In this document: one piece after another, positions 1 through 51,757 of the stretch
How positions within the stretch are numbered: position 1 is the stretch's first letter
Layout of the letters: each line of letters opens with the position of its first letter
Virus record (IMG/VR): IMGVR_UViG_3300031576_000062
Location: 1 to 51,757 of that record
DNA from: a virus
Length of the DNA stretch: 51,757 bases
Strand: one strand, 5' to 3'
Position numbers and translations under genes: made by a program
The notes under the pieces: model-generated
Seen by the model: only the letters and a program-made list of their open reading frames with translations
Told to the model about the DNA's origin: nothing
Databases searched by the model: none

Positions 1-1
1 T

Positions 2-682
2 TCGATCTGCAAGATTCTGAGGCTGGATCGTGAGAAGTTCGATGAAATCTGGTCTGTTGTGGGAAAGCGATTCCTTCAGGACCAGACCGATCAGACCAAA
101 CTTGTAAATCCGAGGGTTGAGAAGGAAAAGGAGAAATACAAAACCTACAAGAAAAGCAAGATCGGACCTGGAATTTTCGGAGCGGCAAGCAGATGGCAGG
201 GGAACCTTTTGTCTGAGTTGAAATTACCGGAAGAAATAAAAGATGGCACGTGCCATATTTCGCCAATGGCGAAAAATGGGTTTTCACCTTCATCTTCACT
301 TTCAACTTCAAATAGCTTACTGGAAAATGACGTAACTTTTCTTGACTTCATTCGGAAAGCCTACGCTAAGATTGGCGTCTCGGTTGACTCAGAAATACCA
401 AAGGCTGATGCCTGGTTGCGGGTCAACGCTCCAGATAGAAAATTCACAAGGCGGTATCTCATAAATTGGCTGAACAAAGCGTCTGATAAGGTCAGAGAAT
501 TCAAACTCCCACAAGAAAAACCTTCAACTCCAAATGCGCAAAGGACAAATAAAACAGAGGACATCCGTGAGCGCGCCGATCCCAAAGAAGTTAGAGCGAT
601 CCTTGGCGAGGCTTTTAAGAAACTAGGGATCGTTCAAAAGCCGTTGCCTGAATCAGAAACTAAAACCGGGGCGCGCCCCTGA
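2..682 (+). CDS. Replication protein, DUF1376-like, 5' truncated
   Basis: The frame is open from the left edge of the window, so the N-terminus is missing. A GTG at 59 is an internal valine in this reading rather than a convincing start, because the residues upstream of it continue the same family pattern. The visible beginning (EIWSVV...LVNPRVEKEKEKY) matches the end of DUF1376/YdaU-type domains found in phage replication initiators. A Ser-rich linker (around residues 90-110) and a second small helical segment follow (FLDFIRKAYAKIG...DAWLRVNAPDRKFTRRYL kept short here as FTRRYLINWLNKA). An SSB-like gene follows, which fits a replication role. Family assignment rests on a short stretch, so function is likely but not certain. 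Confidence 0.6.
   Translation, partial: SICKILRLDREKFDEIWSVVGKRFLQDQTDQTKLVNPRVEKEKEKYKTYKKSKIGPGIFGAASRWQGNLLSELKLPEEIKDGTCHISPMAKNGFSPSSSLSTSNSLLENDVTFLDFIRKAYAKIGVSVDSEIPKADAWLRVNAPDRKFTRRYLINWLNKASDKVREFKLPQEKPSTPNAQRTNKTEDIRERADPKEVRAILGEAFKKLGIVQKPLPESETKTGARP
243..274. repeat. Two adjacent palindromes inside a coding region
   Basis: ATGGCACGTGCCAT (243-256) is a perfect palindrome containing the TGGCA-N2-TGCCA element seen repeatedly at 38.8-40 kb. TTTCGCC-AAT-GGCGAAA (258-274) is a second inverted repeat directly after it. Both lie within the replication-protein reading frame. They may be regulator sites or chance structures. Confidence 0.35.
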
Positions 683-740
683 GCCGGATTCGGAGTGGGC
701 CTCCTTACCGGCCAGGGCCGCCCCATTTTGGAGAACGAAC

Positions 741-1196
741 ATGAGAGAAGGAAAGTTCAAGGCAAGCGTAATCGATGTCTCGTTCGGCCATTCGACCCAC
801 GCAGGCACTCCATACATCGCAGTCAATCTCATCGTCGACTGTGGGGATGGGAATGAGCGGACAACGGGAAATATCTGGTTGACAGATCGAAATGCTAAAG
901 GAGCTCGGCGATCATTGAAGGCAATAGGCTTCAATCCAGATGCGCATGAATTGGCTGAGCTCCAGGCAAACCCAGGAATGCTCAAAGGCAACGAATGCGA
1001 AATCGACATTCAGTCAGAAGAATTCAGAGATCGAACGATATTGAGGGTGCAATGGATCAACGCACTGCAAACAAAAGGTTCTCCCGATGAATTGAAAGAT
1101 ATAACCAAGATGCTCCGAGAATCCAAGAAACAAGAAACCTCCAAGAAAGAAGAAATCCAGGAGGCCGAAATCCAGGAGACAGACCTGCCGTTCTGA
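741..1196 (+). CDS. Single-stranded-DNA-binding-like protein with SSB-type C-terminal tip
   Basis: This 151-residue protein has a compact N-terminal domain (about residues 1-110) consistent with an OB-like fold. It is followed by a charged Lys/Glu-rich tail that ends in ETDLPF. The terminal acidic D-x-P-F tip is the hallmark that lets bacterial and phage SSBs recruit partner proteins. The N-terminal pattern (GKFKASVIDVSFGHS) resembles phage DUF669-type proteins, which are also thought to bind ssDNA. It sits directly downstream of a replication protein. The ATG at 741 follows TTGGAGAAC. Seen: the tip and domain layout. Inferred: ssDNA binding. Confidence 0.55.
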   Translation: MREGKFKASVIDVSFGHSTHAGTPYIAVNLIVDCGDGNERTTGNIWLTDRNAKGARRSLKAIGFNPDAHELAELQANPGMLKGNECEIDIQSEEFRDRTILRVQWINALQTKGSPDELKDITKMLRESKKQETSKKEEIQEAEIQETDLPF

Positions 1197-1309
1197 TATT
1201 GAGGCAAGATGCCATGACAGGAGACACATGAACAAAACAACTAACGCGGGCCGTCCTTCGTTTTCGAGGGGCGCGCGGCCCTGAAAAAGAGGGCCAAGGA
1301 GGCAAAACC

Positions 1310-1702
1310 ATGAGCGAAACACACGCCTTCGCGGCGGGGAGGCAACCAAATGAGCGAAACCGCCGTCCCCGGAGCACACCCATCCAAGACTATGGGGAGC
1401 CGTGGGATATTTGTTATCGGTACAAGACCACGACGATTGAAGCGCAGGCGAATAAATTTGGCAAGCATGGTACAATTATTGATCTTGGTTTACGGCCTTG
1501 GATGTATATTTTCGCAAACCGGGCGATTTCTTGTGTCAACGCCTTGGCGGGGATGCATCCGGAAAAGTTGAGGGAGTTCATTGAGGCGGCAAAATCCCTA
1601 AATGCTGCCATATCGGAAACTGGGGAAAATACGCAAGCCCATTTCTCGGAAGAAGTGGGGCGTTTCGACCGCGCCCTTGCGGCGTTGAAAGGAGGGAAAT
1701 AA
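1310..1702 (+). CDS. Hypothetical phage protein with NALAGM module
   Basis: 130 residues, function unknown. It contains a two-part motif, DYGEPW near residue 26 and CVNALAGM near residue 76, followed by a helical tail. The same pair of motifs occurs in the gene at 1941, so these are paralogues. Short phage proteins ending in similar 'R-I-x-x-C-V-N-A-x-A-G' motifs are common but uncharacterised. The ribosome site AAGGAGG lies 8-9 bases upstream of ATG 1310. A near copy of the site and start codon recurs 40 bases further on (ATG 1350) in a frame that does not encode the motif. Confidence 0.6.
   Translation: MSETHAFAAGRQPNERNRRPRSTPIQDYGEPWDICYRYKTTTIEAQANKFGKHGTIIDLGLRPWMYIFANRAISCVNALAGMHPEKLREFIEAAKSLNAAISETGENTQAHFSEEVGRFDRALAALKGGK
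1535..1598 (+). repeat. 64-bp duplicated module, copy 1
   Basis: These 64 bases encode the CVNALAGMHPEKL region of the host gene. They recur at 3594-3657 with a single difference (GATG versus GATT). Confidence 0.85.
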
Positions 1703-1704
1703 CA

Positions 1705-1944
1705 ATGTCAAGATCAATTTACGGACCTGTGTCATTCGCGGCAATCGTTATCATTGCCGCCGTGACCACGACTGCTATTTTCGACGCCTTCAAGGGTCCG
1801 ACTAGACCAGTAGCGATGGATAGGGGATGGACGAATTCGTGGGTGTTTGTTGATGATCTCGATGGCCACCGTGTGTTCCTGTCTGTCAAGGGCGGGATGC
1901 TCCACTCGCCGGAATGTCCGAAATGCAAGGAGGCAAAACAATGA
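1705..1944 (+). CDS. Small single-span membrane protein with CPKC motif
   Basis: 79 residues. A hydrophobic segment at about residues 8-28 (VSFAAIVIIAAVTTTAIF) looks like an uncleaved signal anchor, which would leave a short soluble C-terminal part. That part ends in C-P-K-C, a possible metal or disulfide site. The stop overlaps the ATG at 1941. Function is not recognised. Confidence 0.5.
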   Translation: MSRSIYGPVSFAAIVIIAAVTTTAIFDAFKGPTRPVAMDRGWTNSWVFVDDLDGHRVFLSVKGGMLHSPECPKCKEAKQ

Positions 1945-2348
1945 GCATCGAACGAATCAAGACCGAACGGGCACAGGCGATTCTGGACATCTCTGCGCCC
2001 CTCTCGCCGTTTATCGAAAACAAGGAGGTCCGCGCCCTTGCCGCCGATCTGCTCGACGCCCGGCGCGAACGCGATGAAGCGAAAGAGGAGGCGGCCCTCA
2101 ACCTCGAATCCGCGAGGGCCGAAGCCGTGGCGCACGACGAAGTGGAGGCGAGGGCCGGTAGAGAAATCCCAGACTACGGGGAGCCGTGGCAAGACATACT
2201 CGTTGACAGCGACGGCAGGGTCGCGGTACTGAATAACCGCGGGGATTGGCGTCCATTGCCAAGCCAGCGGACTATTGCCTGCGTCAATGCCCTCGCCGGG
2301 ATGGACCTTGATCGCCTTTTCGCGGCCCTGAAAGGGGAGAAATCATGA
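1941..2348 (+). CDS. Hypothetical protein, coiled coil plus NALAGM module
   Basis: 135 residues. The first 70 are Glu/Ala/Arg-rich and predicted helical or coiled coil. The remainder carries the DYGEPW ... CVNALAGM module shared with the gene at 1310, and the shared ALKG end. The ribosome site AAGGAGG (1927-1933) fixes the start at ATG 1941. Function unknown. Confidence 0.55.
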   Translation: MSIERIKTERAQAILDISAPLSPFIENKEVRALAADLLDARRERDEAKEEAALNLESARAEAVAHDEVEARAGREIPDYGEPWQDILVDSDGRVAVLNNRGDWRPLPSQRTIACVNALAGMDLDRLFAALKGEKS

Positions 2349-2647
2349 GCGAACGAATAATCGAAGTTGGAATCTTAAGAGTCCGCGAGGGCGGCCCTTG
2401 GCATGAGGCGGCTATAAAGAGAGGGCTTATCGGTCCCCTTCCTCCATCTTCGATCCCAGAGAAAACTTGGTGGGTCGTGGCCAGGTATGATTGGTATTTC
2501 CGCGCTCAGCGTGGAGAATGGGGAAATCCACAAATTTTCTCAAACAAGGTCTTGGCGGAAAGATACGTCTCTAATTTCGGTGGCCAGTACGAATACCGTT
2601 GGGTGATGTTCGAGTGCGTTGCGCCGAAGCAAACTGATGAGCCATGA
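2345..2647 (+). CDS. Hypothetical protein
   Basis: 100 residues, aromatic-rich (WWVVARYDWYF), soluble, not recognised. ATG 2345 overlaps the previous stop (ATGA). A GGGGAG ribosome site lies inside the upstream gene, so the two are probably translationally coupled. Confidence 0.5.
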   Translation: MSERIIEVGILRVREGGPWHEAAIKRGLIGPLPPSSIPEKTWWVVARYDWYFRAQRGEWGNPQIFSNKVLAERYVSNFGGQYEYRWVMFECVAPKQTDEP

Positions 2648-2895
2648 AAATACTATCTCGCATCATTGACGGGAAAACGGTATACGAGGACGACTCCAAA
2701 TCCGTCCTCAAAACCGTCGAAACCTGGGCTGACCTCGCCGGGGCTGACCTCACCGCCAACTTGGATTGGAGCCTAAACAAGGAGATCGGCAACATGCTCG
2801 GCGTTTGCGGAGAAATGACGTTACCTCAACTGGTTCTCACGATGATCATGACGATAGACTGCAAGGAGGAGAAATGGCGCGGACATATCAGCTGA
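2644..2895 (+). CDS. Hypothetical protein
   Basis: 83 residues. It contains ADLAGADLTANL, which resembles one or two turns of a pentapeptide repeat but is too short to call that fold. ATG 2644 overlaps the previous stop codon. The 3' end overlaps the next gene by 22 bases. Function unknown. Confidence 0.5.
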   Translation: MKILSRIIDGKTVYEDDSKSVLKTVETWADLAGADLTANLDWSLNKEIGNMLGVCGEMTLPQLVLTMIMTIDCKEEKWRGHIS

Positions 2896-3278
2896 CCATG
2901 CAATCTTGCGGCTACGGCGACGGCGACGGCGACAGCGACGGATTTTGGGCAACTCGTTATCCACAAAGAAGGATGGGAAAAGCCATGATCGATCCAAAGT
3001 TGGGGAAAAAATACGAGGAGATATGGGAAATGGAGGTTGCCGCACTGGACGATTCTAAGGCACTGAAAAGGGTGGTCGAACTGATACGTGCGGAGGCGAA
3101 AACTCGACCACGCGCCAAATTAAATGTTGCGTTGCAAGTGGTAGCGAAGTTTGCAGGCGAGGCCAAGTCGAAGGAGAAAAGGCTTTTTAGGAAAAGAATT
3201 TTAGCGTGGAGGAAATTACTACAGAATGGGGAACCGCGTCTCGATTCCGAGGAACGAGAAATGGGGATCGAGCCATGA
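2874..3278 (+). CDS. Hypothetical basic protein
   Basis: 134 residues from ATG 2874, chosen because AAGGAGG lies at 2864-2870. There is a short GDGDGDSDG stretch near the N-terminus. The rest is helical and rich in Lys/Arg (KSKEKRLFRKRILAWRKL), compatible with nucleic-acid binding, but no family was recognised. Confidence 0.45.
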   Translation: MARTYQLTMQSCGYGDGDGDSDGFWATRYPQRRMGKAMIDPKLGKKYEEIWEMEVAALDDSKALKRVVELIRAEAKTRPRAKLNVALQVVAKFAGEAKSKEKRLFRKRILAWRKLLQNGEPRLDSEEREMGIEP

Positions 3279-3559
3279 AATTCACAATCACGAAACTCGT
3301 CGGCAAGAATGGCGCACAGGTTCGGAGCCCCGAGCCGTTCACCGCCGAATTGGCTATTGACCGAGATGGGCGCGCGTGGGCTTTCGATGATATTGAGGCC
3401 GGGAAATTTCTAGAGGACATGAAGGAGACGAAATTGATATGGCTTGAGGCCGACGGTTTTCTCCTGCGGGGATTGGAGTCCACAGGATTTGATCGCTATG
3501 TGCGCGAACGATGGGCATACCAGGAGTGGTACGTCAGATCACCGGAGGCAAAAACGTGA
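3275..3559 (+). CDS. Hypothetical protein
   Basis: 94 residues from ATG 3275, which overlaps the preceding stop (ATGA). It is a mixed alpha/beta composition without membrane segments or recognisable motif. Confidence 0.5.
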   Translation: MKFTITKLVGKNGAQVRSPEPFTAELAIDRDGRAWAFDDIEAGKFLEDMKETKLIWLEADGFLLRGLESTGFDRYVRERWAYQEWYVRSPEAKT

Positions 3560-3593
3560 TTCCCCGCCGCGTTCAACTCAACCTCAAATCCGC

Positions 3594-3657
3594 GTCAACG
3601 CCTTGGCGGGGATTCATCCGGAAAAGTTGAGGGAGTTCATTGAGGCGGCAAAATCCC
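3594..3657 (+). pseudogene. 64-bp duplicated module, copy 2 (gene remnant)
   Basis: This is a 63/64 match to 1535-1598, encoding NALAGIHPEKLREFIEAAK, stranded in the gap between two genes. It is in frame with the downstream DUF5131 gene but upstream of its best ribosome site. It looks like debris of a third NALAGM-module gene. Confidence 0.7.
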
Positions 3658-3749
3658 AGAAATCGTGGAGTGGGCGCGCGAGGAAAGATCACATCGAGCA
3701 TTATTCACAAACCGACAGGAAGGACAATTGGGACCGGAAGGAGCACAAA

Positions 3750-4748
3750 TTGAATCTCACGAACATCTCCTGGTGCGACATGTCTTGGAACCCCGTGCGT
3801 GGGTGTTCGCGCGTGTCGTCCGGTTGCGAGAATTGCTACGCCGAGCGGATCGCGGCGCGGTTCTCTGTTGGCCCCCGTATGGACGGTGGCGAGATCATCC
3901 TGCGCAAATCCGGGCCATCTGGGCCGTTCATCGGATTCGCTCGGATGACGAAGGCTGGCCCCCGCTGGACCGGTAGGGTCGAACTGGTCAAGGAAAAGCT
4001 GGACGAACCATTTCGATTGAAGGCCGGGACCAAAGATGGCCCACTTGATCCAGTTCGGCCGAAACGGATTTTTGTCAACAGTATGTCGGACTTGTTCCAC
4101 GAGGGGCTTTCTGATGGAGACATAGACGAAGTGTTTGCCGTGATGGCGATTGCGCGGAAGCACAACTTTCTCGTATTGACAAAGAGAGCGAATCGGATGC
4201 TGGATTGGTTTCGACGGCAATCCGACGCCTGGAAGCACGGCGAGATTTTGGCAACAGCACAAAATATCAGGGATGGTGCAGTTGTCGAGGATTGGCCGTT
4301 GCCGAACGTCTGGCTTGGGGTGTCGGTCGAGGACCAGAAGACGGCAGATGAACGGATTCCAATTCTGCTCAAAACGCCGGCGGCGATGCGGTTCGTATCC
4401 TATGAGCCGGCACTCGGGCCGGTGGATTTTAACCGGTGGCTTGTCCCGCGCTGTCAGGGTTGCGGCGACTATCGGACACGCCCCGTCGATCTGGCGCTTG
4501 ACTGGGTGATCCTTGGCGGTGAGTCCGGCCCCGGTGCTCGGCCGTGCGACATCGGGTGGATTGGAGCGGCAGTCAAGCAATGCAATGATTTGGTGCCGTG
4601 CTTCGTGAAGCAGTTGGGGGCGCGGCCCTACGAATGTTTGGAGGGCTACGGGCAATGGAAATTCAAGAGCCGTTCAGGTAGTGACCCTTCGGAATGGCCG
4701 GAGGATTTGCGGGTGAGAGAATTCCCAAGGATGAAGCCAGGAGAATGA
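3750..4748 (+). CDS. Phage Gp37/Gp68 family protein (DUF5131)
   Basis: 332 residues. The N-terminal W-C-D-M-S-W-N-P-V-R-G-C ... GCENCYAE and the C-terminal VILGGESGPGARPCD ... VPCFVKQLG are the signatures of the Gp37/Gp68 family, which resembles radical-SAM or Fe-S proteins through its cysteine cluster. The biochemical role of the family is not established; a nucleotide- or nucleic-acid-modifying reaction is often suspected. TTG 3750 is chosen as start because GGAAGGAG precedes it and homology begins at once. The open frame continues upstream through a duplicated gene fragment. It lies upstream of a methyltransferase. Confidence 0.8.
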   Translation: MNLTNISWCDMSWNPVRGCSRVSSGCENCYAERIAARFSVGPRMDGGEIILRKSGPSGPFIGFARMTKAGPRWTGRVELVKEKLDEPFRLKAGTKDGPLDPVRPKRIFVNSMSDLFHEGLSDGDIDEVFAVMAIARKHNFLVLTKRANRMLDWFRRQSDAWKHGEILATAQNIRDGAVVEDWPLPNVWLGVSVEDQKTADERIPILLKTPAAMRFVSYEPALGPVDFNRWLVPRCQGCGDYRTRPVDLALDWVILGGESGPGARPCDIGWIGAAVKQCNDLVPCFVKQLGARPYECLEGYGQWKFKSRSGSDPSEWPEDLRVREFPRMKPGE

Positions 4749-4752
4749 AACC

Positions 4753-4803
4753 ATGATCCATTTTGAGCCGTTGCTGGATACGAAGGGGAAGGTGGGGACT
4801 TGA
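4753..4803 (+). CDS. Possible 16-residue peptide
   Basis: ATG 4753 follows CAGGAG with good spacing and encodes MIHFEPLLDTKGKVGT. It is too short to classify. The only support is the ribosome site and its fit between two genes. Confidence 0.25.
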   Translation: MIHFEPLLDTKGKVGT

Positions 4804-4854
4804 CTGGACTCAATAATAATGGTAATCCTGTTTCCAGAAACGGAGGGATTGTTC

Positions 4855-5019
4855 ATGCTCAAAGCTGGAAAGATCGAAGTCTACCAGAGGGTCGGAGAGT
4901 GGAGGTGGCGGGCTGTCGCCGCCAACGGTCGGATTCTGGCATCAGGGGAGGGCTTCAAAAGGCGGGCGATGCTAGAGAAGTCGTTGGCCGCGCTAAAGAA
5001 AATCCTCCTCGCAACATGA
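4855..5019 (+). CDS. YegP/DUF1508-like small protein
   Basis: 54 residues. The pattern KIEVYQ..GEWRWRAVAANG.ILASGEGF is the beta-strand repeat of the YegP (DUF1508) family, usually found as one or two copies in small proteins of unclear function. ATG 4855 is preceded by GGAGG at 4842-4846, so a longer start at 4819 is less likely. Its TGA overlaps the ATG of the methyltransferase gene, indicating coupling. Confidence 0.65.
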   Translation: MLKAGKIEVYQRVGEWRWRAVAANGRILASGEGFKRRAMLEKSLAALKKILLAT

Positions 5020-6428
5020 AGGAAAAATTGAATGGCGAGCGGCCGATTTCTGATCTTGCCGCCGACCCAAAGAATCCGAGGAAGATAACGGACGACGCCC
5101 TGCTTGGGCTTGGGGCTTCTTTGCGTTCATTTGGGGACCTGTCCGGGCTTGTGTTCAACCGCAAAACTGGACATTTGGTCGCCGGCCACCAGAGGTTGAA
5201 GGCTCTTGTTTCCGCCGGCGCGAAGTCATGGAAAATCGAAGGGGATAGAGGCATCGTGGTTCACCCAAAGACAGGCGAGAAGTTTCCTGTTAGAATCGTG
5301 GAATGGGACGAAGTAACGGAACGGGCCGCGAATCTCACGGCCAATAACCCAGAGATTGCCGGAGAATTCACAGAGGATGCAATTGGACAGATCGAAGAAA
5401 TGGAAGAGAAGTTTCCTGAATTTGAAGACGTGGGGTTGGATGACTTGAAGGGGATTTTGGAGGAAGAAGGATTCGAGGAAATGCCGGAGGGCATCGAAGA
5501 TGATTTAGAAGAAAAAGAAATTCAGGTTCCAGAAATCCCAATATCGAAAAAAGGCGACTTGTGGTTGCTTGGGAAGCATAGAATTCTTTGTGGAGACAGC
5601 ACCAAAGAAAAAGACATTGATAGATTGCTTGACAGCAATACAGCCTGTCTACTCTGTACATCTCCTCCATATTGGACAGGACAAGAATATGATTCAAAGA
5701 GTTCGATTGTCCAGATTCAGGAGTTTATGAACGAGATCGCTCATAACTGGGCCAAAAGATTTTCGAGGAGGATAATAATTCAGACCGGAAACACAAGCGG
5801 AACATTATCTGGAAATTCAAAAGGATGCGAGAAAATTCTGCTTGATGGAATGTGGGTAAAAGCATTCTCATCGCAGAATTGGTTTTTGAGACACAGACGA
5901 TGTTGGGCGAAGGAGCATTTTCGAGGAAGCGTTGCTGGACCGGAGTCTGATTATGTGGATCAAGCTTGGGAAGTAATTTTGACATTCTGGAATCCATCGC
6001 TTCCTTTTGTGGGCCAGGAAAGAATTCCCGAAGATTGGCCTATGGCTGGAATATGGAAAGATATTGGCGGGCATAGAAAAGAAGGCGAAGGATTGATTCG
6101 TCATCCATGCCCTTATCCCACAGTGCTTGCAGTAAGAATCGTTTCCCTTTATTCTAAAAAAGGAGATTTGGTAGTTGATCCATTCATGGGAAGCGGAACC
6201 ACGCTGATCGCATCAGAAAGGACCGGGAGACAATGTTACGGAATGGAATTAGAACCGCGCTATGTTGATGTTGCCATTATGCGATGGCAGGAACTATCTG
6301 GTCAGGAGGCCGTGAATGAAGAAACTCACAGAGCTTTCAGTTCGGCCAGTGCCGGGGGAGACAGTCCATGCGAGCGTCCCGGAACACGACGGAACGTCAA
6401 AGAACGGCACGAGGAACTACACCATTGA
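5016..6428 (+). CDS. ParB-domain/DNA methyltransferase fusion
   Basis: 470 residues from ATG 5016. Residues 1 to about 110 form a ParB/sulfiredoxin-like domain with GHQR at 57-60. An acidic linker follows. From about residue 180 there is a class-beta DNA methyltransferase, with catalytic TSPPYW at 215-220 preceding the SAM-binding DPFMGSGTT at 388-396. TSPPY is typical of N4-cytosine enzymes, though N6-adenine specificity cannot be excluded. Such fusions are common in phages and probably protect phage DNA from host restriction. The TGA of the YegP-like gene overlaps its start. The 3' end overlaps the next gene by 113 bases. Confidence 0.88.
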   Translation: MKEKLNGERPISDLAADPKNPRKITDDALLGLGASLRSFGDLSGLVFNRKTGHLVAGHQRLKALVSAGAKSWKIEGDRGIVVHPKTGEKFPVRIVEWDEVTERAANLTANNPEIAGEFTEDAIGQIEEMEEKFPEFEDVGLDDLKGILEEEGFEEMPEGIEDDLEEKEIQVPEIPISKKGDLWLLGKHRILCGDSTKEKDIDRLLDSNTACLLCTSPPYWTGQEYDSKSSIVQIQEFMNEIAHNWAKRFSRRIIIQTGNTSGTLSGNSKGCEKILLDGMWVKAFSSQNWFLRHRRCWAKEHFRGSVAGPESDYVDQAWEVILTFWNPSLPFVGQERIPEDWPMAGIWKDIGGHRKEGEGLIRHPCPYPTVLAVRIVSLYSKKGDLVVDPFMGSGTTLIASERTGRQCYGMELEPRYVDVAIMRWQELSGQEAVNEETHRAFSSASAGGDSPCERPGTRRNVKERHEELHH

Positions 6429-7062
6429 AACTGTGGCGTATCGCAAAGAACGGGCAATGAGGCTAAAGTTGATTGGTGTAAGCGAGTATCAAATTGCGAA
6501 AGAGCTAAAAATCAGTCAAGGCATGGTCAGGAACTACATTCGAGCCGTGCTGGAAGAATTGCGGCAACAATGGATCAAGAACGCCAAAATGTACGCCGTG
6601 ATGGAATTGGAGAGATTAAACACCATCCAGCGCACTCTTTGGCCGATCTTCCAGAACGAGAGTAACAAATTCACGGTAACGCAGAGGCTTGGGGCCGTAG
6701 ATAGGATCATCCGTTGCATCGAACTTCGCGCTGAATTGAATGGATTGAAAACTTGCGGGATCGGGTTCGGAGAGTCGGTTGAACCAGTATTTTCTCCAGA
6801 CAATCTCAGGAAGGCATTAAAAGACGATGTCACGATCCGCGAAGCCGTCGGATACGACGCCGCCCTCGGGCGAATCACCGCCGTTAGAGAAATCAGTATT
6901 GACGCCGGCAGGGTACGCCCTCAGGACAAGCAAGGGGTTGTGGAAGTCAGCCCGGCACCTGGAATTCATAAATTACTACCTGATGCAGGCCCTAGCAAGG
7001 AAGGTCAAAAGATTGATGATATTCGTCCCACCGAGGAACGGAAAAACGATGCTGGTCAGTAG
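6316..7062 (+). CDS. terS: Putative terminase small subunit (HTH protein)
   Basis: 248 residues. A helix-turn-helix lies near residues 55-75 (VSEYQIAKELKISQGMVRNY), followed by helical oligomerisation-like segments. Position directly before the large subunit and the HTH fit a DNA-recognising small terminase, though sequence alone does not prove it. CAGGAGG at 6302-6308 supports ATG 6316, inside the methyltransferase gene. The last 236 bases overlap the large-subunit reading frame, an unusually long overlap, so one of the two ends may be mis-called. The low-complexity C-terminus is the doubtful part. Confidence 0.6.
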   Translation: MKKLTELSVRPVPGETVHASVPEHDGTSKNGTRNYTIETVAYRKERAMRLKLIGVSEYQIAKELKISQGMVRNYIRAVLEELRQQWIKNAKMYAVMELERLNTIQRTLWPIFQNESNKFTVTQRLGAVDRIIRCIELRAELNGLKTCGIGFGESVEPVFSPDNLRKALKDDVTIREAVGYDAALGRITAVREISIDAGRVRPQDKQGVVEVSPAPGIHKLLPDAGPSKEGQKIDDIRPTEERKNDAGQ

Positions 7063-9232
7063 GTACTTCCCTTGCACTTGGTTGGGCTACTATCCCAACG
7101 AACGAGTCTTGCTTGCGACCTACGAAGCAAAGTTTGCGGCTGACCTCGGCAAGAGGGCGCGGGACGTGTTTATTGCAACAGGCAAAGAACTGTTCGGGCT
7201 TGAAGTAAGAAAGGACACGAAAGCCGCTACACATTGGTCCATCCAGGGGCATGAAGGCGGGATGCAAACAGCCGGGGCAGGAGGCCCGATCACGGGAAAA
7301 GGAGCAGATTGTGTCGCTGAGGGGACTGTGGTTCAAACGAACAAAGGCAGTATCCACATTGAGGACTTGCAATCGCTACCCGTTCCCGTTAAGATTATGT
7401 GCTATGGAGAACACGGAATCGAATTCAAAGCCATACAGGCTATCCGAAGAATTGAGGGCCGCAGGTTACTCAGGATTACCACTACCAGCGGAAGAAGTCT
7501 TGATGTTACGCCGGACCATCAAGTCTATTCAAACGGGAAATACGTCGAGGCGAATGTTCTTTCCGCCGGCGATCCTCTTTTGCTCGCTGTGCAAAAAAAG
7601 ACATATTGTTCCAGCATACGCACTATTCAAAAGGCAAAAACTCGGATGTGTGGACAATTATTGTTCTGTCGAATGTTCGAGGATTCATCATTCGACAAAA
7701 AACCGGCGACAGTGCAGAGTTTGCAGATTGCCAGTCAAGAAGAAAACCAGGGGATATTGCGAGTCATGCAGACCAAAGGCCAAGGGAAGAACGCCAATAT
7801 ATCCTGCAAAAGAAACCGTCTGTCCAATCTGCAACAACATTTTTATGGCTCGATGGAAGGGCAAATCTCCAGGAAAACATGCAATTTATTGCAACAGGTT
7901 CTGTGCCCGGAGAGCACATTCGAGAAGGATGGCAGGGATTGGGAATCCGAGGTGGAAGCATGGGGCAACCCCACTCCGAAAACAACCACATTCAGCGAAG
8001 GCATTTCGACTGATGCGGCCAATCGTTTTGGAGAGAGACAGAAAAAGGTGCGTGGTGTGCAATTCACAGAAAAATCCTCACGTTCATCACATCGATGGAT
8101 GGCCGATGAACAACGCATCAGAGAACCTGGTTACATTATGTTCCAAGTGCCATCGCACTCTCCATGCAGCGCAGGATTCAAAGCCGTCAAGGATTCTGTG
8201 GCCATGGTTAAAAGAGTACGCCAAACGTCCGTTGTGTACGACATCCAAGTTGAGGAAAATAGAAACTTCTTTGCGAACGGGATTCTGGTCCACAACTGCC
8301 TAATCCTGGATGATCTTGTCAAGAATGCAGAAGAAGCGAACTCTTACACCCAACGGGAACACATGTGGGAATGGTTGGAGTCGGTTGCAATGACGCGTCT
8401 TGAACCTAAAGGGGTGGTGGTGATAATTACAACTCGATGGAACCGAGACGACGTTTGCGGGCGACTCCTTGACCGCCAACCGGCGGACTGGACCGTGATT
8501 TCACTCCCTGCGATTGCGGAAGAAAATGACATCCTTGGAAGGAAACCAGGAGAGGCATTGTGGCCTGAAAGATGGCCCATCGAAGAACTCGAACTTATAA
8601 AAAGGAAGATTTCAAGATACTGGTGGTCCGCGCTGTACCAGCAACATCCGATGCCGCGTACGGGGATACTTTTCAGCATGGACAACATCCAAAAATGGAA
8701 AATCGAAACGTTTCCAACAGACATCCATTACTGCCGAGGATGGGACTTGGCTTCGTCCGAAAAACAGGTCAACAAATCCGATCCCGACTACACAGCCGGC
8801 ACGCTTGCTGGAATTGATACACGCCCAGAAGTCCCGATCCTGTACGTCAAGGATGTTGTGCGTGGACAATGGGGAGCGCCTGAACGGGATGCGATGATTA
8901 AGCGGACGGCGATGAAGGATGGTCCTGCGGTCAGAGTCTTTGTTGAGAAAGTTGGAGCCTATAAAGAAGCCGCTGAAAGGGTCCAAAAGCTTCTGGCTGG
9001 GATAGCTATCGTTGAGACAATTTCTCCGACGAAAGACAAAGTGACGCGGGCCGATTTCCTCACGCCGTGTTTCAGCGCCGGCAACGTCGTGATCGCAGAA
9101 GACGATTGGAACGAGCAATGGATCAATGAATTCACGGAATTCCCGGAGGGCGTCCATGATGACCAGGTAGACAGCTTGGCCCTCTGTACCCATGAATACG
9201 ATGTCTTTTCGGAATTCGGCTTTTCGATCTGA
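6827..9232 (+). CDS. terL: Terminase large subunit precursor with intein
   Basis: 801-residue precursor. Extein residues 1-161 include the family's N-terminal segment (LTPAGYAL) and Walker A PPRNGKT at 68-74. An intein occupies 162-490. The extein resumes at Cys491 with the Walker B motif LILDDLVK, followed by TTRWNRDD and the RuvC-like nuclease domain (GWDLASS, an acidic residue in VFVEKVG, and HDDQVDSLAL at the end). Splicing would give a 472-residue terminase that cuts and pumps DNA into the prohead. The start is uncertain: ATG 6827 lies within the small-subunit gene, and TTG 6899 is an alternative just before the conserved region. Confidence 0.93.
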   Translation: MSRSAKPSDTTPPSGESPPLEKSVLTPAGYALRTSKGLWKSARHLEFINYYLMQALARKVKRLMIFVPPRNGKTMLVSRYFPCTWLGYYPNERVLLATYEAKFAADLGKRARDVFIATGKELFGLEVRKDTKAATHWSIQGHEGGMQTAGAGGPITGKGADCVAEGTVVQTNKGSIHIEDLQSLPVPVKIMCYGEHGIEFKAIQAIRRIEGRRLLRITTTSGRSLDVTPDHQVYSNGKYVEANVLSAGDPLLLAVQKKTYCSSIRTIQKAKTRMCGQLLFCRMFEDSSFDKKPATVQSLQIASQEENQGILRVMQTKGQGKNANISCKRNRLSNLQQHFYGSMEGQISRKTCNLLQQVLCPESTFEKDGRDWESEVEAWGNPTPKTTTFSEGISTDAANRFGERQKKVRGVQFTEKSSRSSHRWMADEQRIREPGYIMFQVPSHSPCSAGFKAVKDSVAMVKRVRQTSVVYDIQVEENRNFFANGILVHNCLILDDLVKNAEEANSYTQREHMWEWLESVAMTRLEPKGVVVIITTRWNRDDVCGRLLDRQPADWTVISLPAIAEENDILGRKPGEALWPERWPIEELELIKRKISRYWWSALYQQHPMPRTGILFSMDNIQKWKIETFPTDIHYCRGWDLASSEKQVNKSDPDYTAGTLAGIDTRPEVPILYVKDVVRGQWGAPERDAMIKRTAMKDGPAVRVFVEKVGAYKEAAERVQKLLAGIAIVETISPTKDKVTRADFLTPCFSAGNVVIAEDDWNEQWINEFTEFPEGVHDDQVDSLALCTHEYDVFSEFGFSI
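7310..8296 (+). mobile_element. Intein in terminase large subunit (329 residues)
   Basis: The intein begins with Cys (block A, CVAEGTVVQTNKG). Block B is GRSLDVTPDHQVYS, block F is VVYDIQVEENRNFF, and it ends with HN before a +1 Cys, as in class 1 inteins. The insertion point is immediately before the Walker B strand, a classic conserved site for selfish elements. About 97 N-terminal and about 25-30 C-terminal residues look like splicing domain. The roughly 200 residues between them, read in the terminase frame, resemble no endonuclease. The HNH endonuclease is in the +1 frame instead. Confidence 0.9.
7554..8303 (+). CDS. HNH endonuclease nested out of frame inside the intein
   Basis: 249 residues read in the +1 frame relative to terL. 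There are four Cys-rich zinc-binding clusters (C10/C13 with C37/C41; C54/C57 with C69/C72; C90/C93 with C113/C117; C166/C169 with C196/C199). An HNH nuclease core at 166-204 (CVVC...HVHHIDG...ENL...CSKCH) has H179, N191 and H200 as the likely metal/catalytic set. ATG 7554 has GAGG four bases upstream; ATG 7404 and 7503 are alternatives. The stop falls five bases beyond the intein's 3' boundary. It is probably the homing endonuclease of the intein, translated separately or by frameshift, or a relic displaced by two compensating indels. Confidence 0.75.
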   Translation: MFFPPAILFCSLCKKRHIVPAYALFKRQKLGCVDNYCSVECSRIHHSTKNRRQCRVCRLPVKKKTRGYCESCRPKAKGRTPIYPAKETVCPICNNIFMARWKGKSPGKHAIYCNRFCARRAHSRRMAGIGNPRWKHGATPLRKQPHSAKAFRLMRPIVLERDRKRCVVCNSQKNPHVHHIDGWPMNNASENLVTLCSKCHRTLHAAQDSKPSRILWPWLKEYAKRPLCTTSKLRKIETSLRTGFWSTTA

Positions 9233-9268
9233 CTTGACTAAATCGCTATTTATTGGTTTCATTCCATC

Positions 9269-11197
9269 GTGGGACTCATAAAGCTCGCTCGGGCCGCTCT
9301 TGGACGCGCCGCCTCCTCGGTTGGCCTCTCCAAGACCCACGATGCTGATTTTACCGACCTCTCTTTTGGGGGTTGGGAAATTCTTCTCGGGCCTGGTCGA
9401 AGGCGGGCCGATGATGTTTTCCAGGGAATGACGGTCCAGGGGCTTGAAAATGCTTACCGCGTCCATTCCGTCGTCTATGCTTGCATCCACAGAATCGTAA
9501 CGGCTTCCTGGGAAGCTCCGGTACAGGTTGGTTTTGAATCAAAAAGCGGGAACTTCACGGAAGCCGAGAACCATCCCCTTTCAGACCTTTTTTCGAGGCC
9601 GAACAATTTCCAGAGCTACGCCGAATTCTTGGGCAATCTCGAAATCTTCCTTCTCACAACCGGGGAAGCCATCGCCTTTAAACTCAGGGACAGGCAGGGA
9701 ATCATTCGGCAACTTCTACCCATCCCTTCAAGCCACGTCTCGCCAAGATTCGACGGAGAAAATGGAGAGATCACGGATTATAGATTGAGGGTCAGCAAGA
9801 GGAAAACTATCGATGTTCCACCAAGAGACATATTCCGTGTGTATTACCCCGACCCGACGCATATTCACGAACCCCTTGCGCCGATGCAGGCGGCGGCACG
9901 AGATTACGCGGTGGACAGGGAGCGCGAAAGTTTCATGGCAGAAATGCTGGTTCATGCCCACATTCCCGGATTGACGATCCACACGGACAGGGCCATGACC
10001 GAGGAGCAGAAAGATTTGGTTCGGAAAACCTTGACCTCTTCAATCGGGCGCGGAATGAGGGGTCGTCCGCTTTTTGTCCACGGTCAAAACACAAAGGTTG
10101 AAGTGAATCAGCCGTTGAAAGACCTGGATTGGCCGGGGTTGACGGGATTGATGGAGTCGAGGATTTGCAGCACCTTTGGAGTCCCGCCACAAGTGATCCA
10201 CCTGAGAATTGGTTTGGAGCATGGCGCTTTCTGCCTCCCGGCAAATTCCAGAATTCGGACCGAAAAAGGCCTGCGCCGAATTCATTCAATTGTTCCAGGG
10301 AAAGATCGGGTCTGGACATACAAAGATGGAGACATCCATCTTGCCGATGTAAAAGTGGCTGGAAAGACGGGTCGGAAACTGCTCTATGAATTGCATACAA
10401 AATACAAGACGATCAGGGCTTCCGCAAACCACCCTTTTCTCGCCAGAAAAGCAAGCAACTCCAGATCTCTGAATCAGTCTCAGTCCTTTGGATTGACTTG
10501 GGTTCCCCTAGAGGATTTGTCGCCTGGGGATAAGGTTGTAGTCTGCGACAAACCTCTCGGGAAATTGAAGAAGCTGCCAAAGAAAAACTGGACGAATCAA
10601 CGCCGGCTTTCTCAAAATTTGATTCTATGCACGATTCTTGACATCGTTCCAATCTGCGAAGAAGATGTTTACGATATCGAAGTTGAAGAAACGCATAATT
10701 TCATCGCAGAGGGATTCGTCGTCCACAATTCTAATTACGAGCAGGCAGAAAGGACTTTCTATCGAGGGACGATGGTTCCCATGTGGAAGATCATGGAGAC
10801 GGCCTTCACGAGGTCGCTTATCCAGGACGAACAGCGCGAGGATCAGGATTTGATTATCCGCCATGACCTTTCGGAATGCCGACCTTTGAAGGAAGATGTT
10901 GTTGCGGCAGCTGATCGTGCCACGCGTCTTTTCGATGCGGGGATCATCAATAGAAACGAAGCTCGTAGAATTATTGGAGAGGAGCCGATGGAAGGCGGAA
11001 AGGGCGAAGTCTTGGTGAACCCAAACTCGCAGGCAAGGAGAAATCCGACCCAACCCTCATTTGGAATCCCGAATGAATCCCCATCGAGGGAGGAAGCCGG
11101 TAGGCGTAGGCCAACAGATGATCGTTCCATTGACAACGGTAAGGTCGCGCTGGACTTGACTCGCCACCTTAACCGTGGTATTTCTTCTGGAGAATAA
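9269..11197 (+). CDS. Portal protein precursor with mini-intein
   Basis: 642-residue precursor of an HK97-type portal. It has the N-terminal VHSVVYACIHRIVTASWEAP and a central LPIPSSHVSPR. The conserved GLEHGAF|SNYEQAERTFYRG block is where the intein inserts, and the C-terminal segment is Pro/Arg-rich. The portal is the dodecameric ring at the capsid vertex through which terminase pumps DNA. A GTG start at 9269 is used; no strong ribosome site is visible and TTGACT lies 30 bases upstream. Removing the intein leaves 476 residues, a normal size. Confidence 0.92.
   Translation: MGLIKLARAALGRAASSVGLSKTHDADFTDLSFGGWEILLGPGRRRADDVFQGMTVQGLENAYRVHSVVYACIHRIVTASWEAPVQVGFESKSGNFTEAENHPLSDLFSRPNNFQSYAEFLGNLEIFLLTTGEAIAFKLRDRQGIIRQLLPIPSSHVSPRFDGENGEITDYRLRVSKRKTIDVPPRDIFRVYYPDPTHIHEPLAPMQAAARDYAVDRERESFMAEMLVHAHIPGLTIHTDRAMTEEQKDLVRKTLTSSIGRGMRGRPLFVHGQNTKVEVNQPLKDLDWPGLTGLMESRICSTFGVPPQVIHLRIGLEHGAFCLPANSRIRTEKGLRRIHSIVPGKDRVWTYKDGDIHLADVKVAGKTGRKLLYELHTKYKTIRASANHPFLARKASNSRSLNQSQSFGLTWVPLEDLSPGDKVVVCDKPLGKLKKLPKKNWTNQRRLSQNLILCTILDIVPICEEDVYDIEVEETHNFIAEGFVVHNSNYEQAERTFYRGTMVPMWKIMETAFTRSLIQDEQREDQDLIIRHDLSECRPLKEDVVAAADRATRLFDAGIINRNEARRIIGEEPMEGGKGEVLVNPNSQARRNPTQPSFGIPNESPSREEAGRRRPTDDRSIDNGKVALDLTRHLNRGISSGE
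10232..10729 (+). mobile_element. Mini-intein in portal protein (166 residues)
   Basis: Starts at Cys322 of the precursor (CLPANSRIRTEKG), has block B ASANHPF, block F VYDIEVEETHNFIAEGF and terminal HN, with Ser as the +1 residue. There is no room for a homing endonuclease, so it is a mini-intein that would splice but could not home by itself. Confidence 0.92.
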
Positions 11198-11199
11198 TC

Positions 11200-11454
11200 A
11201 TGGTCCCAAAGGAAGCCGTCGTCGAAATCGTCTCGACAGGAGCCGCTCAGGCCCTACCAGACCTCAAGTGCGCCAGGGCCTTCCTTCATGCCGAGGATGG
11301 CAATTCTAATGATATCTTGTTTGGAGACATTGACGGACAGAACTGGCGGCTGGAACCTGGTGACAACAGCAGGGAGATTGCGGCGAACAATCTTAAGCAG
11401 ATTTATGTCAAGGGGACATCTGGGAATACCCTGATTGTCCATTACGACGTGTAG
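11200..11454 (+). CDS. Small probable virion protein
   Basis: 84 residues, beta-rich (GDIDGQNWRLEPGDNSREI...KQIYVKGTSGN), placed two bases after the portal gene. Similar small beta proteins in this position are often decoration or head-fibre base proteins, but no family is recognised. Confidence 0.6.
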   Translation: MVPKEAVVEIVSTGAAQALPDLKCARAFLHAEDGNSNDILFGDIDGQNWRLEPGDNSREIAANNLKQIYVKGTSGNTLIVHYDV

Positions 11455-11462
11455 GAGATCCA

Positions 11463-11774
11463 ATGGCAGACAAAGTATTTGTCGAGGGAGGGTCCGTCTC
11501 GCTGGCGGCAGCCGATCTATCTGACATCATCGCCGCCATCGAATCCATCGTCGGCACCTACGAGCGAACATTCGTCAACGCCGATTTGGTGGTCGGCGTC
11601 CTCTCCGTAGCCCACAACCTCGGCCTCTCATCTCCTGACGTTGTGGTTTACGACAATACCAGCACGCAAATTTCGCCAGACAGCATCACCTTCACTGACA
11701 ACAATAACCTCACGATCAACCTCTCCACGTTCGTCCCGCTAACTGGGACATGGAGAGCTCGAGTTGGCGGATAA
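11463..11774 (+). CDS. Small virion protein with fibre-type beta domain
   Basis: 103 residues. The C-terminal half (LSVAHNLGLSSPDVVVYDN ... GTWRARVGG) matches a beta-sandwich motif common at the ends of phage structural and fibre proteins. The N-terminus is Ala/Ser-rich. GGAGATCC precedes ATG 11463. Confidence 0.6.
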   Translation: MADKVFVEGGSVSLAAADLSDIIAAIESIVGTYERTFVNADLVVGVLSVAHNLGLSSPDVVVYDNTSTQISPDSITFTDNNNLTINLSTFVPLTGTWRARVGG

Positions 11775-11848
11775 TGCGGGTTCGGGTTGGAGCATGACAT
11801 GGCAAAGATCGATCTAGGACGAGGACCTGGACGACCTGGGAGGCGATC

Positions 11849-11974
11849 ATGAAGATCAAGCCGAAGTCGTCTGGCGGCATGATCGAAAACGGGACGTTTC
11901 ATGCGCTCGTCGGTTGGTTGATGAAGGAGGTCGAGAGGCTCGAACAAGAAGTCAAGGCTCTGAAAAAATCATGA
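11849..11974 (+). CDS. 41-residue coiled-coil protein
   Basis: Encodes a basic N-terminus and a heptad-like C-terminus (MKEVERLEQEVKALKKS). A strong GGGAGG at 11838-11843 lies five bases before ATG 11849, and the stop overlaps the ATG of the fibre gene. The ribosome site and coupling support reality; a chaperone or trimerisation role for the fibre is only a guess. Confidence 0.5.
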   Translation: MKIKPKSSGGMIENGTFHALVGWLMKEVERLEQEVKALKKS

Positions 11975-13335
11975 AGCACGGCGTCGTCGAGATCAACGAG
12001 ATCGCATCGAACTTTCGCCCGAGCGTGGCGAATGATGAGGTCTTCGATCTCGGCCTTGGGACTCGGAGGTTCCGAGGGCTCCACTCCAAGTTTGCCCGCG
12101 CCGTCGGGGGTCCAGGGTCAATCGCGAATCGGCTGAATGGCCTCACGTCAGGCTATGCCGACGCAGGTTCGATTCTTGATAATTCCGGTGGTGGGTTCCT
12201 CGATGGGTACGTCGCAAACAACAGCGACATGCTTTCTGATTCAAATTCTGCGTTTGCTGCTGGTGAGGCGAGGAATTACGGGTCGGCTCAAATTTATGGT
12301 CAGGGTTCATTTTTCCAGGGGCAGGCTTACAACTACGGATATATCCAGGTCGGCGGTGTCGGAACGTTTTTTCAGGGGCAGGCATCGGATTACGGACAAG
12401 TCCAGCTTTACGGAACCGGGGTTTTCAGCCAAGGGGTTACCGCATATTACGGGACCATGTACGCTGGCTCGGAGGCCGAGTTCATCCAAGGGTCCTGCAA
12501 GAATTACTCTTACATGCAGACCCTCTATGAGGGTCAATTCATCCAAGGATTCGTCAACAATTATTCCCAGATGTACGCCTCTGGTCGGGGAGCGTTCATC
12601 CAAGGGTTCTGCGAGAACTATTCCTACATGAAGGCGTATGCTTCCGCAACTTCCGTCCAGGGATATTGCGCGAACTATTCCTACATCCAAGCCCAAGGAG
12701 AGGGATCAAGCGCGAGAGGATTCGCCAACAACTTTTCCCAAATCACAGCCTACGGTCGGGGGGCCGCCGCGCAAGGCTACTGTTCAAGTTATAGCAGAAT
12801 CTACACCAACGGCGACGGAGCTTTCGCGCACGGGTCCACCTATGGGTATAACGCCTACATCGAAGCGATGGCGAATGGGGCTCACGCTTCAGGGTTCGCA
12901 CAGACCAACATTTATGCTGGAGGCGCAGGCTCCTTCGCTCACGGATACGCCACCTATGACTATGGAATTTTCGCTGGCGGATATGGGTCTGTCTGCATGG
13001 GTTACGCCGACACCGCAGAAATCAGAACTACAGCGAAGAACGCTTTTCAATGGGGGCCTGGCGTAAATGCAATCGCCGACTCCTTCAAATTCGGAGACGG
13101 CGGTTTCAGGGTCCGAAACAAACAGAACAACGCCCCTGCTTCTCTCGTCAACGGCGATTGGTGGCTTGATACAACCGGAAGGGCGCATTTACGGTCTGAC
13201 GCGGTAACATGGAATTTCGATCAGCAGGCTCACATCGCGGACCCTACGGGAGGCGTTGTCATTGACGCCGAAGCCAGGACCGCGATAAATTCTATCCTTG
13301 ACGCGCTTGAAGTTTTGGCTATTCTTGCTCCATGA
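11971..13335 (+). CDS. Beta-solenoid repeat fibre-like protein
   Basis: 454 residues. An N-terminal segment of about 65 residues is followed by sixteen repeats of 19 residues (66-369). Their consensus is roughly G-x-F-x-Q-G-x-x-x-N-Y-S-x-M-x-x-x-G. A C-terminal domain (FGDGGFRVRN ... GDWWLDTTGRAHLRS) then ends in a helical LDALEVLAIL tail. Regular short repeats with Gly and aromatic ladders suggest a trimeric beta-roll like adhesin heads, so this is probably a head or tail fibre. Most repeats end in Asn-Tyr, giving an exposed tyrosine ladder. The downstream coupled genes make PAPS and transfer sulfate. ATG 11971 overlaps the previous stop. Confidence 0.75.
   Translation: MKHGVVEINEIASNFRPSVANDEVFDLGLGTRRFRGLHSKFARAVGGPGSIANRLNGLTSGYADAGSILDNSGGGFLDGYVANNSDMLSDSNSAFAAGEARNYGSAQIYGQGSFFQGQAYNYGYIQVGGVGTFFQGQASDYGQVQLYGTGVFSQGVTAYYGTMYAGSEAEFIQGSCKNYSYMQTLYEGQFIQGFVNNYSQMYASGRGAFIQGFCENYSYMKAYASATSVQGYCANYSYIQAQGEGSSARGFANNFSQITAYGRGAAAQGYCSSYSRIYTNGDGAFAHGSTYGYNAYIEAMANGAHASGFAQTNIYAGGAGSFAHGYATYDYGIFAGGYGSVCMGYADTAEIRTTAKNAFQWGPGVNAIADSFKFGDGGFRVRNKQNNAPASLVNGDWWLDTTGRAHLRSDAVTWNFDQQAHIADPTGGVVIDAEARTAINSILDALEVLAILAP
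12166..13077 (+). repeat. Sixteen tandem 57-bp coding repeats
   Basis: The 19-residue protein repeats correspond to a 57-base period with one 20-residue and one 18-residue unit. Bases have diverged, so selection acts on the protein pattern rather than on DNA identity. Confidence 0.8.
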
Positions 13336-13349
13336 GGAGGTAAAAACCA

Positions 13350-13562
13350 ATGCCCGCTCCCGTTTACACGTCTGCCCCGAATTTGGTCAACCGGCAACTC
13401 AACGCCGATGAGGTCAACCGGCGCATCGAGCAGATGGAGTTGCGAGTTACCAAGATGACTGGCAGAAAGACGAAGATTGATACGGAGATCGCGGCCTGCA
13501 CGGCCCGATGCGATGCCTTGAAGGCCGCCCGGACGGCCGCTGGGATTCCGCCTCCTCCATGA
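13350..13562 (+). CDS. Small helical protein
   Basis: 70 residues with a central coiled coil (EVNRRIEQMELRVTKMTGRK) and a Pro-rich end. GAGGAGG precedes ATG 13350. The stop overlaps the APS-kinase start, so it belongs to the fibre/sulfation operon. Function unknown; a fibre accessory is possible. Confidence 0.6.
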   Translation: MPAPVYTSAPNLVNRQLNADEVNRRIEQMELRVTKMTGRKTKIDTEIAACTARCDALKAARTAAGIPPPP

Positions 13563-14080
13563 AGCCTTGCGTGATTTGGCTGACGGGCCTCCCGTCGAGC
13601 GGAAAGACGACGCTCGCCGGCGAGTTGGGGAAGGCAATTCGCCCATCAATCCTCTTGGACGGGGATCGGGTGAGGGAGGGGTTATGCAAAGGTCTTGGAT
13701 TCTCGGATGAGGGGCGAGCTGAAAATATTCGGAGGGCGGCGGAAGTGGCGGTCTTGGCTTGCGAATCCGGGATCACGCCCATTTGCTCTTTTGTGAGTCC
13801 GACGATCGCGGCTCGGGCGGCGGCCCGGGGAATTGTGGAAACTTGGGGTTTCAGATTCGTTGAGGTTTTCCTTGATGTTCCAGTTTTCGTTTGCGAGGCG
13901 CGGGACCCCAAGGGTTTGTGGCTGAAAGCAAGGAGCGGACTTTTGCCTGGCCTTACTGGAGTCGGGTCTCCCTACGAGAGGCCGAAGAATCCCGAAATCC
14001 TTGTCCCGTGGGTTCCTTTGGGCGAAGCCGAGAAACTGGTGTTGCACAGCCTTGAATTGGAACCAGAATACTCGATATGA
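13559..14080 (+). CDS. cysC: Adenylylsulfate (APS) kinase
   Basis: 173 residues, the normal length of a stand-alone CysC. It phosphorylates APS at the 3' position to make PAPS, the universal sulfate donor. Visible motifs are the P-loop GLPSSGKTT (10-18), LDGDRVREGL, LGFSDEGRAENIRR, the FVSP motif with the phospho-acceptor-type Ser80, and the RDPKGLWLKAR ... GLTGVGSPYE...NPEI block. All are well conserved, so the enzyme looks active. The start overlaps the upstream stop and the end overlaps the sulfotransferase start (ATGA both times). The host must supply APS. Confidence 0.92.
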   Translation: MKPCVIWLTGLPSSGKTTLAGELGKAIRPSILLDGDRVREGLCKGLGFSDEGRAENIRRAAEVAVLACESGITPICSFVSPTIAARAAARGIVETWGFRFVEVFLDVPVFVCEARDPKGLWLKARSGLLPGLTGVGSPYERPKNPEILVPWVPLGEAEKLVLHSLELEPEYSI

Positions 14081-14922
14081 AATTCCACGCGATTGCGGGC
14101 TTGCCGAGGGCTGGGTCAACGCTCCTATGCAACGTCCTCGCGCAGAATCCAAGATTTCAAGTTTCTTCAACAAGCCCTCTGATTTCGGCTCTTGGGGCAT
14201 GTTCTGTTGCGCTTTCAAATTCGGTTGAATTCAGGAACCTGCTGAACTCTAACCGCGAGTCCTCTGAATCAAGGCTCCAAAGGGCAATCAAAGGGTTTGC
14301 TGAGGGATGGTATTCGGGTTCGGATGTAGTCCTTGACAAAAGTCGGGGTTGGATGAGGCATGTCGGGATGTTTAGAAAAGTGTGGCCGGCAGGAAAAATT
14401 CTTGCGCTGGTCAGAGATCCAAGAGAAGTCCTAGCCAGCATTGAGAAGCAAAATCACAAAACTCCTCTTTTCAATGAAGGACAAGGTCCCATCCCGCAAT
14501 CAGAGAGGTTTAGACGCCTGCTTTCTCCTAATGGTGTTGTCGGCGGTCCGATGATGTGGATTGAAGATTCGATCAAGCGCAGGAAAGCCATCGGAGAAGG
14601 GATTATTTTCGTGCAGTTTGAATCTTTGTGCGAGAACCCGGAGAGCGTAATCGGTAAAATTTATGAAAAGCTCGGGGAGGAGCGTTTTGCCCACGATCTG
14701 AACAACATCCAGAAATCATGCGATGAACCAGATGGATTCTGGCTTTGGAAATATCCACATGACGGAGTAGGACGCATTGGGCCGCAGGCCGGAGATTGGA
14801 TGGAATGGGTACCAAAAGTGGTGGGCGTCTCTCTGGCGAGAATGTTTCCAGTTTTCTTCCAAACTTTCGGATATGTGGTTAAAGAAATCTCTCGGGATGG
14901 CGTCCTGGCGGACGTGCTTTAG
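14077..14922 (+). CDS. PAPS-dependent sulfotransferase
   Basis: 281 residues. The N-terminal GLPRAGSTL (8-16) is the 5'-phosphosulfate loop and LALVRDPREVLAS (109-121) the 3'-phosphate-binding motif of the sulfotransferase fold. The acceptor cannot be read from sequence; it could be tyrosines or glycans on the virion or a host surface molecule. Coupling to cysC and the neighbouring tyrosine-rich fibre point to a virion substrate (inference). It is followed by an intergenic promoter candidate, so it closes the operon. Confidence 0.85.
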   Translation: MKFHAIAGLPRAGSTLLCNVLAQNPRFQVSSTSPLISALGACSVALSNSVEFRNLLNSNRESSESRLQRAIKGFAEGWYSGSDVVLDKSRGWMRHVGMFRKVWPAGKILALVRDPREVLASIEKQNHKTPLFNEGQGPIPQSERFRRLLSPNGVVGGPMMWIEDSIKRRKAIGEGIIFVQFESLCENPESVIGKIYEKLGEERFAHDLNNIQKSCDEPDGFWLWKYPHDGVGRIGPQAGDWMEWVPKVVGVSLARMFPVFFQTFGYVVKEISRDGVLADVL

Positions 14923-14931
14923 CCGATGGGG

Positions 14932-14959
14932 TTGACTTTTCTTTCGGCTAATGTAGAGT
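14932..14959 (+). promoter_or_regulatory. Sigma70-like promoter candidate
   Basis: TTGACT (14932-14937), 16-base spacer, TAGAGT (14954-14959), in the gap before the gene at 14975. The -35 lies in the loop of a weak hairpin, AGCCGA/TCGGCT (14921-14949). Confidence 0.4.
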
Positions 14960-14974
14960 TTCTACGGAGGCATC

Positions 14975-15322
14975 ATGGCAACCACTAAATATCAGAAGAA
15001 CGGTCCTCAGGCCACGACGGACGGCCAGGCCGACCTCGGTTCCGACTTCGAGAAGAAGTGCTTCCGACAGGCGATGGTCAACATCTCGGAGGTCGGCGGC
15101 GAGAACGATTTTGACTGGGAGCTTTTCGCCTCCGTCAATGGAGGAGCGACTTATACCAGCATCGCCGCAGGGACCCTGACGGCGGGCGATGAAGAAAGTC
15201 ACACGCTGTTTGACTTGGAAGGGTCGATCAATTACTACACTCACCTAAAAGTCATGGTGAATTCCAGCTTGGCTGGGCAGAGCGCAGACGCACAGGTAGA
15301 TTTCATCGCGTTCGATGGTTGA
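14975..15322 (+). CDS. Probable virion protein
   Basis: 115 residues, beta-rich, no membrane segment (ELFASVNGGATYTSIAAGTLT). It resembles small capsid-decoration or tail-associated beta proteins in composition only. ACGGAGG lies eight bases before ATG 14975. Confidence 0.6.
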   Translation: MATTKYQKNGPQATTDGQADLGSDFEKKCFRQAMVNISEVGGENDFDWELFASVNGGATYTSIAAGTLTAGDEESHTLFDLEGSINYYTHLKVMVNSSLAGQSADAQVDFIAFDG

Positions 15323-15340
15323 TCCCAGGAGGGAAAAAAC

Positions 15341-15640
15341 ATGGCGAAAGTTTATCCGAATCGTCCCAAGAATCTGTGGGATTCTGCCGCTGTCGCGGCT
15401 AGCGGGGCCTCGGCTGTGATTTGCCTTGGCGGCAGGAAGTCTGTCGGCCTCTGCGTCAACACCAACGGCATTACCACGCTCCAAATGGAGCTTTCTTCGG
15501 ACAGCAAGACTTGGGTGAAGGGGGCTTCGTTTTCAGCCATCATCGGCGACAATTATTTCACGACTGACGTGCCGGCCGGATTAATGCGGCTCATCAGTTC
15601 GTCCGCGGCAACGATCACGGCAACCTGCTTCGCAAAGTGA
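15341..15640 (+). CDS. Probable virion protein
   Basis: 99 residues, Ser/Ala/Gly-rich with beta-strand alternation (CVNTNGITTLQMELSSDSKTW kept to WVKGASFSAIIGDN here). A GGAGGG ribosome site precedes ATG 15341. It shares the small-beta-protein character of its upstream neighbour. Confidence 0.6.
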   Translation: MAKVYPNRPKNLWDSAAVAASGASAVICLGGRKSVGLCVNTNGITTLQMELSSDSKTWVKGASFSAIIGDNYFTTDVPAGLMRLISSSAATITATCFAK

Positions 15641-15643
15641 ATC

Positions 15644-15811
15644 ATGTGGAAAGCCTTCAAAGCCATCGGAGCCATGATTGATGGGGCGGGATGGCTCTAC
15701 AAGAAGGCGATGAGCGTGGTGCGGGACCCCGAGGGCCGGAAGGCCGCCAAGGCGGAGGAAGCCCGAAAAGTAGAGGAGAAAAAAACAAATGATTCTGGCA
15801 CAAATCGATGA
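15644..15811 (+). CDS. 55-residue amphipathic protein
   Basis: Starts MWKAFKAIGAMIDGAGWLYKK, then DPEGRKAAKAEEARK. The amphipathic N-terminus and charged tail resemble small proteins found near phage holin-like genes. It overlaps the next gene by 23 bases. No ribosome site is obvious. Confidence 0.5.
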   Translation: MWKAFKAIGAMIDGAGWLYKKAMSVVRDPEGRKAAKAEEARKVEEKKTNDSGTNR

Positions 15812-16124
15812 GCTTTTGAAAGCCGTCCCTCAGCCGTGGGCCGGGATCATCACAGCGGTCTTGATCGGCCTCCTGATCTGGCAGAGGGTCAGGATCGCCC
15901 TGGCTCAAAGAACCAGGGATGCCAACGTGGTCGCCATTGAAGTCCTCTTGGAAGAAATCAAGAAACTTTCCACAGATGAACATAGGGGCAAAATTGTCGA
16001 AGCCCTGATGAGTTTGCAAGAGAAGAAAGGTGTCGTGAAGGAGGTCGAAAGGGACATGGTGAGAACCGAATTGGAACGAGAAGCAATTTCCAGGAATAAT
16101 GACAAGCCTACTGTGATTCCATGA
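15789..16124 (+). CDS. Membrane-anchored coiled-coil protein (possible i-spanin)
   Basis: 111 residues. One membrane span at about residues 17-37 (AGIITAVLIGLLIW) is followed by a charged helical domain with heptads. The N-anchored coiled coil matches the layout of inner-membrane spanins, and the next gene is a Pro-rich lipoprotein whose start overlaps its stop. A structural or holin role is also possible. Confidence 0.55.
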   Translation: MILAQIDELLKAVPQPWAGIITAVLIGLLIWQRVRIALAQRTRDANVVAIEVLLEEIKKLSTDEHRGKIVEALMSLQEKKGVVKEVERDMVRTELEREAISRNNDKPTVIP

Positions 16125-16537
16125 AACCAGTCTCTCTGATCGCCGGCCTTCTCTGCGGCTTTGCCGTGGTAGGCGGATGTTCTTTCCATTACGCGCCGCA
16201 GATCATGCAGGCTGACCACAATTCCACAATCCACGGTATCCAAAAATCGGATGTCTACCCTGGATCGAACGGGAACGGTAAAGGTAGCGGTGTGAAGGCG
16301 GGTCCTGCGGGGGCTGGCGGGACGGTCAGCGATGCGGCGGCTGAGGAAGTAGGTTCGACGTTCAGGTTCAAATTCCTGATGGACATGCTTGAATCGGTAT
16401 TCACCAGCATTTGGGGGAAGGACCCACCAACCACTCCAACCGAACCTCCGGTTGAACCGCCGCCAATCGAACCGCCTCCGATTGAACCGCCTCCAATTCC
16501 TTCGCCTGATGTTCCGGTTCCACCTCCGGTTCCTTGA
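16121..16537 (+). CDS. Pro-rich lipoprotein (possible o-spanin)
   Basis: 138 residues. The N-terminal signal ends in a lipobox V-V-G-G-C, with Cys20 as the expected lipidated residue. A Gly-rich stretch follows, then a Pro-rich C-terminus built from repeats of E-P-P-P-I. Small Pro-rich outer-membrane lipoproteins paired with an anchored coiled coil are typical Rz1-type spanins, although this one is longer than usual. It implies a Gram-negative envelope if the assignment holds. Confidence 0.55.
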   Translation: MKPVSLIAGLLCGFAVVGGCSFHYAPQIMQADHNSTIHGIQKSDVYPGSNGNGKGSGVKAGPAGAGGTVSDAAAEEVGSTFRFKFLMDMLESVFTSIWGKDPPTTPTEPPVEPPPIEPPPIEPPPIPSPDVPVPPPVP

Positions 16538-16542
16538 CGAAC

Positions 16543-16908
16543 ATGAAGGGAGACACCGCCATCTTTCCTGCGATGGTCCCCGGCCAGCCCCCGGACTACG
16601 ATGATGTTCGGAAAGCGGCCTACGGGGCAGCCAAGGATGTGGAGAATCTCTCCGATTGGATGGCGGGACACGAGAAGCGCGAGGACAAGGCTCGTGACGA
16701 AATGACAAGCGAGATCAAGGGGCTCAGGTCGGATATGAACAAGATGGCCGACAAAGTCGGAACGCAATTCGACGATATGAGAAAGGAAGTCGCCAAAGCC
16801 ATCGCCGGCGTCTCCCGGATAAGCTGGATGTGGGCAGGTGGGACGGTTACAATCCTGGCCATCTGGGCGATGCTTCAATTCGTGATCCCACTGATTTGGA
16901 AAGCGTGA
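16543..16908 (+). CDS. Coiled-coil protein with C-terminal membrane span (holin/XhlA-like)
   Basis: 121 residues from ATG 16543 (TTG 16534 is an alternative overlapping the previous stop). A long coiled coil (SEIKGLRSDMNKMADKVG) leads into one C-terminal membrane segment (WMWAGGTVTILAIWAMLQF). This layout matches XhlA-type membrane proteins associated with phage lysis. No endolysin is adjacent. Confidence 0.55.
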   Translation: MKGDTAIFPAMVPGQPPDYDDVRKAAYGAAKDVENLSDWMAGHEKREDKARDEMTSEIKGLRSDMNKMADKVGTQFDDMRKEVAKAIAGVSRISWMWAGGTVTILAIWAMLQFVIPLIWKA

Positions 16909-16951
16909 CTTCAAACATAATCTTGGCTACGGTTCTTCAACTTCTTCTGAA

Positions 16952-17899
16952 ATGAACCTCATTCTTGATGGACTCCAAGGATTTGGGGACCAGATTTACC
17001 AAAGGCCGTTTGTCCGAACCGCACTCCAAAGATGTCAGAACGTTTTCCTTCGTACCCCCCTGCCGGAGTTCTATTGGGACATCAAATCGGGCGGCAGGCT
17101 GAAATTCGTGAAATGGGGGACCAGGCTTCGCACACAGAGAGTCCTTGAATCTGGAAAGCCAGGCCATGTATGGTCAAAGCCGCCTTCGCTTACTGGAAAA
17201 CGTCGTCTGGCCTACACCGGCCGGGACCTACGGAGAGGAGTTTCAATTCTTGGAAGCATTAGGAAGCATTGCGGATTTGTCCCAACGCAAGAATTCTCTT
17301 TCCCTTTGAAGGAGAACTGGTACAATCATGCCCGGACGGCCCTACGATGCGCAAGTATCTCGGAAGGAGAACCTTTTGTGGCCGTCCATTGGCCTACGAT
17401 CCGTAAGGAATGGAGAAACATTTCAAGAAATCCCGATCCAGATGGATGGAGGGCTCTTGTCAAATGGGTGAACACTCGGTATAAGACTCTTTCGATCAAC
17501 AACGTGGATGGTCGGCAGGAGGTCTTTGACGGGATTCCTGAACAAGCCAGCTCGAAGTACGATGCTGGCGAATGTCCTGTGCCGGTGATCGCGGCTATTC
17601 TAAGCATGGCGCAGTTCTGCATCACAAGTCCGGGTCTTTGGCTTCCACTAGGATTATCCGTCTCTGCGAGGGTCGTTCTTGTCGTTGGAGGGTATCTTCC
17701 GGCAAGGTTGATGGTGGAACCGTGGATGGTCAAATCTGATTTCCTCGTGATCGAACCAGAAAAGCCCTGCTGTTGTGTCCAACATGAGCATTCCTGCGAA
17801 AGACGATTCGATGTCGGTAGGGCTTTACATGCCCTCGCAGGATTCTGCCGCATTGAGGCCGCTTCTGGCGGACGGCGGACTTCTGTGGTCAGCGCATAG
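16952..17899 (+). CDS. Glycosyltransferase-like protein (heptosyltransferase/GT9-like)
   Basis: 315 residues. The start (LDGLQGFGDQIYQRPFVRTAL) and a late segment of the form PVPVIAAILSMAQFCITSPG...PLGL resemble GT9-type heptosyltransferase folds, where a GD motif opens the first domain and a GP/SPG loop lies in the second. The C-terminus carries a cysteine cluster (CCCVQHEHSC). It probably decorates a virion or host glycan. The 3' end overlaps the next gene by about 90 bases. Family assignment is moderate. Confidence 0.55.
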   Translation: MNLILDGLQGFGDQIYQRPFVRTALQRCQNVFLRTPLPEFYWDIKSGGRLKFVKWGTRLRTQRVLESGKPGHVWSKPPSLTGKRRLAYTGRDLRRGVSILGSIRKHCGFVPTQEFSFPLKENWYNHARTALRCASISEGEPFVAVHWPTIRKEWRNISRNPDPDGWRALVKWVNTRYKTLSINNVDGRQEVFDGIPEQASSKYDAGECPVPVIAAILSMAQFCITSPGLWLPLGLSVSARVVLVVGGYLPARLMVEPWMVKSDFLVIEPEKPCCCVQHEHSCERRFDVGRALHALAGFCRIEAASGGRRTSVVSA

Positions 17900-18470
17900 G
17901 GGCGTCGGGTACGAAAGGGTCGTGGAACCAGACGTAGAACCATATTGGGACCATTACGAGCAACTTGAATTCTCTGGCCCGATCACTAAAGAACTGAATA
18001 AATTCCGGGTGGAGTTTGTTGCAAAACACACTATGGGATTGTTATTGGACATCGGAATCGGCAATGGAGCCTTTTTGAGAGCAAGAAATGAGACAGGAGC
18101 GCCAACGAGGGGATTCGACGTCAACTCCAAGGCTTGCGCGTATCTCAAAAAGATTGGAGCCTTCACCGAGATATTCAGCGAGTCGGCGGTCGAATCTGCG
18201 ACTTTCTGGGATTCGCTTGAACACATTGAGGACCCGTCCGCAGTGCTTGCCAAGATCGAACATTTTGCCTTCGTCTCCCTGCCGATTTTCTATGATTTGA
18301 CAGGCGTTCTCAGGTCAAAGCATTACAAGCCGAAAGAACATCGCTGGTACTTCACAAAGCCGGGCCTGATCTGGTATTTTGAGACGTGCGGATTCAGGTG
18401 CATCGATATTTCTCATAAGGAAAGCGACCTCGGGCGTCAAGACGTAGGAACGTTCGCCTTCTCACGGTGA
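17811..18470 (+). CDS. Class I SAM-dependent methyltransferase
   Basis: About 219 residues. LLLDIGIGNGAFL is the SAM-binding motif I, GFDVN the motif II acidic loop, and FWDSLEHIEDP the post-motif typical of small-molecule or sugar methyltransferases. The start is uncertain: GTG 17775 and ATG 17784, 17811 and 17829 are in frame and all overlap the upstream gene. Placed after a glycosyltransferase-like gene, it may methylate the added sugar (inference). Confidence 0.75.
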   Translation: MSVGLYMPSQDSAALRPLLADGGLLWSAHRGVGYERVVEPDVEPYWDHYEQLEFSGPITKELNKFRVEFVAKHTMGLLLDIGIGNGAFLRARNETGAPTRGFDVNSKACAYLKKIGAFTEIFSESAVESATFWDSLEHIEDPSAVLAKIEHFAFVSLPIFYDLTGVLRSKHYKPKEHRWYFTKPGLIWYFETCGFRCIDISHKESDLGRQDVGTFAFSR

Positions 18471-18474
18471 AGCG

Positions 18475-19101
18475 ATGGCAAACGAAGCAAAGAGGCAACA
18501 TTCAATCCTGCGGAGGGGACTTCGCACATGGGAGCCCTGCTTCGTCGGGCCTGGTCAGATCGTCGGACGCCCCGGAAACCTTCCGGTCTGCGGATACGAT
18601 CTTGCAGATTTCTCAATCCTCACGGTTGGCGACGCTCCGGTGCTTGTTGTGAAGACCGAATTGCAGGATTTTTTTGGCGAGGAATTGCAGGACGACGAGG
18701 AGCTTCATCAGATTCTTGAAGCGGAAATGATCTATCAGTTTCAATTCTTTATTTTCTTTGGGGCGACGACAGGAGAACCAGGAATCAAGGTCTCTGTTGA
18801 CGGTCCAGTGGGTCCTCAGTACATCATCTACCACACTTGCATTGCGGATACGTTGGGTGACGCTTTGATCCCTGGCGGAAGCACGGTCCACAATGAGTAC
18901 AATCAAGTCGAGGAAGCCGAATACCAATCTCCGCCAAACACGGTTGTTGAAATCAAGGGTTCGATCTTCACGGGCCTAAATAAAGGTCCGATCATAGCGA
19001 GGTTCGCGCAACTGAATTCTTCTGACGATCCTTTGGTGATTAGGAAGGGAAGCTACCTTCTTGTTCAACCCTATCTCCCGGCTCCGATCATTGGCTCCTG
19101 A
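18475..19101 (+). CDS. Virion protein with shared N-terminal anchor
   Basis: 208 residues. Its first 40 residues (LRTWEPCFVGPGQIVGRPG..PVCGYDL) align with the start of the next gene's product, suggesting a common docking domain. The rest is beta-rich with two Cys. Its end overlaps the next ATG. Likely a fibre or decoration protein; the specific role is unknown. Confidence 0.6.
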   Translation: MANEAKRQHSILRRGLRTWEPCFVGPGQIVGRPGNLPVCGYDLADFSILTVGDAPVLVVKTELQDFFGEELQDDEELHQILEAEMIYQFQFFIFFGATTGEPGIKVSVDGPVGPQYIIYHTCIADTLGDALIPGGSTVHNEYNQVEEAEYQSPPNTVVEIKGSIFTGLNKGPIIARFAQLNSSDDPLVIRKGSYLLVQPYLPAPIIGS

Positions 19102-19796
19102 TGAAGCTACTGAAAAACGACGTACTTATCCGGGACCTCCAGAGGTGGAAGCCCTGCAATCTCGGAGAGGGCGAATTCATTGGGAGGCCGGTCGGCCAAC
19201 AGGCCGGCTGTTATCCAATCGAGGAAATCGAGCCCGAACTCCTAGTAACCGAAGATGATGATATTGTCCCGCTTCCTGAACTTGTTTTCTCAAACCAATC
19301 TTCCAGGGTGGCGCAGACCGTATTGGAAGGGGGGTCCTATTTCTTGCGGACGAAAACGAGGTTCAATAGGGTCTTGTTCTCAATTGCGACCAAGAGCGGA
19401 AGCCCTTCTATAGACTTGGCGATCTATCAATTCGAGGATGGAACCTCCTCTAGTTTAGTTGAAAAGAAAGCCAGTATCAGTGGAGTTGTAATATCTACAG
19501 TTGGGATTTATAGTAAAGCGCTTGTTGAAGGCGAAGTGGTTCTGTTGCCGGGACTGATCTATGTTCTGTGGGGCAAAAGCGCAGGAGGGGTTGGAAACAA
19601 TTTCACCATGAGAACCTACGATGTCCAGAGCATAGATATTGTAACGACCAACGTTCCGACAGGCCTTCATCCTGTGTCCTACACAACTGCGCTTCCTGCG
19701 ACCTCAACGCCGGCAACTTTTGATCCCACAATCGGGGGCGACGTGTCCGAATCGATTCTCGACGTGGTTCCGATCATAAGGCTACGAAAGGTCTGA
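19101..19796 (+). CDS. Virion protein, paralogous N-terminus
   Basis: 231 residues. The N-terminal LQRWKPCNLGEGEFIGRPV...GCYP mirrors the preceding protein. From about residue 70 there is a beta-sandwich domain of carbohydrate-binding type (VLEGGSYFLRTKTRFNRVLFS). Two proteins with one anchor and different ends suggest alternative surface heads. Confidence 0.6.
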   Translation: MKLLKNDVLIRDLQRWKPCNLGEGEFIGRPVGQQAGCYPIEEIEPELLVTEDDDIVPLPELVFSNQSSRVAQTVLEGGSYFLRTKTRFNRVLFSIATKSGSPSIDLAIYQFEDGTSSSLVEKKASISGVVISTVGIYSKALVEGEVVLLPGLIYVLWGKSAGGVGNNFTMRTYDVQSIDIVTTNVPTGLHPVSYTTALPATSTPATFDPTIGGDVSESILDVVPIIRLRKV

Positions 19797-19798
19797 AC

Positions 19799-20017
19799 AT
19801 GGCAACAAGGTATACTTACCAATGCGAATGGGCAAAGTTGATTGCCCAGGACATTCTGGCCAATGCCAGATTGTCTCCGTCGGCCATTGAGACGACCGCA
19901 GAACCTGCCGTTTCCTTGGATTTCTTGACCCCATTATCCGAGTTTCAGAAAGATTCCCTCGACCAAGCGATGGACCAACAATGCTTCATGTTCGTAGGTG
20001 AATCACAGGTCCCCTGA
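19799..20017 (+). CDS. Small hypothetical protein
   Basis: 72 residues, soluble, not recognised. It follows the previous gene by two bases and precedes a promoter candidate. Confidence 0.5.
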   Translation: MATRYTYQCEWAKLIAQDILANARLSPSAIETTAEPAVSLDFLTPLSEFQKDSLDQAMDQQCFMFVGESQVP

Positions 20018-20026
20018 TCCACGGGC

Positions 20027-20054
20027 TTGACATCGGATTAGGATTCTGTATTTA
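20027..20054 (+). promoter_or_regulatory. Sigma70-like promoter candidate
   Basis: TTGACA (20027-20032), 16-base spacer, TATTTA (20049-20054), in the gap upstream of ATG 20069. It would drive the protease/capsid operon. Confidence 0.5.
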
Positions 20055-20068
20055 TTGAGGCTACCAAC

Positions 20069-20443
20069 ATGTCTTTTTTCATAGACGAGCTTCGACGGTC
20101 CTTCTCAACAACGGACGAAGGGCCATTTTCCCTCCTTCCGTTTGCGATGCCGGAGAATTCCAGCGTGAAGTTTGAGTGCGAGATTGCGGTGATTGACCTG
20201 GACAACTTACAATCTTCCGAATACCATTTTCTCGGATCAGCTACGCGATTTTCATCGAACGATCCGTTAGTGAACGTCGAATACAAGGAGTTGATGAAGA
20301 ACGACGGCATCGGCCTTTCACAGGACCCTAAAATCGCAAGAAACGAAAAGAGCATTGTCATCGCATTTTCAGGCAAGCAAGGCGTTCTGATCGATTGCGC
20401 TCTTCGGATGAAGGTCTGGGGCGGCGATGCGGAGGTAAGCTGA
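20069..20443 (+). CDS. Hypothetical virion-region protein
   Basis: 124 residues, beta-rich, no recognised family. It is the first gene after a promoter candidate, and its stop overlaps the protease start (TGATG). No clear ribosome site precedes ATG 20069. Confidence 0.55.
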   Translation: MSFFIDELRRSFSTTDEGPFSLLPFAMPENSSVKFECEIAVIDLDNLQSSEYHFLGSATRFSSNDPLVNVEYKELMKNDGIGLSQDPKIARNEKSIVIAFSGKQGVLIDCALRMKVWGGDAEVS

Positions 20444-21804
20444 TGCCGCTTCCAAAGCCTCGTTCTGGAGAGGAAAAGGATACGTGGCTATCTCGGTGTA
20501 TGTGGAATCCAAAGATGAACGAGGAGTTTCCAAAGCGAGATCGAAGATTCGCGGTCTGCCAATCTCAATGGAGGCGGCACATGGACGGCAAGACGGAACA
20601 CCATCACACGCACAATTCAAACATGATGGACAGCGAACCTTCTTGGGCTTCCGTCGAGAAGGAATCCCTACCGAGGGAGGCCTTTGCTGAAATAGGCGAG
20701 CCGGACAAGAAATCAACTTGGGGGTTTCCTCACCACTTCATCAGCGAGGGATCTGAGAAAGACGATAACGGAATCTGGACGAATGGAACCATGTTCCTCC
20801 ACAAAGGCGGGCTGAATGCCGCATGGGCGGCGGCCCAGGGAGCGCGTTCGGGCCAGGAGGCGAGCCAGGCCGTGAAGGACCACCTTCAGGCTCACCGCAA
20901 GGCAATCGGGATTGCAGACGAGGACGAGAAGGCGATGAAATCGCTTTCCCAGGTCTACAAGCATCGGTTCAAGCACATGTCGGAAGGAAACGGGCTGGAC
21001 CCAAAGGATATTCGTCGGGAGCTTTTCACGCCCGATGCGAAGTTGTGGGCAAAACGGCTGCATGACACCAATGACGCTGATCCCGGATACCTCGAAGGAT
21101 ACGCCGCCTACTTCAACAACATCGACCACGGCGACGAGGTAATCCGGCCGGGTTCATTCGCAAAGACGATGGAGAGGATCACGGCGAAGAAGGTGCCGCT
21201 GATGGGTCGCCATTTCGCAGATGGGGGCGGAGGTTTCGACGTGATCGGTGTCCTGACTTCTGGAAACGAGGAACCCGAAAAGGGGCTGGCGATCAAGGCC
21301 GACTTTGGCTCCGACGATTATTCCCAGGTCTTTAGAAGTAAAGTCGCGGATGGCCTGATCCGAGGACTTTCCATCGGCTACATTCCCGTCCGGTATGGAT
21401 TCCTGCGCCAGGACAACAAAATGATTCTCGAACATTTCGAGATTAAGCTGATGGAAGTCACCGTGACTCCGTTCCCGATGAACGAATTGGCCGAAATCAC
21501 ATCGGCCAAATCGTTCCAGAACGGTCTGGAACGCATCCTGCGCTACGCGAAGCGCATGAACCTCGACCTCAAAGAGACACCGGCAATGACCGGCCGTCTG
21601 CCAGAGGACCTCGTCGGTTCCAAGGATGCAATTGCGGCCCTGCTCGGCGAACTCGGCCGGCTGACGGGCCGCACTTTGGATCTCCAATCCGAAGGCAAGC
21701 CGAAGGTGGACGCGGGGGGCTGTCCCCTCACGGATACCGACCTCCACTTGATCCAATTGGGGATTGAGCAGGCCGAGACCGACTTGTTGTCGATTGGAGG
21801 TTAA
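20443..21804 (+). CDS. Prohead protease, HK97 U35 family, with N-terminal extension
   Basis: 453 residues. The N-terminal 160 residues form an extension (PLPKPRSGEEKDTWLSRCM..., then a His-rich linker and an Ala-rich helix). The protease domain spans about 190-370, with His257 in MGRH and Ser310 in RGLSIGY as the likely catalytic pair. The C-terminal 90 residues may act as scaffold. It matures the capsid by removing the delta domain of the major capsid protein. The start overlaps the previous stop. Confidence 0.88.
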   Translation: MPLPKPRSGEEKDTWLSRCMWNPKMNEEFPKRDRRFAVCQSQWRRHMDGKTEHHHTHNSNMMDSEPSWASVEKESLPREAFAEIGEPDKKSTWGFPHHFISEGSEKDDNGIWTNGTMFLHKGGLNAAWAAAQGARSGQEASQAVKDHLQAHRKAIGIADEDEKAMKSLSQVYKHRFKHMSEGNGLDPKDIRRELFTPDAKLWAKRLHDTNDADPGYLEGYAAYFNNIDHGDEVIRPGSFAKTMERITAKKVPLMGRHFADGGGGFDVIGVLTSGNEEPEKGLAIKADFGSDDYSQVFRSKVADGLIRGLSIGYIPVRYGFLRQDNKMILEHFEIKLMEVTVTPFPMNELAEITSAKSFQNGLERILRYAKRMNLDLKETPAMTGRLPEDLVGSKDAIAALLGELGRLTGRTLDLQSEGKPKVDAGGCPLTDTDLHLIQLGIEQAETDLLSIGG

Positions 21805-21808
21805 ACCC

Positions 21809-23251
21809 ATGCCGTCGAAAATTCTGGAAGGGCTCGTCGGATCGGCTCTGTTCGATGCCAAACGCATCGGAGAGCTGATGACCGGCGTTCAGGCGGAGCG
21901 CAAGACGGCCTTCGAGAAGGCCATTGATGCCCGCAAGGAAGGCAAGGAGGAGGAAGCCAAGAGCTTCCTGAAGATCGAGGCCGACAAGGCCGAGGACTAC
22001 AAGTCCTTGAAGGAACACTGGGACTTCGTGCAGAAGCAGAGGACCGACGATGAGCTGGTCAAGCAGGTGCAGGAGGCCGCCAAGGCCAAAGGCGCCATCA
22101 GCGACCGAAGGACGCGTGTTTCGGACACGGAACCCAACGGGTGGCGCGAGAAGGAGTCCGCCAAGGAGAAGGCCTTCGTCAATTATCTCAACGACGGCCA
22201 GGAAGGGCTTTCTGGCCAGGAATCCGATCTGCTACAGCCGCGCAACGAACGGCTCTCGAAGGTGGCGAGGGGTGGCAAGGTCATTCCCAAGCGGTTTGTC
22301 GCCGCGATGTTCGGGAAGACCTACGACGCCGCTCGTCGGGCCTATGGGAAGGCGATCTTCTCGTTCGACGACGATACCACCAACCCTTCTGATGCCGAGA
22401 ACCTGGTTCCGCCTGACTTCCGAAGGGACATGAGGATGCTTCCGTGGGAAGATCCCCAGGTCCTGAATCTCGTCGAGATCATCGAGAACGCGACGGGCGA
22501 AGTTACCTGGCCGGGCCTGGCACAGACGGACACCGATCAGTTCGGGGGTGTCTCCTTCGAGTGGACGGGTGAGGGGGCTGACAAGCATGAGACGGAGCCG
22601 AAGTTCGACCAGAGGCGGATCACGAACCACGAACTCACGGGCTACACCGAGGTTTCAGAGAGGGCCCTGAGTCGGAGTGTCATCGATCTCGAAGCCTTCC
22701 TGCGGAGGCTTTTCGACGCCTCGATGCGCTACCAGTTCGAGAACGTCATCATCGCCGGCACGGGTGTCGCCCAACCGGAAGGCATCGTCACGAACGCCGA
22801 CATCTTCCACGTGGCCCGCGAGACGGCGGGCGAAGTCCACGACACCGACCTCGTGCGGTTGGAGCACGCGCTTCGGCCGATGGTTCGGAGGAACGCGGTC
22901 TACGTTGTCCACGACAACGTGATCAAGGAATTCCGAATCCAGAAGGACACGACGGGAAGGACGCTTGCGCACGGCGTCCTGACGTCGAGCATCCAGAGTG
23001 GACCCCCGGACAGGCTGAACGGACGCCGGTTCATCCCGACGATCAATCAGCCGGACGTTGGGAGTGAGGGTGACGTGATCTTCGTGGACCTCAGCCAGTA
23101 TTTCTTCGTGATCGAAGACGAGATCACGATGGCGAGGTCGGAGCACGTCAAGTTCCGCCAGAATCTGATTGCCTTCAAAGTGTTCGCCGTCGTTGGGGGC
23201 CGAATCATGGAACCCCAGGCCGCCGCGATCCTCGAAGGCGCTGGCTCCTGA
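21809..23251 (+). CDS. Major capsid protein, HK97 fold
   Basis: 480 residues. Residues 1 to about 110 are a highly charged helical delta (scaffold) domain (EKAIDARKEGKEEEAKSF). The HK97-fold core runs from about 190 with ITNHELTGYTEVSERALS, an E-loop/N-arm region, and the end FKVFAVVGGRIMEPQAAAIL. GGAGG lies before ATG 21809. Codon choice here is GC-richer and more regular than in neighbours, as expected for a highly expressed gene. Confidence 0.92.
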   Translation: MPSKILEGLVGSALFDAKRIGELMTGVQAERKTAFEKAIDARKEGKEEEAKSFLKIEADKAEDYKSLKEHWDFVQKQRTDDELVKQVQEAAKAKGAISDRRTRVSDTEPNGWREKESAKEKAFVNYLNDGQEGLSGQESDLLQPRNERLSKVARGGKVIPKRFVAAMFGKTYDAARRAYGKAIFSFDDDTTNPSDAENLVPPDFRRDMRMLPWEDPQVLNLVEIIENATGEVTWPGLAQTDTDQFGGVSFEWTGEGADKHETEPKFDQRRITNHELTGYTEVSERALSRSVIDLEAFLRRLFDASMRYQFENVIIAGTGVAQPEGIVTNADIFHVARETAGEVHDTDLVRLEHALRPMVRRNAVYVVHDNVIKEFRIQKDTTGRTLAHGVLTSSIQSGPPDRLNGRRFIPTINQPDVGSEGDVIFVDLSQYFFVIEDEITMARSEHVKFRQNLIAFKVFAVVGGRIMEPQAAAILEGAGS

Positions 23252-23259
23252 TCCAAACT

Positions 23260-23285
23260 GGGGCGGGGCCTAAAAACCCCGCCCC
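23260..23285 (+). terminator. Strong hairpin after the capsid gene
   Basis: GGGGCGGGG (23260-23268) pairs with CCCCGCCCC (23277-23285) around an 8-base loop, eight bases after the capsid stop. There is no U tract, so partial termination, RNA processing or mRNA stabilisation are all possible. Confidence 0.6.
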
Positions 23286-23318
23286 TCAGGCCACGCAACC
23301 AACAACCAACCACCGGAA

Positions 23319-25355
23319 ATGGGATGGTTCAGAGTTTCGCGACCCATTGTCTTGAAAGACGCAAAGGGCCGCCCGATCCAGGTCCGTGAAGGACAACTGG
23401 TCAATATCTCCAGCATCCATGAGGTCCGCCGACTGATGGCAACCGGAGACATCATCCCGCACCATCTTTCCGCCATTCGGCACGGCCCTCCTGGTTCCCC
23501 GTCGCAACCGCTCTCAAAAACATTCAGGATTGGAATTTTCATCGCAACCTCCCCTTTCTATTCCGGTGGAAGGTATTTCTTGTGGCAATACGCATGGGCC
23601 TGCGCCCAACTTGGCGCGGAGGTCTACATCATCACAACTTTGGAGCCGAAGTGGCAATCCGATTTCCCGACTTCAAAAAACATCAACGTCGTGATTCAGC
23701 CGAAGAATTCGATTCCGCCGGACCTCGATCTTGTCGTCTTGGATGGAAAAAGCTCGACAGGCAGGGTCGGAATCGAATACGCAAATCGGACCGGAACGCC
23801 AGTTTTTAGCTTCTCGTTTGAGACTCCGAATTGGGTTGAACAGTTTGCGCCGGAGATCGCAAAGAAGGTCCCAAGCGTCAAAGAATTCTACGACGCATCG
23901 AGTTTATGCGTTCCGATCAGCCTGGAAGGAGAACGAACCTTCAAGGAATGGTATCCGAGGCCGATCCAGACGCATGTTCTCTATCCCAGAATCAACACCT
24001 TCGCCAGCCCGAGACGGCCAGGAGGGCTTCCGAAAAACAGAGACTTCATGCTTTGGTCTGGGAGGGCTTCGCCCTACAAAGGAGCGAAAGACGCATGGGA
24101 GGCGGTTTCAAGTTTCGATGGGGTCCTCGACTTTGTGACCGTCGGGGCCGCGATGAAGGAAAAAGGAAACGCGCTTCACAAGATTTGGAATCTTGGAAGA
24201 TGTAGCGATTCTGAAAAATTCGGCGCGATGGAGGAAGCCAAGGCTGTAATCCAACCTTCAAAATTCGAGGGGTTCGGATTGGTTCCTGGAGAGGCATTGT
24301 CGGTTGGGACGCCCTGCATTGTCTACGATCTTCCCGTTCTGCGGGAAGTTTACGGCAATTCGTTAATTTATGTCCGGCATGGCGACAAAAAGGAGTTGGC
24401 GGCCGCCGTTGCAAAAGCCGCAACCCAGGAGAAGCCAAAAATCAACAAATTCGATTTCAGACACCGATTCGGGATTGAGTCCATGCCAAAAGATGTTGCA
24501 AGAATTCCGATGCACGGCTTCGGAAGCCGAACCACAACGGCGGTGATGATCGCCTACTACGGGCCGACTATTCATGAAGCCATAGAGGCGATTTACAGTC
24601 ATGTTGAATGTATCAGGATCGCTTACGGACCCATCGAACTTTGGAAGAATTTCCCCAGCGATGGAACCCTTCAAAGGATTCGTGATTTTCCAGACCCCCA
24701 AAAGAAAATCTTCGTCGAGGACCGGCCTCTCTGGAAAGACAAAAGGGAAATGAGAGAATGGACCACGCAGAAGATCGACACGTCGCATGTCATGGTTGTC
24801 GATGCCGATGAAATCTGGACCGGGTTTCCTGCGTGGAAGTCCGCCGAGATTGACTTTGGATCGCCGCGTTGGGTTCACTTCTGGCACGATCTTGACCATT
24901 GCGTAGTCAACCCTTCGGGATGGGGAATGTCGAGATGGGGAGAGGCGATTTCGCCATTCGGAACCGCCGCGCCTCATTATCGCTGGTCCTGGTGGCGGCC
25001 TTCATACCGCTGGACTTCGCATTGCATTGCGGCCGACAGGATGGCGAGGCCAATCTGTTCTGAAATCACGAACAAAGGGTCTGCCCTGCGAGTCCCAGGG
25101 GCCGTGATCTGGCATTTGGGCCACGTCTTGGATCGGAAACTGATGAAGGCAAAGCACCAGTTTTATCTTGATCGGGACGGGAATGATCCCAAGCGCAGGA
25201 AAAGGATGGAGATCTGGCACAACTGGAATGGGAAGCTCGGTGACTGTGGAGATGGGGTTATAAAGCAGGTCAATTTTGAGGTCCCGGAGATCGTTCGGAG
25301 GGCCTACAACAAAATCAACGCGCCGGCCCTTGCTTTGGCCGCCGCCGGAGGGTAA
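23319..25355 (+). CDS. Bifunctional glycosyltransferase (GT4 plus GT2-like)
   Basis: 678 residues. The first 60 (VLKDAKGRPIQVREGQLVNI...EVRRLM) look like a phage head-associated domain rather than an enzyme. Residues about 68-385 form a GT4-type transferase with GRASPYKGAKDAW and the E-x7-E motif region KFEGFGLVPGEALSVG. Residues about 395-660 form a second, GT2-like domain with VVDADEIW as a DxD-type metal site. It is inserted between the capsid and connector genes, so it probably glycosylates a head protein (inference). Confidence 0.8.
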   Translation: MGWFRVSRPIVLKDAKGRPIQVREGQLVNISSIHEVRRLMATGDIIPHHLSAIRHGPPGSPSQPLSKTFRIGIFIATSPFYSGGRYFLWQYAWACAQLGAEVYIITTLEPKWQSDFPTSKNINVVIQPKNSIPPDLDLVVLDGKSSTGRVGIEYANRTGTPVFSFSFETPNWVEQFAPEIAKKVPSVKEFYDASSLCVPISLEGERTFKEWYPRPIQTHVLYPRINTFASPRRPGGLPKNRDFMLWSGRASPYKGAKDAWEAVSSFDGVLDFVTVGAAMKEKGNALHKIWNLGRCSDSEKFGAMEEAKAVIQPSKFEGFGLVPGEALSVGTPCIVYDLPVLREVYGNSLIYVRHGDKKELAAAVAKAATQEKPKINKFDFRHRFGIESMPKDVARIPMHGFGSRTTTAVMIAYYGPTIHEAIEAIYSHVECIRIAYGPIELWKNFPSDGTLQRIRDFPDPQKKIFVEDRPLWKDKREMREWTTQKIDTSHVMVVDADEIWTGFPAWKSAEIDFGSPRWVHFWHDLDHCVVNPSGWGMSRWGEAISPFGTAAPHYRWSWWRPSYRWTSHCIAADRMARPICSEITNKGSALRVPGAVIWHLGHVLDRKLMKAKHQFYLDRDGNDPKRRKRMEIWHNWNGKLGDCGDGVIKQVNFEVPEIVRRAYNKINAPALALAAAGG

Positions 25356-25359
25356 GGTT

Positions 25360-25551
25360 ATGGACAACCAGCTCCTTGTCAGGTGGAAGATGAACGGCCA
25401 GCTCATTGTTGATGGGACCGCACAATCAAGGGCCAAGGGGGAGGAGGACATCTTGACTGTCGAGCAGGCCAAGAAACTCTGGCGGAGCGGTTACGTCGAA
25501 ATCGTCAACCTTGAAGAAACCGAAGGGAGGCGTTGCGGATGCCCCTCGTGA
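25360..25551 (+). CDS. Small head-region protein
   Basis: 63 residues (ATG 25360, preceded by GGAGGG). The motif LTVEQAKKLWRSGYVEIV resembles the small K-x-G-Q/EV..L...G segment at the N-terminus of the upstream glycosyltransferase. The Cys-containing tail (RRCGCPS) overlaps the next gene. Confidence 0.55.
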   Translation: MDNQLLVRWKMNGQLIVDGTAQSRAKGEEDILTVEQAKKLWRSGYVEIVNLEETEGRRCGCPS

Positions 25552-26087
25552 CGACGGTTGCCGCGGCGAAGTCGCACCTGCAAATTTCTCACTCCGCACA
25601 GGATGACGTGATCGGGCTCCTTCTCGATTCAATCGAAGATTGGGTTGCGCAGGAATGCGGAGTCCGATTAGTTGAAACCGATGCAGGACTCGAAGTCTCC
25701 GAGAACTTGGACGGCGGAACCGAACTGCTGTATCCAAAGGCGAAGCCGATCCTGGATGTGTTGAGCATCCATGATCGCCATTCCGACGAAGATTTTGATG
25801 AAGAATTCTCCTTCAACGATTTTGGGATTTACAAGAGGCTTGGAGGAGTTTGGGACAACACCGTTCTGTATCAATGGATGGTGACGTTGAAGGCCGGCTA
25901 CACGCCTTCGACGTTTCCAAAAATGTTGACTTCTGGCGTGTACGATGTCTTGTCGAGGTTTTACAGGAACAGGGGGAGCAAGGCGTTTGAAATCGCGGAT
26001 GAATACCATCTGCGGTGGCAAGATTGGGCGGACGCCGATCTTCTGCATCGGATCAAAAATCGGTCTTTGAATTCTTTCGTATGGTAG
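25539..26087 (+). CDS. Head-tail connector, gp6-like
   Basis: 182 residues from ATG 25539 (AGGGAGG at 25524-25530). The N-terminal TTVAAAKSHLQISHSAQDDV and the long helical LLDSIEDWVAQECG are typical of HK97 gp6/YqbG-like adaptors that ring the portal. It joins head to tail after packaging. Confidence 0.8.
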   Translation: MPLVTTVAAAKSHLQISHSAQDDVIGLLLDSIEDWVAQECGVRLVETDAGLEVSENLDGGTELLYPKAKPILDVLSIHDRHSDEDFDEEFSFNDFGIYKRLGGVWDNTVLYQWMVTLKAGYTPSTFPKMLTSGVYDVLSRFYRNRGSKAFEIADEYHLRWQDWADADLLHRIKNRSLNSFVW

Positions 26088-26371
26088 GCTCTGGAACTCC
26101 GGTGACACGGCATCGCCCAATCCGTGTTTCCGACGGTCAAGGAGGGTTTGAAGAGGTTCTTTCGGACCCAGTGACCCTTTTTGGAGATTGGTTCATCCAT
26201 GAAACTCAGGTGAGATTCACGGTTGATTTTCAGGAAGACGTAAAAATTAACGACATCATCGAAAATCCCCTTGACGGCGCAATCTACAGAATCATCGACG
26301 GAAAGAGAATGAGCGAGGCCCCGTACAAGACATGGGACATTGAACGGATTGAAAGGCCGGTCCATCCATAA
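26081..26371 (+). CDS. Head-tail joining protein (gp16/stopper-like)
   Basis: 96 residues from ATG 26081. The small beta-barrel pattern (RHRPIRVSDGQGGFEEV...YRIIDGKRMSEAP) and position after gp6 match head-closure stoppers. It overlaps the adjacent genes by a few bases. Confidence 0.65.
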   Translation: MVGSGTPVTRHRPIRVSDGQGGFEEVLSDPVTLFGDWFIHETQVRFTVDFQEDVKINDIIENPLDGAIYRIIDGKRMSEAPYKTWDIERIERPVHP

Positions 26372-26919
26372 TGGCGATTTTCAGGACGGGAGGTGGAACC
26401 GTCAAGACGACGGTGAGATTCAACGGAAAACTGCTTTTGAGAAAGAGCAGAAGGGTGATGCTGGAAGCGCTTAAAATGGTCGCAAAGGAAACCATCACGC
26501 GGGCAAAACGATCAATGAGAAACGTAGGTCACTCGGTAAAGATTGCTGGAAAGGTGAAAGATTGGGAGAGTTCGAGCAAAGCTGGAAAGCCTCCGTTTTC
26601 GCACACAGGAGATTTGAAGGAATCCCTTGGATTTAAAATCACTGAACGCGGCAATGTTTTGGTTGGCTCATTGGGTGGATTGAAGTATGCCGGCGTTCTT
26701 GAAGGTTTACCGACGAATAAGAGTCCAGTTCGGATTCCCGTAAGCGAGAAGATGAGAGGTTTCTTTTTGTGGAATTGGGGAATCCGCTTGAAGAAATCCA
26801 CAACGCACATTCTGATTCAAAGGAGGCCGTATATTTGGCCTGCATTTCTTTCCGCGATCAAAAGCTACCCAAGAATCGTTGCTGAAATCCGAAGCAGAAG
26901 GCTTTTTGAAAAAGGCTGA
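26371..26919 (+). CDS. Tail completion protein, HK97 gp10-like
   Basis: 182 residues. The GKPPFSHTGDLKESL motif and the late YAGVLEG...RPYIWPAFLSA pattern are diagnostic of the gp10/minor-tail Z-like family at the neck. Start and stop overlap the neighbours. Confidence 0.82.
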   Translation: MAIFRTGGGTVKTTVRFNGKLLLRKSRRVMLEALKMVAKETITRAKRSMRNVGHSVKIAGKVKDWESSSKAGKPPFSHTGDLKESLGFKITERGNVLVGSLGGLKYAGVLEGLPTNKSPVRIPVSEKMRGFFLWNWGIRLKKSTTHILIQRRPYIWPAFLSAIKSYPRIVAEIRSRRLFEKG

Positions 26920-27350
26920 TGTTCAAGAAAGCTGTTCGGGATCATCTTGTCGGCGATGCGGCAATCACCGTGGAGTTGGAGGCTTTCGACTTCTCCACGG
27001 GCATGCCGGAGCCCGGCATCTTCACTTCTAGGATGATCCCGGAGACGACGGGGCGGCCGGTGATTTGGATTCAGGACACAGGCAGTGATCGGGACTTCGG
27101 AACAAGGGGGCATCGCGGAGGCGACCAGTTCCTTGACATTTTAGTTTTAGGGAATAGAATTCGGACAGACAAGGGTTTGGAGGCCCTTGCGATTCTGGTT
27201 TGGAAGCGGATGCACCGGGCGAACCTTCGCGGCATTCTTGAAGGATTCTGCCCTGCAATGTGTGTTGCGAGTCCGCCGGTTGAAGTTTCAGATGCGGACG
27301 GCTTCTACGCATGGAGCATCAGTTTGCAAATCAGATTTGACGAACCCTGA
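26919..27350 (+). CDS. Tail terminator-like protein
   Basis: 143 residues, mixed alpha/beta; its position between gp10 and the tail-tube gene and its size fit the DUF3168/gpU tail terminator that caps the tube. Sequence support is weaker than context. Confidence 0.65.
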   Translation: MFKKAVRDHLVGDAAITVELEAFDFSTGMPEPGIFTSRMIPETTGRPVIWIQDTGSDRDFGTRGHRGGDQFLDILVLGNRIRTDKGLEALAILVWKRMHRANLRGILEGFCPAMCVASPPVEVSDADGFYAWSISLQIRFDEP

Positions 27351-27377
27351 TCCACCACCGGAGAAGGGGCCGAAACC

Positions 27378-27794
27378 TTGGCTCTCACTTGTATCGAAAG
27401 CGGAAAACAAGTCGGCTTCGAGGCTGAACTCGAAGTAGCCGGCAAGGTCATCGCCGAGGCCCGTGATGTCGAGCTGACGCACGGGTACGACGAGATCGAT
27501 GCTTCCACCCGCTCCAGCGGAGCGCGGAAGCAGTGGATCATGGGCATGAGCGAGTGGCAGGTGACGGCCGACCAGCTCTACGTCTTCGACGACGAAGGCC
27601 GGCAGGCCCTGGAATCCGCTCACTTCAACCGGCAGCTCGTCACCGTTCGTGTGAGGGACAAGGACGGGAACGGCTACGAGGGTTGCGGTTGGGTCCGCGA
27701 ATTCACCTTCGGCCAGCCGCTCAACGATGTCGTCACGTTCAACGTCGTGATCCGCGGTCACGATGCGCTGAGCGCCTTCGCTGCTGCTTCTTGA
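27378..27794 (+). CDS. Major tail (tube) protein
   Basis: 138 residues. The pattern AEARDVELTHGYDEIDASTR...KQWIMGMSEWQVT is that of small TP901-1/HK97-like tube subunits. TTG 27378 is the best start; no ATG precedes the conserved part. GC-rich, regular codon use like the capsid gene and a following hairpin fit high expression. Confidence 0.78.
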   Translation: MALTCIESGKQVGFEAELEVAGKVIAEARDVELTHGYDEIDASTRSSGARKQWIMGMSEWQVTADQLYVFDDEGRQALESAHFNRQLVTVRVRDKDGNGYEGCGWVREFTFGQPLNDVVTFNVVIRGHDALSAFAAAS

Positions 27795-27813
27795 CCCTGA
27801 TGCCCTGCCTTTA

Positions 27814-27844
27814 GGGGGAGGCGGGCATTGGCTCGACCTCCCCC
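27814..27844 (+). terminator. Hairpin after the tail-tube gene
   Basis: GGGGGAGG (27814-27821) pairs with CCTCCCCC (27837-27844) around a 15-base loop, without a U tract. It parallels the hairpin after the capsid gene. Confidence 0.5.
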
Positions 27845-27858
27845 ACCTTTAGGAGGGC

Positions 27859-28269
27859 ATGATGGACTTAGCCGATCTCACTCCCGTTCTCGACCTCTCC
27901 ATATTGGCCCAGTATGAAAGGGCATCTGGGGTCCAGGTCATCGACGCAATTTTCGGTTCGGTGGATGTTGGCGTTAACGGCGAGGCCGTACAGAAGAGCG
28001 GCGGAAATGTGATTTCTACGATCTTTGGCGGGAAGATCGAGAACATGGTTCGACTGGCCTATTATTCTGTCCTTGGTGAGATGCGGTCCAGCGGTAAGGC
28101 GCCTACCTTTGAAGATTTTCAGGCCAATCACATGAAGGATCAGAATGCAAAAATCCTCATGGGCAAGTTCTGGAAGGAAGTGAACAATTTTTTCCAGAAC
28201 CACCTCCCGGCCATGCTCGGGCAAGCCGAAGCCGCAAGCCCCGAGTCCGGGAGCGAGGCTGGAAAGTAG
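27859..28269 (+). CDS. Tail assembly chaperone, upstream part (gpG-like)
   Basis: 136 residues, acidic and helical; size and position between the tube and tape-measure genes match tail assembly chaperones. AGGAGG precedes ATG 27859. A TTTTTTC heptamer at 28188-28194 could allow a -1 shift into the next frame. Confidence 0.72.
   Translation: MMDLADLTPVLDLSILAQYERASGVQVIDAIFGSVDVGVNGEAVQKSGGNVISTIFGGKIENMVRLAYYSVLGEMRSSGKAPTFEDFQANHMKDQNAKILMGKFWKEVNNFFQNHLPAMLGQAEAASPESGSEAGK
28188..28194 (+). other. Candidate -1 programmed frameshift site
   Basis: T-TTT-TTC in the zero frame fits X-XXY-YYZ. The -1 frame is open from here to 28604, so slippage would fuse the two chaperone frames as in lambda G/GT. 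No downstream pseudoknot was established. Confidence 0.35.
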
Positions 28270-28271
28270 TG

Positions 28272-28604
28272 ATGCGGCTTGCGGCCGCCGCCGGTATCGT
28301 ACCCTGGAAAATGACGCTCCGGCAACTAGCGGAAATGGCCGAAGAGAAAGAAATCTCGGATTGGGACCGCGCCGCGTGGATTTCCTGGCACGGCCTCCTA
28401 CCCTACCAGAAAAAAAGAATGGGGATGGACTGGACGGACCTCAACCCAATCCGTAGAATGCGGCGCGACGCCGAACTTGCTGAACTCGGAGAGCTGGTCA
28501 AATCTTCTGGCGCAAGGCTTCCAGCGAAGCTGACAAACGAGGAAATTAGGGCGAAGTGGAAGGCGATGAAACAGGAATTCGAGAAGGAGAAGTCTAATGG
28601 CTAG
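28272..28604 (+). CDS. Tail assembly chaperone, downstream part (gpT-like)
   Basis: 110 residues. MTLRQLAEMAEEKE..DWDRAAW...DLNPIRR resembles the second chaperone product of siphophages and gene-transfer agents. It can start on its own at ATG 28272 (or GTG 28269) next to the upstream stop, so it may be made both alone and as a frameshift fusion. It overlaps the tape-measure start. Confidence 0.65.
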   Translation: MRLAAAAGIVPWKMTLRQLAEMAEEKEISDWDRAAWISWHGLLPYQKKRMGMDWTDLNPIRRMRRDAELAELGELVKSSGARLPAKLTNEEIRAKWKAMKQEFEKEKSNG

Positions 28605-31600
28605 AGGCGTTTCAATCGGAGATGCGTTCATTCGCCTCTTCATGGACTTGGGACCATTCCAAGCCTCCGCTCGAAATCTCTCAAAATTAAACCTCAATAT
28701 CTTAAAGGGATTTAAAAATTTCGCAAAAGAGATCAACCGGATGGCCGCTGCTTCTGGAAAGGCATTCACAGTTCCAAAAGGGAGTATTTCTGATCTTGCG
28801 AAACAAATGCGGACTTTGGAAGCATACTCACGGACATTTGGGCGCAAATTCACAAGAAATCTCATCCAAGAATCCGTCGCAAAAAAGAATTTGCAGGATA
28901 TTGGAAAGATTCTGAAAATTCCACTTCCAAGAACGGCCATCGATTCTTCCAAACTCAGGACCGCACTGGTTGCTGGAATTGCAAATGCGACGCGCGGAAT
29001 CAAACCAATATCATTAAAGCCCCTTGTTTCGACGCGGATGCCGGGAATGTTTCCAACACCGGCAGAAATACGAAATCAGGCGCGAGCTTTCACAGCATCT
29101 GTTGCGGCAGCAGCCGGCAAACTACGGCTTGCCCCCATAAGTTTCGCAAAGCTAAAACCGATTCAAAGCCAAATGAGGGCGATTACTGAAATCACAAAAG
29201 CGCAATCAAGGGAATTGGCGATTCGTAGGAATGCGGCAGTCAAAAATGAAGCCCTTCTTGCCAGGCAGCTTTCTCGGATTAGGATTTCGGAAATAAAAGC
29301 TCCTGCCATTAAAGCTCCAGAAGTGGTAGCCCCAAAATTCGATGCCGCGGCGCAGGGATTCGCTTCTTTAATCCGCGGCACCCGCCAATCGATGAGAGGG
29401 TTCATCGCCAACCTTGCGCTGACTGGTTCAAAGATCGGAACCGGCGTTGGAGCCCTTCTTGTGTTTGTTGATGTCGTGAAGATTGCGATGGGATTTGTTG
29501 GAAAACTTGCTGGGATTCTGGTTGGAGTCCTTGGAAAGGCTTTCTCGATTGTTGCCGGGATCGTTGAAGGCGTGGCCGGTGTGATAACGAGCGTCCTGGG
29601 GGGAGCTTTCAAATTCGTTGGCGGCGTGATCCAGAAATTCATCGGCGGGCTTGCTCGACTCCCAACCAATCTTCTTTTTCTTTCTATCGCGCTGGACGCC
29701 GTTGCGATTTCGATTACGGCCCCATTCAAAATTGGAATTGATGCGGCGGCAGATTTCAGCGAAGCGATGGCGAAAGTGTCGACACAGCTTGTCCACACAG
29801 GAGTAGACATCTCAGAGTTCTCGGATGGCGTGAAGAAATTATCTGTCAGGTTTGGTGAATCCACGGAAGACATTGCGAACGGCCTCTTCGAGATTCTTTC
29901 TTCCACAATCCCCGCAAACCAGGCGATGGGCCTGCTGGAACAAGGATTGAAGACGGCCAAAGCTGGAATGACGGATACCCGAACGGCCGTTGGGACTTTG
30001 ATTACGTTCCTGGAGGCTTACCAACTCCGAGTCTCCGAAGCGGCGGATATTTCCGACTTCCTTTTCACTATCATCTTGCGGGGCCGCGACACTTTCGAGG
30101 CTTGGTCCCGAAACATCGGAAAGGTTGCGGCAACGGCCGCGCTAGCCGGCATATCTCTTGAAGAACTTGGCGGACTGCTGTCCACCGTTTCGCGCGTTTT
30201 CGGTCGCGCCGATCTCACGATCACATCGGTCAACACCGTGATTTCGGCTTTCTTGAAAACGGCCTCTCCAAAAGTTTTGAAGGTTGCGAAGGAACTCGGC
30301 GTGGAGTGGGGAAGAGGCGCGATCACAGGAGGTCGGCTACGCGATACGATTGAAAAATTGAACAAGGGGACAGCAGAACAGATCAGGATTCTATTTCGAG
30401 ACGAGCGCGGCTTCCGTGGTTTTGCGGTGGCCTTGCGGGACTCTACAGGCGTGGCGGAAGACACTAAGGCCCAGTTTGATAGAACGGGAGCAACGGTACG
30501 CGCTTTGGGAGAGAGGATGAAATCGCTAAGGACAATCATTGAGCAAATTGAACAGGCTTTCCATCTTCTAAAGATAGAAGTCGGAGAAGCGGTTGCGCCC
30601 GTGATTAAGGCGCTTCTGAATCCGATTGTCGAACTTACAGACAGCCTAGGGAAAGTGGTAAAGGAAAACTCCAAAACCATCCAGTCATTCTTCAAGTTTG
30701 CATTGGCGCTCTCGGGAATAGCCGCCGCCGTCACTATTATCTCGACAGCGGTTTTTGCCTTGTCGGCGTTGATGGCAACGCTGCCCATCGCGGCAATCAC
30801 CGTTGCAATCGGATTTCTGGCCTTCAAATTGCTCAAGCTGGCGGGGGCCTTCGAGGCAATCGAAAGGATAGCCGGAATTTCTTTCGATAAAATCGGGAAG
30901 GCGTTCAAGAAAACTGTCGATTCAATCATTGTAAACGGCAGGACGCTCCCGCAATTCCTGCGGGAAGTCTGGCTAAATGCACTTCAATTTTCCTTTCCAA
31001 TAATTACGCGTCTTCAAGATGAGGCCATTGCAATTTGGTTCAAAATCCGAATCAAAGCGGTGGAGGCATTGAATTTTATTGTCAACAATCTGGACACCTT
31101 CTTCACCAAGATGGAGCCGATTTGGCATCGATTCCGTGACCTCGCAATCGGAGTCTGGGATGAAATCGAAATTAGGGTAGGACATTTCTTAAGGAAGTTG
31201 GCACCAATAATGAAATTGGTTGCAAGAGTTGCTGTACCTTTTGGTTTTCAGATTGATCTTACCGGAATGGAATCAGCAATAAAAGCATTTGATCCTAAGT
31301 CATTATTAAAAGAGCAAAGCGAAGTCGAAAAGGAAATCGAAAGGCGAAGATTCAAGAGGAACGAAGCGTTCTTGGAGAAGTTTGGGGCTCCGCCAAGCGC
31401 TGCCTTTGAAATTACAAAATTCCCAGAACTTGATGAAAGAATCGAGCAACGAAGAGTTGCATTACAGAAACTAATTGATAGCCTGAGATCAGACACGCTA
31501 GATAAACAAATCGATGCTTTTAAGAGGCTCGTACCGCTCTATGTAAAACTTCAAAAGGACCGAGAGGCCCTGACTAAAGAGATAGGAATCGGACAGGCCA

Positions 31601-32073
31601 GAAGGGCATTCTTTGCATTCTTCGAGGACATGGGAGCGAGGATAAAGCTCCTCTGGAATACATTCACGGACCAGGCTTTCATTGCGGGAAGAAAGATTAG
31701 CAAAATATCGCCTGCTCTCGGCGCAATCGCAGGGGCCGTTGTGCAGGCCCCGATTCCGGTGATTTCGAGCATCAGAAATGCGTTGGATATATTGAAGCCA
31801 GGAGCAACAGCGGGATTCTTCGAGGGATTGTTGGGGAAAAAGCCGGAGGTCGCGCCTGCTTTAGCTGGGGCTGGCATGGCTGGTATGGCAGTTGGGACCT
31901 TCTCTAATTTGGCGGAATTGATGGTCGGAACTTCGCCCGTTAATATGGCCCTCACAGAGGCGATCAAACAAACTGATTATCTCAAACAGATCGCCGAAGA
32001 TACTGACGAATTGCCGGCGATCAGGGAAAATCTTGAAAAGCAGGAATCTTCTGGTATTATCTTCGGCGAATAA
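28597..32073 (+). CDS. Tape measure protein
   Basis: 1158 residues. A basic helical N-terminus is followed by hydrophobic, Gly/Val-rich helices at about 257-352. A TP901-like core at about 385-610 (AMAKVSTQLVHTGVDISEFS...) comes next. There is another hydrophobic stretch near 700-750, then long coiled coils and a small C-terminal segment. Tape measures set tail length (about 1.5 angstrom per residue, hence roughly 170 nm here) and help DNA cross the inner membrane. GAAGGAGAAG precedes ATG 28597. Confidence 0.92.
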   Translation: MARGVSIGDAFIRLFMDLGPFQASARNLSKLNLNILKGFKNFAKEINRMAAASGKAFTVPKGSISDLAKQMRTLEAYSRTFGRKFTRNLIQESVAKKNLQDIGKILKIPLPRTAIDSSKLRTALVAGIANATRGIKPISLKPLVSTRMPGMFPTPAEIRNQARAFTASVAAAAGKLRLAPISFAKLKPIQSQMRAITEITKAQSRELAIRRNAAVKNEALLARQLSRIRISEIKAPAIKAPEVVAPKFDAAAQGFASLIRGTRQSMRGFIANLALTGSKIGTGVGALLVFVDVVKIAMGFVGKLAGILVGVLGKAFSIVAGIVEGVAGVITSVLGGAFKFVGGVIQKFIGGLARLPTNLLFLSIALDAVAISITAPFKIGIDAAADFSEAMAKVSTQLVHTGVDISEFSDGVKKLSVRFGESTEDIANGLFEILSSTIPANQAMGLLEQGLKTAKAGMTDTRTAVGTLITFLEAYQLRVSEAADISDFLFTIILRGRDTFEAWSRNIGKVAATAALAGISLEELGGLLSTVSRVFGRADLTITSVNTVISAFLKTASPKVLKVAKELGVEWGRGAITGGRLRDTIEKLNKGTAEQIRILFRDERGFRGFAVALRDSTGVAEDTKAQFDRTGATVRALGERMKSLRTIIEQIEQAFHLLKIEVGEAVAPVIKALLNPIVELTDSLGKVVKENSKTIQSFFKFALALSGIAAAVTIISTAVFALSALMATLPIAAITVAIGFLAFKLLKLAGAFEAIERIAGISFDKIGKAFKKTVDSIIVNGRTLPQFLREVWLNALQFSFPIITRLQDEAIAIWFKIRIKAVEALNFIVNNLDTFFTKMEPIWHRFRDLAIGVWDEIEIRVGHFLRKLAPIMKLVARVAVPFGFQIDLTGMESAIKAFDPKSLLKEQSEVEKEIERRRFKRNEAFLEKFGAPPSAAFEITKFPELDERIEQRRVALQKLIDSLRSDTLDKQIDAFKRLVPLYVKLQKDREALTKEIGIGQARRAFFAFFEDMGARIKLLWNTFTDQAFIAGRKISKISPALGAIAGAVVQAPIPVISSIRNALDILKPGATAGFFEGLLGKKPEVAPALAGAGMAGMAVGTFSNLAELMVGTSPVNMALTEAIKQTDYLKQIAEDTDELPAIRENLEKQESSGIIFGE

Positions 32074-32078
32074 TCGTC

Positions 32079-33116
32079 ATGCCAGAACTCAAATTCATTG
32101 AAGAGGCGAACGGTCGGTCGCTGACGGGCGACGTGGATGGCTTCATCCTCAGCATCAAGGGGTTCGTCTTTGGGACTGGAAACGTCATTGAGGCCCTCAG
32201 TGCGCTTCCCGACCAAGGATCAAAATTCGAGGACACCGATTTCACTCTCAACAACTTCGAGCTGGGCGAAATAGTCGACGCCAATTTGCAGAAAATCAGA
32301 CCTCCTCAATTTGGCAACAGCCAAACCTTTCCGACTTCTGGCAAGGCGTGTTCAGTTACGCTAACGTACAAAACTTCGAGCAAGGACAAAACCGATGAGG
32401 CGGAAGAATTCGAGATCGACATCGGCGCAAAAGAACAGCACGTCATTCGATTTCCAGGCGACGTCGAGCATTTCCCCAAAGAAAGGGACGAAGTCGGGAA
32501 TTTTGTTAACTGGGATGGGGAACGGATTGAGGGTTCGGAATTGCTGGAACCTTTTGTCGTCGTCAGGAAGAAATTTACAATCGATGCTCTTCAATCTCTT
32601 GACATCCACCTTCTGGTGGAGGCCATTGCGAAGACCAACGCAAATGGCTTCATGGGATTCAAACCTCGTGAATTGCTGTGTATGGGTTACAATGTCGTGC
32701 AGAGGGGGAAAGGATTGGAAACAAAGTTCGATGTAACTGTTATTTGGCATGGGAACGTGGCTTCGCGGCAGGAATTCACAACGGTAGAGGATGAGGATCA
32801 TGGAGTCGCCGAACAGGATCATGTCGTCGACAAAGACCCGTGGCAATTCCTGTGGTTCCACGTCAACCAGAAGGTGACCCGTGAGGAAGGCAAGATTGGC
32901 TTGGATGTCTACAGCGGACACCTGAATACGCCGTACAAAGAGATTCAGTTCTCGGCCAGCGGACTCCCGATCATCAAGAAAGTAAGGAAAGGTATTGCCA
33001 GGCGTTTCGGCGATCTGCCGCCTACTGGGCCGCAAAAAGTCTTTGAGGCAATTTTTGCCAGGAGGGGAAAGAAAAAAACCGATCTAATCGAGCCCGCGCC
33101 ACTCTTGACCGAATGA
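32079..33116 (+). CDS. Tail protein downstream of tape measure
   Basis: 345 residues, beta-rich, without membrane segments; position suggests a distal-tail or tail-tip component, but no family was recognised. The start lies five bases after the tape-measure stop. Confidence 0.62.
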   Translation: MPELKFIEEANGRSLTGDVDGFILSIKGFVFGTGNVIEALSALPDQGSKFEDTDFTLNNFELGEIVDANLQKIRPPQFGNSQTFPTSGKACSVTLTYKTSSKDKTDEAEEFEIDIGAKEQHVIRFPGDVEHFPKERDEVGNFVNWDGERIEGSELLEPFVVVRKKFTIDALQSLDIHLLVEAIAKTNANGFMGFKPRELLCMGYNVVQRGKGLETKFDVTVIWHGNVASRQEFTTVEDEDHGVAEQDHVVDKDPWQFLWFHVNQKVTREEGKIGLDVYSGHLNTPYKEIQFSASGLPIIKKVRKGIARRFGDLPPTGPQKVFEAIFARRGKKKTDLIEPAPLLTE

Positions 33117-33122
33117 AACCTA

Positions 33123-33980
33123 ATGCCAGATCATGTTGAATTCAAGTCCGCCGGACAGGAACTGACCTCGGCAGACTGGAACGCGGTTGCCGACGCCGCC
33201 AACAGGACTCTTCGGGCTTCGGGGAGCAGGGGGACGAAGGTGATGAGGACGCCGGCCGGGCTTCTGATTTCAGGAGACAAAGAATTTATCTGGCCTAAGC
33301 CTTCGATTATCGTGAGGGGGGAAAACATAACAGACGAAACCATCTTGGCGCTTGATGTGGTCCAACTGACGTTGCCATTCAACCTTCAAGGAAACGACCC
33401 ACAACTTGAAGGAACTTCCGTTTTCCCCGTTCAGACTTTCACTTACCCCACGCTTCAAGTCCGGCCGCCGATTGCCACGGGTTTCGGAAGATGGGGAGTC
33501 GCAATGAATCAGATTCTTCCTAATGGAGGAATTGGGCCAGTGGCGATTGACGGAATAATGGTGACAAGGATGATTTACCCAAGCGTTTTCGTCAAGAATA
33601 AGAACAAATCAAAAGGAGATATGTACGCGCTGGCGGATCGAGCGGATACGCTCGGCGGATTTCCGTTCCTGACGGCATCGCAAGTCGGCGCGGCTCAACT
33701 TTTGTGGGTCTATGAAATGCTGGACGCGAAAGAGGGAGATGTAGAAGAACCTCAGTTGTGTTTGATTCGCATGGACGGTCGCAACACTGAGGGAATCGGG
33801 GTTGCGGATTACGGCGATCCCAATTTCCAGCTGACAGCTGACTGGAATACTGGGATTTCAGAGGTCCTGATTTTTGGCGAGCATTTCGACGTAGAGGGGG
33901 TGAACGGTCCGCTTGGACCGAACGGCTTGATTGATCCCAGGTTATCAAACGGCGTCGTCAAGATCGTCAAAATTGGCTGA
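33123..33980 (+). CDS. Tail-tip structural protein
   Basis: 285 residues. The opening EFKSAGQELTSADWNAVADA is a pattern seen at the start of phage tail/baseplate-associated proteins. The remainder is beta-rich. Role unproven. Confidence 0.6.
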   Translation: MPDHVEFKSAGQELTSADWNAVADAANRTLRASGSRGTKVMRTPAGLLISGDKEFIWPKPSIIVRGENITDETILALDVVQLTLPFNLQGNDPQLEGTSVFPVQTFTYPTLQVRPPIATGFGRWGVAMNQILPNGGIGPVAIDGIMVTRMIYPSVFVKNKNKSKGDMYALADRADTLGGFPFLTASQVGAAQLLWVYEMLDAKEGDVEEPQLCLIRMDGRNTEGIGVADYGDPNFQLTADWNTGISEVLIFGEHFDVEGVNGPLGPNGLIDPRLSNGVVKIVKIG

Positions 33981-33982
33981 CA

Positions 33983-34192
33983 ATGGCTATTGGAATCGGA
34001 GACAGCCTTTTCAGGCTGACGGCAGCGACGGCGTTGCTGTTCGACCCTTTCGACTGGCAGATCACCGACCTTGGGAATGGGGAGGTCGAGATCAAACTGC
34101 TTGAACCCATCGCTGCCGATCCCAACATCCCGCCCGTCGGGCTTGACGACGGAAAAGTTGAAATCGAACCCCTTGGAGGCGTCTTCCCCTAA
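33983..34192 (+). CDS. Small tail-region protein
   Basis: 69 residues, beta-rich (LGNGEVEIKLLEPIAADP), no family recognised. It starts two bases after the preceding stop and ends just before the next gene. Confidence 0.55.
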   Translation: MAIGIGDSLFRLTAATALLFDPFDWQITDLGNGEVEIKLLEPIAADPNIPPVGLDDGKVEIEPLGGVFP

Positions 34193-34196
34193 CATC

Positions 34197-36176
34197 ATGT
34201 CTGTCCTTGTAGGATATTCTGATCTCTCGATTCCGATGATCCCCGTCGGATCGATTCGATGGGCTCTGAAGAACGACCTCGTCCACCTTGGAAACAACGT
34301 CTGGTGGGTCCACCCCGCTGGAGTCGATCAAACTGCATCCGTAAATTATTCTACAGAAATACTGAAGATCGCCAACCCAAAATATGTGGATGGAGATGGA
34401 GGCGACAAGCCGATCATTATTGAAAATGAAAAAGACGGCCCCATTGGAAACGCAATTTTTCCCGAAATTGATCCCGCTGCTGTCGTGACGGTGTCTGGGG
34501 AGGCTCGAAACCTTCCTGGCGTCAGCATCCAAGTCAAGGATTCTGTGGGAAATCCAATCGCGGGAAACGCGATTCCAGCCTCCGATTTTGTTGACGGACG
34601 GTTCGACGGATTTATCGCGGTCAGCGGGAATTCAGTTGATCCCGGAATCATCCGACTCTCCTACAACGATGGCGATGAAACTCGGCAGGCCGAATTGATG
34701 GTGAATCAAGGCGAGGAAACGATCTGCCTGGAGCCCGCAAAAAGAGCTTCAATCGGAAACATCAGGAGCGTGGTTTTCGAGGAAGTGGAACTGCCGGGGA
34801 TCGAAGCAGAGAATGCCGCCTTCGAGGCGTTGCGCGACAGCAAAAATCTTTGGAGGCTGGATAATCATTATCGTCCTCCTGAGGAGATCGATCCTGACAA
34901 GCCGACGGCGGAATTCATTTTCGAGTCCGGCGACGATGTGGATTTCGTCGTCAATGCGGGGCATGTCTCCGGGTTCGTCTCTTTCGACTTGAATTCTTTT
35001 TCGGTCCCAAAATCGGAAGTCAAGAGGGTTTTCCTGAAATGCAAAGCATACTCGATTGAAAACATAGATTCGCCAGATGATTATTTCAGGGACGCCTTCG
35101 CTGATCGGCTGAATATCTGGCTATCAGAAAAAGAGGACCGATTCAGAAATGGAGAAGCGATCAGAAATTCAAGACTGATCTCAACGCCGAGCGTGAGGCT
35201 CCAATTTTCGACTCTCAACCGCCGGCATGAAGTGGAGGGCGGGGACCCCGCCACGCCGCTCTCGGCTTCAATCTTCATTGAACTACCCGTAACTGCCTTC
35301 ACGGAAAATCGCACAGGCTTGTTGGTTGTTCACGCAGAAATCTCTCCCTTGCTCGCCGCGATTCATCCCGACATTCATGGGCAACCGGGGAGCGATGTTT
35401 CGGGAATCAAGGACTTTTTCAGGATCGACGAACTCTGCATAATCAGGAAGCCAGCCGAAAGGACCCTGACGCCAGAAGCCCTGAGATCGTGGGACGGGGC
35501 CGCGCCGGATGGCGTCTATGAGAACGGCCAGGAATGCGGTGAAATAAATTTCATCTCGGTCGCAACGTTGAACGACGACCCCGCCACGATGAAAGTTGGG
35601 GCGAAGGCTTTTCAGGCTTTTGAAGAGGACAGCGACTTGGAGGCCGACAAATTCCGCGGCGGACTTTCCTTCGACATGGAGGGGATCGGGCGGCTGGAGA
35701 CGGCGAGGCTCTTGCTTTCGATGGAATCCCAGACCGATGTGAGTCTTTCGGGACCACCGAACCCGGACACAAATTATCAGGTAGTCCGGCCGGTTCCGCA
35801 GCCCTTTACGGTAATGCCGTTGGACGATCCCGACTTCGGGGATCAATTCGGGGAAACGCTTTACCCCGAGAATCAGATTGTCTCCACAACCATCCTTCGG
35901 CTGGCGAAGAAAACGCATTCCGAGATCGCGGCGGCGGGGAGCGGGGACTTGGCTCTCGAATTCAACTTCAAGCTCGACGGCGTCCTGATTGGAGGGGTGA
36001 ATCTTTTCCCGAACGGCTTCTGGGACCTGATTCTGCTGACTTCCTGCCTTCCGGCTCCGCCGGCGGCCTTTGGGTCGGATTACAACGAGAAATTTACGAT
36101 CTTCGCAGGGACCTCGCATTCCACAGCCGCCAGACGCCCAATTTTGAAAATCCGAGCGTCGTTCGATTTCCCCTGA
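34197..36176 (+). CDS. Large tail-tip or receptor-binding protein
   Basis: 659 residues from ATG 34197. Multiple beta-sandwich-like domains are visible (TVSGEARNLPGVSIQVKDS suggests an Ig/adhesin-type domain). The final one ends HSTAARRPILKIRASF, a pattern of carbohydrate-binding or disaggregatase-type modules. It is likely involved in host recognition (inference). Confidence 0.6.
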   Translation: MSVLVGYSDLSIPMIPVGSIRWALKNDLVHLGNNVWWVHPAGVDQTASVNYSTEILKIANPKYVDGDGGDKPIIIENEKDGPIGNAIFPEIDPAAVVTVSGEARNLPGVSIQVKDSVGNPIAGNAIPASDFVDGRFDGFIAVSGNSVDPGIIRLSYNDGDETRQAELMVNQGEETICLEPAKRASIGNIRSVVFEEVELPGIEAENAAFEALRDSKNLWRLDNHYRPPEEIDPDKPTAEFIFESGDDVDFVVNAGHVSGFVSFDLNSFSVPKSEVKRVFLKCKAYSIENIDSPDDYFRDAFADRLNIWLSEKEDRFRNGEAIRNSRLISTPSVRLQFSTLNRRHEVEGGDPATPLSASIFIELPVTAFTENRTGLLVVHAEISPLLAAIHPDIHGQPGSDVSGIKDFFRIDELCIIRKPAERTLTPEALRSWDGAAPDGVYENGQECGEINFISVATLNDDPATMKVGAKAFQAFEEDSDLEADKFRGGLSFDMEGIGRLETARLLLSMESQTDVSLSGPPNPDTNYQVVRPVPQPFTVMPLDDPDFGDQFGETLYPENQIVSTTILRLAKKTHSEIAAAGSGDLALEFNFKLDGVLIGGVNLFPNGFWDLILLTSCLPAPPAAFGSDYNEKFTIFAGTSHSTAARRPILKIRASFDFP

Positions 36177-36182
36177 AAAATC

Positions 36183-36443
36183 ATGGACGCCATTCAACAT
36201 CGAATCCAGCAGAGGCAGGACGAACTGCGGAGCCAAGCCATGAGGGCCCTGTGCTCCTTTCGGTTCTCTGATTTCGGCCGATGCGCTTCCGAATGGGAGA
36301 CGTTGAACACCCTGCGCGACTCGGCCGAACGCAGCCCCTTCGAGGACTTGGTGAGATCGGCGCGGGACGGATTTCATTCGCCGCCGCGCTACCACGGAAA
36401 TCAACCCGTTTTCAAGAAAGGGAGGCTACATCGTGGAGATTGA
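36183..36443 (+). CDS. Small hypothetical protein
   Basis: 86 residues, Arg-rich helical. It starts six bases after the tail-tip gene and overlaps the following GTG start. Function unknown. Confidence 0.5.
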   Translation: MDAIQHRIQQRQDELRSQAMRALCSFRFSDFGRCASEWETLNTLRDSAERSPFEDLVRSARDGFHSPPRYHGNQPVFKKGRLHRGD

Positions 36444-36675
36444 AAGATTCCTGGATTCTCTGAAAGCCAAAGGGATTCATTTGAAGGCGCAATGCAATCC
36501 GAATGGCTGGCGAATTATTATTGGCAGCCCGACGCCGCCCGACGAACGGACCCAGGCCGAGATCAAAAGGCGGAAGAATGAAATCTATGCCAAGCTGGTC
36601 CCGGAGAAATTCAAGCATTACTACTTCAAGCTGAACCAGAAAAAGAATTTCCCACGCGTCGTCATTCCGAACTGA
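36433..36675 (+). CDS. Small protein with TubC-docking-like N-terminus
   Basis: 80 residues from GTG 36433, preceded by GGGAGG. FLDSLKAKGIHLKAQ...GWRIIIGSPTP...AEIKRRKNEIYAKL follows the helix-hairpin-helix pattern of TubC N-terminal docking domains. A protein-interaction role is inferred only from that resemblance. Confidence 0.5.
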   Translation: MEIERFLDSLKAKGIHLKAQCNPNGWRIIIGSPTPPDERTQAEIKRRKNEIYAKLVPEKFKHYYFKLNQKKNFPRVVIPN

Positions 36676-36760
36676 AACCCGGTCGGCCTTGCGGAGGGGT
36701 CCGAAATCCGGTGGCGGACAACCTCGGGGGCCGACCTTTAGTGGAAACGGAGATCAAACG

Positions 36761-37093
36761 ATGTACGAATACTTTGCGCAGACCGTCGGCGTGATTGATG
36801 GCGATTCCTGCCACCTCGACGTCGACCTCGGCTTTGGAATCCGGCAGAAGATGACGATTCGCCTTTTCGGCATCAACACGCCGGAGCTTGTTGGGGCCGA
36901 ATCGGCGGCCGGGAAGGAAGCGAAATCCTTCCTCGAATCCTTGATTGGGGGGAAGAAAATCCTGATCCGAACCCACAAGGACCGGCGGGAGAAATACGGG
37001 CGGTTACTTGCCGAAATCTATGTTCCGGGCGACGAGCAGAGCGTGAACGACAAGATGATCGTGGCCGGTCACGCGAAACCCTACATGGTCTGA
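36761..37093 (+). CDS. Staphylococcal-nuclease-like (thermonuclease) protein
   Basis: 110 residues from ATG 36761. VGVIDGDSCHLDVDLGFGI, then IRLFGINTPEL and EKYGRLLAEIYV give the OB-fold SNase pattern with the Arg/Glu active-site region (RLFGINTPE). It has no signal peptide, so it acts inside the cell, possibly in DNA degradation or repair. It is shorter than the canonical enzyme but covers the core. Confidence 0.8.
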   Translation: MYEYFAQTVGVIDGDSCHLDVDLGFGIRQKMTIRLFGINTPELVGAESAAGKEAKSFLESLIGGKKILIRTHKDRREKYGRLLAEIYVPGDEQSVNDKMIVAGHAKPYMV

Positions 37094-37097
37094 AAGG

Positions 37098-37889
37098 ATG
37101 AAGATTGCGACGGCGGCCTACATAAGCTGCGGGGACCATCTTCATCCCCACAACGAGCCGCCAACCCCCTATTGGACAGATTGCCTGCTCAATCCAGCTT
37201 GGTGGATCAGGAGGACGGAGATCCTGACACGTTTTGTTCTTCCTTCGCTTGCCCGCCAGAGCTTCCGATCTTTTGATCGTTGGGCCTGTTTTGCGGAGGA
37301 GAGCCGGGAAGCCGCTAAGCCGTTCGTGAATGCCCTCACGGCGGCGGGCTTCCGTCTGATTTGGGAAAGAAAGGAATCCTGCCCTGCTTCGCCACGCCGT
37401 CAAAGGCCCCATCCAGAGGCGACATCGTTTTATCGGGGGAGGGCCGATGGGATCGTGTGGGTGTGGCAGGAGACGGACGACCCGTGGGACAGAACGGCGT
37501 ACAAGGTGATGTCGCAGATGCCGAAAAAACCAGGGATTGTCACTCTATGCAGACGCGGGCACGTTGTTGATCTTGAAAGCGGCGAGGTTTGGATTTATGC
37601 TTCCAGCCGAAGCCCTCCGCCTTTCTTTGCGAGATTCTACGACCGAGATGGGATCCGAGATCCGATTGCCTATGAAGCGGCTCATAGATACGACACGAGC
37701 CATCATCAGTTAGGCCTTTGCCGAACAACGCCTCTTCCTGATTTCCTTTTCTGTTCGTTGATCCACGGATCCAACACGCGCTTGACGATTGCCAAAATGC
37801 TGGAGCTTGGATTTTTACGAAGGATCCTTGGGCCAAAGGAGGCATCGGAGGTCAAACGAAGGTACGGGATCATGGAGGACCATAAATGA
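37098..37889 (+). CDS. Rhamnosyltransferase-like glycosyltransferase
   Basis: 263 residues. WWIRRTEILTRFVLPSLARQSF..FDRW and the later ETDDPWDRTAYKVM fit the putative rhamnosyl-transferase family (PF11316-like). A fifth sugar or surface-modifying gene in this phage. It overlaps the next ATG. Confidence 0.6.
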   Translation: MKIATAAYISCGDHLHPHNEPPTPYWTDCLLNPAWWIRRTEILTRFVLPSLARQSFRSFDRWACFAEESREAAKPFVNALTAAGFRLIWERKESCPASPRRQRPHPEATSFYRGRADGIVWVWQETDDPWDRTAYKVMSQMPKKPGIVTLCRRGHVVDLESGEVWIYASSRSPPPFFARFYDRDGIRDPIAYEAAHRYDTSHHQLGLCRTTPLPDFLFCSLIHGSNTRLTIAKMLELGFLRRILGPKEASEVKRRYGIMEDHK

Positions 37890-38134
37890 CATGGGACGTG
37901 GAATTAAGCGGAATGGGCTTCGGGCTCAAGTTCAATGGGCAGATCCGAGCGAGCTTCCTTGACGCCGAGGAAGCGCGGAGGGCAGCCGACTGTCTGAACG
38001 CCTGCGAAGGCTATCCCGCCCCGCCTGCTGGTATGATGGCGGAGATCGTGGGGACTCTCAAATCGGAACCTTGTTCCTGCCATGATTCGGAAATCTGCCG
38101 CCGTTGCAGGATTCTCAAAGTTCTATCATCGTGA
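37886..38134 (+). CDS. Small Cys-rich hypothetical protein
   Basis: 82 residues. The end has C-x-C-H-x5-C-x2-C (CSCHDSEICRRC), a likely zinc site. The middle ADCLNACEGYP is a common small-phage-protein motif. ATG 37886 overlaps the previous stop. Confidence 0.55.
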   Translation: MTWDVELSGMGFGLKFNGQIRASFLDAEEARRAADCLNACEGYPAPPAGMMAEIVGTLKSEPCSCHDSEICRRCRILKVLSS

Positions 38135-38137
38135 ATT

Positions 38138-38716
38138 ATGAACAAAACCATCGTCTTCATCGATTTGGATGGCGTGCTTTGCGACTTCGTTGGACCCGTG
38201 ATGCAGCTTTTCGGAAAAACACCGGATTACGCAATCTGGCCCAAAGGCAAACGGCAGGTCCATGAAATTCTAGGCGTGGAGAAGGACGAATTATGGTTGC
38301 GGATCGCCAGGGCAGGCCGTCAGTTTTGGGAGAACCTGCCCGAGACGCCAGAATTTCGGCCCATCCTGAACATCATAAATTCTGCTAATGTTCCGTGGTG
38401 CATCGTGACGAGCCCATCGAAAAGCCCGGCATGCGCCGCTGGGAAGGTGGCGTGGATGAAAAAGAGGTTCGGAAGGAGATTCGAGGACTTCTTCCTTTGC
38501 GCCCACAAATACCTCCTCGCCGCGCCAAGCAGGTTGTTGATAGACGACTGGGACGCCAACACCACGGCCTTCGAGAACGCCGGCGGGGCCGCCCTGCTTT
38601 GGCCCCAACAATGGAACTGGGGGACCGGCGACGGCCTTGCGGCTCTAAAAACGGCGTTAAGACGGCCCCAAAACCAGCCAAACAAGACCCCGTCTTTACG
38701 CCACGCGAACGTTTGA
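38138..38716 (+). CDS. HAD-family 5'(3')-deoxyribonucleotidase-like phosphatase
   Basis: 192 residues. DLDGVLCDF (HAD motif I), VTSPSK (motif II), a Lys in the KYLLAAPS region and LLIDDWDANT (motif IV) fit the 5'-nucleotidase C-type branch, which dephosphorylates deoxynucleoside monophosphates. It likely tunes nucleotide pools. It is the last + gene before the converging minus-strand gene. Confidence 0.8.
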   Translation: MNKTIVFIDLDGVLCDFVGPVMQLFGKTPDYAIWPKGKRQVHEILGVEKDELWLRIARAGRQFWENLPETPEFRPILNIINSANVPWCIVTSPSKSPACAAGKVAWMKKRFGRRFEDFFLCAHKYLLAAPSRLLIDDWDANTTAFENAGGAALLWPQQWNWGTGDGLAALKTALRRPQNQPNKTPSLRHANV

Positions 38717-38802
38717 GGGCAGGGCACGCCCAATCCCACCCAAAACCCAACCGAATGCGCCAGAACGCAAGGAAGGCCGGTTTGGGGAATTTGACCCAGT
38801 AA

Positions 38803-38818
38803 AATGGCAGGTGCCATT
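38803..38818. promoter_or_regulatory. TGGCA-N2-TGCCA palindrome at convergent gene ends
   Basis: AATGGCA-GG-TGCCATT lies exactly at the stop of the minus-strand gene. The same element recurs at 39.7 and 39.9 kb. It could be an operator or, folded as AATGGC/GCCATT, a weak terminator. Confidence 0.45.
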
Positions 38819-39534
38819 CAACTCGAACACTTCACGCATTTGCCGTCGGAACGTTTCGCGTGGCCCTCGTATCCGCAATTCGGGCATTTCTGCGCAACGA
38901 CGCCGCCGTTGCCGGGGTCAATTAGCGGAATGGACTTCTCGACACGGTTAAGCCAGGAAATCGCAAACTGTTGCGTCTTGCGGCGACCTGGATGGGCAAG
39001 GAGCCAGACGTCCATCTTGTCAAGCTCAGCCCCGACATCCACTCCAGCGTAGGCCGGATCGCCTTTGAGGGAAGCGAGGAAGTCAACTTTTTCCTGATTT
39101 GGTTCCTCTCGCAGACGGGCGCGATACCTCCTCTGGCGAATTGCCGCCGTGTGATCCCTTTCCCGATAATCCATGTAATTCAACAGGATGTATCCGCCCG
39201 ATACCCGAACCATTCGACGACCTTCAAAATCTTGCGACCGACTCAACGGATCCGCGCTTCCCAAACGAACCAGGGCCGCCATCCCCTCATTGGCATCGCA
39301 TGGTATCAAGGCCCTGCGCAAAATCCCATCACCAGATGCCTGCACAAAACCATACCACCCAGGCGGAACCTCAAAACCGGTCTCATTTAACGACTCAACC
39401 TCCAACTGCTTCTGCGGTTCATTGAACACCCTCGGAACCGCCATCAGTAACGCCGTGATGAACACGTTCTTCTGAATGAAATCAGGCCAGATGCTCGAAT
39501 CGAGCATCCCGCAATCAAGTTTTACAAATGACAT
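38818..39534 (-). CDS. Phage replication protein with C-terminal zinc ribbon
   Basis: 238 residues from ATG 39534. The N-terminal LDCGMLDSSIWPDF...VFITALLMAVP and the middle VPPGWYGFVQA...DFEGRRMVRVSGGYILLNYMDYR are typical of a family annotated as phage replication or replisome proteins. The C-terminus has a zinc ribbon, C217/C220/C233/C236. It is the only convincing minus-strand gene. The -10 box at 39544-39549 puts the predicted start of transcription near 39537, so the mRNA would be leaderless; ATG 39543 would lie upstream of it. Confidence 0.8.
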   Translation of the reverse strand: MSFVKLDCGMLDSSIWPDFIQKNVFITALLMAVPRVFNEPQKQLEVESLNETGFEVPPGWYGFVQASGDGILRRALIPCDANEGMAALVRLGSADPLSRSQDFEGRRMVRVSGGYILLNYMDYRERDHTAAIRQRRYRARLREEPNQEKVDFLASLKGDPAYAGVDVGAELDKMDVWLLAHPGRRKTQQFAISWLNRVEKSIPLIDPGNGGVVAQKCPNCGYEGHAKRSDGKCVKCSS

Positions 39535-39543
39535 TGTTGACAT

Positions 39544-39572
39544 ATTGTAACGCAGAGTTACGGCGTTGTCAA
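39544..39572 (-). promoter_or_regulatory. Near-consensus sigma70 promoter for the replication gene
   Basis: On the minus strand: TTGACA (39567-39572), 17-base spacer, TACAAT (39544-39549). The spacer and -10 contain the inverted repeat GTAAC-N5-GTTAC (39547-39561), a likely operator. Confidence 0.7.
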
Positions 39573-39601
39573 GTGGCAAAATTTAAAATCACGGTTTAGC
39601 T

Positions 39602-39628
39602 GTAACGTTACGCCGTTGCGTTACGTAA
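39602..39628. repeat. GTTAC repeat cluster, copy 1
   Basis: Contains the palindromes GTAACGTTAC (39602-39611) and TTACGTAA (39621-39628). The 19-base GTTACGCCGTTGCGTTACG (39607-39625) recurs at 39922-39940 with one mismatch. Confidence 0.7.
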
Positions 39629-39636
39629 TATCACGC

Positions 39637-39666
39637 AAGCAGAAGCAGAAGCAGAAGCAGAAGCAG
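39637..39666 (+). repeat. Five tandem AAGCAG hexamers
   Basis: Exact 6-base repeat, five copies, between the GTTAC cluster and the first palindrome pair. Confidence 0.85.
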
Positions 39667-39700
39667 ATGCATAAAGAGTGAAGAGCAACATTTATTAAAA

Positions 39701-39732
39701 TGGCACCTGCCATTCGATGATGGCAAATGCCA
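39701..39732. promoter_or_regulatory. Tandem palindromic operator pair 1
   Basis: TGGCACCTGCCA (39701-39712) and TGGCAAATGCCA (39721-39732), starting 20 bp apart, i.e. two helical turns, as expected for cooperative binding of a dimeric regulator. Confidence 0.6.
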
Positions 39733-39900
39733 TTTTAAGCCCGTTTTGCGTAATTCTCCCAAAACCTAGCCTAGCCTGCCTAAATCTCCCCAAAATACCC
39801 CCACCGCTTGTCCCAAGCGAACATCCAAGGCCACCAGATGCCCAATCACCCTCAAAATACAAAAGAACTCCCCAGAACGCACGAAAACCCCGTTTGATTG

Positions 39901-39940
39901 GTTACGGCTCCATCGTTACGCGTTACACCGTTGCGTTACG
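39901..39940. repeat. GTTAC repeat cluster, copy 2
   Basis: GTTAC occurs at 39901, 39915, 39922 and 39936. The last two lie in the 19-base repeat shared with 39607-39625. Confidence 0.65.
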
Positions 39941-39943
39941 TTG

Positions 39944-39975
39944 TGGCACCTGCCATTATCCCATAGCAGATGCCA
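39944..39975. promoter_or_regulatory. Tandem palindromic operator pair 2
   Basis: TGGCACCTGCCA (39944-39955) and the near copy TAGCAGATGCCA (39964-39975), again 20 bp apart. The following bases resemble those after pair 1, so the whole block was duplicated. Confidence 0.6.
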
Positions 39976-40369
39976 TTTCAAGCCAAAACTGCGCGATTTC
40001 CCACAATCCCTTGCCTTTTTTTTTTTTCTCTTCTCCTTCCCGATGTTCCGCCTTCGACCTCCAATCCATCACAGCCAATCCCACTCAAAACCTCCACGTC
40101 CCCACTTGAAGGTTCTACTACCGAGTACGAAACGAACCCAAAATATACCGGCGAAAATTCCACGGAAGACAAAATCTTCAAAACTCGAAAATGCCCCCAC
40201 ATCCCCCCCCACCCCATAATTTGTACGAAGTACGATACGTCTTTAATTGCGCCCAGCGCGTGGAGAAGGTTCCCCACTGGTAGAAAACTCGTTGACAAAA
40301 CTCGGACCGTCGTCGCCGCGCCTGCCGCGCGCGTCAAACATTATTTTGTCAAACATTTTCGCCGCCAGA

Positions 40370-40411
40370 GTTCCGCGACCGGGGTTCCGCGACCGGGGTT
40401 CCGCGACCGGG
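40370..40411 (+). repeat. Three tandem 14-bp repeats
   Basis: GTTCCGCGACCGGG is repeated exactly three times, with degenerate further copies to about 40470. Confidence 0.85.
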
Positions 40412-40535
40412 CCGCTACGCCGCGCCCGCCGCGACCGGGTTCCGCGCGCGGCCGGGGTTCCGCGACCGGCGAAAAGATTTTTCCGGAATATCCATAACGC
40501 CTTATGGGATAAGGAGATAAATCTTTAGGAAACCC

Positions 40536-40564
40536 TTGCAATCATTGGTACAAAATGGTACGAT
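40536..40564 (+). promoter_or_regulatory. Promoter giving a leaderless transcript
   Basis: TTGCAA (40536-40541), 17-base spacer, TACGAT (40559-40564). The spacer holds TGGTAC twice, 10 bp apart (40546, 40556). The expected transcription start coincides with ATG 40571. Confidence 0.55.
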
Positions 40565-40570
40565 ATCAGT

Positions 40571-40780
40571 ATGACAACTACAATCTGGTACGGTGACGAT
40601 GGGCGAGTCCTCCGGATTTGGTGGGAAGAGGATGGCCCGCCACCGGCTAAGTGGTGTCCGTGTGGGAGGTGGCTGGAGAATGAATCCGACATCCCCATCA
40701 CCCTGGCCGAGGCGAGAAGAATCCTCGGCAAGAAGCCGATGAGCAGGTGCCTGTGCGGGCAATGGTACCGCTACCCCTAG
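40571..40780 (+). CDS. Small zinc-ribbon-like protein, probably leaderless
   Basis: 69 residues with two matching knuckles, KWCPCGRWL and RCLCGQWY, that could bind one zinc. No ribosome site precedes ATG 40571, but the promoter position predicts a leaderless mRNA, as for lambda cI made from PRM. A regulatory role is conceivable from location only. Confidence 0.5.
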   Translation: MTTTIWYGDDGRVLRIWWEEDGPPPAKWCPCGRWLENESDIPITLAEARRILGKKPMSRCLCGQWYRYP

Positions 40781-41153
40781 CCCGCCCGCCGCCCGCCGCC
40801 CCGGCCGCGCCCGCCCCGCCGCCGCCCAGCCCCGCCCCGCCGCCCAGCCCCGGCCGCGCCCAAATTGTTGAAAACCCGTTGAAAACTTTTTGACCTTTTT
40901 TGTAAAACCTGCCATTCTGGCATGGACATAACTATAGTAGTGGTAATGGGTTACATTCAATGGACAATATTGGGTACTATATGGTACAATTTATGTCAAA
41001 AGTTATCAACAATGCCATTTGGGGAATTTTACCCACATCGCAAGCCCTTACGGCACAAGAACTTACGGCAGTACCATAAAATAATAATGCTGGACGGACC
41101 GGTACGCATCTTGCTATATGTATTATATCGAAAATGACGCAGGTGTCGGAAAA
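40781..41153. other. Non-coding: GC-rich tract and promoter region
   Basis: 40781-40860 is low-complexity CCCGCC-type sequence. GTTGAAAAC occurs twice, 11 bp apart (40867, 40878). 40961-40990 holds a second promoter-like element, TGGACA-N18-TACAAT, with GGGTAC-N4-TGGTAC as in the promoter at 40536. GTACCA at 41071 is a further half-site. No convincing gene was seen. Confidence 0.45.
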
Positions 41154-41387
41154 ATGAGGGAAAAAAAGGAACGGGATGGGACCGGCAGGCTCCCCTTAAA
41201 TGGTGAGACCGGCTCCGAGTTGGGAAAAACAATCGGGTTTCTCCAGGGAAATCCGCGGAAGGGTTCGCTTGGCAAAATCATCCAAGCCGTTCCATGCCGA
41301 TTGGGCGGGGAGTCCTCTACCAAGAGGACAAGTGTCGGGAGGATGACTTGGTGCATGGACTTGGGAAAGGCCCGGCGATCACCTTGA
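41154..41387 (+). CDS. Doubtful small basic protein
   Basis: 77 residues, Lys/Arg/Gly-rich, from ATG 41154 behind a weak AGGTG. No family recognised. The region contains small hairpins (TCCTCT/AGAGGA) and could equally be untranslated leader. Confidence 0.25.
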   Translation: MREKKERDGTGRLPLNGETGSELGKTIGFLQGNPRKGSLGKIIQAVPCRLGGESSTKRTSVGRMTWCMDLGKARRSP

Positions 41388-41463
41388 CTGCGATTGGTTT
41401 TAGGCTGTACGCCTAGAGCTGGTTTCCCTCCAAAGCCCGCTTTAGAGGAATTTCCGCCCGATA

Positions 41464-41672
41464 GCTCCGTCTCGACAACGGAGCCGCGCGGATAAACGTC
41501 TCTGGCCGGCGGGAACGTCCAGGGGGAGGAAAACTTTTGACACCTCCCCACGTGTTGAGTTTCCGGCCGGCAATTCCTCAAAGGCTTCCTGCTCCGGGTT
41601 CCCGTGAACCCGGAGCATAACTCCCGAACCAAGCAAACCGCTTGGAGGGAAAACAAGCGGGAAAAAACCCGC
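41464..41672 (+). ncRNA. Multi-hairpin structured 5' leader
   Basis: Successive stems: GCTCCGT/ACGGAGC (41464-41484), GGCCGG/CCGGCC (41504-41568), which encloses GGGGAGG/CCTCCCC (41523-41549), then GCTCCGGGTTC/GAACCCGGAGC (41591-41616, 11 bp), CCAAGC/GCTTGG (41629-41645) and GCGGG/CCCGC (41657-41672). The last ends two bases before the ribosome site. TTGACT at 41384 with a weak -10 could start it. Not matched to a known riboswitch class by eye. Confidence 0.5.
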
Positions 41673-41683
41673 AAGGAGGCCCC

Positions 41684-42097
41684 ATGAAAGAGGAAATCAA
41701 GCAGGTGATCGCGCCGGTCGCGCCGGTCGCGCCCGCGGTCAAGGCCGAACGGAAGAAGCATCCGCCGGTCAACGACCGGGCCTTCGACATGTTCGTCGAG
41801 GGCGCTCAGGAGAAGGCTGAGGCCCTTTCCGCGACGATCCCGCATACGTACGTGTTCCAGTTCCGCAAGGGCGTCGAGAAGTACGCCGTCGTGGCGACGC
41901 ATTCCACGCTCGCCGCCGGCATCCTCGCCAACAAGCTCGGGCTCGTGGAGGACATCACGCCGAGCGCGCCGCGCAAGAGCGGGAGCGTTGACCTGGCGAA
42001 GATCGACGACGAGACGCTGATAAAGTGCCTCAAGGCCCTCAGGGCTTTCAGCCCGGAGAAGGCCGCCAAGGCCCTCGCCGCCATGCAGGCTGCCTGA
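41684..42097 (+). CDS. Hypothetical early protein
   Basis: 137 residues from ATG 41684 (AAGGAGG at 41673-41679). The first 25 residues are Ala/Pro/Val-rich, followed by a helical domain; the C-terminus is Ala/Lys-rich. Codon use is GC-rich and regular. Function unknown. Confidence 0.7.
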   Translation: MKEEIKQVIAPVAPVAPAVKAERKKHPPVNDRAFDMFVEGAQEKAEALSATIPHTYVFQFRKGVEKYAVVATHSTLAAGILANKLGLVEDITPSAPRKSGSVDLAKIDDETLIKCLKALRAFSPEKAAKALAAMQAA

Positions 42098-42110
42098 GGA
42101 ACCAGGTGAT

Positions 42111-42132
42111 GACAGGGAGGCCGCCCTCCCTG
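42111..42132 (+). terminator. Intergenic hairpin
   Basis: ACAGGGAGG/CCTCCCTGT, a perfect 9-bp stem with a CCGC loop just after the stop. A second stem, GCCCCG/CGGGGC (42142-42161), follows. There is no U tract. Confidence 0.5.
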
Positions 42133-42181
42133 TAAACCGCAAGCCCCGTTCAAAGCCGGGGCGCAAAGAGGAACATGAAAA

Positions 42182-42364
42182 ATGGATGACTTCATTCCCA
42201 AGCCGACCCTTTGGGCCGTCTTTTGTAGGACGCCGAAGGGTTACGAAAGGTTCTCTGAGGCGAAGCCCTACAAGAGGGCGCTGAGGGAATTCGAGTCGGC
42301 CGTGAAGGCCGCGCGGAAGCTGGATTGCAAGGCGGCCTTGCAGTTCAAGCTCAGGAGGGGGTAG
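42182..42364 (+). CDS. Small hypothetical protein
   Basis: 60 residues, basic and helical (RALREFESAVKAARKLDCK). GAGGAAC precedes ATG 42182. Function unknown. Confidence 0.55.
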   Translation: MDDFIPKPTLWAVFCRTPKGYERFSEAKPYKRALREFESAVKAARKLDCKAALQFKLRRG

Positions 42365-42437
42365 CGCAAGGTTTTACTCTACAGGCGGTTAACATCAGTT
42401 CCCGCCGATTAAAACTCGGTGGAAGGAGGGGCCCATT

Positions 42438-42611
42438 ATGGAATTCGAGAAGTGGCTTGCCGACGTTGACGCTGAGGTTCAGGCTCGCGCTGGCGTGAGC
42501 TACAAAGACCTCCCGGACTTCCTGTACCGGGACGCGTTCGACTCGGGTATCAGCGCGACGGCAACGGCCGCTGATGTTCTCGCGGAGGCTGGGTTCGAGG
42601 ACGAGGAGTGA
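42438..42611 (+). CDS. DUF5419-like small phage protein
   Basis: 57 residues. W-L-A-D-V-D-A...V.YKDLPDFLYRDAFDSGIS matches a small phage family (DUF5419-like) of unknown function. AAGGAGGGG precedes ATG 42438. Acidic overall. Confidence 0.65.
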   Translation: MEFEKWLADVDAEVQARAGVSYKDLPDFLYRDAFDSGISATATAADVLAEAGFEDEE

Positions 42612-42617
42612 GATCGC

Positions 42618-42641
42618 GCCCGCCTGGGGGTCCGGGCGGGC
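42618..42641 (+). terminator. Intergenic hairpin
   Basis: GCCCGCC/GGCGGGC with a 10-base loop, seven bases after the stop codon, no U tract. Confidence 0.5.
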
Positions 42642-42745
42642 TATACCGCCGCGAGGAGGGGAACCTCTGAGGGGCGAAAGGAGAGAAAGCATTCTGTCCC
42701 GGCTCTGGGAGGACCGACACTGATTCCGTGGAAAGGAGGCCCACA

Positions 42746-43093
42746 ATGTACAGAGTTTCGATGATCGGTTCCGAAACGGGACTCGAAGAGGAGGTCCTGA
42801 CCACTGATAGCAGGGCCGCGGCGAACGCGTTCTGTGAAGGGTTGATCGCCCTCCATAAGGATGCCTGGATCGAGGAGTTGGATTGTTCGGAAGTCCTCAT
42901 TAGAGGGCACAACCAGCAATCCTTCCCGTTCGGCGATCCGCCGGACGGCCTGAAGAATCAGGGGCTTGGCCAGAAAGGCAAGCCCCTATACCGCCGCAAA
43001 GGCGTTGACACGCCTGGTTCGGCGCAAACCCACCTAGGTTTTCGGAAGGAGGCCCACGATGAGTTACAACATCGGGCAGGTCGTCCTCGATGA
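42746..43093 (+). CDS. Small hypothetical protein
   Basis: 115 residues from ATG 42746 (AAAGGAGG upstream). The first 70 look like a normal folded domain. The last 45 are translated from sequence that elsewhere is intergenic hairpin (42960-42987) and overlap the next gene, so the real C-terminus may be shorter if a frameshift or error is present. Confidence 0.55.
   Translation: MYRVSMIGSETGLEEEVLTTDSRAAANAFCEGLIALHKDAWIEELDCSEVLIRGHNQQSFPFGDPPDGLKNQGLGQKGKPLYRRKGVDTPGSAQTHLGFRKEAHDELQHRAGRPR
42960..42987 (+). terminator. Hairpin between small genes
   Basis: AGGGGCTTG/CAAGCCCCT, perfect 9-bp stem with a 10-base loop. It is followed by TATACCGCCGC, which also follows the hairpin at 42618. Confidence 0.5.
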
Positions 43094-43283
43094 CGGCCGA
43101 GTCGAGCGCACGACGGCGTTCGACGACAAGGATGAGGCTGAGAACGCCTTCCGCACGACACGGCATCGCTACGCCGGCGTGTGCGAATTGGAGTTCAGGC
43201 CCCCGCGTCCGTTCGGGGCTGTACCGCTCTGGATTCTGAAGTCGCGCCCGCGGAGGAAGGTTCCTCAGGTGGTGGCGCGATGA
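43059..43283 (+). CDS. Small hypothetical protein
   Basis: 74 residues (ATG 43059 with GAAGGAGG). The beta/alpha N-terminus ends in a basic Pro/Arg-rich tail. Its stop overlaps the next ATG. Function unknown. Confidence 0.6.
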   Translation: MSYNIGQVVLDDGRVERTTAFDDKDEAENAFRTTRHRYAGVCELEFRPPRPFGAVPLWILKSRPRRKVPQVVAR

Positions 43284-43465
43284 ACCGGCGGACCATGAAG
43301 GCGGTCGAGCAGGGCCGCTGGGCTCGGTATGATCGGCTCCTGAAGGACCACGAACAACGATGGCGCCTTCGGCGAGTTCCTCAGATTCGGGAAATGACGA
43401 AGGAAGTCTGGGCGATCATCAACAAGCGCCAGGCGATTCTGATTCCGAATCGGTCAACTCGGTGA
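43280..43465 (+). CDS. Small basic protein
   Basis: 61 residues from ATG 43280, overlapping the previous stop (ATGA). Very basic and helical (RYDRLLKDHEQRWRLRRV), possibly nucleic-acid binding. Not recognised. Confidence 0.55.
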   Translation: MNRRTMKAVEQGRWARYDRLLKDHEQRWRLRRVPQIREMTKEVWAIINKRQAILIPNRSTR

Positions 43466-43480
43466 AACAAGGAGGCCCCA

Positions 43481-43657
43481 ATGGAAGCCAAGATCGAGAA
43501 CGGAAAGCTCATCGTGACGATTCCCATCCAGGAGCCGCGCCCCAGCGTCAGCGGAAAGACGCTGGTCGTGGCGACGAGCGGCGGGAACAAGGCGACGGCG
43601 GCCGTCATCAACGGCAAGCCGATCATCGTCGGACTGAACGCCTACATTCAGAAGTGA
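43481..43657 (+). CDS. Conserved small phage protein
   Basis: 58 residues. The pattern IENGKLIVTIPIQEPRPSVS, then GKTLVVATSGGN and a final VGLNAYIQK is shared by many phage proteins of unknown function. AAGGAGG precedes ATG 43481. Beta-rich. Confidence 0.7.
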   Translation: MEAKIENGKLIVTIPIQEPRPSVSGKTLVVATSGGNKATAAVINGKPIIVGLNAYIQK

Positions 43658-43670
43658 AAGTATGAGGGCT

Positions 43671-43706
43671 CCCCGGTCGCCAAGAAGAGCCGGGGCTTAT
43701 CGCCCC
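43671..43706 (+). terminator. Mutually exclusive hairpins
   Basis: CCCCGG (43671-43676) can pair with CCGGGG (43690-43695), or GGGGC (43692-43696) with GCCCC (43702-43706). The two stems share bases, so an attenuation-like switch is possible. Confidence 0.4.
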
Positions 43707-43746
43707 GAACAGGAAAAACCCTGCAAGGGGCGAAACAAGGAGGCCC

Positions 43747-43821
43747 ATGTACACGAATCAGGACATCCCGGCCGACATGGCCAGGGACGCGATTGCCGGG
43801 GGAGGAGAAGGCCATACTTGA
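43747..43821 (+). CDS. 24-residue peptide
   Basis: ATG 43747 has the array's full AAGGAGGCCC ribosome site and encodes MYTNQDIPADMARDAIAGGG plus four more residues. The strong site is the only evidence; it may be a leader peptide before the methyltransferase promoter. Confidence 0.4.
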   Translation: MYTNQDIPADMARDAIAGGGEGHT

Positions 43822-43845
43822 CTCCCCTCTGCGCCGGAATACAAT
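43818..43845 (+). promoter_or_regulatory. Strong sigma70-like promoter
   Basis: TTGACT (43818-43823), 16-base spacer, TACAAT (43840-43845), about 50 bases upstream of the methyltransferase GTG. Confidence 0.65.
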
Positions 43846-43897
43846 CTTAGCGCCCGGGTAGCCTCAAGCCTCAAGCGTCTATTGTAAGGAGGACATC

Positions 43898-44587
43898 GTG
43901 CCCCGCCTTCCTTCCCTCGTAACGAACCCTGGCGAAATCCTCGCCTCGCCTTCGTCGGCCCCGCCTCTGGGTTCCTTAGTGGCCAACGGAAAGGTGCCAA
44001 GGTTCAGAACGATTTATGCTGACCCTCCGTGGCAGTTTTCAAACCGGACCGGAAAGATGGCCCCGGAGCACCGCCGCCTTCACCGTTACCAAACGATGGC
44101 GTTGCAAGAAATTTGTGCGTTGCCTGTTCCAGAGGTCGCGGACGTTCCTTCTCACCTTTATCTGTGGGTTCCCAATGCCCTTCTCCCCTGGGGTTTGGCC
44201 GTGATGGAGAAATGGGGGTTCACCTACAAGACAAACCTGGTGTGGTATAAGATCAGAAAAGACGGGGGGCCAGATGGGCGCGGAGTTGGTTTCTATTTCC
44301 GAAACGTAACCGAAATTTTGCTTTTTGGCGTTCGGGGAGGTTTGCGTACCCTTCCGCCGGGCCGTCGCGCAGTCAACGTGATTGAGACAAGAAAACGAGA
44401 ACATTCCCGAAAACCAGACGAATTTTATTCGCAGATTGAACGGTGTAGCCCCCCTCCGTATTTGGAATTGTTTGCGCGGCATCCTCGGCCCGGCTGGGTG
44501 CAGTGGGGCGACGAAATTCGCCTCAATGCGTTCGCGCCGAGGCGATTGATTCTGGCGCGTGTCCGTCAACACATTTTTGCAAAGTGA
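43898..44587 (+). CDS. MT-A70 family adenine-N6 DNA methyltransferase
   Basis: 229 residues. YADPPWQFSN carries the catalytic DPPW (42-45). A later segment, LYLWVPNALLPWGLAVMEKW, then KTNLVWYK, EILLFGVRGG and HSRKPDEFY follow the MT-A70 order. It probably methylates phage DNA against restriction. GTG 43898 follows AAGGAGG. A dedicated promoter precedes it. Confidence 0.9.
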   Translation: MPRLPSLVTNPGEILASPSSAPPLGSLVANGKVPRFRTIYADPPWQFSNRTGKMAPEHRRLHRYQTMALQEICALPVPEVADVPSHLYLWVPNALLPWGLAVMEKWGFTYKTNLVWYKIRKDGGPDGRGVGFYFRNVTEILLFGVRGGLRTLPPGRRAVNVIETRKREHSRKPDEFYSQIERCSPPPYLELFARHPRPGWVQWGDEIRLNAFAPRRLILARVRQHIFAK

Positions 44588-44626
44588 AACGCCCAGAGTT
44601 CCTCTTTTCCAAACGGAGGTCCCCCT

Positions 44627-44902
44627 ATGCGGCCGCTTAGTTTCACGCGGAACCTCGGTGGTTTGGAAAAGGTCTTCAAGGCAATCCGAGCGGGGTTCCT
44701 GCCCGGAGTCTCGGTTGCCCAGTTCCGGGAACGGTGCGGTCTCAGCCGAGACCTTTCCTTGCTGGTCACGGAGTTTTTCCTTTGTACGCAGGTTCGGGAC
44801 GGGGTGGAATACATCGTCGCGGATACGCTCGTTACCGCAACCCTCAACCGGAGCATTTTTGAGGACACGTTGGCCCGTTTGTACTTCTTTGCCCTAAATT
44901 AA
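44627..44902 (+). CDS. Small hypothetical protein
   Basis: 91 residues, helical with a possible HTH-like stretch (VSVAQFRERCGLSRDLSLL). ACGGAGG precedes ATG 44627. Followed by a terminator-like hairpin. Confidence 0.55.
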   Translation: MRPLSFTRNLGGLEKVFKAIRAGFLPGVSVAQFRERCGLSRDLSLLVTEFFLCTQVRDGVEYIVADTLVTATLNRSIFEDTLARLYFFALN

Positions 44903-44907
44903 TGTCC

Positions 44908-44962
44908 AGCGGCGGGTGGGGTAGCTCCCCCTCGGCGTCCTCCCGGCGCGCCCGCCGCTTTT
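44908..44962 (+). terminator. Nested hairpin with short T run
   Basis: AGCGGCGGG (44908-44916) pairs with CCCGCCGCT (44951-44959), enclosing GGGG/CCCC, and TTT follows. Plausible intrinsic terminator. Confidence 0.55.
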
Positions 44963-45008
44963 CACTCCGGGAGGGTGCCCGCCACAACCAGGCCAGGAGG
45001 CCGGAGAC

Positions 45009-45692
45009 ATGCCCAAAAATACGGAGAAGGGTCGCCAGGACGCAGAAAATTCCCCCTCCGACCTTCCGACGATCCCGCTCGTCTCTAGCGACGGGGCTAC
45101 CTCTCCTCTCTCGTTTGGCGGACCCGCGGGTGGACCGCCAACGGTGGGGATTACCGATCCAACCGGACTGATGGTCACCGTTCCGTGCGTCATTGGAAAT
45201 CTCGGGACGTTCCACGCCGCCGATCCGGCGGACCCGAAGGTTCCGCGGGACGAAAACGGGAAGCCAGCCATCGGGTTTTTCTCGGGGGTGAAGTTGAACG
45301 TGAAACAAGGAGGGCAATTCGAGGTGGCGGAGGAAGGCCCGAGTGGTAGTCCCCGAATGGTGACGAAACCGACGGCGGACCCCCTGGCGAGTTTTGTTTT
45401 CAGCGTGAAGCATCACCGCGAGGACGCGGAACGCCGCCGCGAGGTGAAGGCATTGCAAGAGCAGAATATCTACGTTGCTCCGTTGCCTATCGAGCAAGAG
45501 CGCGACGACGCTTTGGCAGCGGCCAGAGTTCTCAACAAGATTGCGGCTGCCTCGCCTCGGGCAGGTGAGACGGAGGGAACCCCCGTTCCAGGGAACCAGA
45601 GTGCGGAGAGAGCGGGAGCCGACCAAAGGGATCTCCGAGCTATCCTCGCTCCTCAAATCGAGAGTGACCGACAAACAGTTATTTACCCGTAA
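45009..45692 (+). CDS. Hypothetical protein
   Basis: 227 residues. Pro/Ser-rich start, a small beta domain (GIFF-like segment GFFSGVKLNVKQGG), then a helical charged part (VKHHREDAERRREVKALQEQ). Not recognised. AGGAGG lies upstream of ATG 45009. Confidence 0.6.
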   Translation: MPKNTEKGRQDAENSPSDLPTIPLVSSDGATSPLSFGGPAGGPPTVGITDPTGLMVTVPCVIGNLGTFHAADPADPKVPRDENGKPAIGFFSGVKLNVKQGGQFEVAEEGPSGSPRMVTKPTADPLASFVFSVKHHREDAERRREVKALQEQNIYVAPLPIEQERDDALAAARVLNKIAAASPRAGETEGTPVPGNQSAERAGADQRDLRAILAPQIESDRQTVIYP

Positions 45693-45761
45693 TGAGGTAG
45701 ATGCGTATTCGGAGTCGATCAAGCCAAAACATAAACCTACAAAGAGAGGAGGGCATTGACA

Positions 45762-46034
45762 ATGGGCTGGAACCTTCCTGACGGTTGCCGAATTGATGAT
45801 CCGCGAGCCCAATGGAATGAGGGGAAGGATGATTCGACATTCTGCGAAGAGTTGCGCCGACGCGCCGCAGAGAAAGGCTGTCCGCGGTGCAAAAATCACG
45901 ACATCGGGTTCATCAAGGTCGATTGGGACCAGCGTCTGTCGGAGTACGAGGCCATCTGCAAGGCGACCGACGAGTGGGCGGACGAGTGCGATGAGCGAAT
46001 TCTTTCAAGCGATGGGATCGAACACAATGACTAA
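45762..46034 (+). CDS. Small Cys-containing phage protein
   Basis: 90 residues from ATG 45762 (GAGGAGGG upstream; TTG 45756 is less likely). MGWNLPDGCRIDDP is a common opening of small phage proteins. A CPRC knuckle (GCPRCKNH) may bind metal. Acidic. Confidence 0.6.
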   Translation: MGWNLPDGCRIDDPRAQWNEGKDDSTFCEELRRRAAEKGCPRCKNHDIGFIKVDWDQRLSEYEAICKATDEWADECDERILSSDGIEHND

Positions 46035-46224
46035 AAAACAATTCAATCAATGCGCTGAAAAGATTCTGGCAAGGATCAAGTCGCTTTCCATGTCTCTTGA
46101 AATGCTGATAGATTTAGCGATCAAGAAAAAAGAAATCGGTTCGTCCCGGCATCTCAAAATCGCGGTTGAATCCCTCAGAGAGGCAATCTGGAACTTCAAG
46201 AAATTTCTTGAAGAAAAACTATGA
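46027..46224 (+). CDS. Small helical protein
   Basis: 65 residues, entirely helical/charged. ATG 46027 lies just before the upstream stop, and the end overlaps another small reading frame. Function unknown. Confidence 0.5.
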   Translation: MTKKQFNQCAEKILARIKSLSMSLEMLIDLAIKKKEIGSSRHLKIAVESLREAIWNFKKFLEEKL

Positions 46225-46322
46225 GAATGCGCTGGATTTTCTACCTGCTCATGCCGAAGTTCAGGGGCTTGCGGATGCTGTTCAGCATCTTGAACAAAGT
46301 CAAAAGGAGCAAATGGAAATAG
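46221..46322 (+). CDS. Possible 33-residue basic/hydrophobic peptide
   Basis: ATG 46221 overlaps the preceding stop (ATGA) and encodes MRMRWIFYLLMPKFRGLRML and 13 more residues. A 14-residue frame (46313-46357) behind AAAGGAG follows. Both are weakly supported. Confidence 0.3.
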   Translation: MRMRWIFYLLMPKFRGLRMLFSILNKVKRSKWK

Positions 46323-46391
46323 AACCGCCGGCGGACGAAATCGATTGGCTTTGTTAAACGCAGTCGGCCAACCAAGGATACAGGAGAAAAC

Positions 46392-46613
46392 ATGGACTCA
46401 AAATACATCGTGCGAATAGGAGGCCATTCGTGGGCCGTCGGGCCGTCTCTACATGCGACAACGCTTAGCGAGGCCCGAGAAACGATCAAGCAGTACGGAA
46501 CGACAGCGGACTACGCAGACGTGATACGCCATCGGGATGACAAGCTCATCGAGGCGTGGCGCAGGTCCACCGAAGGCTACGGGATGAGGTGGTACAAGGC
46601 GGTTCCGGGATGA
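46392..46613 (+). CDS. Small hypothetical protein
   Basis: 73 residues, alpha/beta (KYIVRIGGHSWAVGPSLHAT). CAGGAG precedes ATG 46392. Not recognised. Confidence 0.55.
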   Translation: MDSKYIVRIGGHSWAVGPSLHATTLSEARETIKQYGTTADYADVIRHRDDKLIEAWRRSTEGYGMRWYKAVPG

Positions 46614-46644
46614 GCCTGGCGCGGAGGCTATCGAAATCGTGCGG

Positions 46645-46734
46645 ATGCGGACCAAGTGCAGCCTGTACGCCGCAAAGACGAAATTGGAGAATGACTCAGG
46701 CAAACCGTTTTCCGAAGTAGGGAGGGATGCATGA
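46645..46734 (+). CDS. Possible 29-residue peptide
   Basis: MRTKCSLYAAKTKLENDSGK and nine more residues, from ATG 46645 or GTG 46639. The frame looks protein-like but has no clear ribosome site. Confidence 0.25.
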   Translation: MRTKCSLYAAKTKLENDSGKPFSEVGRDA

Positions 46735-46787
46735 ATCAAGACCAGAATGAGGCGGTCCCGTACGCATTGAAACCCCAGTCTTCCTGA
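46731..46787 (+). CDS. Possible 18-residue peptide
   Basis: ATG 46731 follows AGGGAGG with short spacing and overlaps the previous stop. Too short to classify. Confidence 0.25.
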   Translation: MNQDQNEAVPYALKPQSS

Positions 46788-46799
46788 AAGGAGGAAGCA

Positions 46800-46997
46800 A
46801 TGAAGTCGCCTCAGTTCGTTTTGTTCTGCAACGGGCAGTTGTTTGGCATCTACGGAAAGTTCGGCAATCTTCGGGCCAGGATCAAAAAGTTACTGAAGGC
46901 CGGCCACCCCGCAGATGGGATCGCCGCCTATCAGCGCCGTCCGTTGAAAATCTCAACTCGGATTCAGATTCACGTCGAAGGAATGAAAGGAAGCTGA
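46800..46997 (+). CDS. Small hypothetical protein
   Basis: 65 residues, basic alpha/beta (QFVLFCNGQLFGIYGKFGNL). AAAGGAGG precedes ATG 46800. Directly abuts the ParB-like gene. Confidence 0.55.
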   Translation: MKSPQFVLFCNGQLFGIYGKFGNLRARIKKLLKAGHPADGIAAYQRRPLKISTRIQIHVEGMKGS

Positions 46998-47792
46998 ATG
47001 TCAAAGCAAGCCTTGGACTACAGGAGACTGACAGCATTCTCGGTCGATCCAGACGATCTTCTACTGGTGGACGACAAAGCCCATCCGCTCTACGATGCGC
47101 GAGTCAACATGCCGCTGAATGAGGGGTTGGTTAGGAACGTGATGGTATACGGAGTCATCGAACCCGTCATCATCCGCAAGGACGGCGAGAAGATTGAGGT
47201 CATTGATGGCCGGCAGAGAGTCAAGGCGGCGAGAGAGGCGAACAAACGGCTAAAAGCCGAGGGAAAGGAAACCCTCGAAGTTCCGTGCATGTTGAGGCGC
47301 GGCGAGGACGCGATGCTGTTCGGCGTCTCGGTGTCGGCCAACGAGAATCGCGCCGACGATTCGATCTTGGCGAAGGCCATCAAGGCCGGACGCCTCCTGG
47401 ACATGGGGAAGGACGCAGAGTATATTTCTTTGGTCTTTGGAGTGACGGAGAACACGGTGAGGACATGGATTGGCTTGCTGAATCTGAGCGCCGAATTAAA
47501 GAAAGCTGTTGAGGGCGGAGAAGTTTCGCCGTCGGCCGCCGCAAAACTGGCCGATCTTTCGCGCGAGGATCAGGCAAAGGCTCTCGCCGAAATGAGGGCG
47601 ACGGGGAACAAAACGACAAAGGCGGCTCACACGATCAAGAAAGGCAAGGCGGTTCCGAAGAAAACCAGGGCCATCAGGACGGTGGACGAAATCAAGGAAA
47701 GGATCGAGCAGATGAAGGAACGCAAGGCGGGGCTGGAAACCGACGGTTGGATTTGCGCTCTCCGATGGGTTCTCAAAGAAGTGGAGGATTGA
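46998..47792 (+). CDS. ParB-like nuclease-domain protein
   Basis: 264 residues. The N-terminal ParB/Srx domain ends with IEVIDGRQRVKAAR (GRQR 71-74). A middle HTH follows (YISLVFGVTENTVRTWIGLL), then a basic C-terminus. It probably binds DNA; partition, transcription or anti-restriction roles are possible. This is the second ParB domain in the genome, the other being fused to a methyltransferase. Confidence 0.82.
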   Translation: MSKQALDYRRLTAFSVDPDDLLLVDDKAHPLYDARVNMPLNEGLVRNVMVYGVIEPVIIRKDGEKIEVIDGRQRVKAAREANKRLKAEGKETLEVPCMLRRGEDAMLFGVSVSANENRADDSILAKAIKAGRLLDMGKDAEYISLVFGVTENTVRTWIGLLNLSAELKKAVEGGEVSPSAAAKLADLSREDQAKALAEMRATGNKTTKAAHTIKKGKAVPKKTRAIRTVDEIKERIEQMKERKAGLETDGWICALRWVLKEVED

Positions 47793-47794
47793 AC

Positions 47795-48781
47795 ATGGCG
47801 CACGAACTGAGCGAGGTTTCGGGGAAGGCAGAAATGTTCTGGTCCGGCGGAAAGCCGTGGCACGGGCTGGGGACTCAATTCCCTGAGCTTTTGACGGCTG
47901 GTCAAGTCCATTCGATGCCAGAAATCAACTGGAAGGTGGAACAGGCCGGAGTTCTTTTTGACGCCGGCGACGGACAGCGCGTTATCCCGGATCGGATGGC
48001 GAACATTCGCCGCCGCCCGGACGGCACGCCAGTTTACCTCGGAACGGTTTCGATGAATTACCAGGTTTTTCAGAACCAGGAATTTGTGGACTTCATGGAT
48101 GAGCTTGCCGCGCAAGGGCAGGCGAAATTCGAGACGGGCGGAGCGATAAGGGACGGCAAGCGGGTCTGGTTCAGCCTGAAACTCCCAGGCGAAATCGACC
48201 TCGGCAAAGGGGATCGAACCGAAAAATATCTATTGGGGATCAATGACCACTCCGGCAAGATGAAGGCGCGGGTTTTCTTCACGCCGATCCGGGTGGTTTG
48301 CGCCAACACGATGAGGGCGGCGATTGGCGGGACGCATGAGGAAGCCGGAATCGGGATCAGGCATCAAGGCAATCTGGCCGCGAGGATCGAGGAAGCGAAG
48401 CATGTTCTGGGATTCGCTGTGGATTACTTCCAGGAGATGGAGAAACGGTTCGAGGCATTCGTCCGAAAGAGTCTTTCAAAGGACGAAACGATCCAGTACA
48501 TCGCAAAGTGCGTGAATCTGAGGGGAAACACGGAGCGAGAAGTGATGAAAGTTGCCGTCGAAATGAAATCGATTTTGGGTCTGACCGAGACGGGAAGGGG
48601 AGCCGACTTGCATCCCGGAACCCTCTGGAATGCGATGAACGCCGTGGTCGAACACGTTGACCACGAAGCCTACGAGGGCCGAAAGAAGTTCAACGCTCAG
48701 GGTCGGTTTGAATCTCTGGTCTACGGCCCCGGCCAGGAGATCAAGCAACGCGCCTTCAACAATGCGGTGGCCTTGATTTAA
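47795..48781 (+). CDS. DUF932 (phage/plasmid-like TIGR03299) protein
   Basis: 328 residues from ATG 47795. WFSGGKPWHGLGTQFPE-type start (here MFWSGGKPWHGLG), VYLGTVSMNYQVFQNQEFVD and RVVCANTMRAAI are diagnostic. The family is common on phages and plasmids near recombination genes, and its biochemical role is unknown. Confidence 0.88.
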   Translation: MAHELSEVSGKAEMFWSGGKPWHGLGTQFPELLTAGQVHSMPEINWKVEQAGVLFDAGDGQRVIPDRMANIRRRPDGTPVYLGTVSMNYQVFQNQEFVDFMDELAAQGQAKFETGGAIRDGKRVWFSLKLPGEIDLGKGDRTEKYLLGINDHSGKMKARVFFTPIRVVCANTMRAAIGGTHEEAGIGIRHQGNLAARIEEAKHVLGFAVDYFQEMEKRFEAFVRKSLSKDETIQYIAKCVNLRGNTEREVMKVAVEMKSILGLTETGRGADLHPGTLWNAMNAVVEHVDHEAYEGRKKFNAQGRFESLVYGPGQEIKQRAFNNAVALI

Positions 48782-48788
48782 AAACAAT

Positions 48789-48820
48789 GGCGTGCGGCTG
48801 GAAACGGCCGCACGCCTCAT
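48789..48820 (+). terminator. Intrinsic terminator candidate
   Basis: GGCGTGCGGC (48789-48798) pairs with GCCGCACGCC (48807-48816) around an 8-base loop, followed by TCATTTT. It is eight bases after the DUF932 stop. Confidence 0.65.
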
Positions 48821-48838
48821 TTTGAAAGGACGGCAGAA

Positions 48839-49081
48839 ATGCCAAAAACAATGACAATGGCAAAAAGAGGAGAATTTGGGCGGCGGTTGATCGCTCTGCG
48901 CCTCGAATTCGGGTTCGAGACGATGAAGGACGCATCGGAGGCTGCCGGCGTCTCGTACCACACCTGGGCTTCGTGGGAGGAAGGCAGAAAGCGGCCCAAC
49001 GAGGCTTACCGTGGTTACAGGCTCGCCAAGATCAAGAACATCTTCGAGAAGTTTCGTGTAAAGGAGGTGATGGATGGTTAA
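48839..49081 (+). CDS. XRE-type helix-turn-helix protein
   Basis: 80 residues. FGRRLIALRLEFGFETMKDA..AAGVSYHTWASWEEGRKRP is a complete HTH_3 domain. Likely a transcription regulator and a candidate ligand for the palindromic operators, though nothing links them directly. ATG 48839 follows AAAGGACGG; ATG 48857 is an alternative. Confidence 0.82.
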   Translation: MPKTMTMAKRGEFGRRLIALRLEFGFETMKDASEAAGVSYHTWASWEEGRKRPNEAYRGYRLAKIKNIFEKFRVKEVMDG

Positions 49082-49319
49082 GAGATTTGCCGTCGTTTTC
49101 ATCGTCAACATTCCAGTAATTTCAGACGTAGGAGAAAACGAGGAACAGCATGAGTTCGGGTTCCATGTTCATGCTTCAACGGTCCATGAGGCAATTTCAT
49201 CAATTCAGCTTTCCGAACAATTCGTTGGAGTCCCGAGTGACGACGGCAAGTCTGCCGTCATTGTTCCAGTGAGTTCAATCCGTGCGGTCTATATCAAAGA
49301 GGAGGAAGAAAAACCATGA
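49074..49319 (+). CDS. Small hypothetical protein
   Basis: 81 residues, beta-rich start (FAVVFIVNIPVISDV) and acidic end. AAGGAGG inside the HTH gene precedes ATG 49074; both ends overlap neighbours. Confidence 0.55.
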   Translation: MVKRFAVVFIVNIPVISDVGENEEQHEFGFHVHASTVHEAISSIQLSEQFVGVPSDDGKSAVIVPVSSIRAVYIKEEEEKP

Positions 49320-50272
49320 CAAAAATAGACCTCAATGAAGAAATGAGGTTTAATTCATTCTTTCCATCTTGTGCGTTAGTTCGGGAGGCATCCGATTTCA
49401 AGGCTTGGCTGGAAGCTAGGATGAAAGGGATCGGGGCGTCTGATGCGGCCGTCGTGATGGGACTTTCGCCATTCAAAGGACCGGTTGAATTATGGGGCGA
49501 AAAGACGGGCAAGATTAAACCTGCGGACCTTTCGGAAAATGAGGCCGTCCAGTGGGGAATCCGATTGGAGCCCGTTGTCGCCGACGCCTATGCCGGCAAG
49601 ACGGGCAAGAAATTGGTTGACCTCGGACGGCACACAATTATCATCGGGCGTGTCGCAGAATTCGCAATCGCCACTCTTGACAGGGTGATTGACGTTCAGG
49701 ACAATCCTGGGGTTCTTGAAATCAAGACCACGGGAAGCGAAAGACAGTCGGCTTGGGAGGACGGCCCGCCGCTCGAATACCAGGTTCAGGTCCAGCACCA
49801 GTTGATGGTAACCGGTTTGAAGTGGGGCGAATTCGCGGTCTTGTTTGGCGGGCAGAAGTTTGGTATAATCAGGGCAGAAAGAAACGAAGCGTTTATCTCC
49901 CTCCTGTTGGAAAAGGAGGCCCAGTTCTGGGACCGGGTTCTACGCGACATTCCGCCGGACCCCAGAACATTGGACGGCTCGGAATCCACAACCCGCGCCG
50001 TCAAGAAGTTGTTTCCAAACGATTCCGGGGAGGAGATCGCTCTGCCTCCCGGTTCTGACGGTTGGGATGCCGACCTTGTTGGCGTGAAACAACAGATCAA
50101 ATTGCTTGACGAGAAAAAATCCGAAATCGAAAACAGGATGCGATTGGCCCTTGGCGACGCGACGTGGGGCATTACGCCAAGCGGCGTCCGGTATCAGAGC
50201 AAGACCATTTATAGGAAGGAATACACTGTTCCAGAATCAACGTATCGGGAATTAAGGAGACTCAAAAAATGA
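49316..50272 (+). CDS. YqaJ-family recombination exonuclease
   Basis: 318 residues. GIGASDAAVVMGLSPFKGP, QWGIRLEPVV (Glu85), LDRVID (Asp122) and LEIKT (Glu135, Lys137) give the lambda-exonuclease/YqaJ PD-(D/E)XK core. It resects double-strand ends to ssDNA for the annealing protein encoded two genes on. Its start overlaps the previous stop. Confidence 0.9.
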   Translation: MTKIDLNEEMRFNSFFPSCALVREASDFKAWLEARMKGIGASDAAVVMGLSPFKGPVELWGEKTGKIKPADLSENEAVQWGIRLEPVVADAYAGKTGKKLVDLGRHTIIIGRVAEFAIATLDRVIDVQDNPGVLEIKTTGSERQSAWEDGPPLEYQVQVQHQLMVTGLKWGEFAVLFGGQKFGIIRAERNEAFISLLLEKEAQFWDRVLRDIPPDPRTLDGSESTTRAVKKLFPNDSGEEIALPPGSDGWDADLVGVKQQIKLLDEKKSEIENRMRLALGDATWGITPSGVRYQSKTIYRKEYTVPESTYRELRRLKK

Positions 50273-50316
50273 AGCCTTCAAAGAAAAAGAGAATTGGGAG
50301 AAGTTTGGGGTCATGA
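50269..50316 (+). CDS. 15-residue basic peptide
   Basis: MKPSKKKRIGRSLGS, with AGGAG upstream and ATGA overlaps at both ends. It may exist mainly to couple translation of its neighbours. Confidence 0.35.
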   Translation: MKPSKKKRIGRSLGS

Positions 50317-50540
50317 ATATGATAATGCGTTGCGCGACTTGTGGAAACAAATTCATGGCAGATAAGATCGGCAATTCATTGAAGTTCAACGTCGAGTCCT
50401 GCAAGAGCGAATTGAACCTTATGAAGTCTGAAATCACGACCCATATTCATTCAGATATTCATTCAGCAATTCACGAAACCGCTCAAATGGTGGCTGACAT
50501 CACAAGGTCGGCCAATGATGACGCAAAATCGGACACCTAA
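50313..50540 (+). CDS. Small CxxC protein
   Basis: 75 residues. An N-terminal CATC knuckle, then a helical region with His at regular steps (HIHSDIHSAIHETA). Lies between exonuclease and annealing protein genes. Function unknown. Confidence 0.5.
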   Translation: MNMIMRCATCGNKFMADKIGNSLKFNVESCKSELNLMKSEITTHIHSDIHSAIHETAQMVADITRSANDDAKSDT

Positions 50541-50592
50541 CAGATAATCGATAAGTAAACCCAGGGCGCAAGCCCGCAACCACGGAGGAAAA

Positions 50593-51465
50593 ATGAACCA
50601 GCCAGAGGAGCGAGTGGACAAAGAGACGGGAGAGATCATTCCGAAGACCGAAAAGATCGTCCCGCTTCCGATGTTGGAGATTTTGCCGTCTGCCGCAGTC
50701 GAATCGATTTCACGCGCAGAGATCGACATGCAGGTTGCAACAGCGAAGAAGTATCCGAGGTCTATCGAACGATTCCTGAAAACGGCAATCTCGATGGCGA
50801 CGATGGATGTGGATACAGCGCGATCCTGCTTCTACACACTGAAGCGGCGCGACCAGGACGGATCGGAGAAGTTGATCCAGGGGCCGGGCATCCGTTGCGC
50901 GGAAATCTGCGCCAGCGCCTTCCAGAACATGCGCGTAGCGGCGCGGATCGTGGAAATCGGCGAGTTCGATCTGGTTGCGCAAGGCGTCTGTCTTGATGTG
51001 GAAAACAACATTAGCCAGACCACGGAGAACAGGCGTGGAATCAAAAAGCGCAACGGAACACGGTTCAGTAACGACATGGTTAACGTCGTGGCCAATGCGG
51101 CGTGTGCCATAGCGCGAAGGAATGCGATCTTTAGCGTCGTGCCGAGGGCATACGTCAATCGCGTCTATGAAGCCGCGAAACGGACAGCGGTTGGCGACGC
51201 AAAGACGATTGAAAATCGCCGTCAGTTGGCATTGGATTACTTCGCCAAGATCGGCATCAAGAAAGAGCAGGTCTTGGAAAAGGTCGGCAAGCGTGGGATC
51301 GAAGATGTCGGCCTTGAAGAGATCGAATATCTCCTTGGGCTCGTCACGGCAATCGAGAACCACGATACGACGATTGAAGCGGAGTTCGCGCCAAAGGTCG
51401 AAGAATCCGACAAGCCGAAAACGCTGGATGAAGTCGTCAAGAAGGAGGCCGAAGGCAAGAAGTGA
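50593..51465 (+). CDS. Putative single-strand annealing protein
   Basis: 290 residues. IDMQVATAKKYPRSIERFLK, GPGIRCAEICA, VANAACAIARRNAIFSVVPR and AKRTAVGD...ENRRQLALDYFAK are a set I associate with a phage family, often called hypothetical, found next to YqaJ/lambda exonucleases. Function as a RecT-like annealing protein is inferred from that pairing. ACGGAGG precedes ATG 50593. Confidence 0.65.
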   Translation: MNQPEERVDKETGEIIPKTEKIVPLPMLEILPSAAVESISRAEIDMQVATAKKYPRSIERFLKTAISMATMDVDTARSCFYTLKRRDQDGSEKLIQGPGIRCAEICASAFQNMRVAARIVEIGEFDLVAQGVCLDVENNISQTTENRRGIKKRNGTRFSNDMVNVVANAACAIARRNAIFSVVPRAYVNRVYEAAKRTAVGDAKTIENRRQLALDYFAKIGIKKEQVLEKVGKRGIEDVGLEEIEYLLGLVTAIENHDTTIEAEFAPKVEESDKPKTLDEVVKKEAEGKK

Positions 51466-51475
51466 GGAATCCCAA

Positions 51476-51526
51476 GCCCGCCGTTCTGGCTAAAATTACC
51501 TCCCCTTTCCTTGCTGGGCGGCGGGC
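51476..51526 (+). terminator. Long hairpin after the annealing gene
   Basis: GCCCGCC (51476-51482) can pair with GGCGGGC (51520-51526) across a long pyrimidine-rich loop. Termination is uncertain. Confidence 0.3.
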
Positions 51527-51665
51527 ATTCAATTCATAGACTCTATTTCCCAAACATGAGCGGGACGAATATCTTCCCAGGTTGCTGATATTTGCCACGC
51601 CTCGGGCTGACCCGATTTAAGGATGGGATTGAAACCTGGCGCTTTTAAAACATGCCGGATAATAG

Positions 51666-51757
51666 ATGAGCAAAAGCAAACTGGAATTAAGGTTCGCCGG
51701 CCTTTGGAGGGTCTACGGAGGACCTACGCTCAAAATGGAATGGCCCTTCGCGCCTCC
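51666..51757 (+). CDS. Phage endonuclease, 3' truncated
   Basis: 30 residues visible before the window ends. SKLELRFAGLWRVYGGPTLK matches the beginning of small phage PD-(D/E)XK/DUF559-like endodeoxyribonucleases (Holliday-junction or Vsr-like). The catalytic part lies beyond the edge. The 200 bases upstream hold no gene I can support. Confidence 0.5.
   Translation, partial: MSKSKLELRFAGLWRVYGGPTLKMEWPFAP

What the first reader, a model, noticed from the sequence alone, without database searches (positions are those of the whole stretch)
7310..8303. HNH homing endonuclease encoded out of frame inside the terminase intein
The terminase frame shows intein blocks A, B, F and G, with 200 residues between them that resemble nothing. 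The +1 frame over the same DNA encodes a clear zinc-finger HNH endonuclease, beginning near 7554 and stopping five bases past the intein boundary. Normally an intein's endonuclease is in frame and released by splicing. Three readings are possible: a truly nested independent gene (ATG 7554, GAGG upstream); frameshift or polymerase slippage on the A7 run at 7593-7599; or two compensating indels that kept splicing but displaced the endonuclease. The zero frame stays open for over 200 codons, which favours selection. However, the third frame is also rather open here, so that argument is moderate.
Basis: partly seen in the sequence, partly recalled or inferred. Interest (0 to 1): 0.92.

Follow-up and report, generated by a model that had tools for sequence, protein, structure and literature searches.

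The report
Endonuclease gene nested inside terminase intein
A self-splicing insert (intein) in this phage's DNA-packaging gene carries a second gene, for a DNA-cutting enzyme, written over the same letters in a different reading frame, and the same double-coded layout is kept in more than 50 distantly related phages, so it is a real and selected arrangement rather than a sequencing error.

Summary
TerL (6827-9232) carries a complete intein (7310-8296) just before the Walker B motif, and the +1 frame encodes a zinc-finger HNH endonuclease. It is neither an error nor slippage: the same +1 layout occurs in 56 non-redundant TerL inteins (<80% HNH identity), among them the isolated phages Gordonia Clown and Synechococcus S-EIVl, and in prophage-like loci. 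None has the HNH in frame. Given the HNH proteins, about 500 stops are expected in frame 0 and none occur; the third frame has 549 against 498 expected. The HNH protein is conserved, while the ~190-residue frame-0 middle is stop-free filler that AlphaFold2 predicts as disordered. HNH-frame conservation extends upstream into the HintN region (two-frame coding), so the start is probably ATG 7404, not 7554. Relatives include mini-inteins with or without +1 HNH remnants and one fractured (split) version with a free HNH. Best reading: internal initiation makes a separate homing endonuclease, and the intein splices with its middle as a linker; both activities are inferred. An out-of-frame HNH in a TerL intein was noted in one sentence for brucellaphages (2015), and one in a non-splicing methylase insert in 2025; the family's extent, selection and life cycle are what this adds.

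The parts
6827..9232 (+). terminase large subunit (TerL) gene with intein, 801 aa
   Evidence: PHROG terL families up to 7.5e-88, Pfam Terminase_6N/6C
7310..8296 (+). intein, 329 aa, frame 0; Cys1 ... TxxH ... penultimate His, Asn329; Cys+1 follows at 8297-8299
   Evidence: PF14890 2e-15; splicing residues C1, T67, H70, H328, N329 invariant or nearly so in 63 relatives
7310..7603 (+). intein N-terminal splicing half (HintN, blocks A and B; TxxH at 7508-7519)
   Evidence: AlphaFold2 pLDDT about 95 for residues 1-98; HMM match
7604..8176 (+). frame-0 middle of the intein: stop-free but unconserved filler, predicted mostly disordered
   Evidence: block-mean pLDDT 36-77 for residues 101-290; frame-0 identity mostly equal to null; no Pfam endonuclease in any of 63 members
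8177..8296 (+). intein C-terminal splicing half (HintC, blocks F and G, ...VHN)
   Evidence: pLDDT about 94-98; HMM match
7404..8303 (+). nested HNH endonuclease gene in the +1 frame, 299 aa plus stop; proposed start ATG 7404, stop TAA 8301-8303 lies in the extein
   Evidence: 55-member alignment with invariant Zn Cys and HH..N..H residues; conserved upstream of 7554; AlphaFold2 mean pLDDT 81
8049..8168 (+). HNH catalytic domain
   Evidence: PF01844, residues 216-255 of the 299-aa product
7404..7603 (+). stretch coding for two conserved proteins at once: HintN (frame 0) and HNH N-terminus (+1)
   Evidence: both frames conserved; HNH-frame z 4.4-6.3 for window pairs
7593..7599 (+). A7 run suggested as a slippage site; not conserved and not needed
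8309..8314 (+). Asp-Asp of the TerL Walker B motif, next to the insertion site
   Evidence: invariant D495, D496 in the 8-sequence TerL alignment

Best explanation
This is a mobile intein in the phage TerL gene whose homing endonuclease is an independent gene nested in the +1 frame. Frame 0 is translated through TerL-N, HintN, a ~190-residue meaningless but stop-free linker, HintC and TerL-C; the two Hint halves fold together and excise the intein, restoring the packaging ATPase (inferred from complete splicing residues and predicted fold). From the same mRNA, ribosomes starting internally (probably ATG 7404) make a 299-aa zinc-finger HNH protein, which cuts intein-free terL alleles at the Walker B codons so that repair copies the whole element (inferred from family, site conservation and patchy spread). 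Shown here by computation: both frames are under selection; the conserved protein in the middle is the HNH; the layout is old and general in this intein family. Not shown: splicing, cleavage, and the actual start.
For: HNH at +1 with frame 0 open in all full-length relatives: 56 of the 80 HintC-seeded hits, plus L102, which is a second copy of L025; none in frame. About 500 frame-0 stops expected given the HNH proteins, 0 seen, while the third frame matches expectation. Nucleotide identity at HNH codon positions 1/2/3 is 0.58/0.58/0.30 (window-L002), so the HNH frame is what is conserved. Coding for both frames in the HintN region. ATG/GTG starts with SD >=4 nt in the HNH frame in 41/56 loci against 14/56 in the control frame; >=5 nt in 20 against 3. 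AlphaFold2: Hint halves confident and middle not; Foldseek matches the model to intein splicing domains (2imz, TM by target 0.82); HNH and zinc-finger parts confident. 63/63 frame-0 inteins match Intein_splicing and none an endonuclease family; +1 products match HNH (42/55) or HNH_3 (39/55). Mini-inteins lacking the middle, scattered over the Hint tree, 9 of 16 with a +1 HNH match. In a record titled Gracilibacteria (L156), reading TGA as Gly opens frame 0 completely and opens the HNH frame over the HNH region, while the third frame keeps 42 stops.
Against: No experiment. The SD at ATG 7404 is weak (TAAG, about 10 nt upstream). Loci were required to have HintN and HintC in one ORF, so frame-0 openness in the survey is partly selected for; the exceptions found were one indel locus (L107), one fractured locus (L038) and L156 (open under code 25). 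The searches were seeded with HNH-bearing members, so they describe this family and not all TerL inteins. Trees from Hint alone resolve poorly. Homing of this element was not observed: no pair of near-identical phages with and without it was compared.
Confidence: 0.88

Rival explanations
1. Programmed frameshift or polymerase slippage at the A7 run links TerL-N to the HNH, so the endonuclease is made as a fusion.
For: An A7 run lies at 7593-7599 just before the zinc fingers.
Against: The +1 frame is already conserved upstream of the A7; only 7 of 56 loci have any homopolymer of 7 or more in this region, at varying positions; HNH-frame starts with SD motifs are enriched. A-AAA-AAG is a -1 slippery heptamer, but the HNH needs +1.
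Confidence: 0.05
2. Two compensating indels (real or sequencing errors) displaced an in-frame endonuclease in this one genome.
For: Out-of-frame HEGs are unusual for inteins in general.
Against: Identical +1 relation in 56 non-redundant loci from independent records, including GenBank phages Clown and S-EIVl. In L107 a single indel breaks both frames at one spot, as expected of two true frames.
Confidence: 0.01
3. The HNH is a dead passenger and the intein is a splicing-only relic in this window.
For: No activity data; mini-inteins that lost the HNH are common.
Against: HNH catalytic and zinc residues are intact in the window (H228, H229, N241, H250, H254 of the 299-aa product); the ORF is open and third codon positions are nearly random while positions 1 and 2 are kept.
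Confidence: 0.07
4. The insert does not splice (ShiLan-like): TerL keeps it as a loop.
For: A related out-of-frame HNH sits in the ShiLan insert of mycobacteriophage methylases, for which no splicing motif was found (PMC11855218; similarity 35% over 40% of the Clown HNH).
Against: Here all splicing residues and a Hint fold are present, and the site is beside the Walker B motif of an ATPase, where a retained 329-aa insert would be expected to be damaging.
Confidence: 0.04
5. The frame-0 middle is itself a functional domain and the HNH is a later overprint.
For: Frame 0 is open in every unsplit, indel-free relative (under code 25 for L156); L004-L010 show some excess frame-0 similarity (z 3.7).
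Against: Frame-0 identity equals the null in most other pairs; no family match; mostly low-confidence model; mini-inteins do without it; in the fractured L038 frame 0 fills with stops while the HNH stays intact.
Confidence: 0.03

Closest known systems
Out-of-frame HNH gene in the large terminase of brucellaphages (Virol J 2015, PMC4422536)
ShiLan domain: hidden HNH insert in mycobacteriophage DNA methylases (Genes 2025, PMC11855218)
   Same: Out-of-frame HNH with zinc fingers inside an insert that leaves the host gene open; the HNH lineages are similar.
   Different: ShiLan has no splicing motifs; the HNH is in the 'third frame' and starts 18 bp into the insert.
Classical inteins with in-frame endonuclease (LAGLIDADG or HNH)
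   Same: Same splicing residues, Hint fold and conserved-motif insertion site; mini-inteins by loss of the endonuclease.
   Different: There the endonuclease is part of the spliced polypeptide; here it is a separate overlapping gene.
Fractured genes with split inteins and an intervening free-standing endonuclease gene (gp41-1 type; recalled from Dassa et al. 2009, not held)
   Same: Relative L038 has TerL-N/IntN, a free HNH ORF, and IntC/TerL-C as separate ORFs.
   Different: The window's intein is contiguous; L038 suggests how one form could turn into the other.
HEGs inside group I introns
   Same: A separately translated endonuclease gene inside a self-splicing element.
   Different: No Rfam intron here; splicing is at the protein level, so the overlap must stay stop-free in the host frame.

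Membership tests
Intein (class 1) | Nucleophile at position 1, TxxH in block B, penultimate His and terminal Asn, Cys/Ser/Thr at +1 | tested here: met
   C1, T67, H70, H328, N329 and Cys+1 in the window; invariant or nearly so in 63 relatives
Intein (class 1) | Hint fold | tested here: met
   AlphaFold2 plus Foldseek, 43 PDB matches at E<=0.001, best the Mtu recA intein
Intein (class 1) | Protein splicing activity | not testable with these tools
   needs expression
Intein with canonical (in-frame) homing endonuclease | Endonuclease in the same frame as the splicing domain | tested here: not met
   HNH at +1 in the window and in all full-length relatives with an HNH; no endonuclease family in frame 0 of 63 members
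HNH endonuclease | HNH motif with zinc ligands and catalytic His/Asn/His | tested here: met
   PF01844, phrog_1271; invariant Cys and HH..N..H residues
Homing endonuclease | Cleaves the intein-free allele and drives copying | not testable with these tools
   only indirect: conserved site, intein more alike than TerL between window and L072 (60%/51% against 34%), repeated HNH loss
Out-of-frame HNH in TerL intein (brucellaphage type) | HNH ORF overlapping the middle of terL in another frame, intein-encoded | tested here: met
   sequence homology to the brucellaphage copy not tested
ShiLan-type hidden HNH insert | Insert without any splicing motif | tested here: not met
   full splicing domain present
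Group I/II intron | Catalytic intron RNA | tested here: not met
   no Rfam match over 6700-11300

The most novel reading that the evidence does not exclude
An old, widespread class of phage inteins in which the splicing protein and its endonuclease are held in overlapping frames. The endonuclease's first ~65 residues share codons with the intein's N-terminal splicing half, the rest forces a random but stop-free linker on the intein, and relief of that burden yields mini-inteins or, as in L038, a split (fractured) intein with a free endonuclease gene. This would be a concrete route to natural split inteins.
Probability: 0.4. Interest if true: 0.82.

Novelty: new member of a known kind. Interest (0 to 1): 0.68.

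Why it matters
Inteins are taught as one polypeptide that both splices and homes. In this TerL family the two jobs are on two overlapping genes, which changes how such inteins should be annotated (the HNH is not annotated in Clown or S-EIVl) and gives a large natural data set for gene overlap. It also offers a testable path between ordinary inteins, mini-inteins and split inteins, and a natural case of a ~190-residue unconstrained polypeptide tolerated inside a splicing domain. If brucellaphage and actinophage reports are the same family, a scattered curiosity becomes a general phage element.

Tried and rejected
A7 slippage or frameshifting (run not conserved; HNH frame conserved upstream of it). 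Assembly error or compensating indels (recurrent in independent records). Group I intron (Rfam, none). Sigma-70 promoter upstream of the HNH (no site on the + strand upstream; count near chance). The A4 scan of genome contigs found nothing; the HintC scan then gave prophage-like loci. Brucella phage records could not be fetched under five accession numbers tried; a sixth (JF939047) was my wrong guess and is Burkholderia phage KL1. The bioRxiv preprint cited for non-canonical actinophage inteins (10.1101/2025.01.02.630785) is not held. Foldseek of the whole HNH model gave no significant match (best E 0.05; local HNH matches only). Free-standing HNH loci (L011, L012, L029-L031, L040-L053) showed no intein. 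Mantel tests of Hint, HNH and TerL distances gave modest correlations (0.34, 0.37, 0.22) and do not settle co-inheritance against transfer. My first script for the permutation test timed out.

Full report
What is there. The window is an IMG/VR virus record of 51,757 bases. TerL, 6827-9232, is interrupted by an intein at 7310-8296: Cys1, TxxH, His-Asn at the end and Cys+1, placed four codons before the Asp-Asp of the Walker B motif. Pfam recognises only the splicing domain in frame 0. The +1 frame carries an HNH endonuclease with several zinc-binding Cys pairs that stops at 8301-8303, inside the downstream extein.

Is it chance or error? The relatives found first (L002, Gordonia phage Clown, Synechococcus phage S-EIVl, and then L006/L007/L009/L010) all have the HNH at +1 of TerL. 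Scans with subgroups of the HNH and with the intein C-terminal block alone brought in many more. Of the 80 hits seeded by the HintC block alone, 56 are full-length with the HNH at +1, 16 are mini-inteins (9 with a +1 HNH match), 5 are cut by a contig end, and L107 has one indel that shifts both frames at one spot; none has the HNH in frame. The two left over are L102, which is the same contig as L025 (the script picked that gene's second intein), and L121, whose ORF did not match the TerL profiles and which has an in-frame LAGLIDADG_2 endonuclease, showing that the method can see in-frame enzymes. Among genome contigs, the same layout occurs in prophage-like TerL genes of records named Streptomyces glaucescens, Fictibacillus arsenicus, Anaerolineaceae, Armatimonadetes and, at another TerL site, Rhodococcus aetherivorans; 66 non-TerL inteins (many cyanobacterial) in that same scan had no such HNH.

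Selection on both frames. Keeping each HNH protein fixed and shuffling its synonymous codons predicts 9.4 frame-0 stops in the window and about 500 over 59 non-redundant loci (56 of them informative); none occur. The third frame, which nobody needs, shows 549 stops against 498 expected. The surveyed loci were picked to have both Hint halves in one ORF, so this zero is partly by selection, but only three full-length exceptions turned up: L107 (indel), L038 (fractured) and L156, in a record titled Gracilibacteria: under code 25 its frame 0 has 0 stops and its HNH region is open, with 42 stops in the third frame. In the middle region, nucleotides at HNH codon positions 1 and 2 are conserved (0.58, 0.58 for window-L002) and position 3 is near random (0.30), while frame-0 identity is mostly no higher than the null. 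So the HNH is the conserved protein there and frame 0 is merely kept open.

Where the HNH starts. HNH-frame similarity continues well upstream, over the HintN coding region (motif like LSxxxRxxGYxxSPLPxxEWLxLRxxIxS...KRLxxPPVI), with identities about twice the null (z 4.4-6.3 for window pairs) although frame 0 is conserved there too. This points to ATG 7404 in the window, a 299-aa product. Across 56 loci, HNH-frame ATG/GTG codons have an SD-like motif of 4 or more bases in 41, against 14 for the control frame. This supports internal initiation; the window's own SD is weak.

Structure. AlphaFold2 with 40 sequences folds intein residues 1-98 and 291-329 confidently (block means 84-98) and the ~190 between them poorly (36-77); Foldseek places the model among intein splicing domains. 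The HNH model averages pLDDT 81, with most zinc and HNH parts above 90; whole-chain Foldseek was not significant, but profile search matches HNH proteins (IscB, IcmJ/DotN).

How it probably works. Frame 0 gives a TerL precursor that splices itself (inferred); internal initiation gives a free HNH (inferred) that cuts empty terL sites near the Walker B codons (inferred), so that repair copies the element. In 35 of 56 loci the HNH stop codon lies beyond the intein boundary, in extein sequence. Signs of a homing life cycle: inteins more alike than their TerLs (window-L072: HNH 60%, Hint 51%, TerL 34%), repeated loss of the HNH giving mini-inteins scattered over the tree (15 changes by parsimony, at least 4 on well-supported branches), and one fractured locus, L038, where TerL-N/IntN, HNH and IntC/TerL-C are three ORFs and the other frames have filled with stops. 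L025 shows a second intein in the same TerL with a different HNH type at +2, so hiding an endonuclease out of frame has happened more than once.

Known or new. A 2015 paper on brucellaphages states in one sentence that a putative intein-encoded HNH gene lies out of frame in their terL (PMC4422536), and a 2025 paper describes out-of-frame HNH inserts without splicing motifs in mycobacteriophage methylases (PMC11855218), whose HNH is similar to Clown's. A 2025 preprint on actinophage inteins with 'non-canonical architecture' could not be read and may overlap. I therefore file the window's element as a new member of a known but hardly described kind. What seems to be added is that out-of-frame is the norm in a broad TerL intein family, with measured selection, two-frame coding in the HintN region, a corrected start, and mini and fractured derivatives.

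Noticed in passing
window 9269-11197, intein about 10232-10729: The portal protein gene next to terL carries a second, mini-intein (about 166 aa, +1 residue Ser) without endonuclease.
   Followed up: partly
L038:2-1700: TerL split into TerL-N/IntN, a free HNH ORF and IntC/TerL-C; frame 0 has 12 stops between 480 and 1014. Looks like a fractured gene with a split intein.
   Followed up: partly
L025:4686-5642: Second intein in the same TerL with an HNH_3-type endonuclease (PF13392, 3.7e-13) at +2, an independent case of a hidden endonuclease.
   Followed up: partly
L156:677-1570: TerL intein and +1 HNH in a record titled Gracilibacteria that read open only if TGA is a residue (code 25).
   Followed up: partly
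L205:2160-4400: Prophage-like TerL in a Rhodococcus aetherivorans record with the +1 HNH intein at a different TerL site, downstream of Walker B.
   Followed up: partly
L039, L118, L139, L033: TerL genes with two inteins each; the first intein of L139 has a LAGLIDADG_3 match, and those of L039 and L118 look LAGLIDADG-like by eye.
   Followed up: no
L003 (Clown gp5), L004 (S-EIVl): Both records annotate only the terminase; the nested HNH is not annotated.
   Followed up: yes
window 4800-6428: By eye, an ORF that looks like a ParB-like N-terminus followed by a DNA methyltransferase; not searched.
   Followed up: no

Follow-up and report, generated by a model that had tools for sequence, protein, structure and literature searches.

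The window, a tailed-phage genome of 51,757 bases analysed here over the whole length of its IMG/VR virus record, carries a gene for a PAPS-dependent sulfotransferase in one translationally coupled cluster with a beta-solenoid fibre gene. The wider finding is that sulfotransferases of this kind are linked to solenoid proteins across phages and bacteria. The genes, their coupling, the enzyme families, the PAPS-site residues, the solenoid periodicity and, with controls, the sulfotransferase-solenoid linkage were observed, and on this basis we think it rather probable that the sulfotransferase is dedicated to the fibre and sulfates it, or sugars on it, with PAPS that the phage helps to make. For a broader proposal we see about even chances: that a lineage of PAPS-dependent sulfotransferases in tailed phages and bacteria, resembling tyrosylprotein sulfotransferases (TPSTs), has the sulfation of repetitive beta-solenoid proteins of the surface as its dedicated role, and that the window phage, with its own donor-making kinase, can sulfate its virion. 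The linkage suggests as targets of such a lineage phage virion fibres and, in bacteria, repeat proteins such as two-partner-secretion (TPS) exoproteins and trimeric autotransporters.

A coupled gene cluster in the structural region

The genes for a 41-aa ORF, the fibre, a 70-aa protein, an APS kinase and the sulfotransferase follow each other head to tail (Table 1). Every junction is an ATGA overlap except that 3' of the fibre gene, where 14 bp that include a GGAGG-like stretch separate it from the 70-aa ORF; overlaps join this ORF to the kinase gene and the kinase gene to the sulfotransferase gene. The fibre is read from the ATG at 11971, with an upstream TTG at 11914 also possible, and the kinase could have a longer form that starts at 13508. 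The cluster is placed between the portal gene and the genes for the head protease and major head protein, in the structural region and outside the tail module. A sequence-only reading of this DNA had described a fibre, a small protein, a CysC and a sulfotransferase, closely coupled and within the structural module; gene set, coupling and placement were all confirmed. The sulfotransferase gene is followed by a 52-bp gap with a promoter-like site, which says little because five such sites occur in 5 kb against 2.2 expected.

Table 1. Genes of the coupled cluster and its surroundings in the window.
Feature	Position	Strand	Remarks
Portal	9269..11197
41-aa ORF	11849..11974	+	ATGA overlap with fibre start; no family over cut-off
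Beta-solenoid fibre, 454 aa	11971..13335	+	About 13 repeats of 19 residues, tyrosine ladder, C-terminal head
70-aa protein	13350..13562	+	Between fibre and APS kinase; family searches gave nothing over a cut-off
APS kinase (CysC)	13559..14080	+	TIGR00455, PF01583; ATG start
PAPS-dependent sulfotransferase	14077..14922	+	TPST-like fold; PF13469, PF00685
GT9-like glycosyltransferase	16952..17899	+	phrog_6804; matches Aah/TibC heptosyltransferases weakly; may be a partner
SAM methyltransferase	17775..18470	+	phrog_6564; context
Head protease and major head protein	20395..23251
GT4-type glycosyltransferase	23319..25355	+	Directly 3' of the major head protein gene; context

The 41-aa ORF possibly encodes a small coiled-coil partner. 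The 70-aa protein, which reads as helical from its residues, occupies the slot that proteins of 89-166 aa fill between fibre and sulfotransferase in viral loci with the order fibre, small protein, sulfotransferase and no kinase (L071, L073, L089, L101, L105 and L239), a likeness of position only.

The fibre

Between residues 96 and 345, the fibre has a period of 19 residues (lag-19 identity 37.7%, against a maximum of 17.3% at any lag in 200 shuffles), and most of its 36 tyrosines in 454 residues fall at one fixed place per repeat. The structure model predicts a beta-solenoid with moderate confidence, pLDDT being 68 overall and above 85 at roughly residues 190-320, in line with the proposed tyrosine-ladder solenoid. 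In the DNA of the fibre gene, Tandem Repeats Finder detected no repeat. Foldseek gave no significant match for the model (best E 0.15). A second-look aligner, applied to the same model at its pLDDT of 68, placed TibA, which is glycosylated by TibC, first (Z 23.1); since Ag43 (22.0) and phage tailspikes (21) follow closely, the fold is taken as a solenoid without one assigned kin. No match to the fibre was obtained by tblastn against the phage collection, and Pfam gave no hit even with E values allowed up to 1, so no YadA-type head repeat (PF05658); this repeat is matched by the fibre of the relative L089 at 5.4e-7. In phmmer comparisons, the window fibre falls together with those of L071, L072, L075 and L077 and with one protein of L136, and its C-terminal head is of a kind common to the fibres of L071, L075, L077 and L239.

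The sulfotransferase

Two Pfam families match the sulfotransferase over their cut-offs, PF13469 with 53.5 against 27 bits (5.1e-14) and PF00685 with 25.5 against 22 bits (1.1e-5), in agreement with its earlier description as PAPS-dependent. For its AlphaFold model (13-row alignment, mean pLDDT 87), TPSTs rank first both in Foldseek (E 9e-10) and in the second-look aligner, with Z 20.4-21.8 for TPST1/2 and a tick TPST; the next group reaches 16.6. TPST1 is also the best solved match (3e-17) of a profile built from the window sulfotransferase and 12 relatives. The PAPS-site residues R11, S14, T15, R113 and S121, in the 5'-PSB and 3'-PB loops, are the same in all 35 rows, and so are K88, R90, W92 and H228. 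The catalytic Glu of TPSTs presumably lies within the GEET stretch, which small residues replace in this enzyme: the profile alignment puts S or T at the Glu position, and none of the 35 rows has E or D at window positions 31-32, where the local alignment of the bacterial rows is gapped. Candidates for the catalytic base or acid are H228 and K88. The catalytic base is given as H or E in PMC9372746.

Linkage to repetitive proteins in viruses and bacteria

The viral survey consisted of the best 80 of more than 600 stretches, ranked by likeness to the window sulfotransferase. Single-sequence searches of viral contigs with the sulfotransferase, kinase or fibre gave nothing usable, and the usable relatives came from alignment-based searches. 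For the linkage counts, sulfotransferases were merged at 85% identity and clusters with less than 2.5 kb of flank were dropped; control positions were drawn at random in the same records, and one of 40 regions was without a usable centre gene, leaving 39. The repeat-motif threshold was reached by one of 228 shuffled window ORFs. A beta-roll repeat protein lay within 4.5 kb of the sulfotransferase in 27 of the 46 nearest viral clusters and in none of the 39 random regions, and within two genes upstream on the same strand in 18 of 46 and 0 of 39, respectively; Fisher values for such counts overstate independence because the sulfotransferases were chosen by similarity to that of the window and are mutually related. 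No beta-roll protein was found near viral APS-kinase loci without a sulfotransferase (0 of 30 clusters). The association of fibre and sulfotransferase, proposed from this single genome, therefore recurs far beyond it in the survey and is absent in two matched controls.

Against an enzyme dedicated to the fibre, no such fibre is in reach in 19 of the 46 viral clusters, and sulfotransferase relatives in T4-like and other large phages lie in sugar-gene clusters away from such fibres. The sulfotransferase gene is directly 3' of the fibre gene or overlaps it in L074 and L082. The fibre gene closely follows that of the major head protein in L101 and, separated from it by one gene, in L071, and lies between those of a neck protein and a sheath-like protein in L073; judging from these neighbours, some of the relatives' fibres may be head or neck fibres.

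The bacterial survey covered the 80 nearest loci, the best of more than 590 stretches ranked in the same way. Its control positions were hand-chosen round numbers, rather than random ones, on long contigs from part of 50 genomes. In 31 of 46 bacterial sulfotransferase clusters, against 1 of 40 such controls, at least one of the four closest genes, two per side, encoded a G/S/T/N/A-rich protein of 200 aa or more. The neighbours are often giant repetitive surface proteins, including TPS exoproteins and YadA-type adhesins. TPS, transporter or GLUG proteins occur at 16 of the 80 loci against 0 of 40 controls (p = 9e-4), and the enrichment of TPS alone is modest, with a background of 122 TPS domains in 50 of the bacterial genomes that carry the sulfotransferase. 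Pfam identified TPS, GLUG and ESPR domains in L162, L178 and L199 and a YadA head and stalk in L166; the neighbour in L181 resembles a YadA-type autotransporter on inspection and gave no Pfam family at 0.001. In L172, L174 and L182, the sulfotransferase is flanked on its upstream side by a TPS transporter together with a repeat protein and on its downstream side by an APS kinase, which is the same logic as in the window cluster.

A quick IQ-TREE tree was made of 61 sulfotransferases merged at 70% identity under the same flank rule, which left some linked loci, such as L073, outside it. Linked rows make up 25 of 36 viral and 16 of 25 bacterial ones. The window sulfotransferase falls in a viral clade of seven (support 95), and the adjoining clade has six rows, five bacterial and one viral (support 100); every one of the 13 rows in the two clades shows linkage with a solenoid or G/S/T/N/A-rich protein. 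An unlinked viral group (L084, L086, L091, L106, L113, L126, L127 and L132) lies among sugar and other genes.

The APS kinase and the sulfate donor

The window kinase scores 165.6 bits with TIGR00455, a curated equivalog for adenylyl-sulfate kinase (cut-off 138.7), and 165.5 bits with PF01583 (cut-off 21.1; 1.2e-48). The motifs of APS kinases, namely the P-loop, DGD, ENIRR and RDxKG, are all present, the sequence matches the strict signature, and human PAPSS1 aligns over the kinase length. Judged by these features, the enzyme would make PAPS. The window has no match to ATP sulfurylase (PF01747), so APS would be supplied by the host; DUF2061 was likewise looked for in the window and not found. 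DUF2061-type proteins and HxGH nucleotidyltransferase-like proteins accompany the sulfotransferase and an APS kinase, or a protein like it, in L030, L080, L119 and L241; the HxGH protein could be a small ATP sulfurylase. A count from a single-linkage neighbour cluster of kinases (18 of 58 loci) was dropped, as this cluster mixes DUF2061, nucleotidyltransferase and oxygenase-like proteins.

The sequence-only reading had taken the kinase-sulfotransferase pair beside a fibre as the unit, and this we rejected. APS kinases are often alone (42 of 50 viral contig records with one have no PF13469 match over the cut-off), the records of L071-L077 contain no APS kinase match, and the strict signature is confined to the window among 88 viral sulfotransferase loci, with looser matches, some of them strong, in 15 others. 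The conserved unit is the fibre with the sulfotransferase, and the kinase is an extra. Relatives having the pair without the fibre had been named as evidence against the proposal; L054 is such a case, and in L031 the pair has a beta-roll fibre within reach. In the bacterial survey, the strict signature was present at 13 of 80 loci, adjacent to the sulfotransferase in five, against 0 of 40 controls.

Proposed mechanism and alternatives

In the mechanism that we propose, the phage APS kinase would convert host-made APS to PAPS in the infected cell, and the sulfotransferase, dedicated to the fibre encoded just upstream, would move sulfate from PAPS to repeated hydroxyls along the beta-solenoid, those of Tyr, Ser or Thr, or of sugars put on by phage glycosyltransferases. 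Sulfation before or during virion assembly would produce a negatively charged fibre. We infer that the fibre is carried on the virion and is the acceptor, and the group sulfated is a matter of inference too. In the window fibre the acceptor may be tyrosine, with Ser, Thr or the hydroxyls of sugars no less likely. Tyrosine makes up 7.6% of the window fibre against 1.4-5.7% in the fibres of 19 relatives, and none of its 36 tyrosines has an acidic context; tyrosine therefore cannot be the rule for the fibre-sulfotransferase pair, and sulfation on a tyrosine ladder was rejected as a general rule, which weakens the original suggestion that the repeat tyrosines are modified. The GT9-like and GT4-type glycosyltransferases make a sulfated glycan on the fibre possible. 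Virion sulfation, the central idea of the sequence-only reading, gains from the controlled linkage and from a fold nearest to protein sulfotransferases and loses the kinase-sulfotransferase pair as its unit; for the window phage it is plausible.

Alternatively, the sulfotransferase might act on a host surface glycan or lipid in infection or lysogeny, altering the receptor or excluding other phages, and adjacency to the fibre would then reflect a shared host-interaction locus. The T4-like phage relatives among glycosyltransferase, carbamoyltransferase and epimerase genes are consistent with this, as are the two glycosyltransferases and the methyltransferase near the cluster. However, the fibre or adhesin linkage throughout the window clade and its neighbour, the translational coupling to the fibre cluster and the fold nearest to protein sulfotransferases all argue against it, and we regard a host glycan or lipid as unlikely. 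The sulfotransferase and kinase could also be a moron in a variable structural locus, functionally unrelated to the fibre, as the differing structural neighbours among relatives' phages and the lower GC of the sulfotransferase gene (49.4%, against 54.4% for fibre and 57.3% for kinase) would allow; this is quite improbable given that the order fibre, small protein, sulfotransferase recurs in divergent phages and that repetitive surface proteins recur with the enzyme in bacteria, with controls near zero. The many viral kinases without a PF13469 match would suit an ordinary auxiliary gene for sulfur assimilation or APS clearance, with the sulfotransferase incidental. We give this very little credence in view of the ATGA coupling of the two genes, the window's lack of an ATP sulfurylase match and the adjacent kinase-sulfotransferase pairs in bacteria. 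Sulfation of the fibre, or of sugars on it, by a dedicated enzyme is the reading that we prefer.

Comparison with known systems

To our knowledge, little has been described of sulfation on phage virions or on the surface proteins of bacteria. The linkage suggests an undescribed sulfate decoration of repetitive surface proteins. If this is true, eukaryotes and Xanthomonas would not be alone in having a system that sulfates proteins or glycoproteins, and in the present one a dedicated enzyme sets the charge on fibres and adhesins, with a bearing on phage adsorption, biofilms and cell adhesion. In the open literature searched, titles and opening lines of abstracts on sulfotransferases with tail fibres, two-partner secretion, filamentous hemagglutinin or trimeric autotransporters, and on sulfated phage virions, contained no such link, and neither did the consulted portions of PMC4216712, PMC9372746 and PMC4358343.

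Glycosylated mycobacteriophage virions, in the partial accounts available, are likewise thought to be decorated by a phage enzyme on the phage's own virion proteins; there, however, the group is a sugar and the enzymes belong to other families. In Xanthomonas, RaxST with RaxP/RaxQ combines PAPS supply with a TPST-like sulfotransferase whose protein substrate is modified in the cytoplasm, ahead of its export, according to the portions consulted (PMC4216712; PMC9372746). By that description, the window resembles it in having PAPS supply and a TPST-like enzyme, but the RaxST target is a tyrosine of a small peptide, whereas the window sulfotransferase is phage-borne and its neighbour is a large solenoid whose tyrosine ladder is not conserved. 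Human TPST1/2 are the closest solved fold (Z 21.8-20.6) and include the best profile match, although identity is 18-19%, the GEET stretch is without an acidic residue and the fibre tyrosines are without the acidic context.

In the E. coli pairs Aah/AIDA-I and TibC/TibA, the genes aah and tibC adjoin those of their adhesins, and the repeats of AIDA-I are 19 residues long. Aah and TibC are described in PMC4358343 as autotransporter heptosyltransferases modifying beta-solenoid adhesins. In the window, too, a transferase accompanies a solenoid, the rungs are 19 residues, and TibA comes first in the second-look alignment, with Ag43 and phage tailspikes close to it. The Aah/TibC model gives the window GT9-like protein 17.2 bits, a weak match beside its cut-off of 200. 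Unlike Aah and TibC, the window enzyme would use sulfate from PAPS rather than heptose and has a sulfotransferase fold, not GT-B, and unlike the secreted autotransporters AIDA-I and TibA, its solenoid is a phage fibre. Fibre and sulfotransferase would be the sulfate counterpart of these pairs, with the enzyme encoded beside the solenoid whose rungs it would decorate.

Sulfotransferase loci of other viruses

In large phages, the PAPS-dependent sulfotransferase occurs together with a module consisting of an APS kinase, a CTP_transf_like (HxGH) protein and a DUF2061 protein. The HxGH protein in these loci may be a minimal ATP sulfurylase.

Positions of the module found with the sulfotransferase, in the coordinates of each viral locus
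Locus	Position
L030	5917-7394
L080	5170-5993
L119	6825-9168
L241	6799-8124

Downstream of the fibre-sulfotransferase pair, viral loci L082 (10837-11868, matching RVT_1) and L099 (10606-11652, assigned by eye) have a reverse transcriptase gene, accompanied by variable-looking target genes; these are possible diversity-generating retroelements.

Other genes of the window

The frames of the terminase large subunit (6827-9232) and portal (9269-11197) each seem to contain an intein-like in-frame insert, and an overlapping ORF (7251-8303) has an HNH-like motif. The neighbouring proteins at 18475-19101 and 19101-19796, for which no family match was found, have in common a motif (LRxWxPCxxGxGxxxGRP) that spans roughly 40 residues at the N-terminus. 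Between the major head protein and neck genes lies a GT4-type glycosyltransferase gene (23319-25355), whose product has an additional N-terminal stretch of about 45 residues. Another glycosyltransferase, which is GT9-like and has relatives in phages of Pseudomonas (PAJU2 and PMG1 among them), is paired with a methyltransferase (16952-18470).
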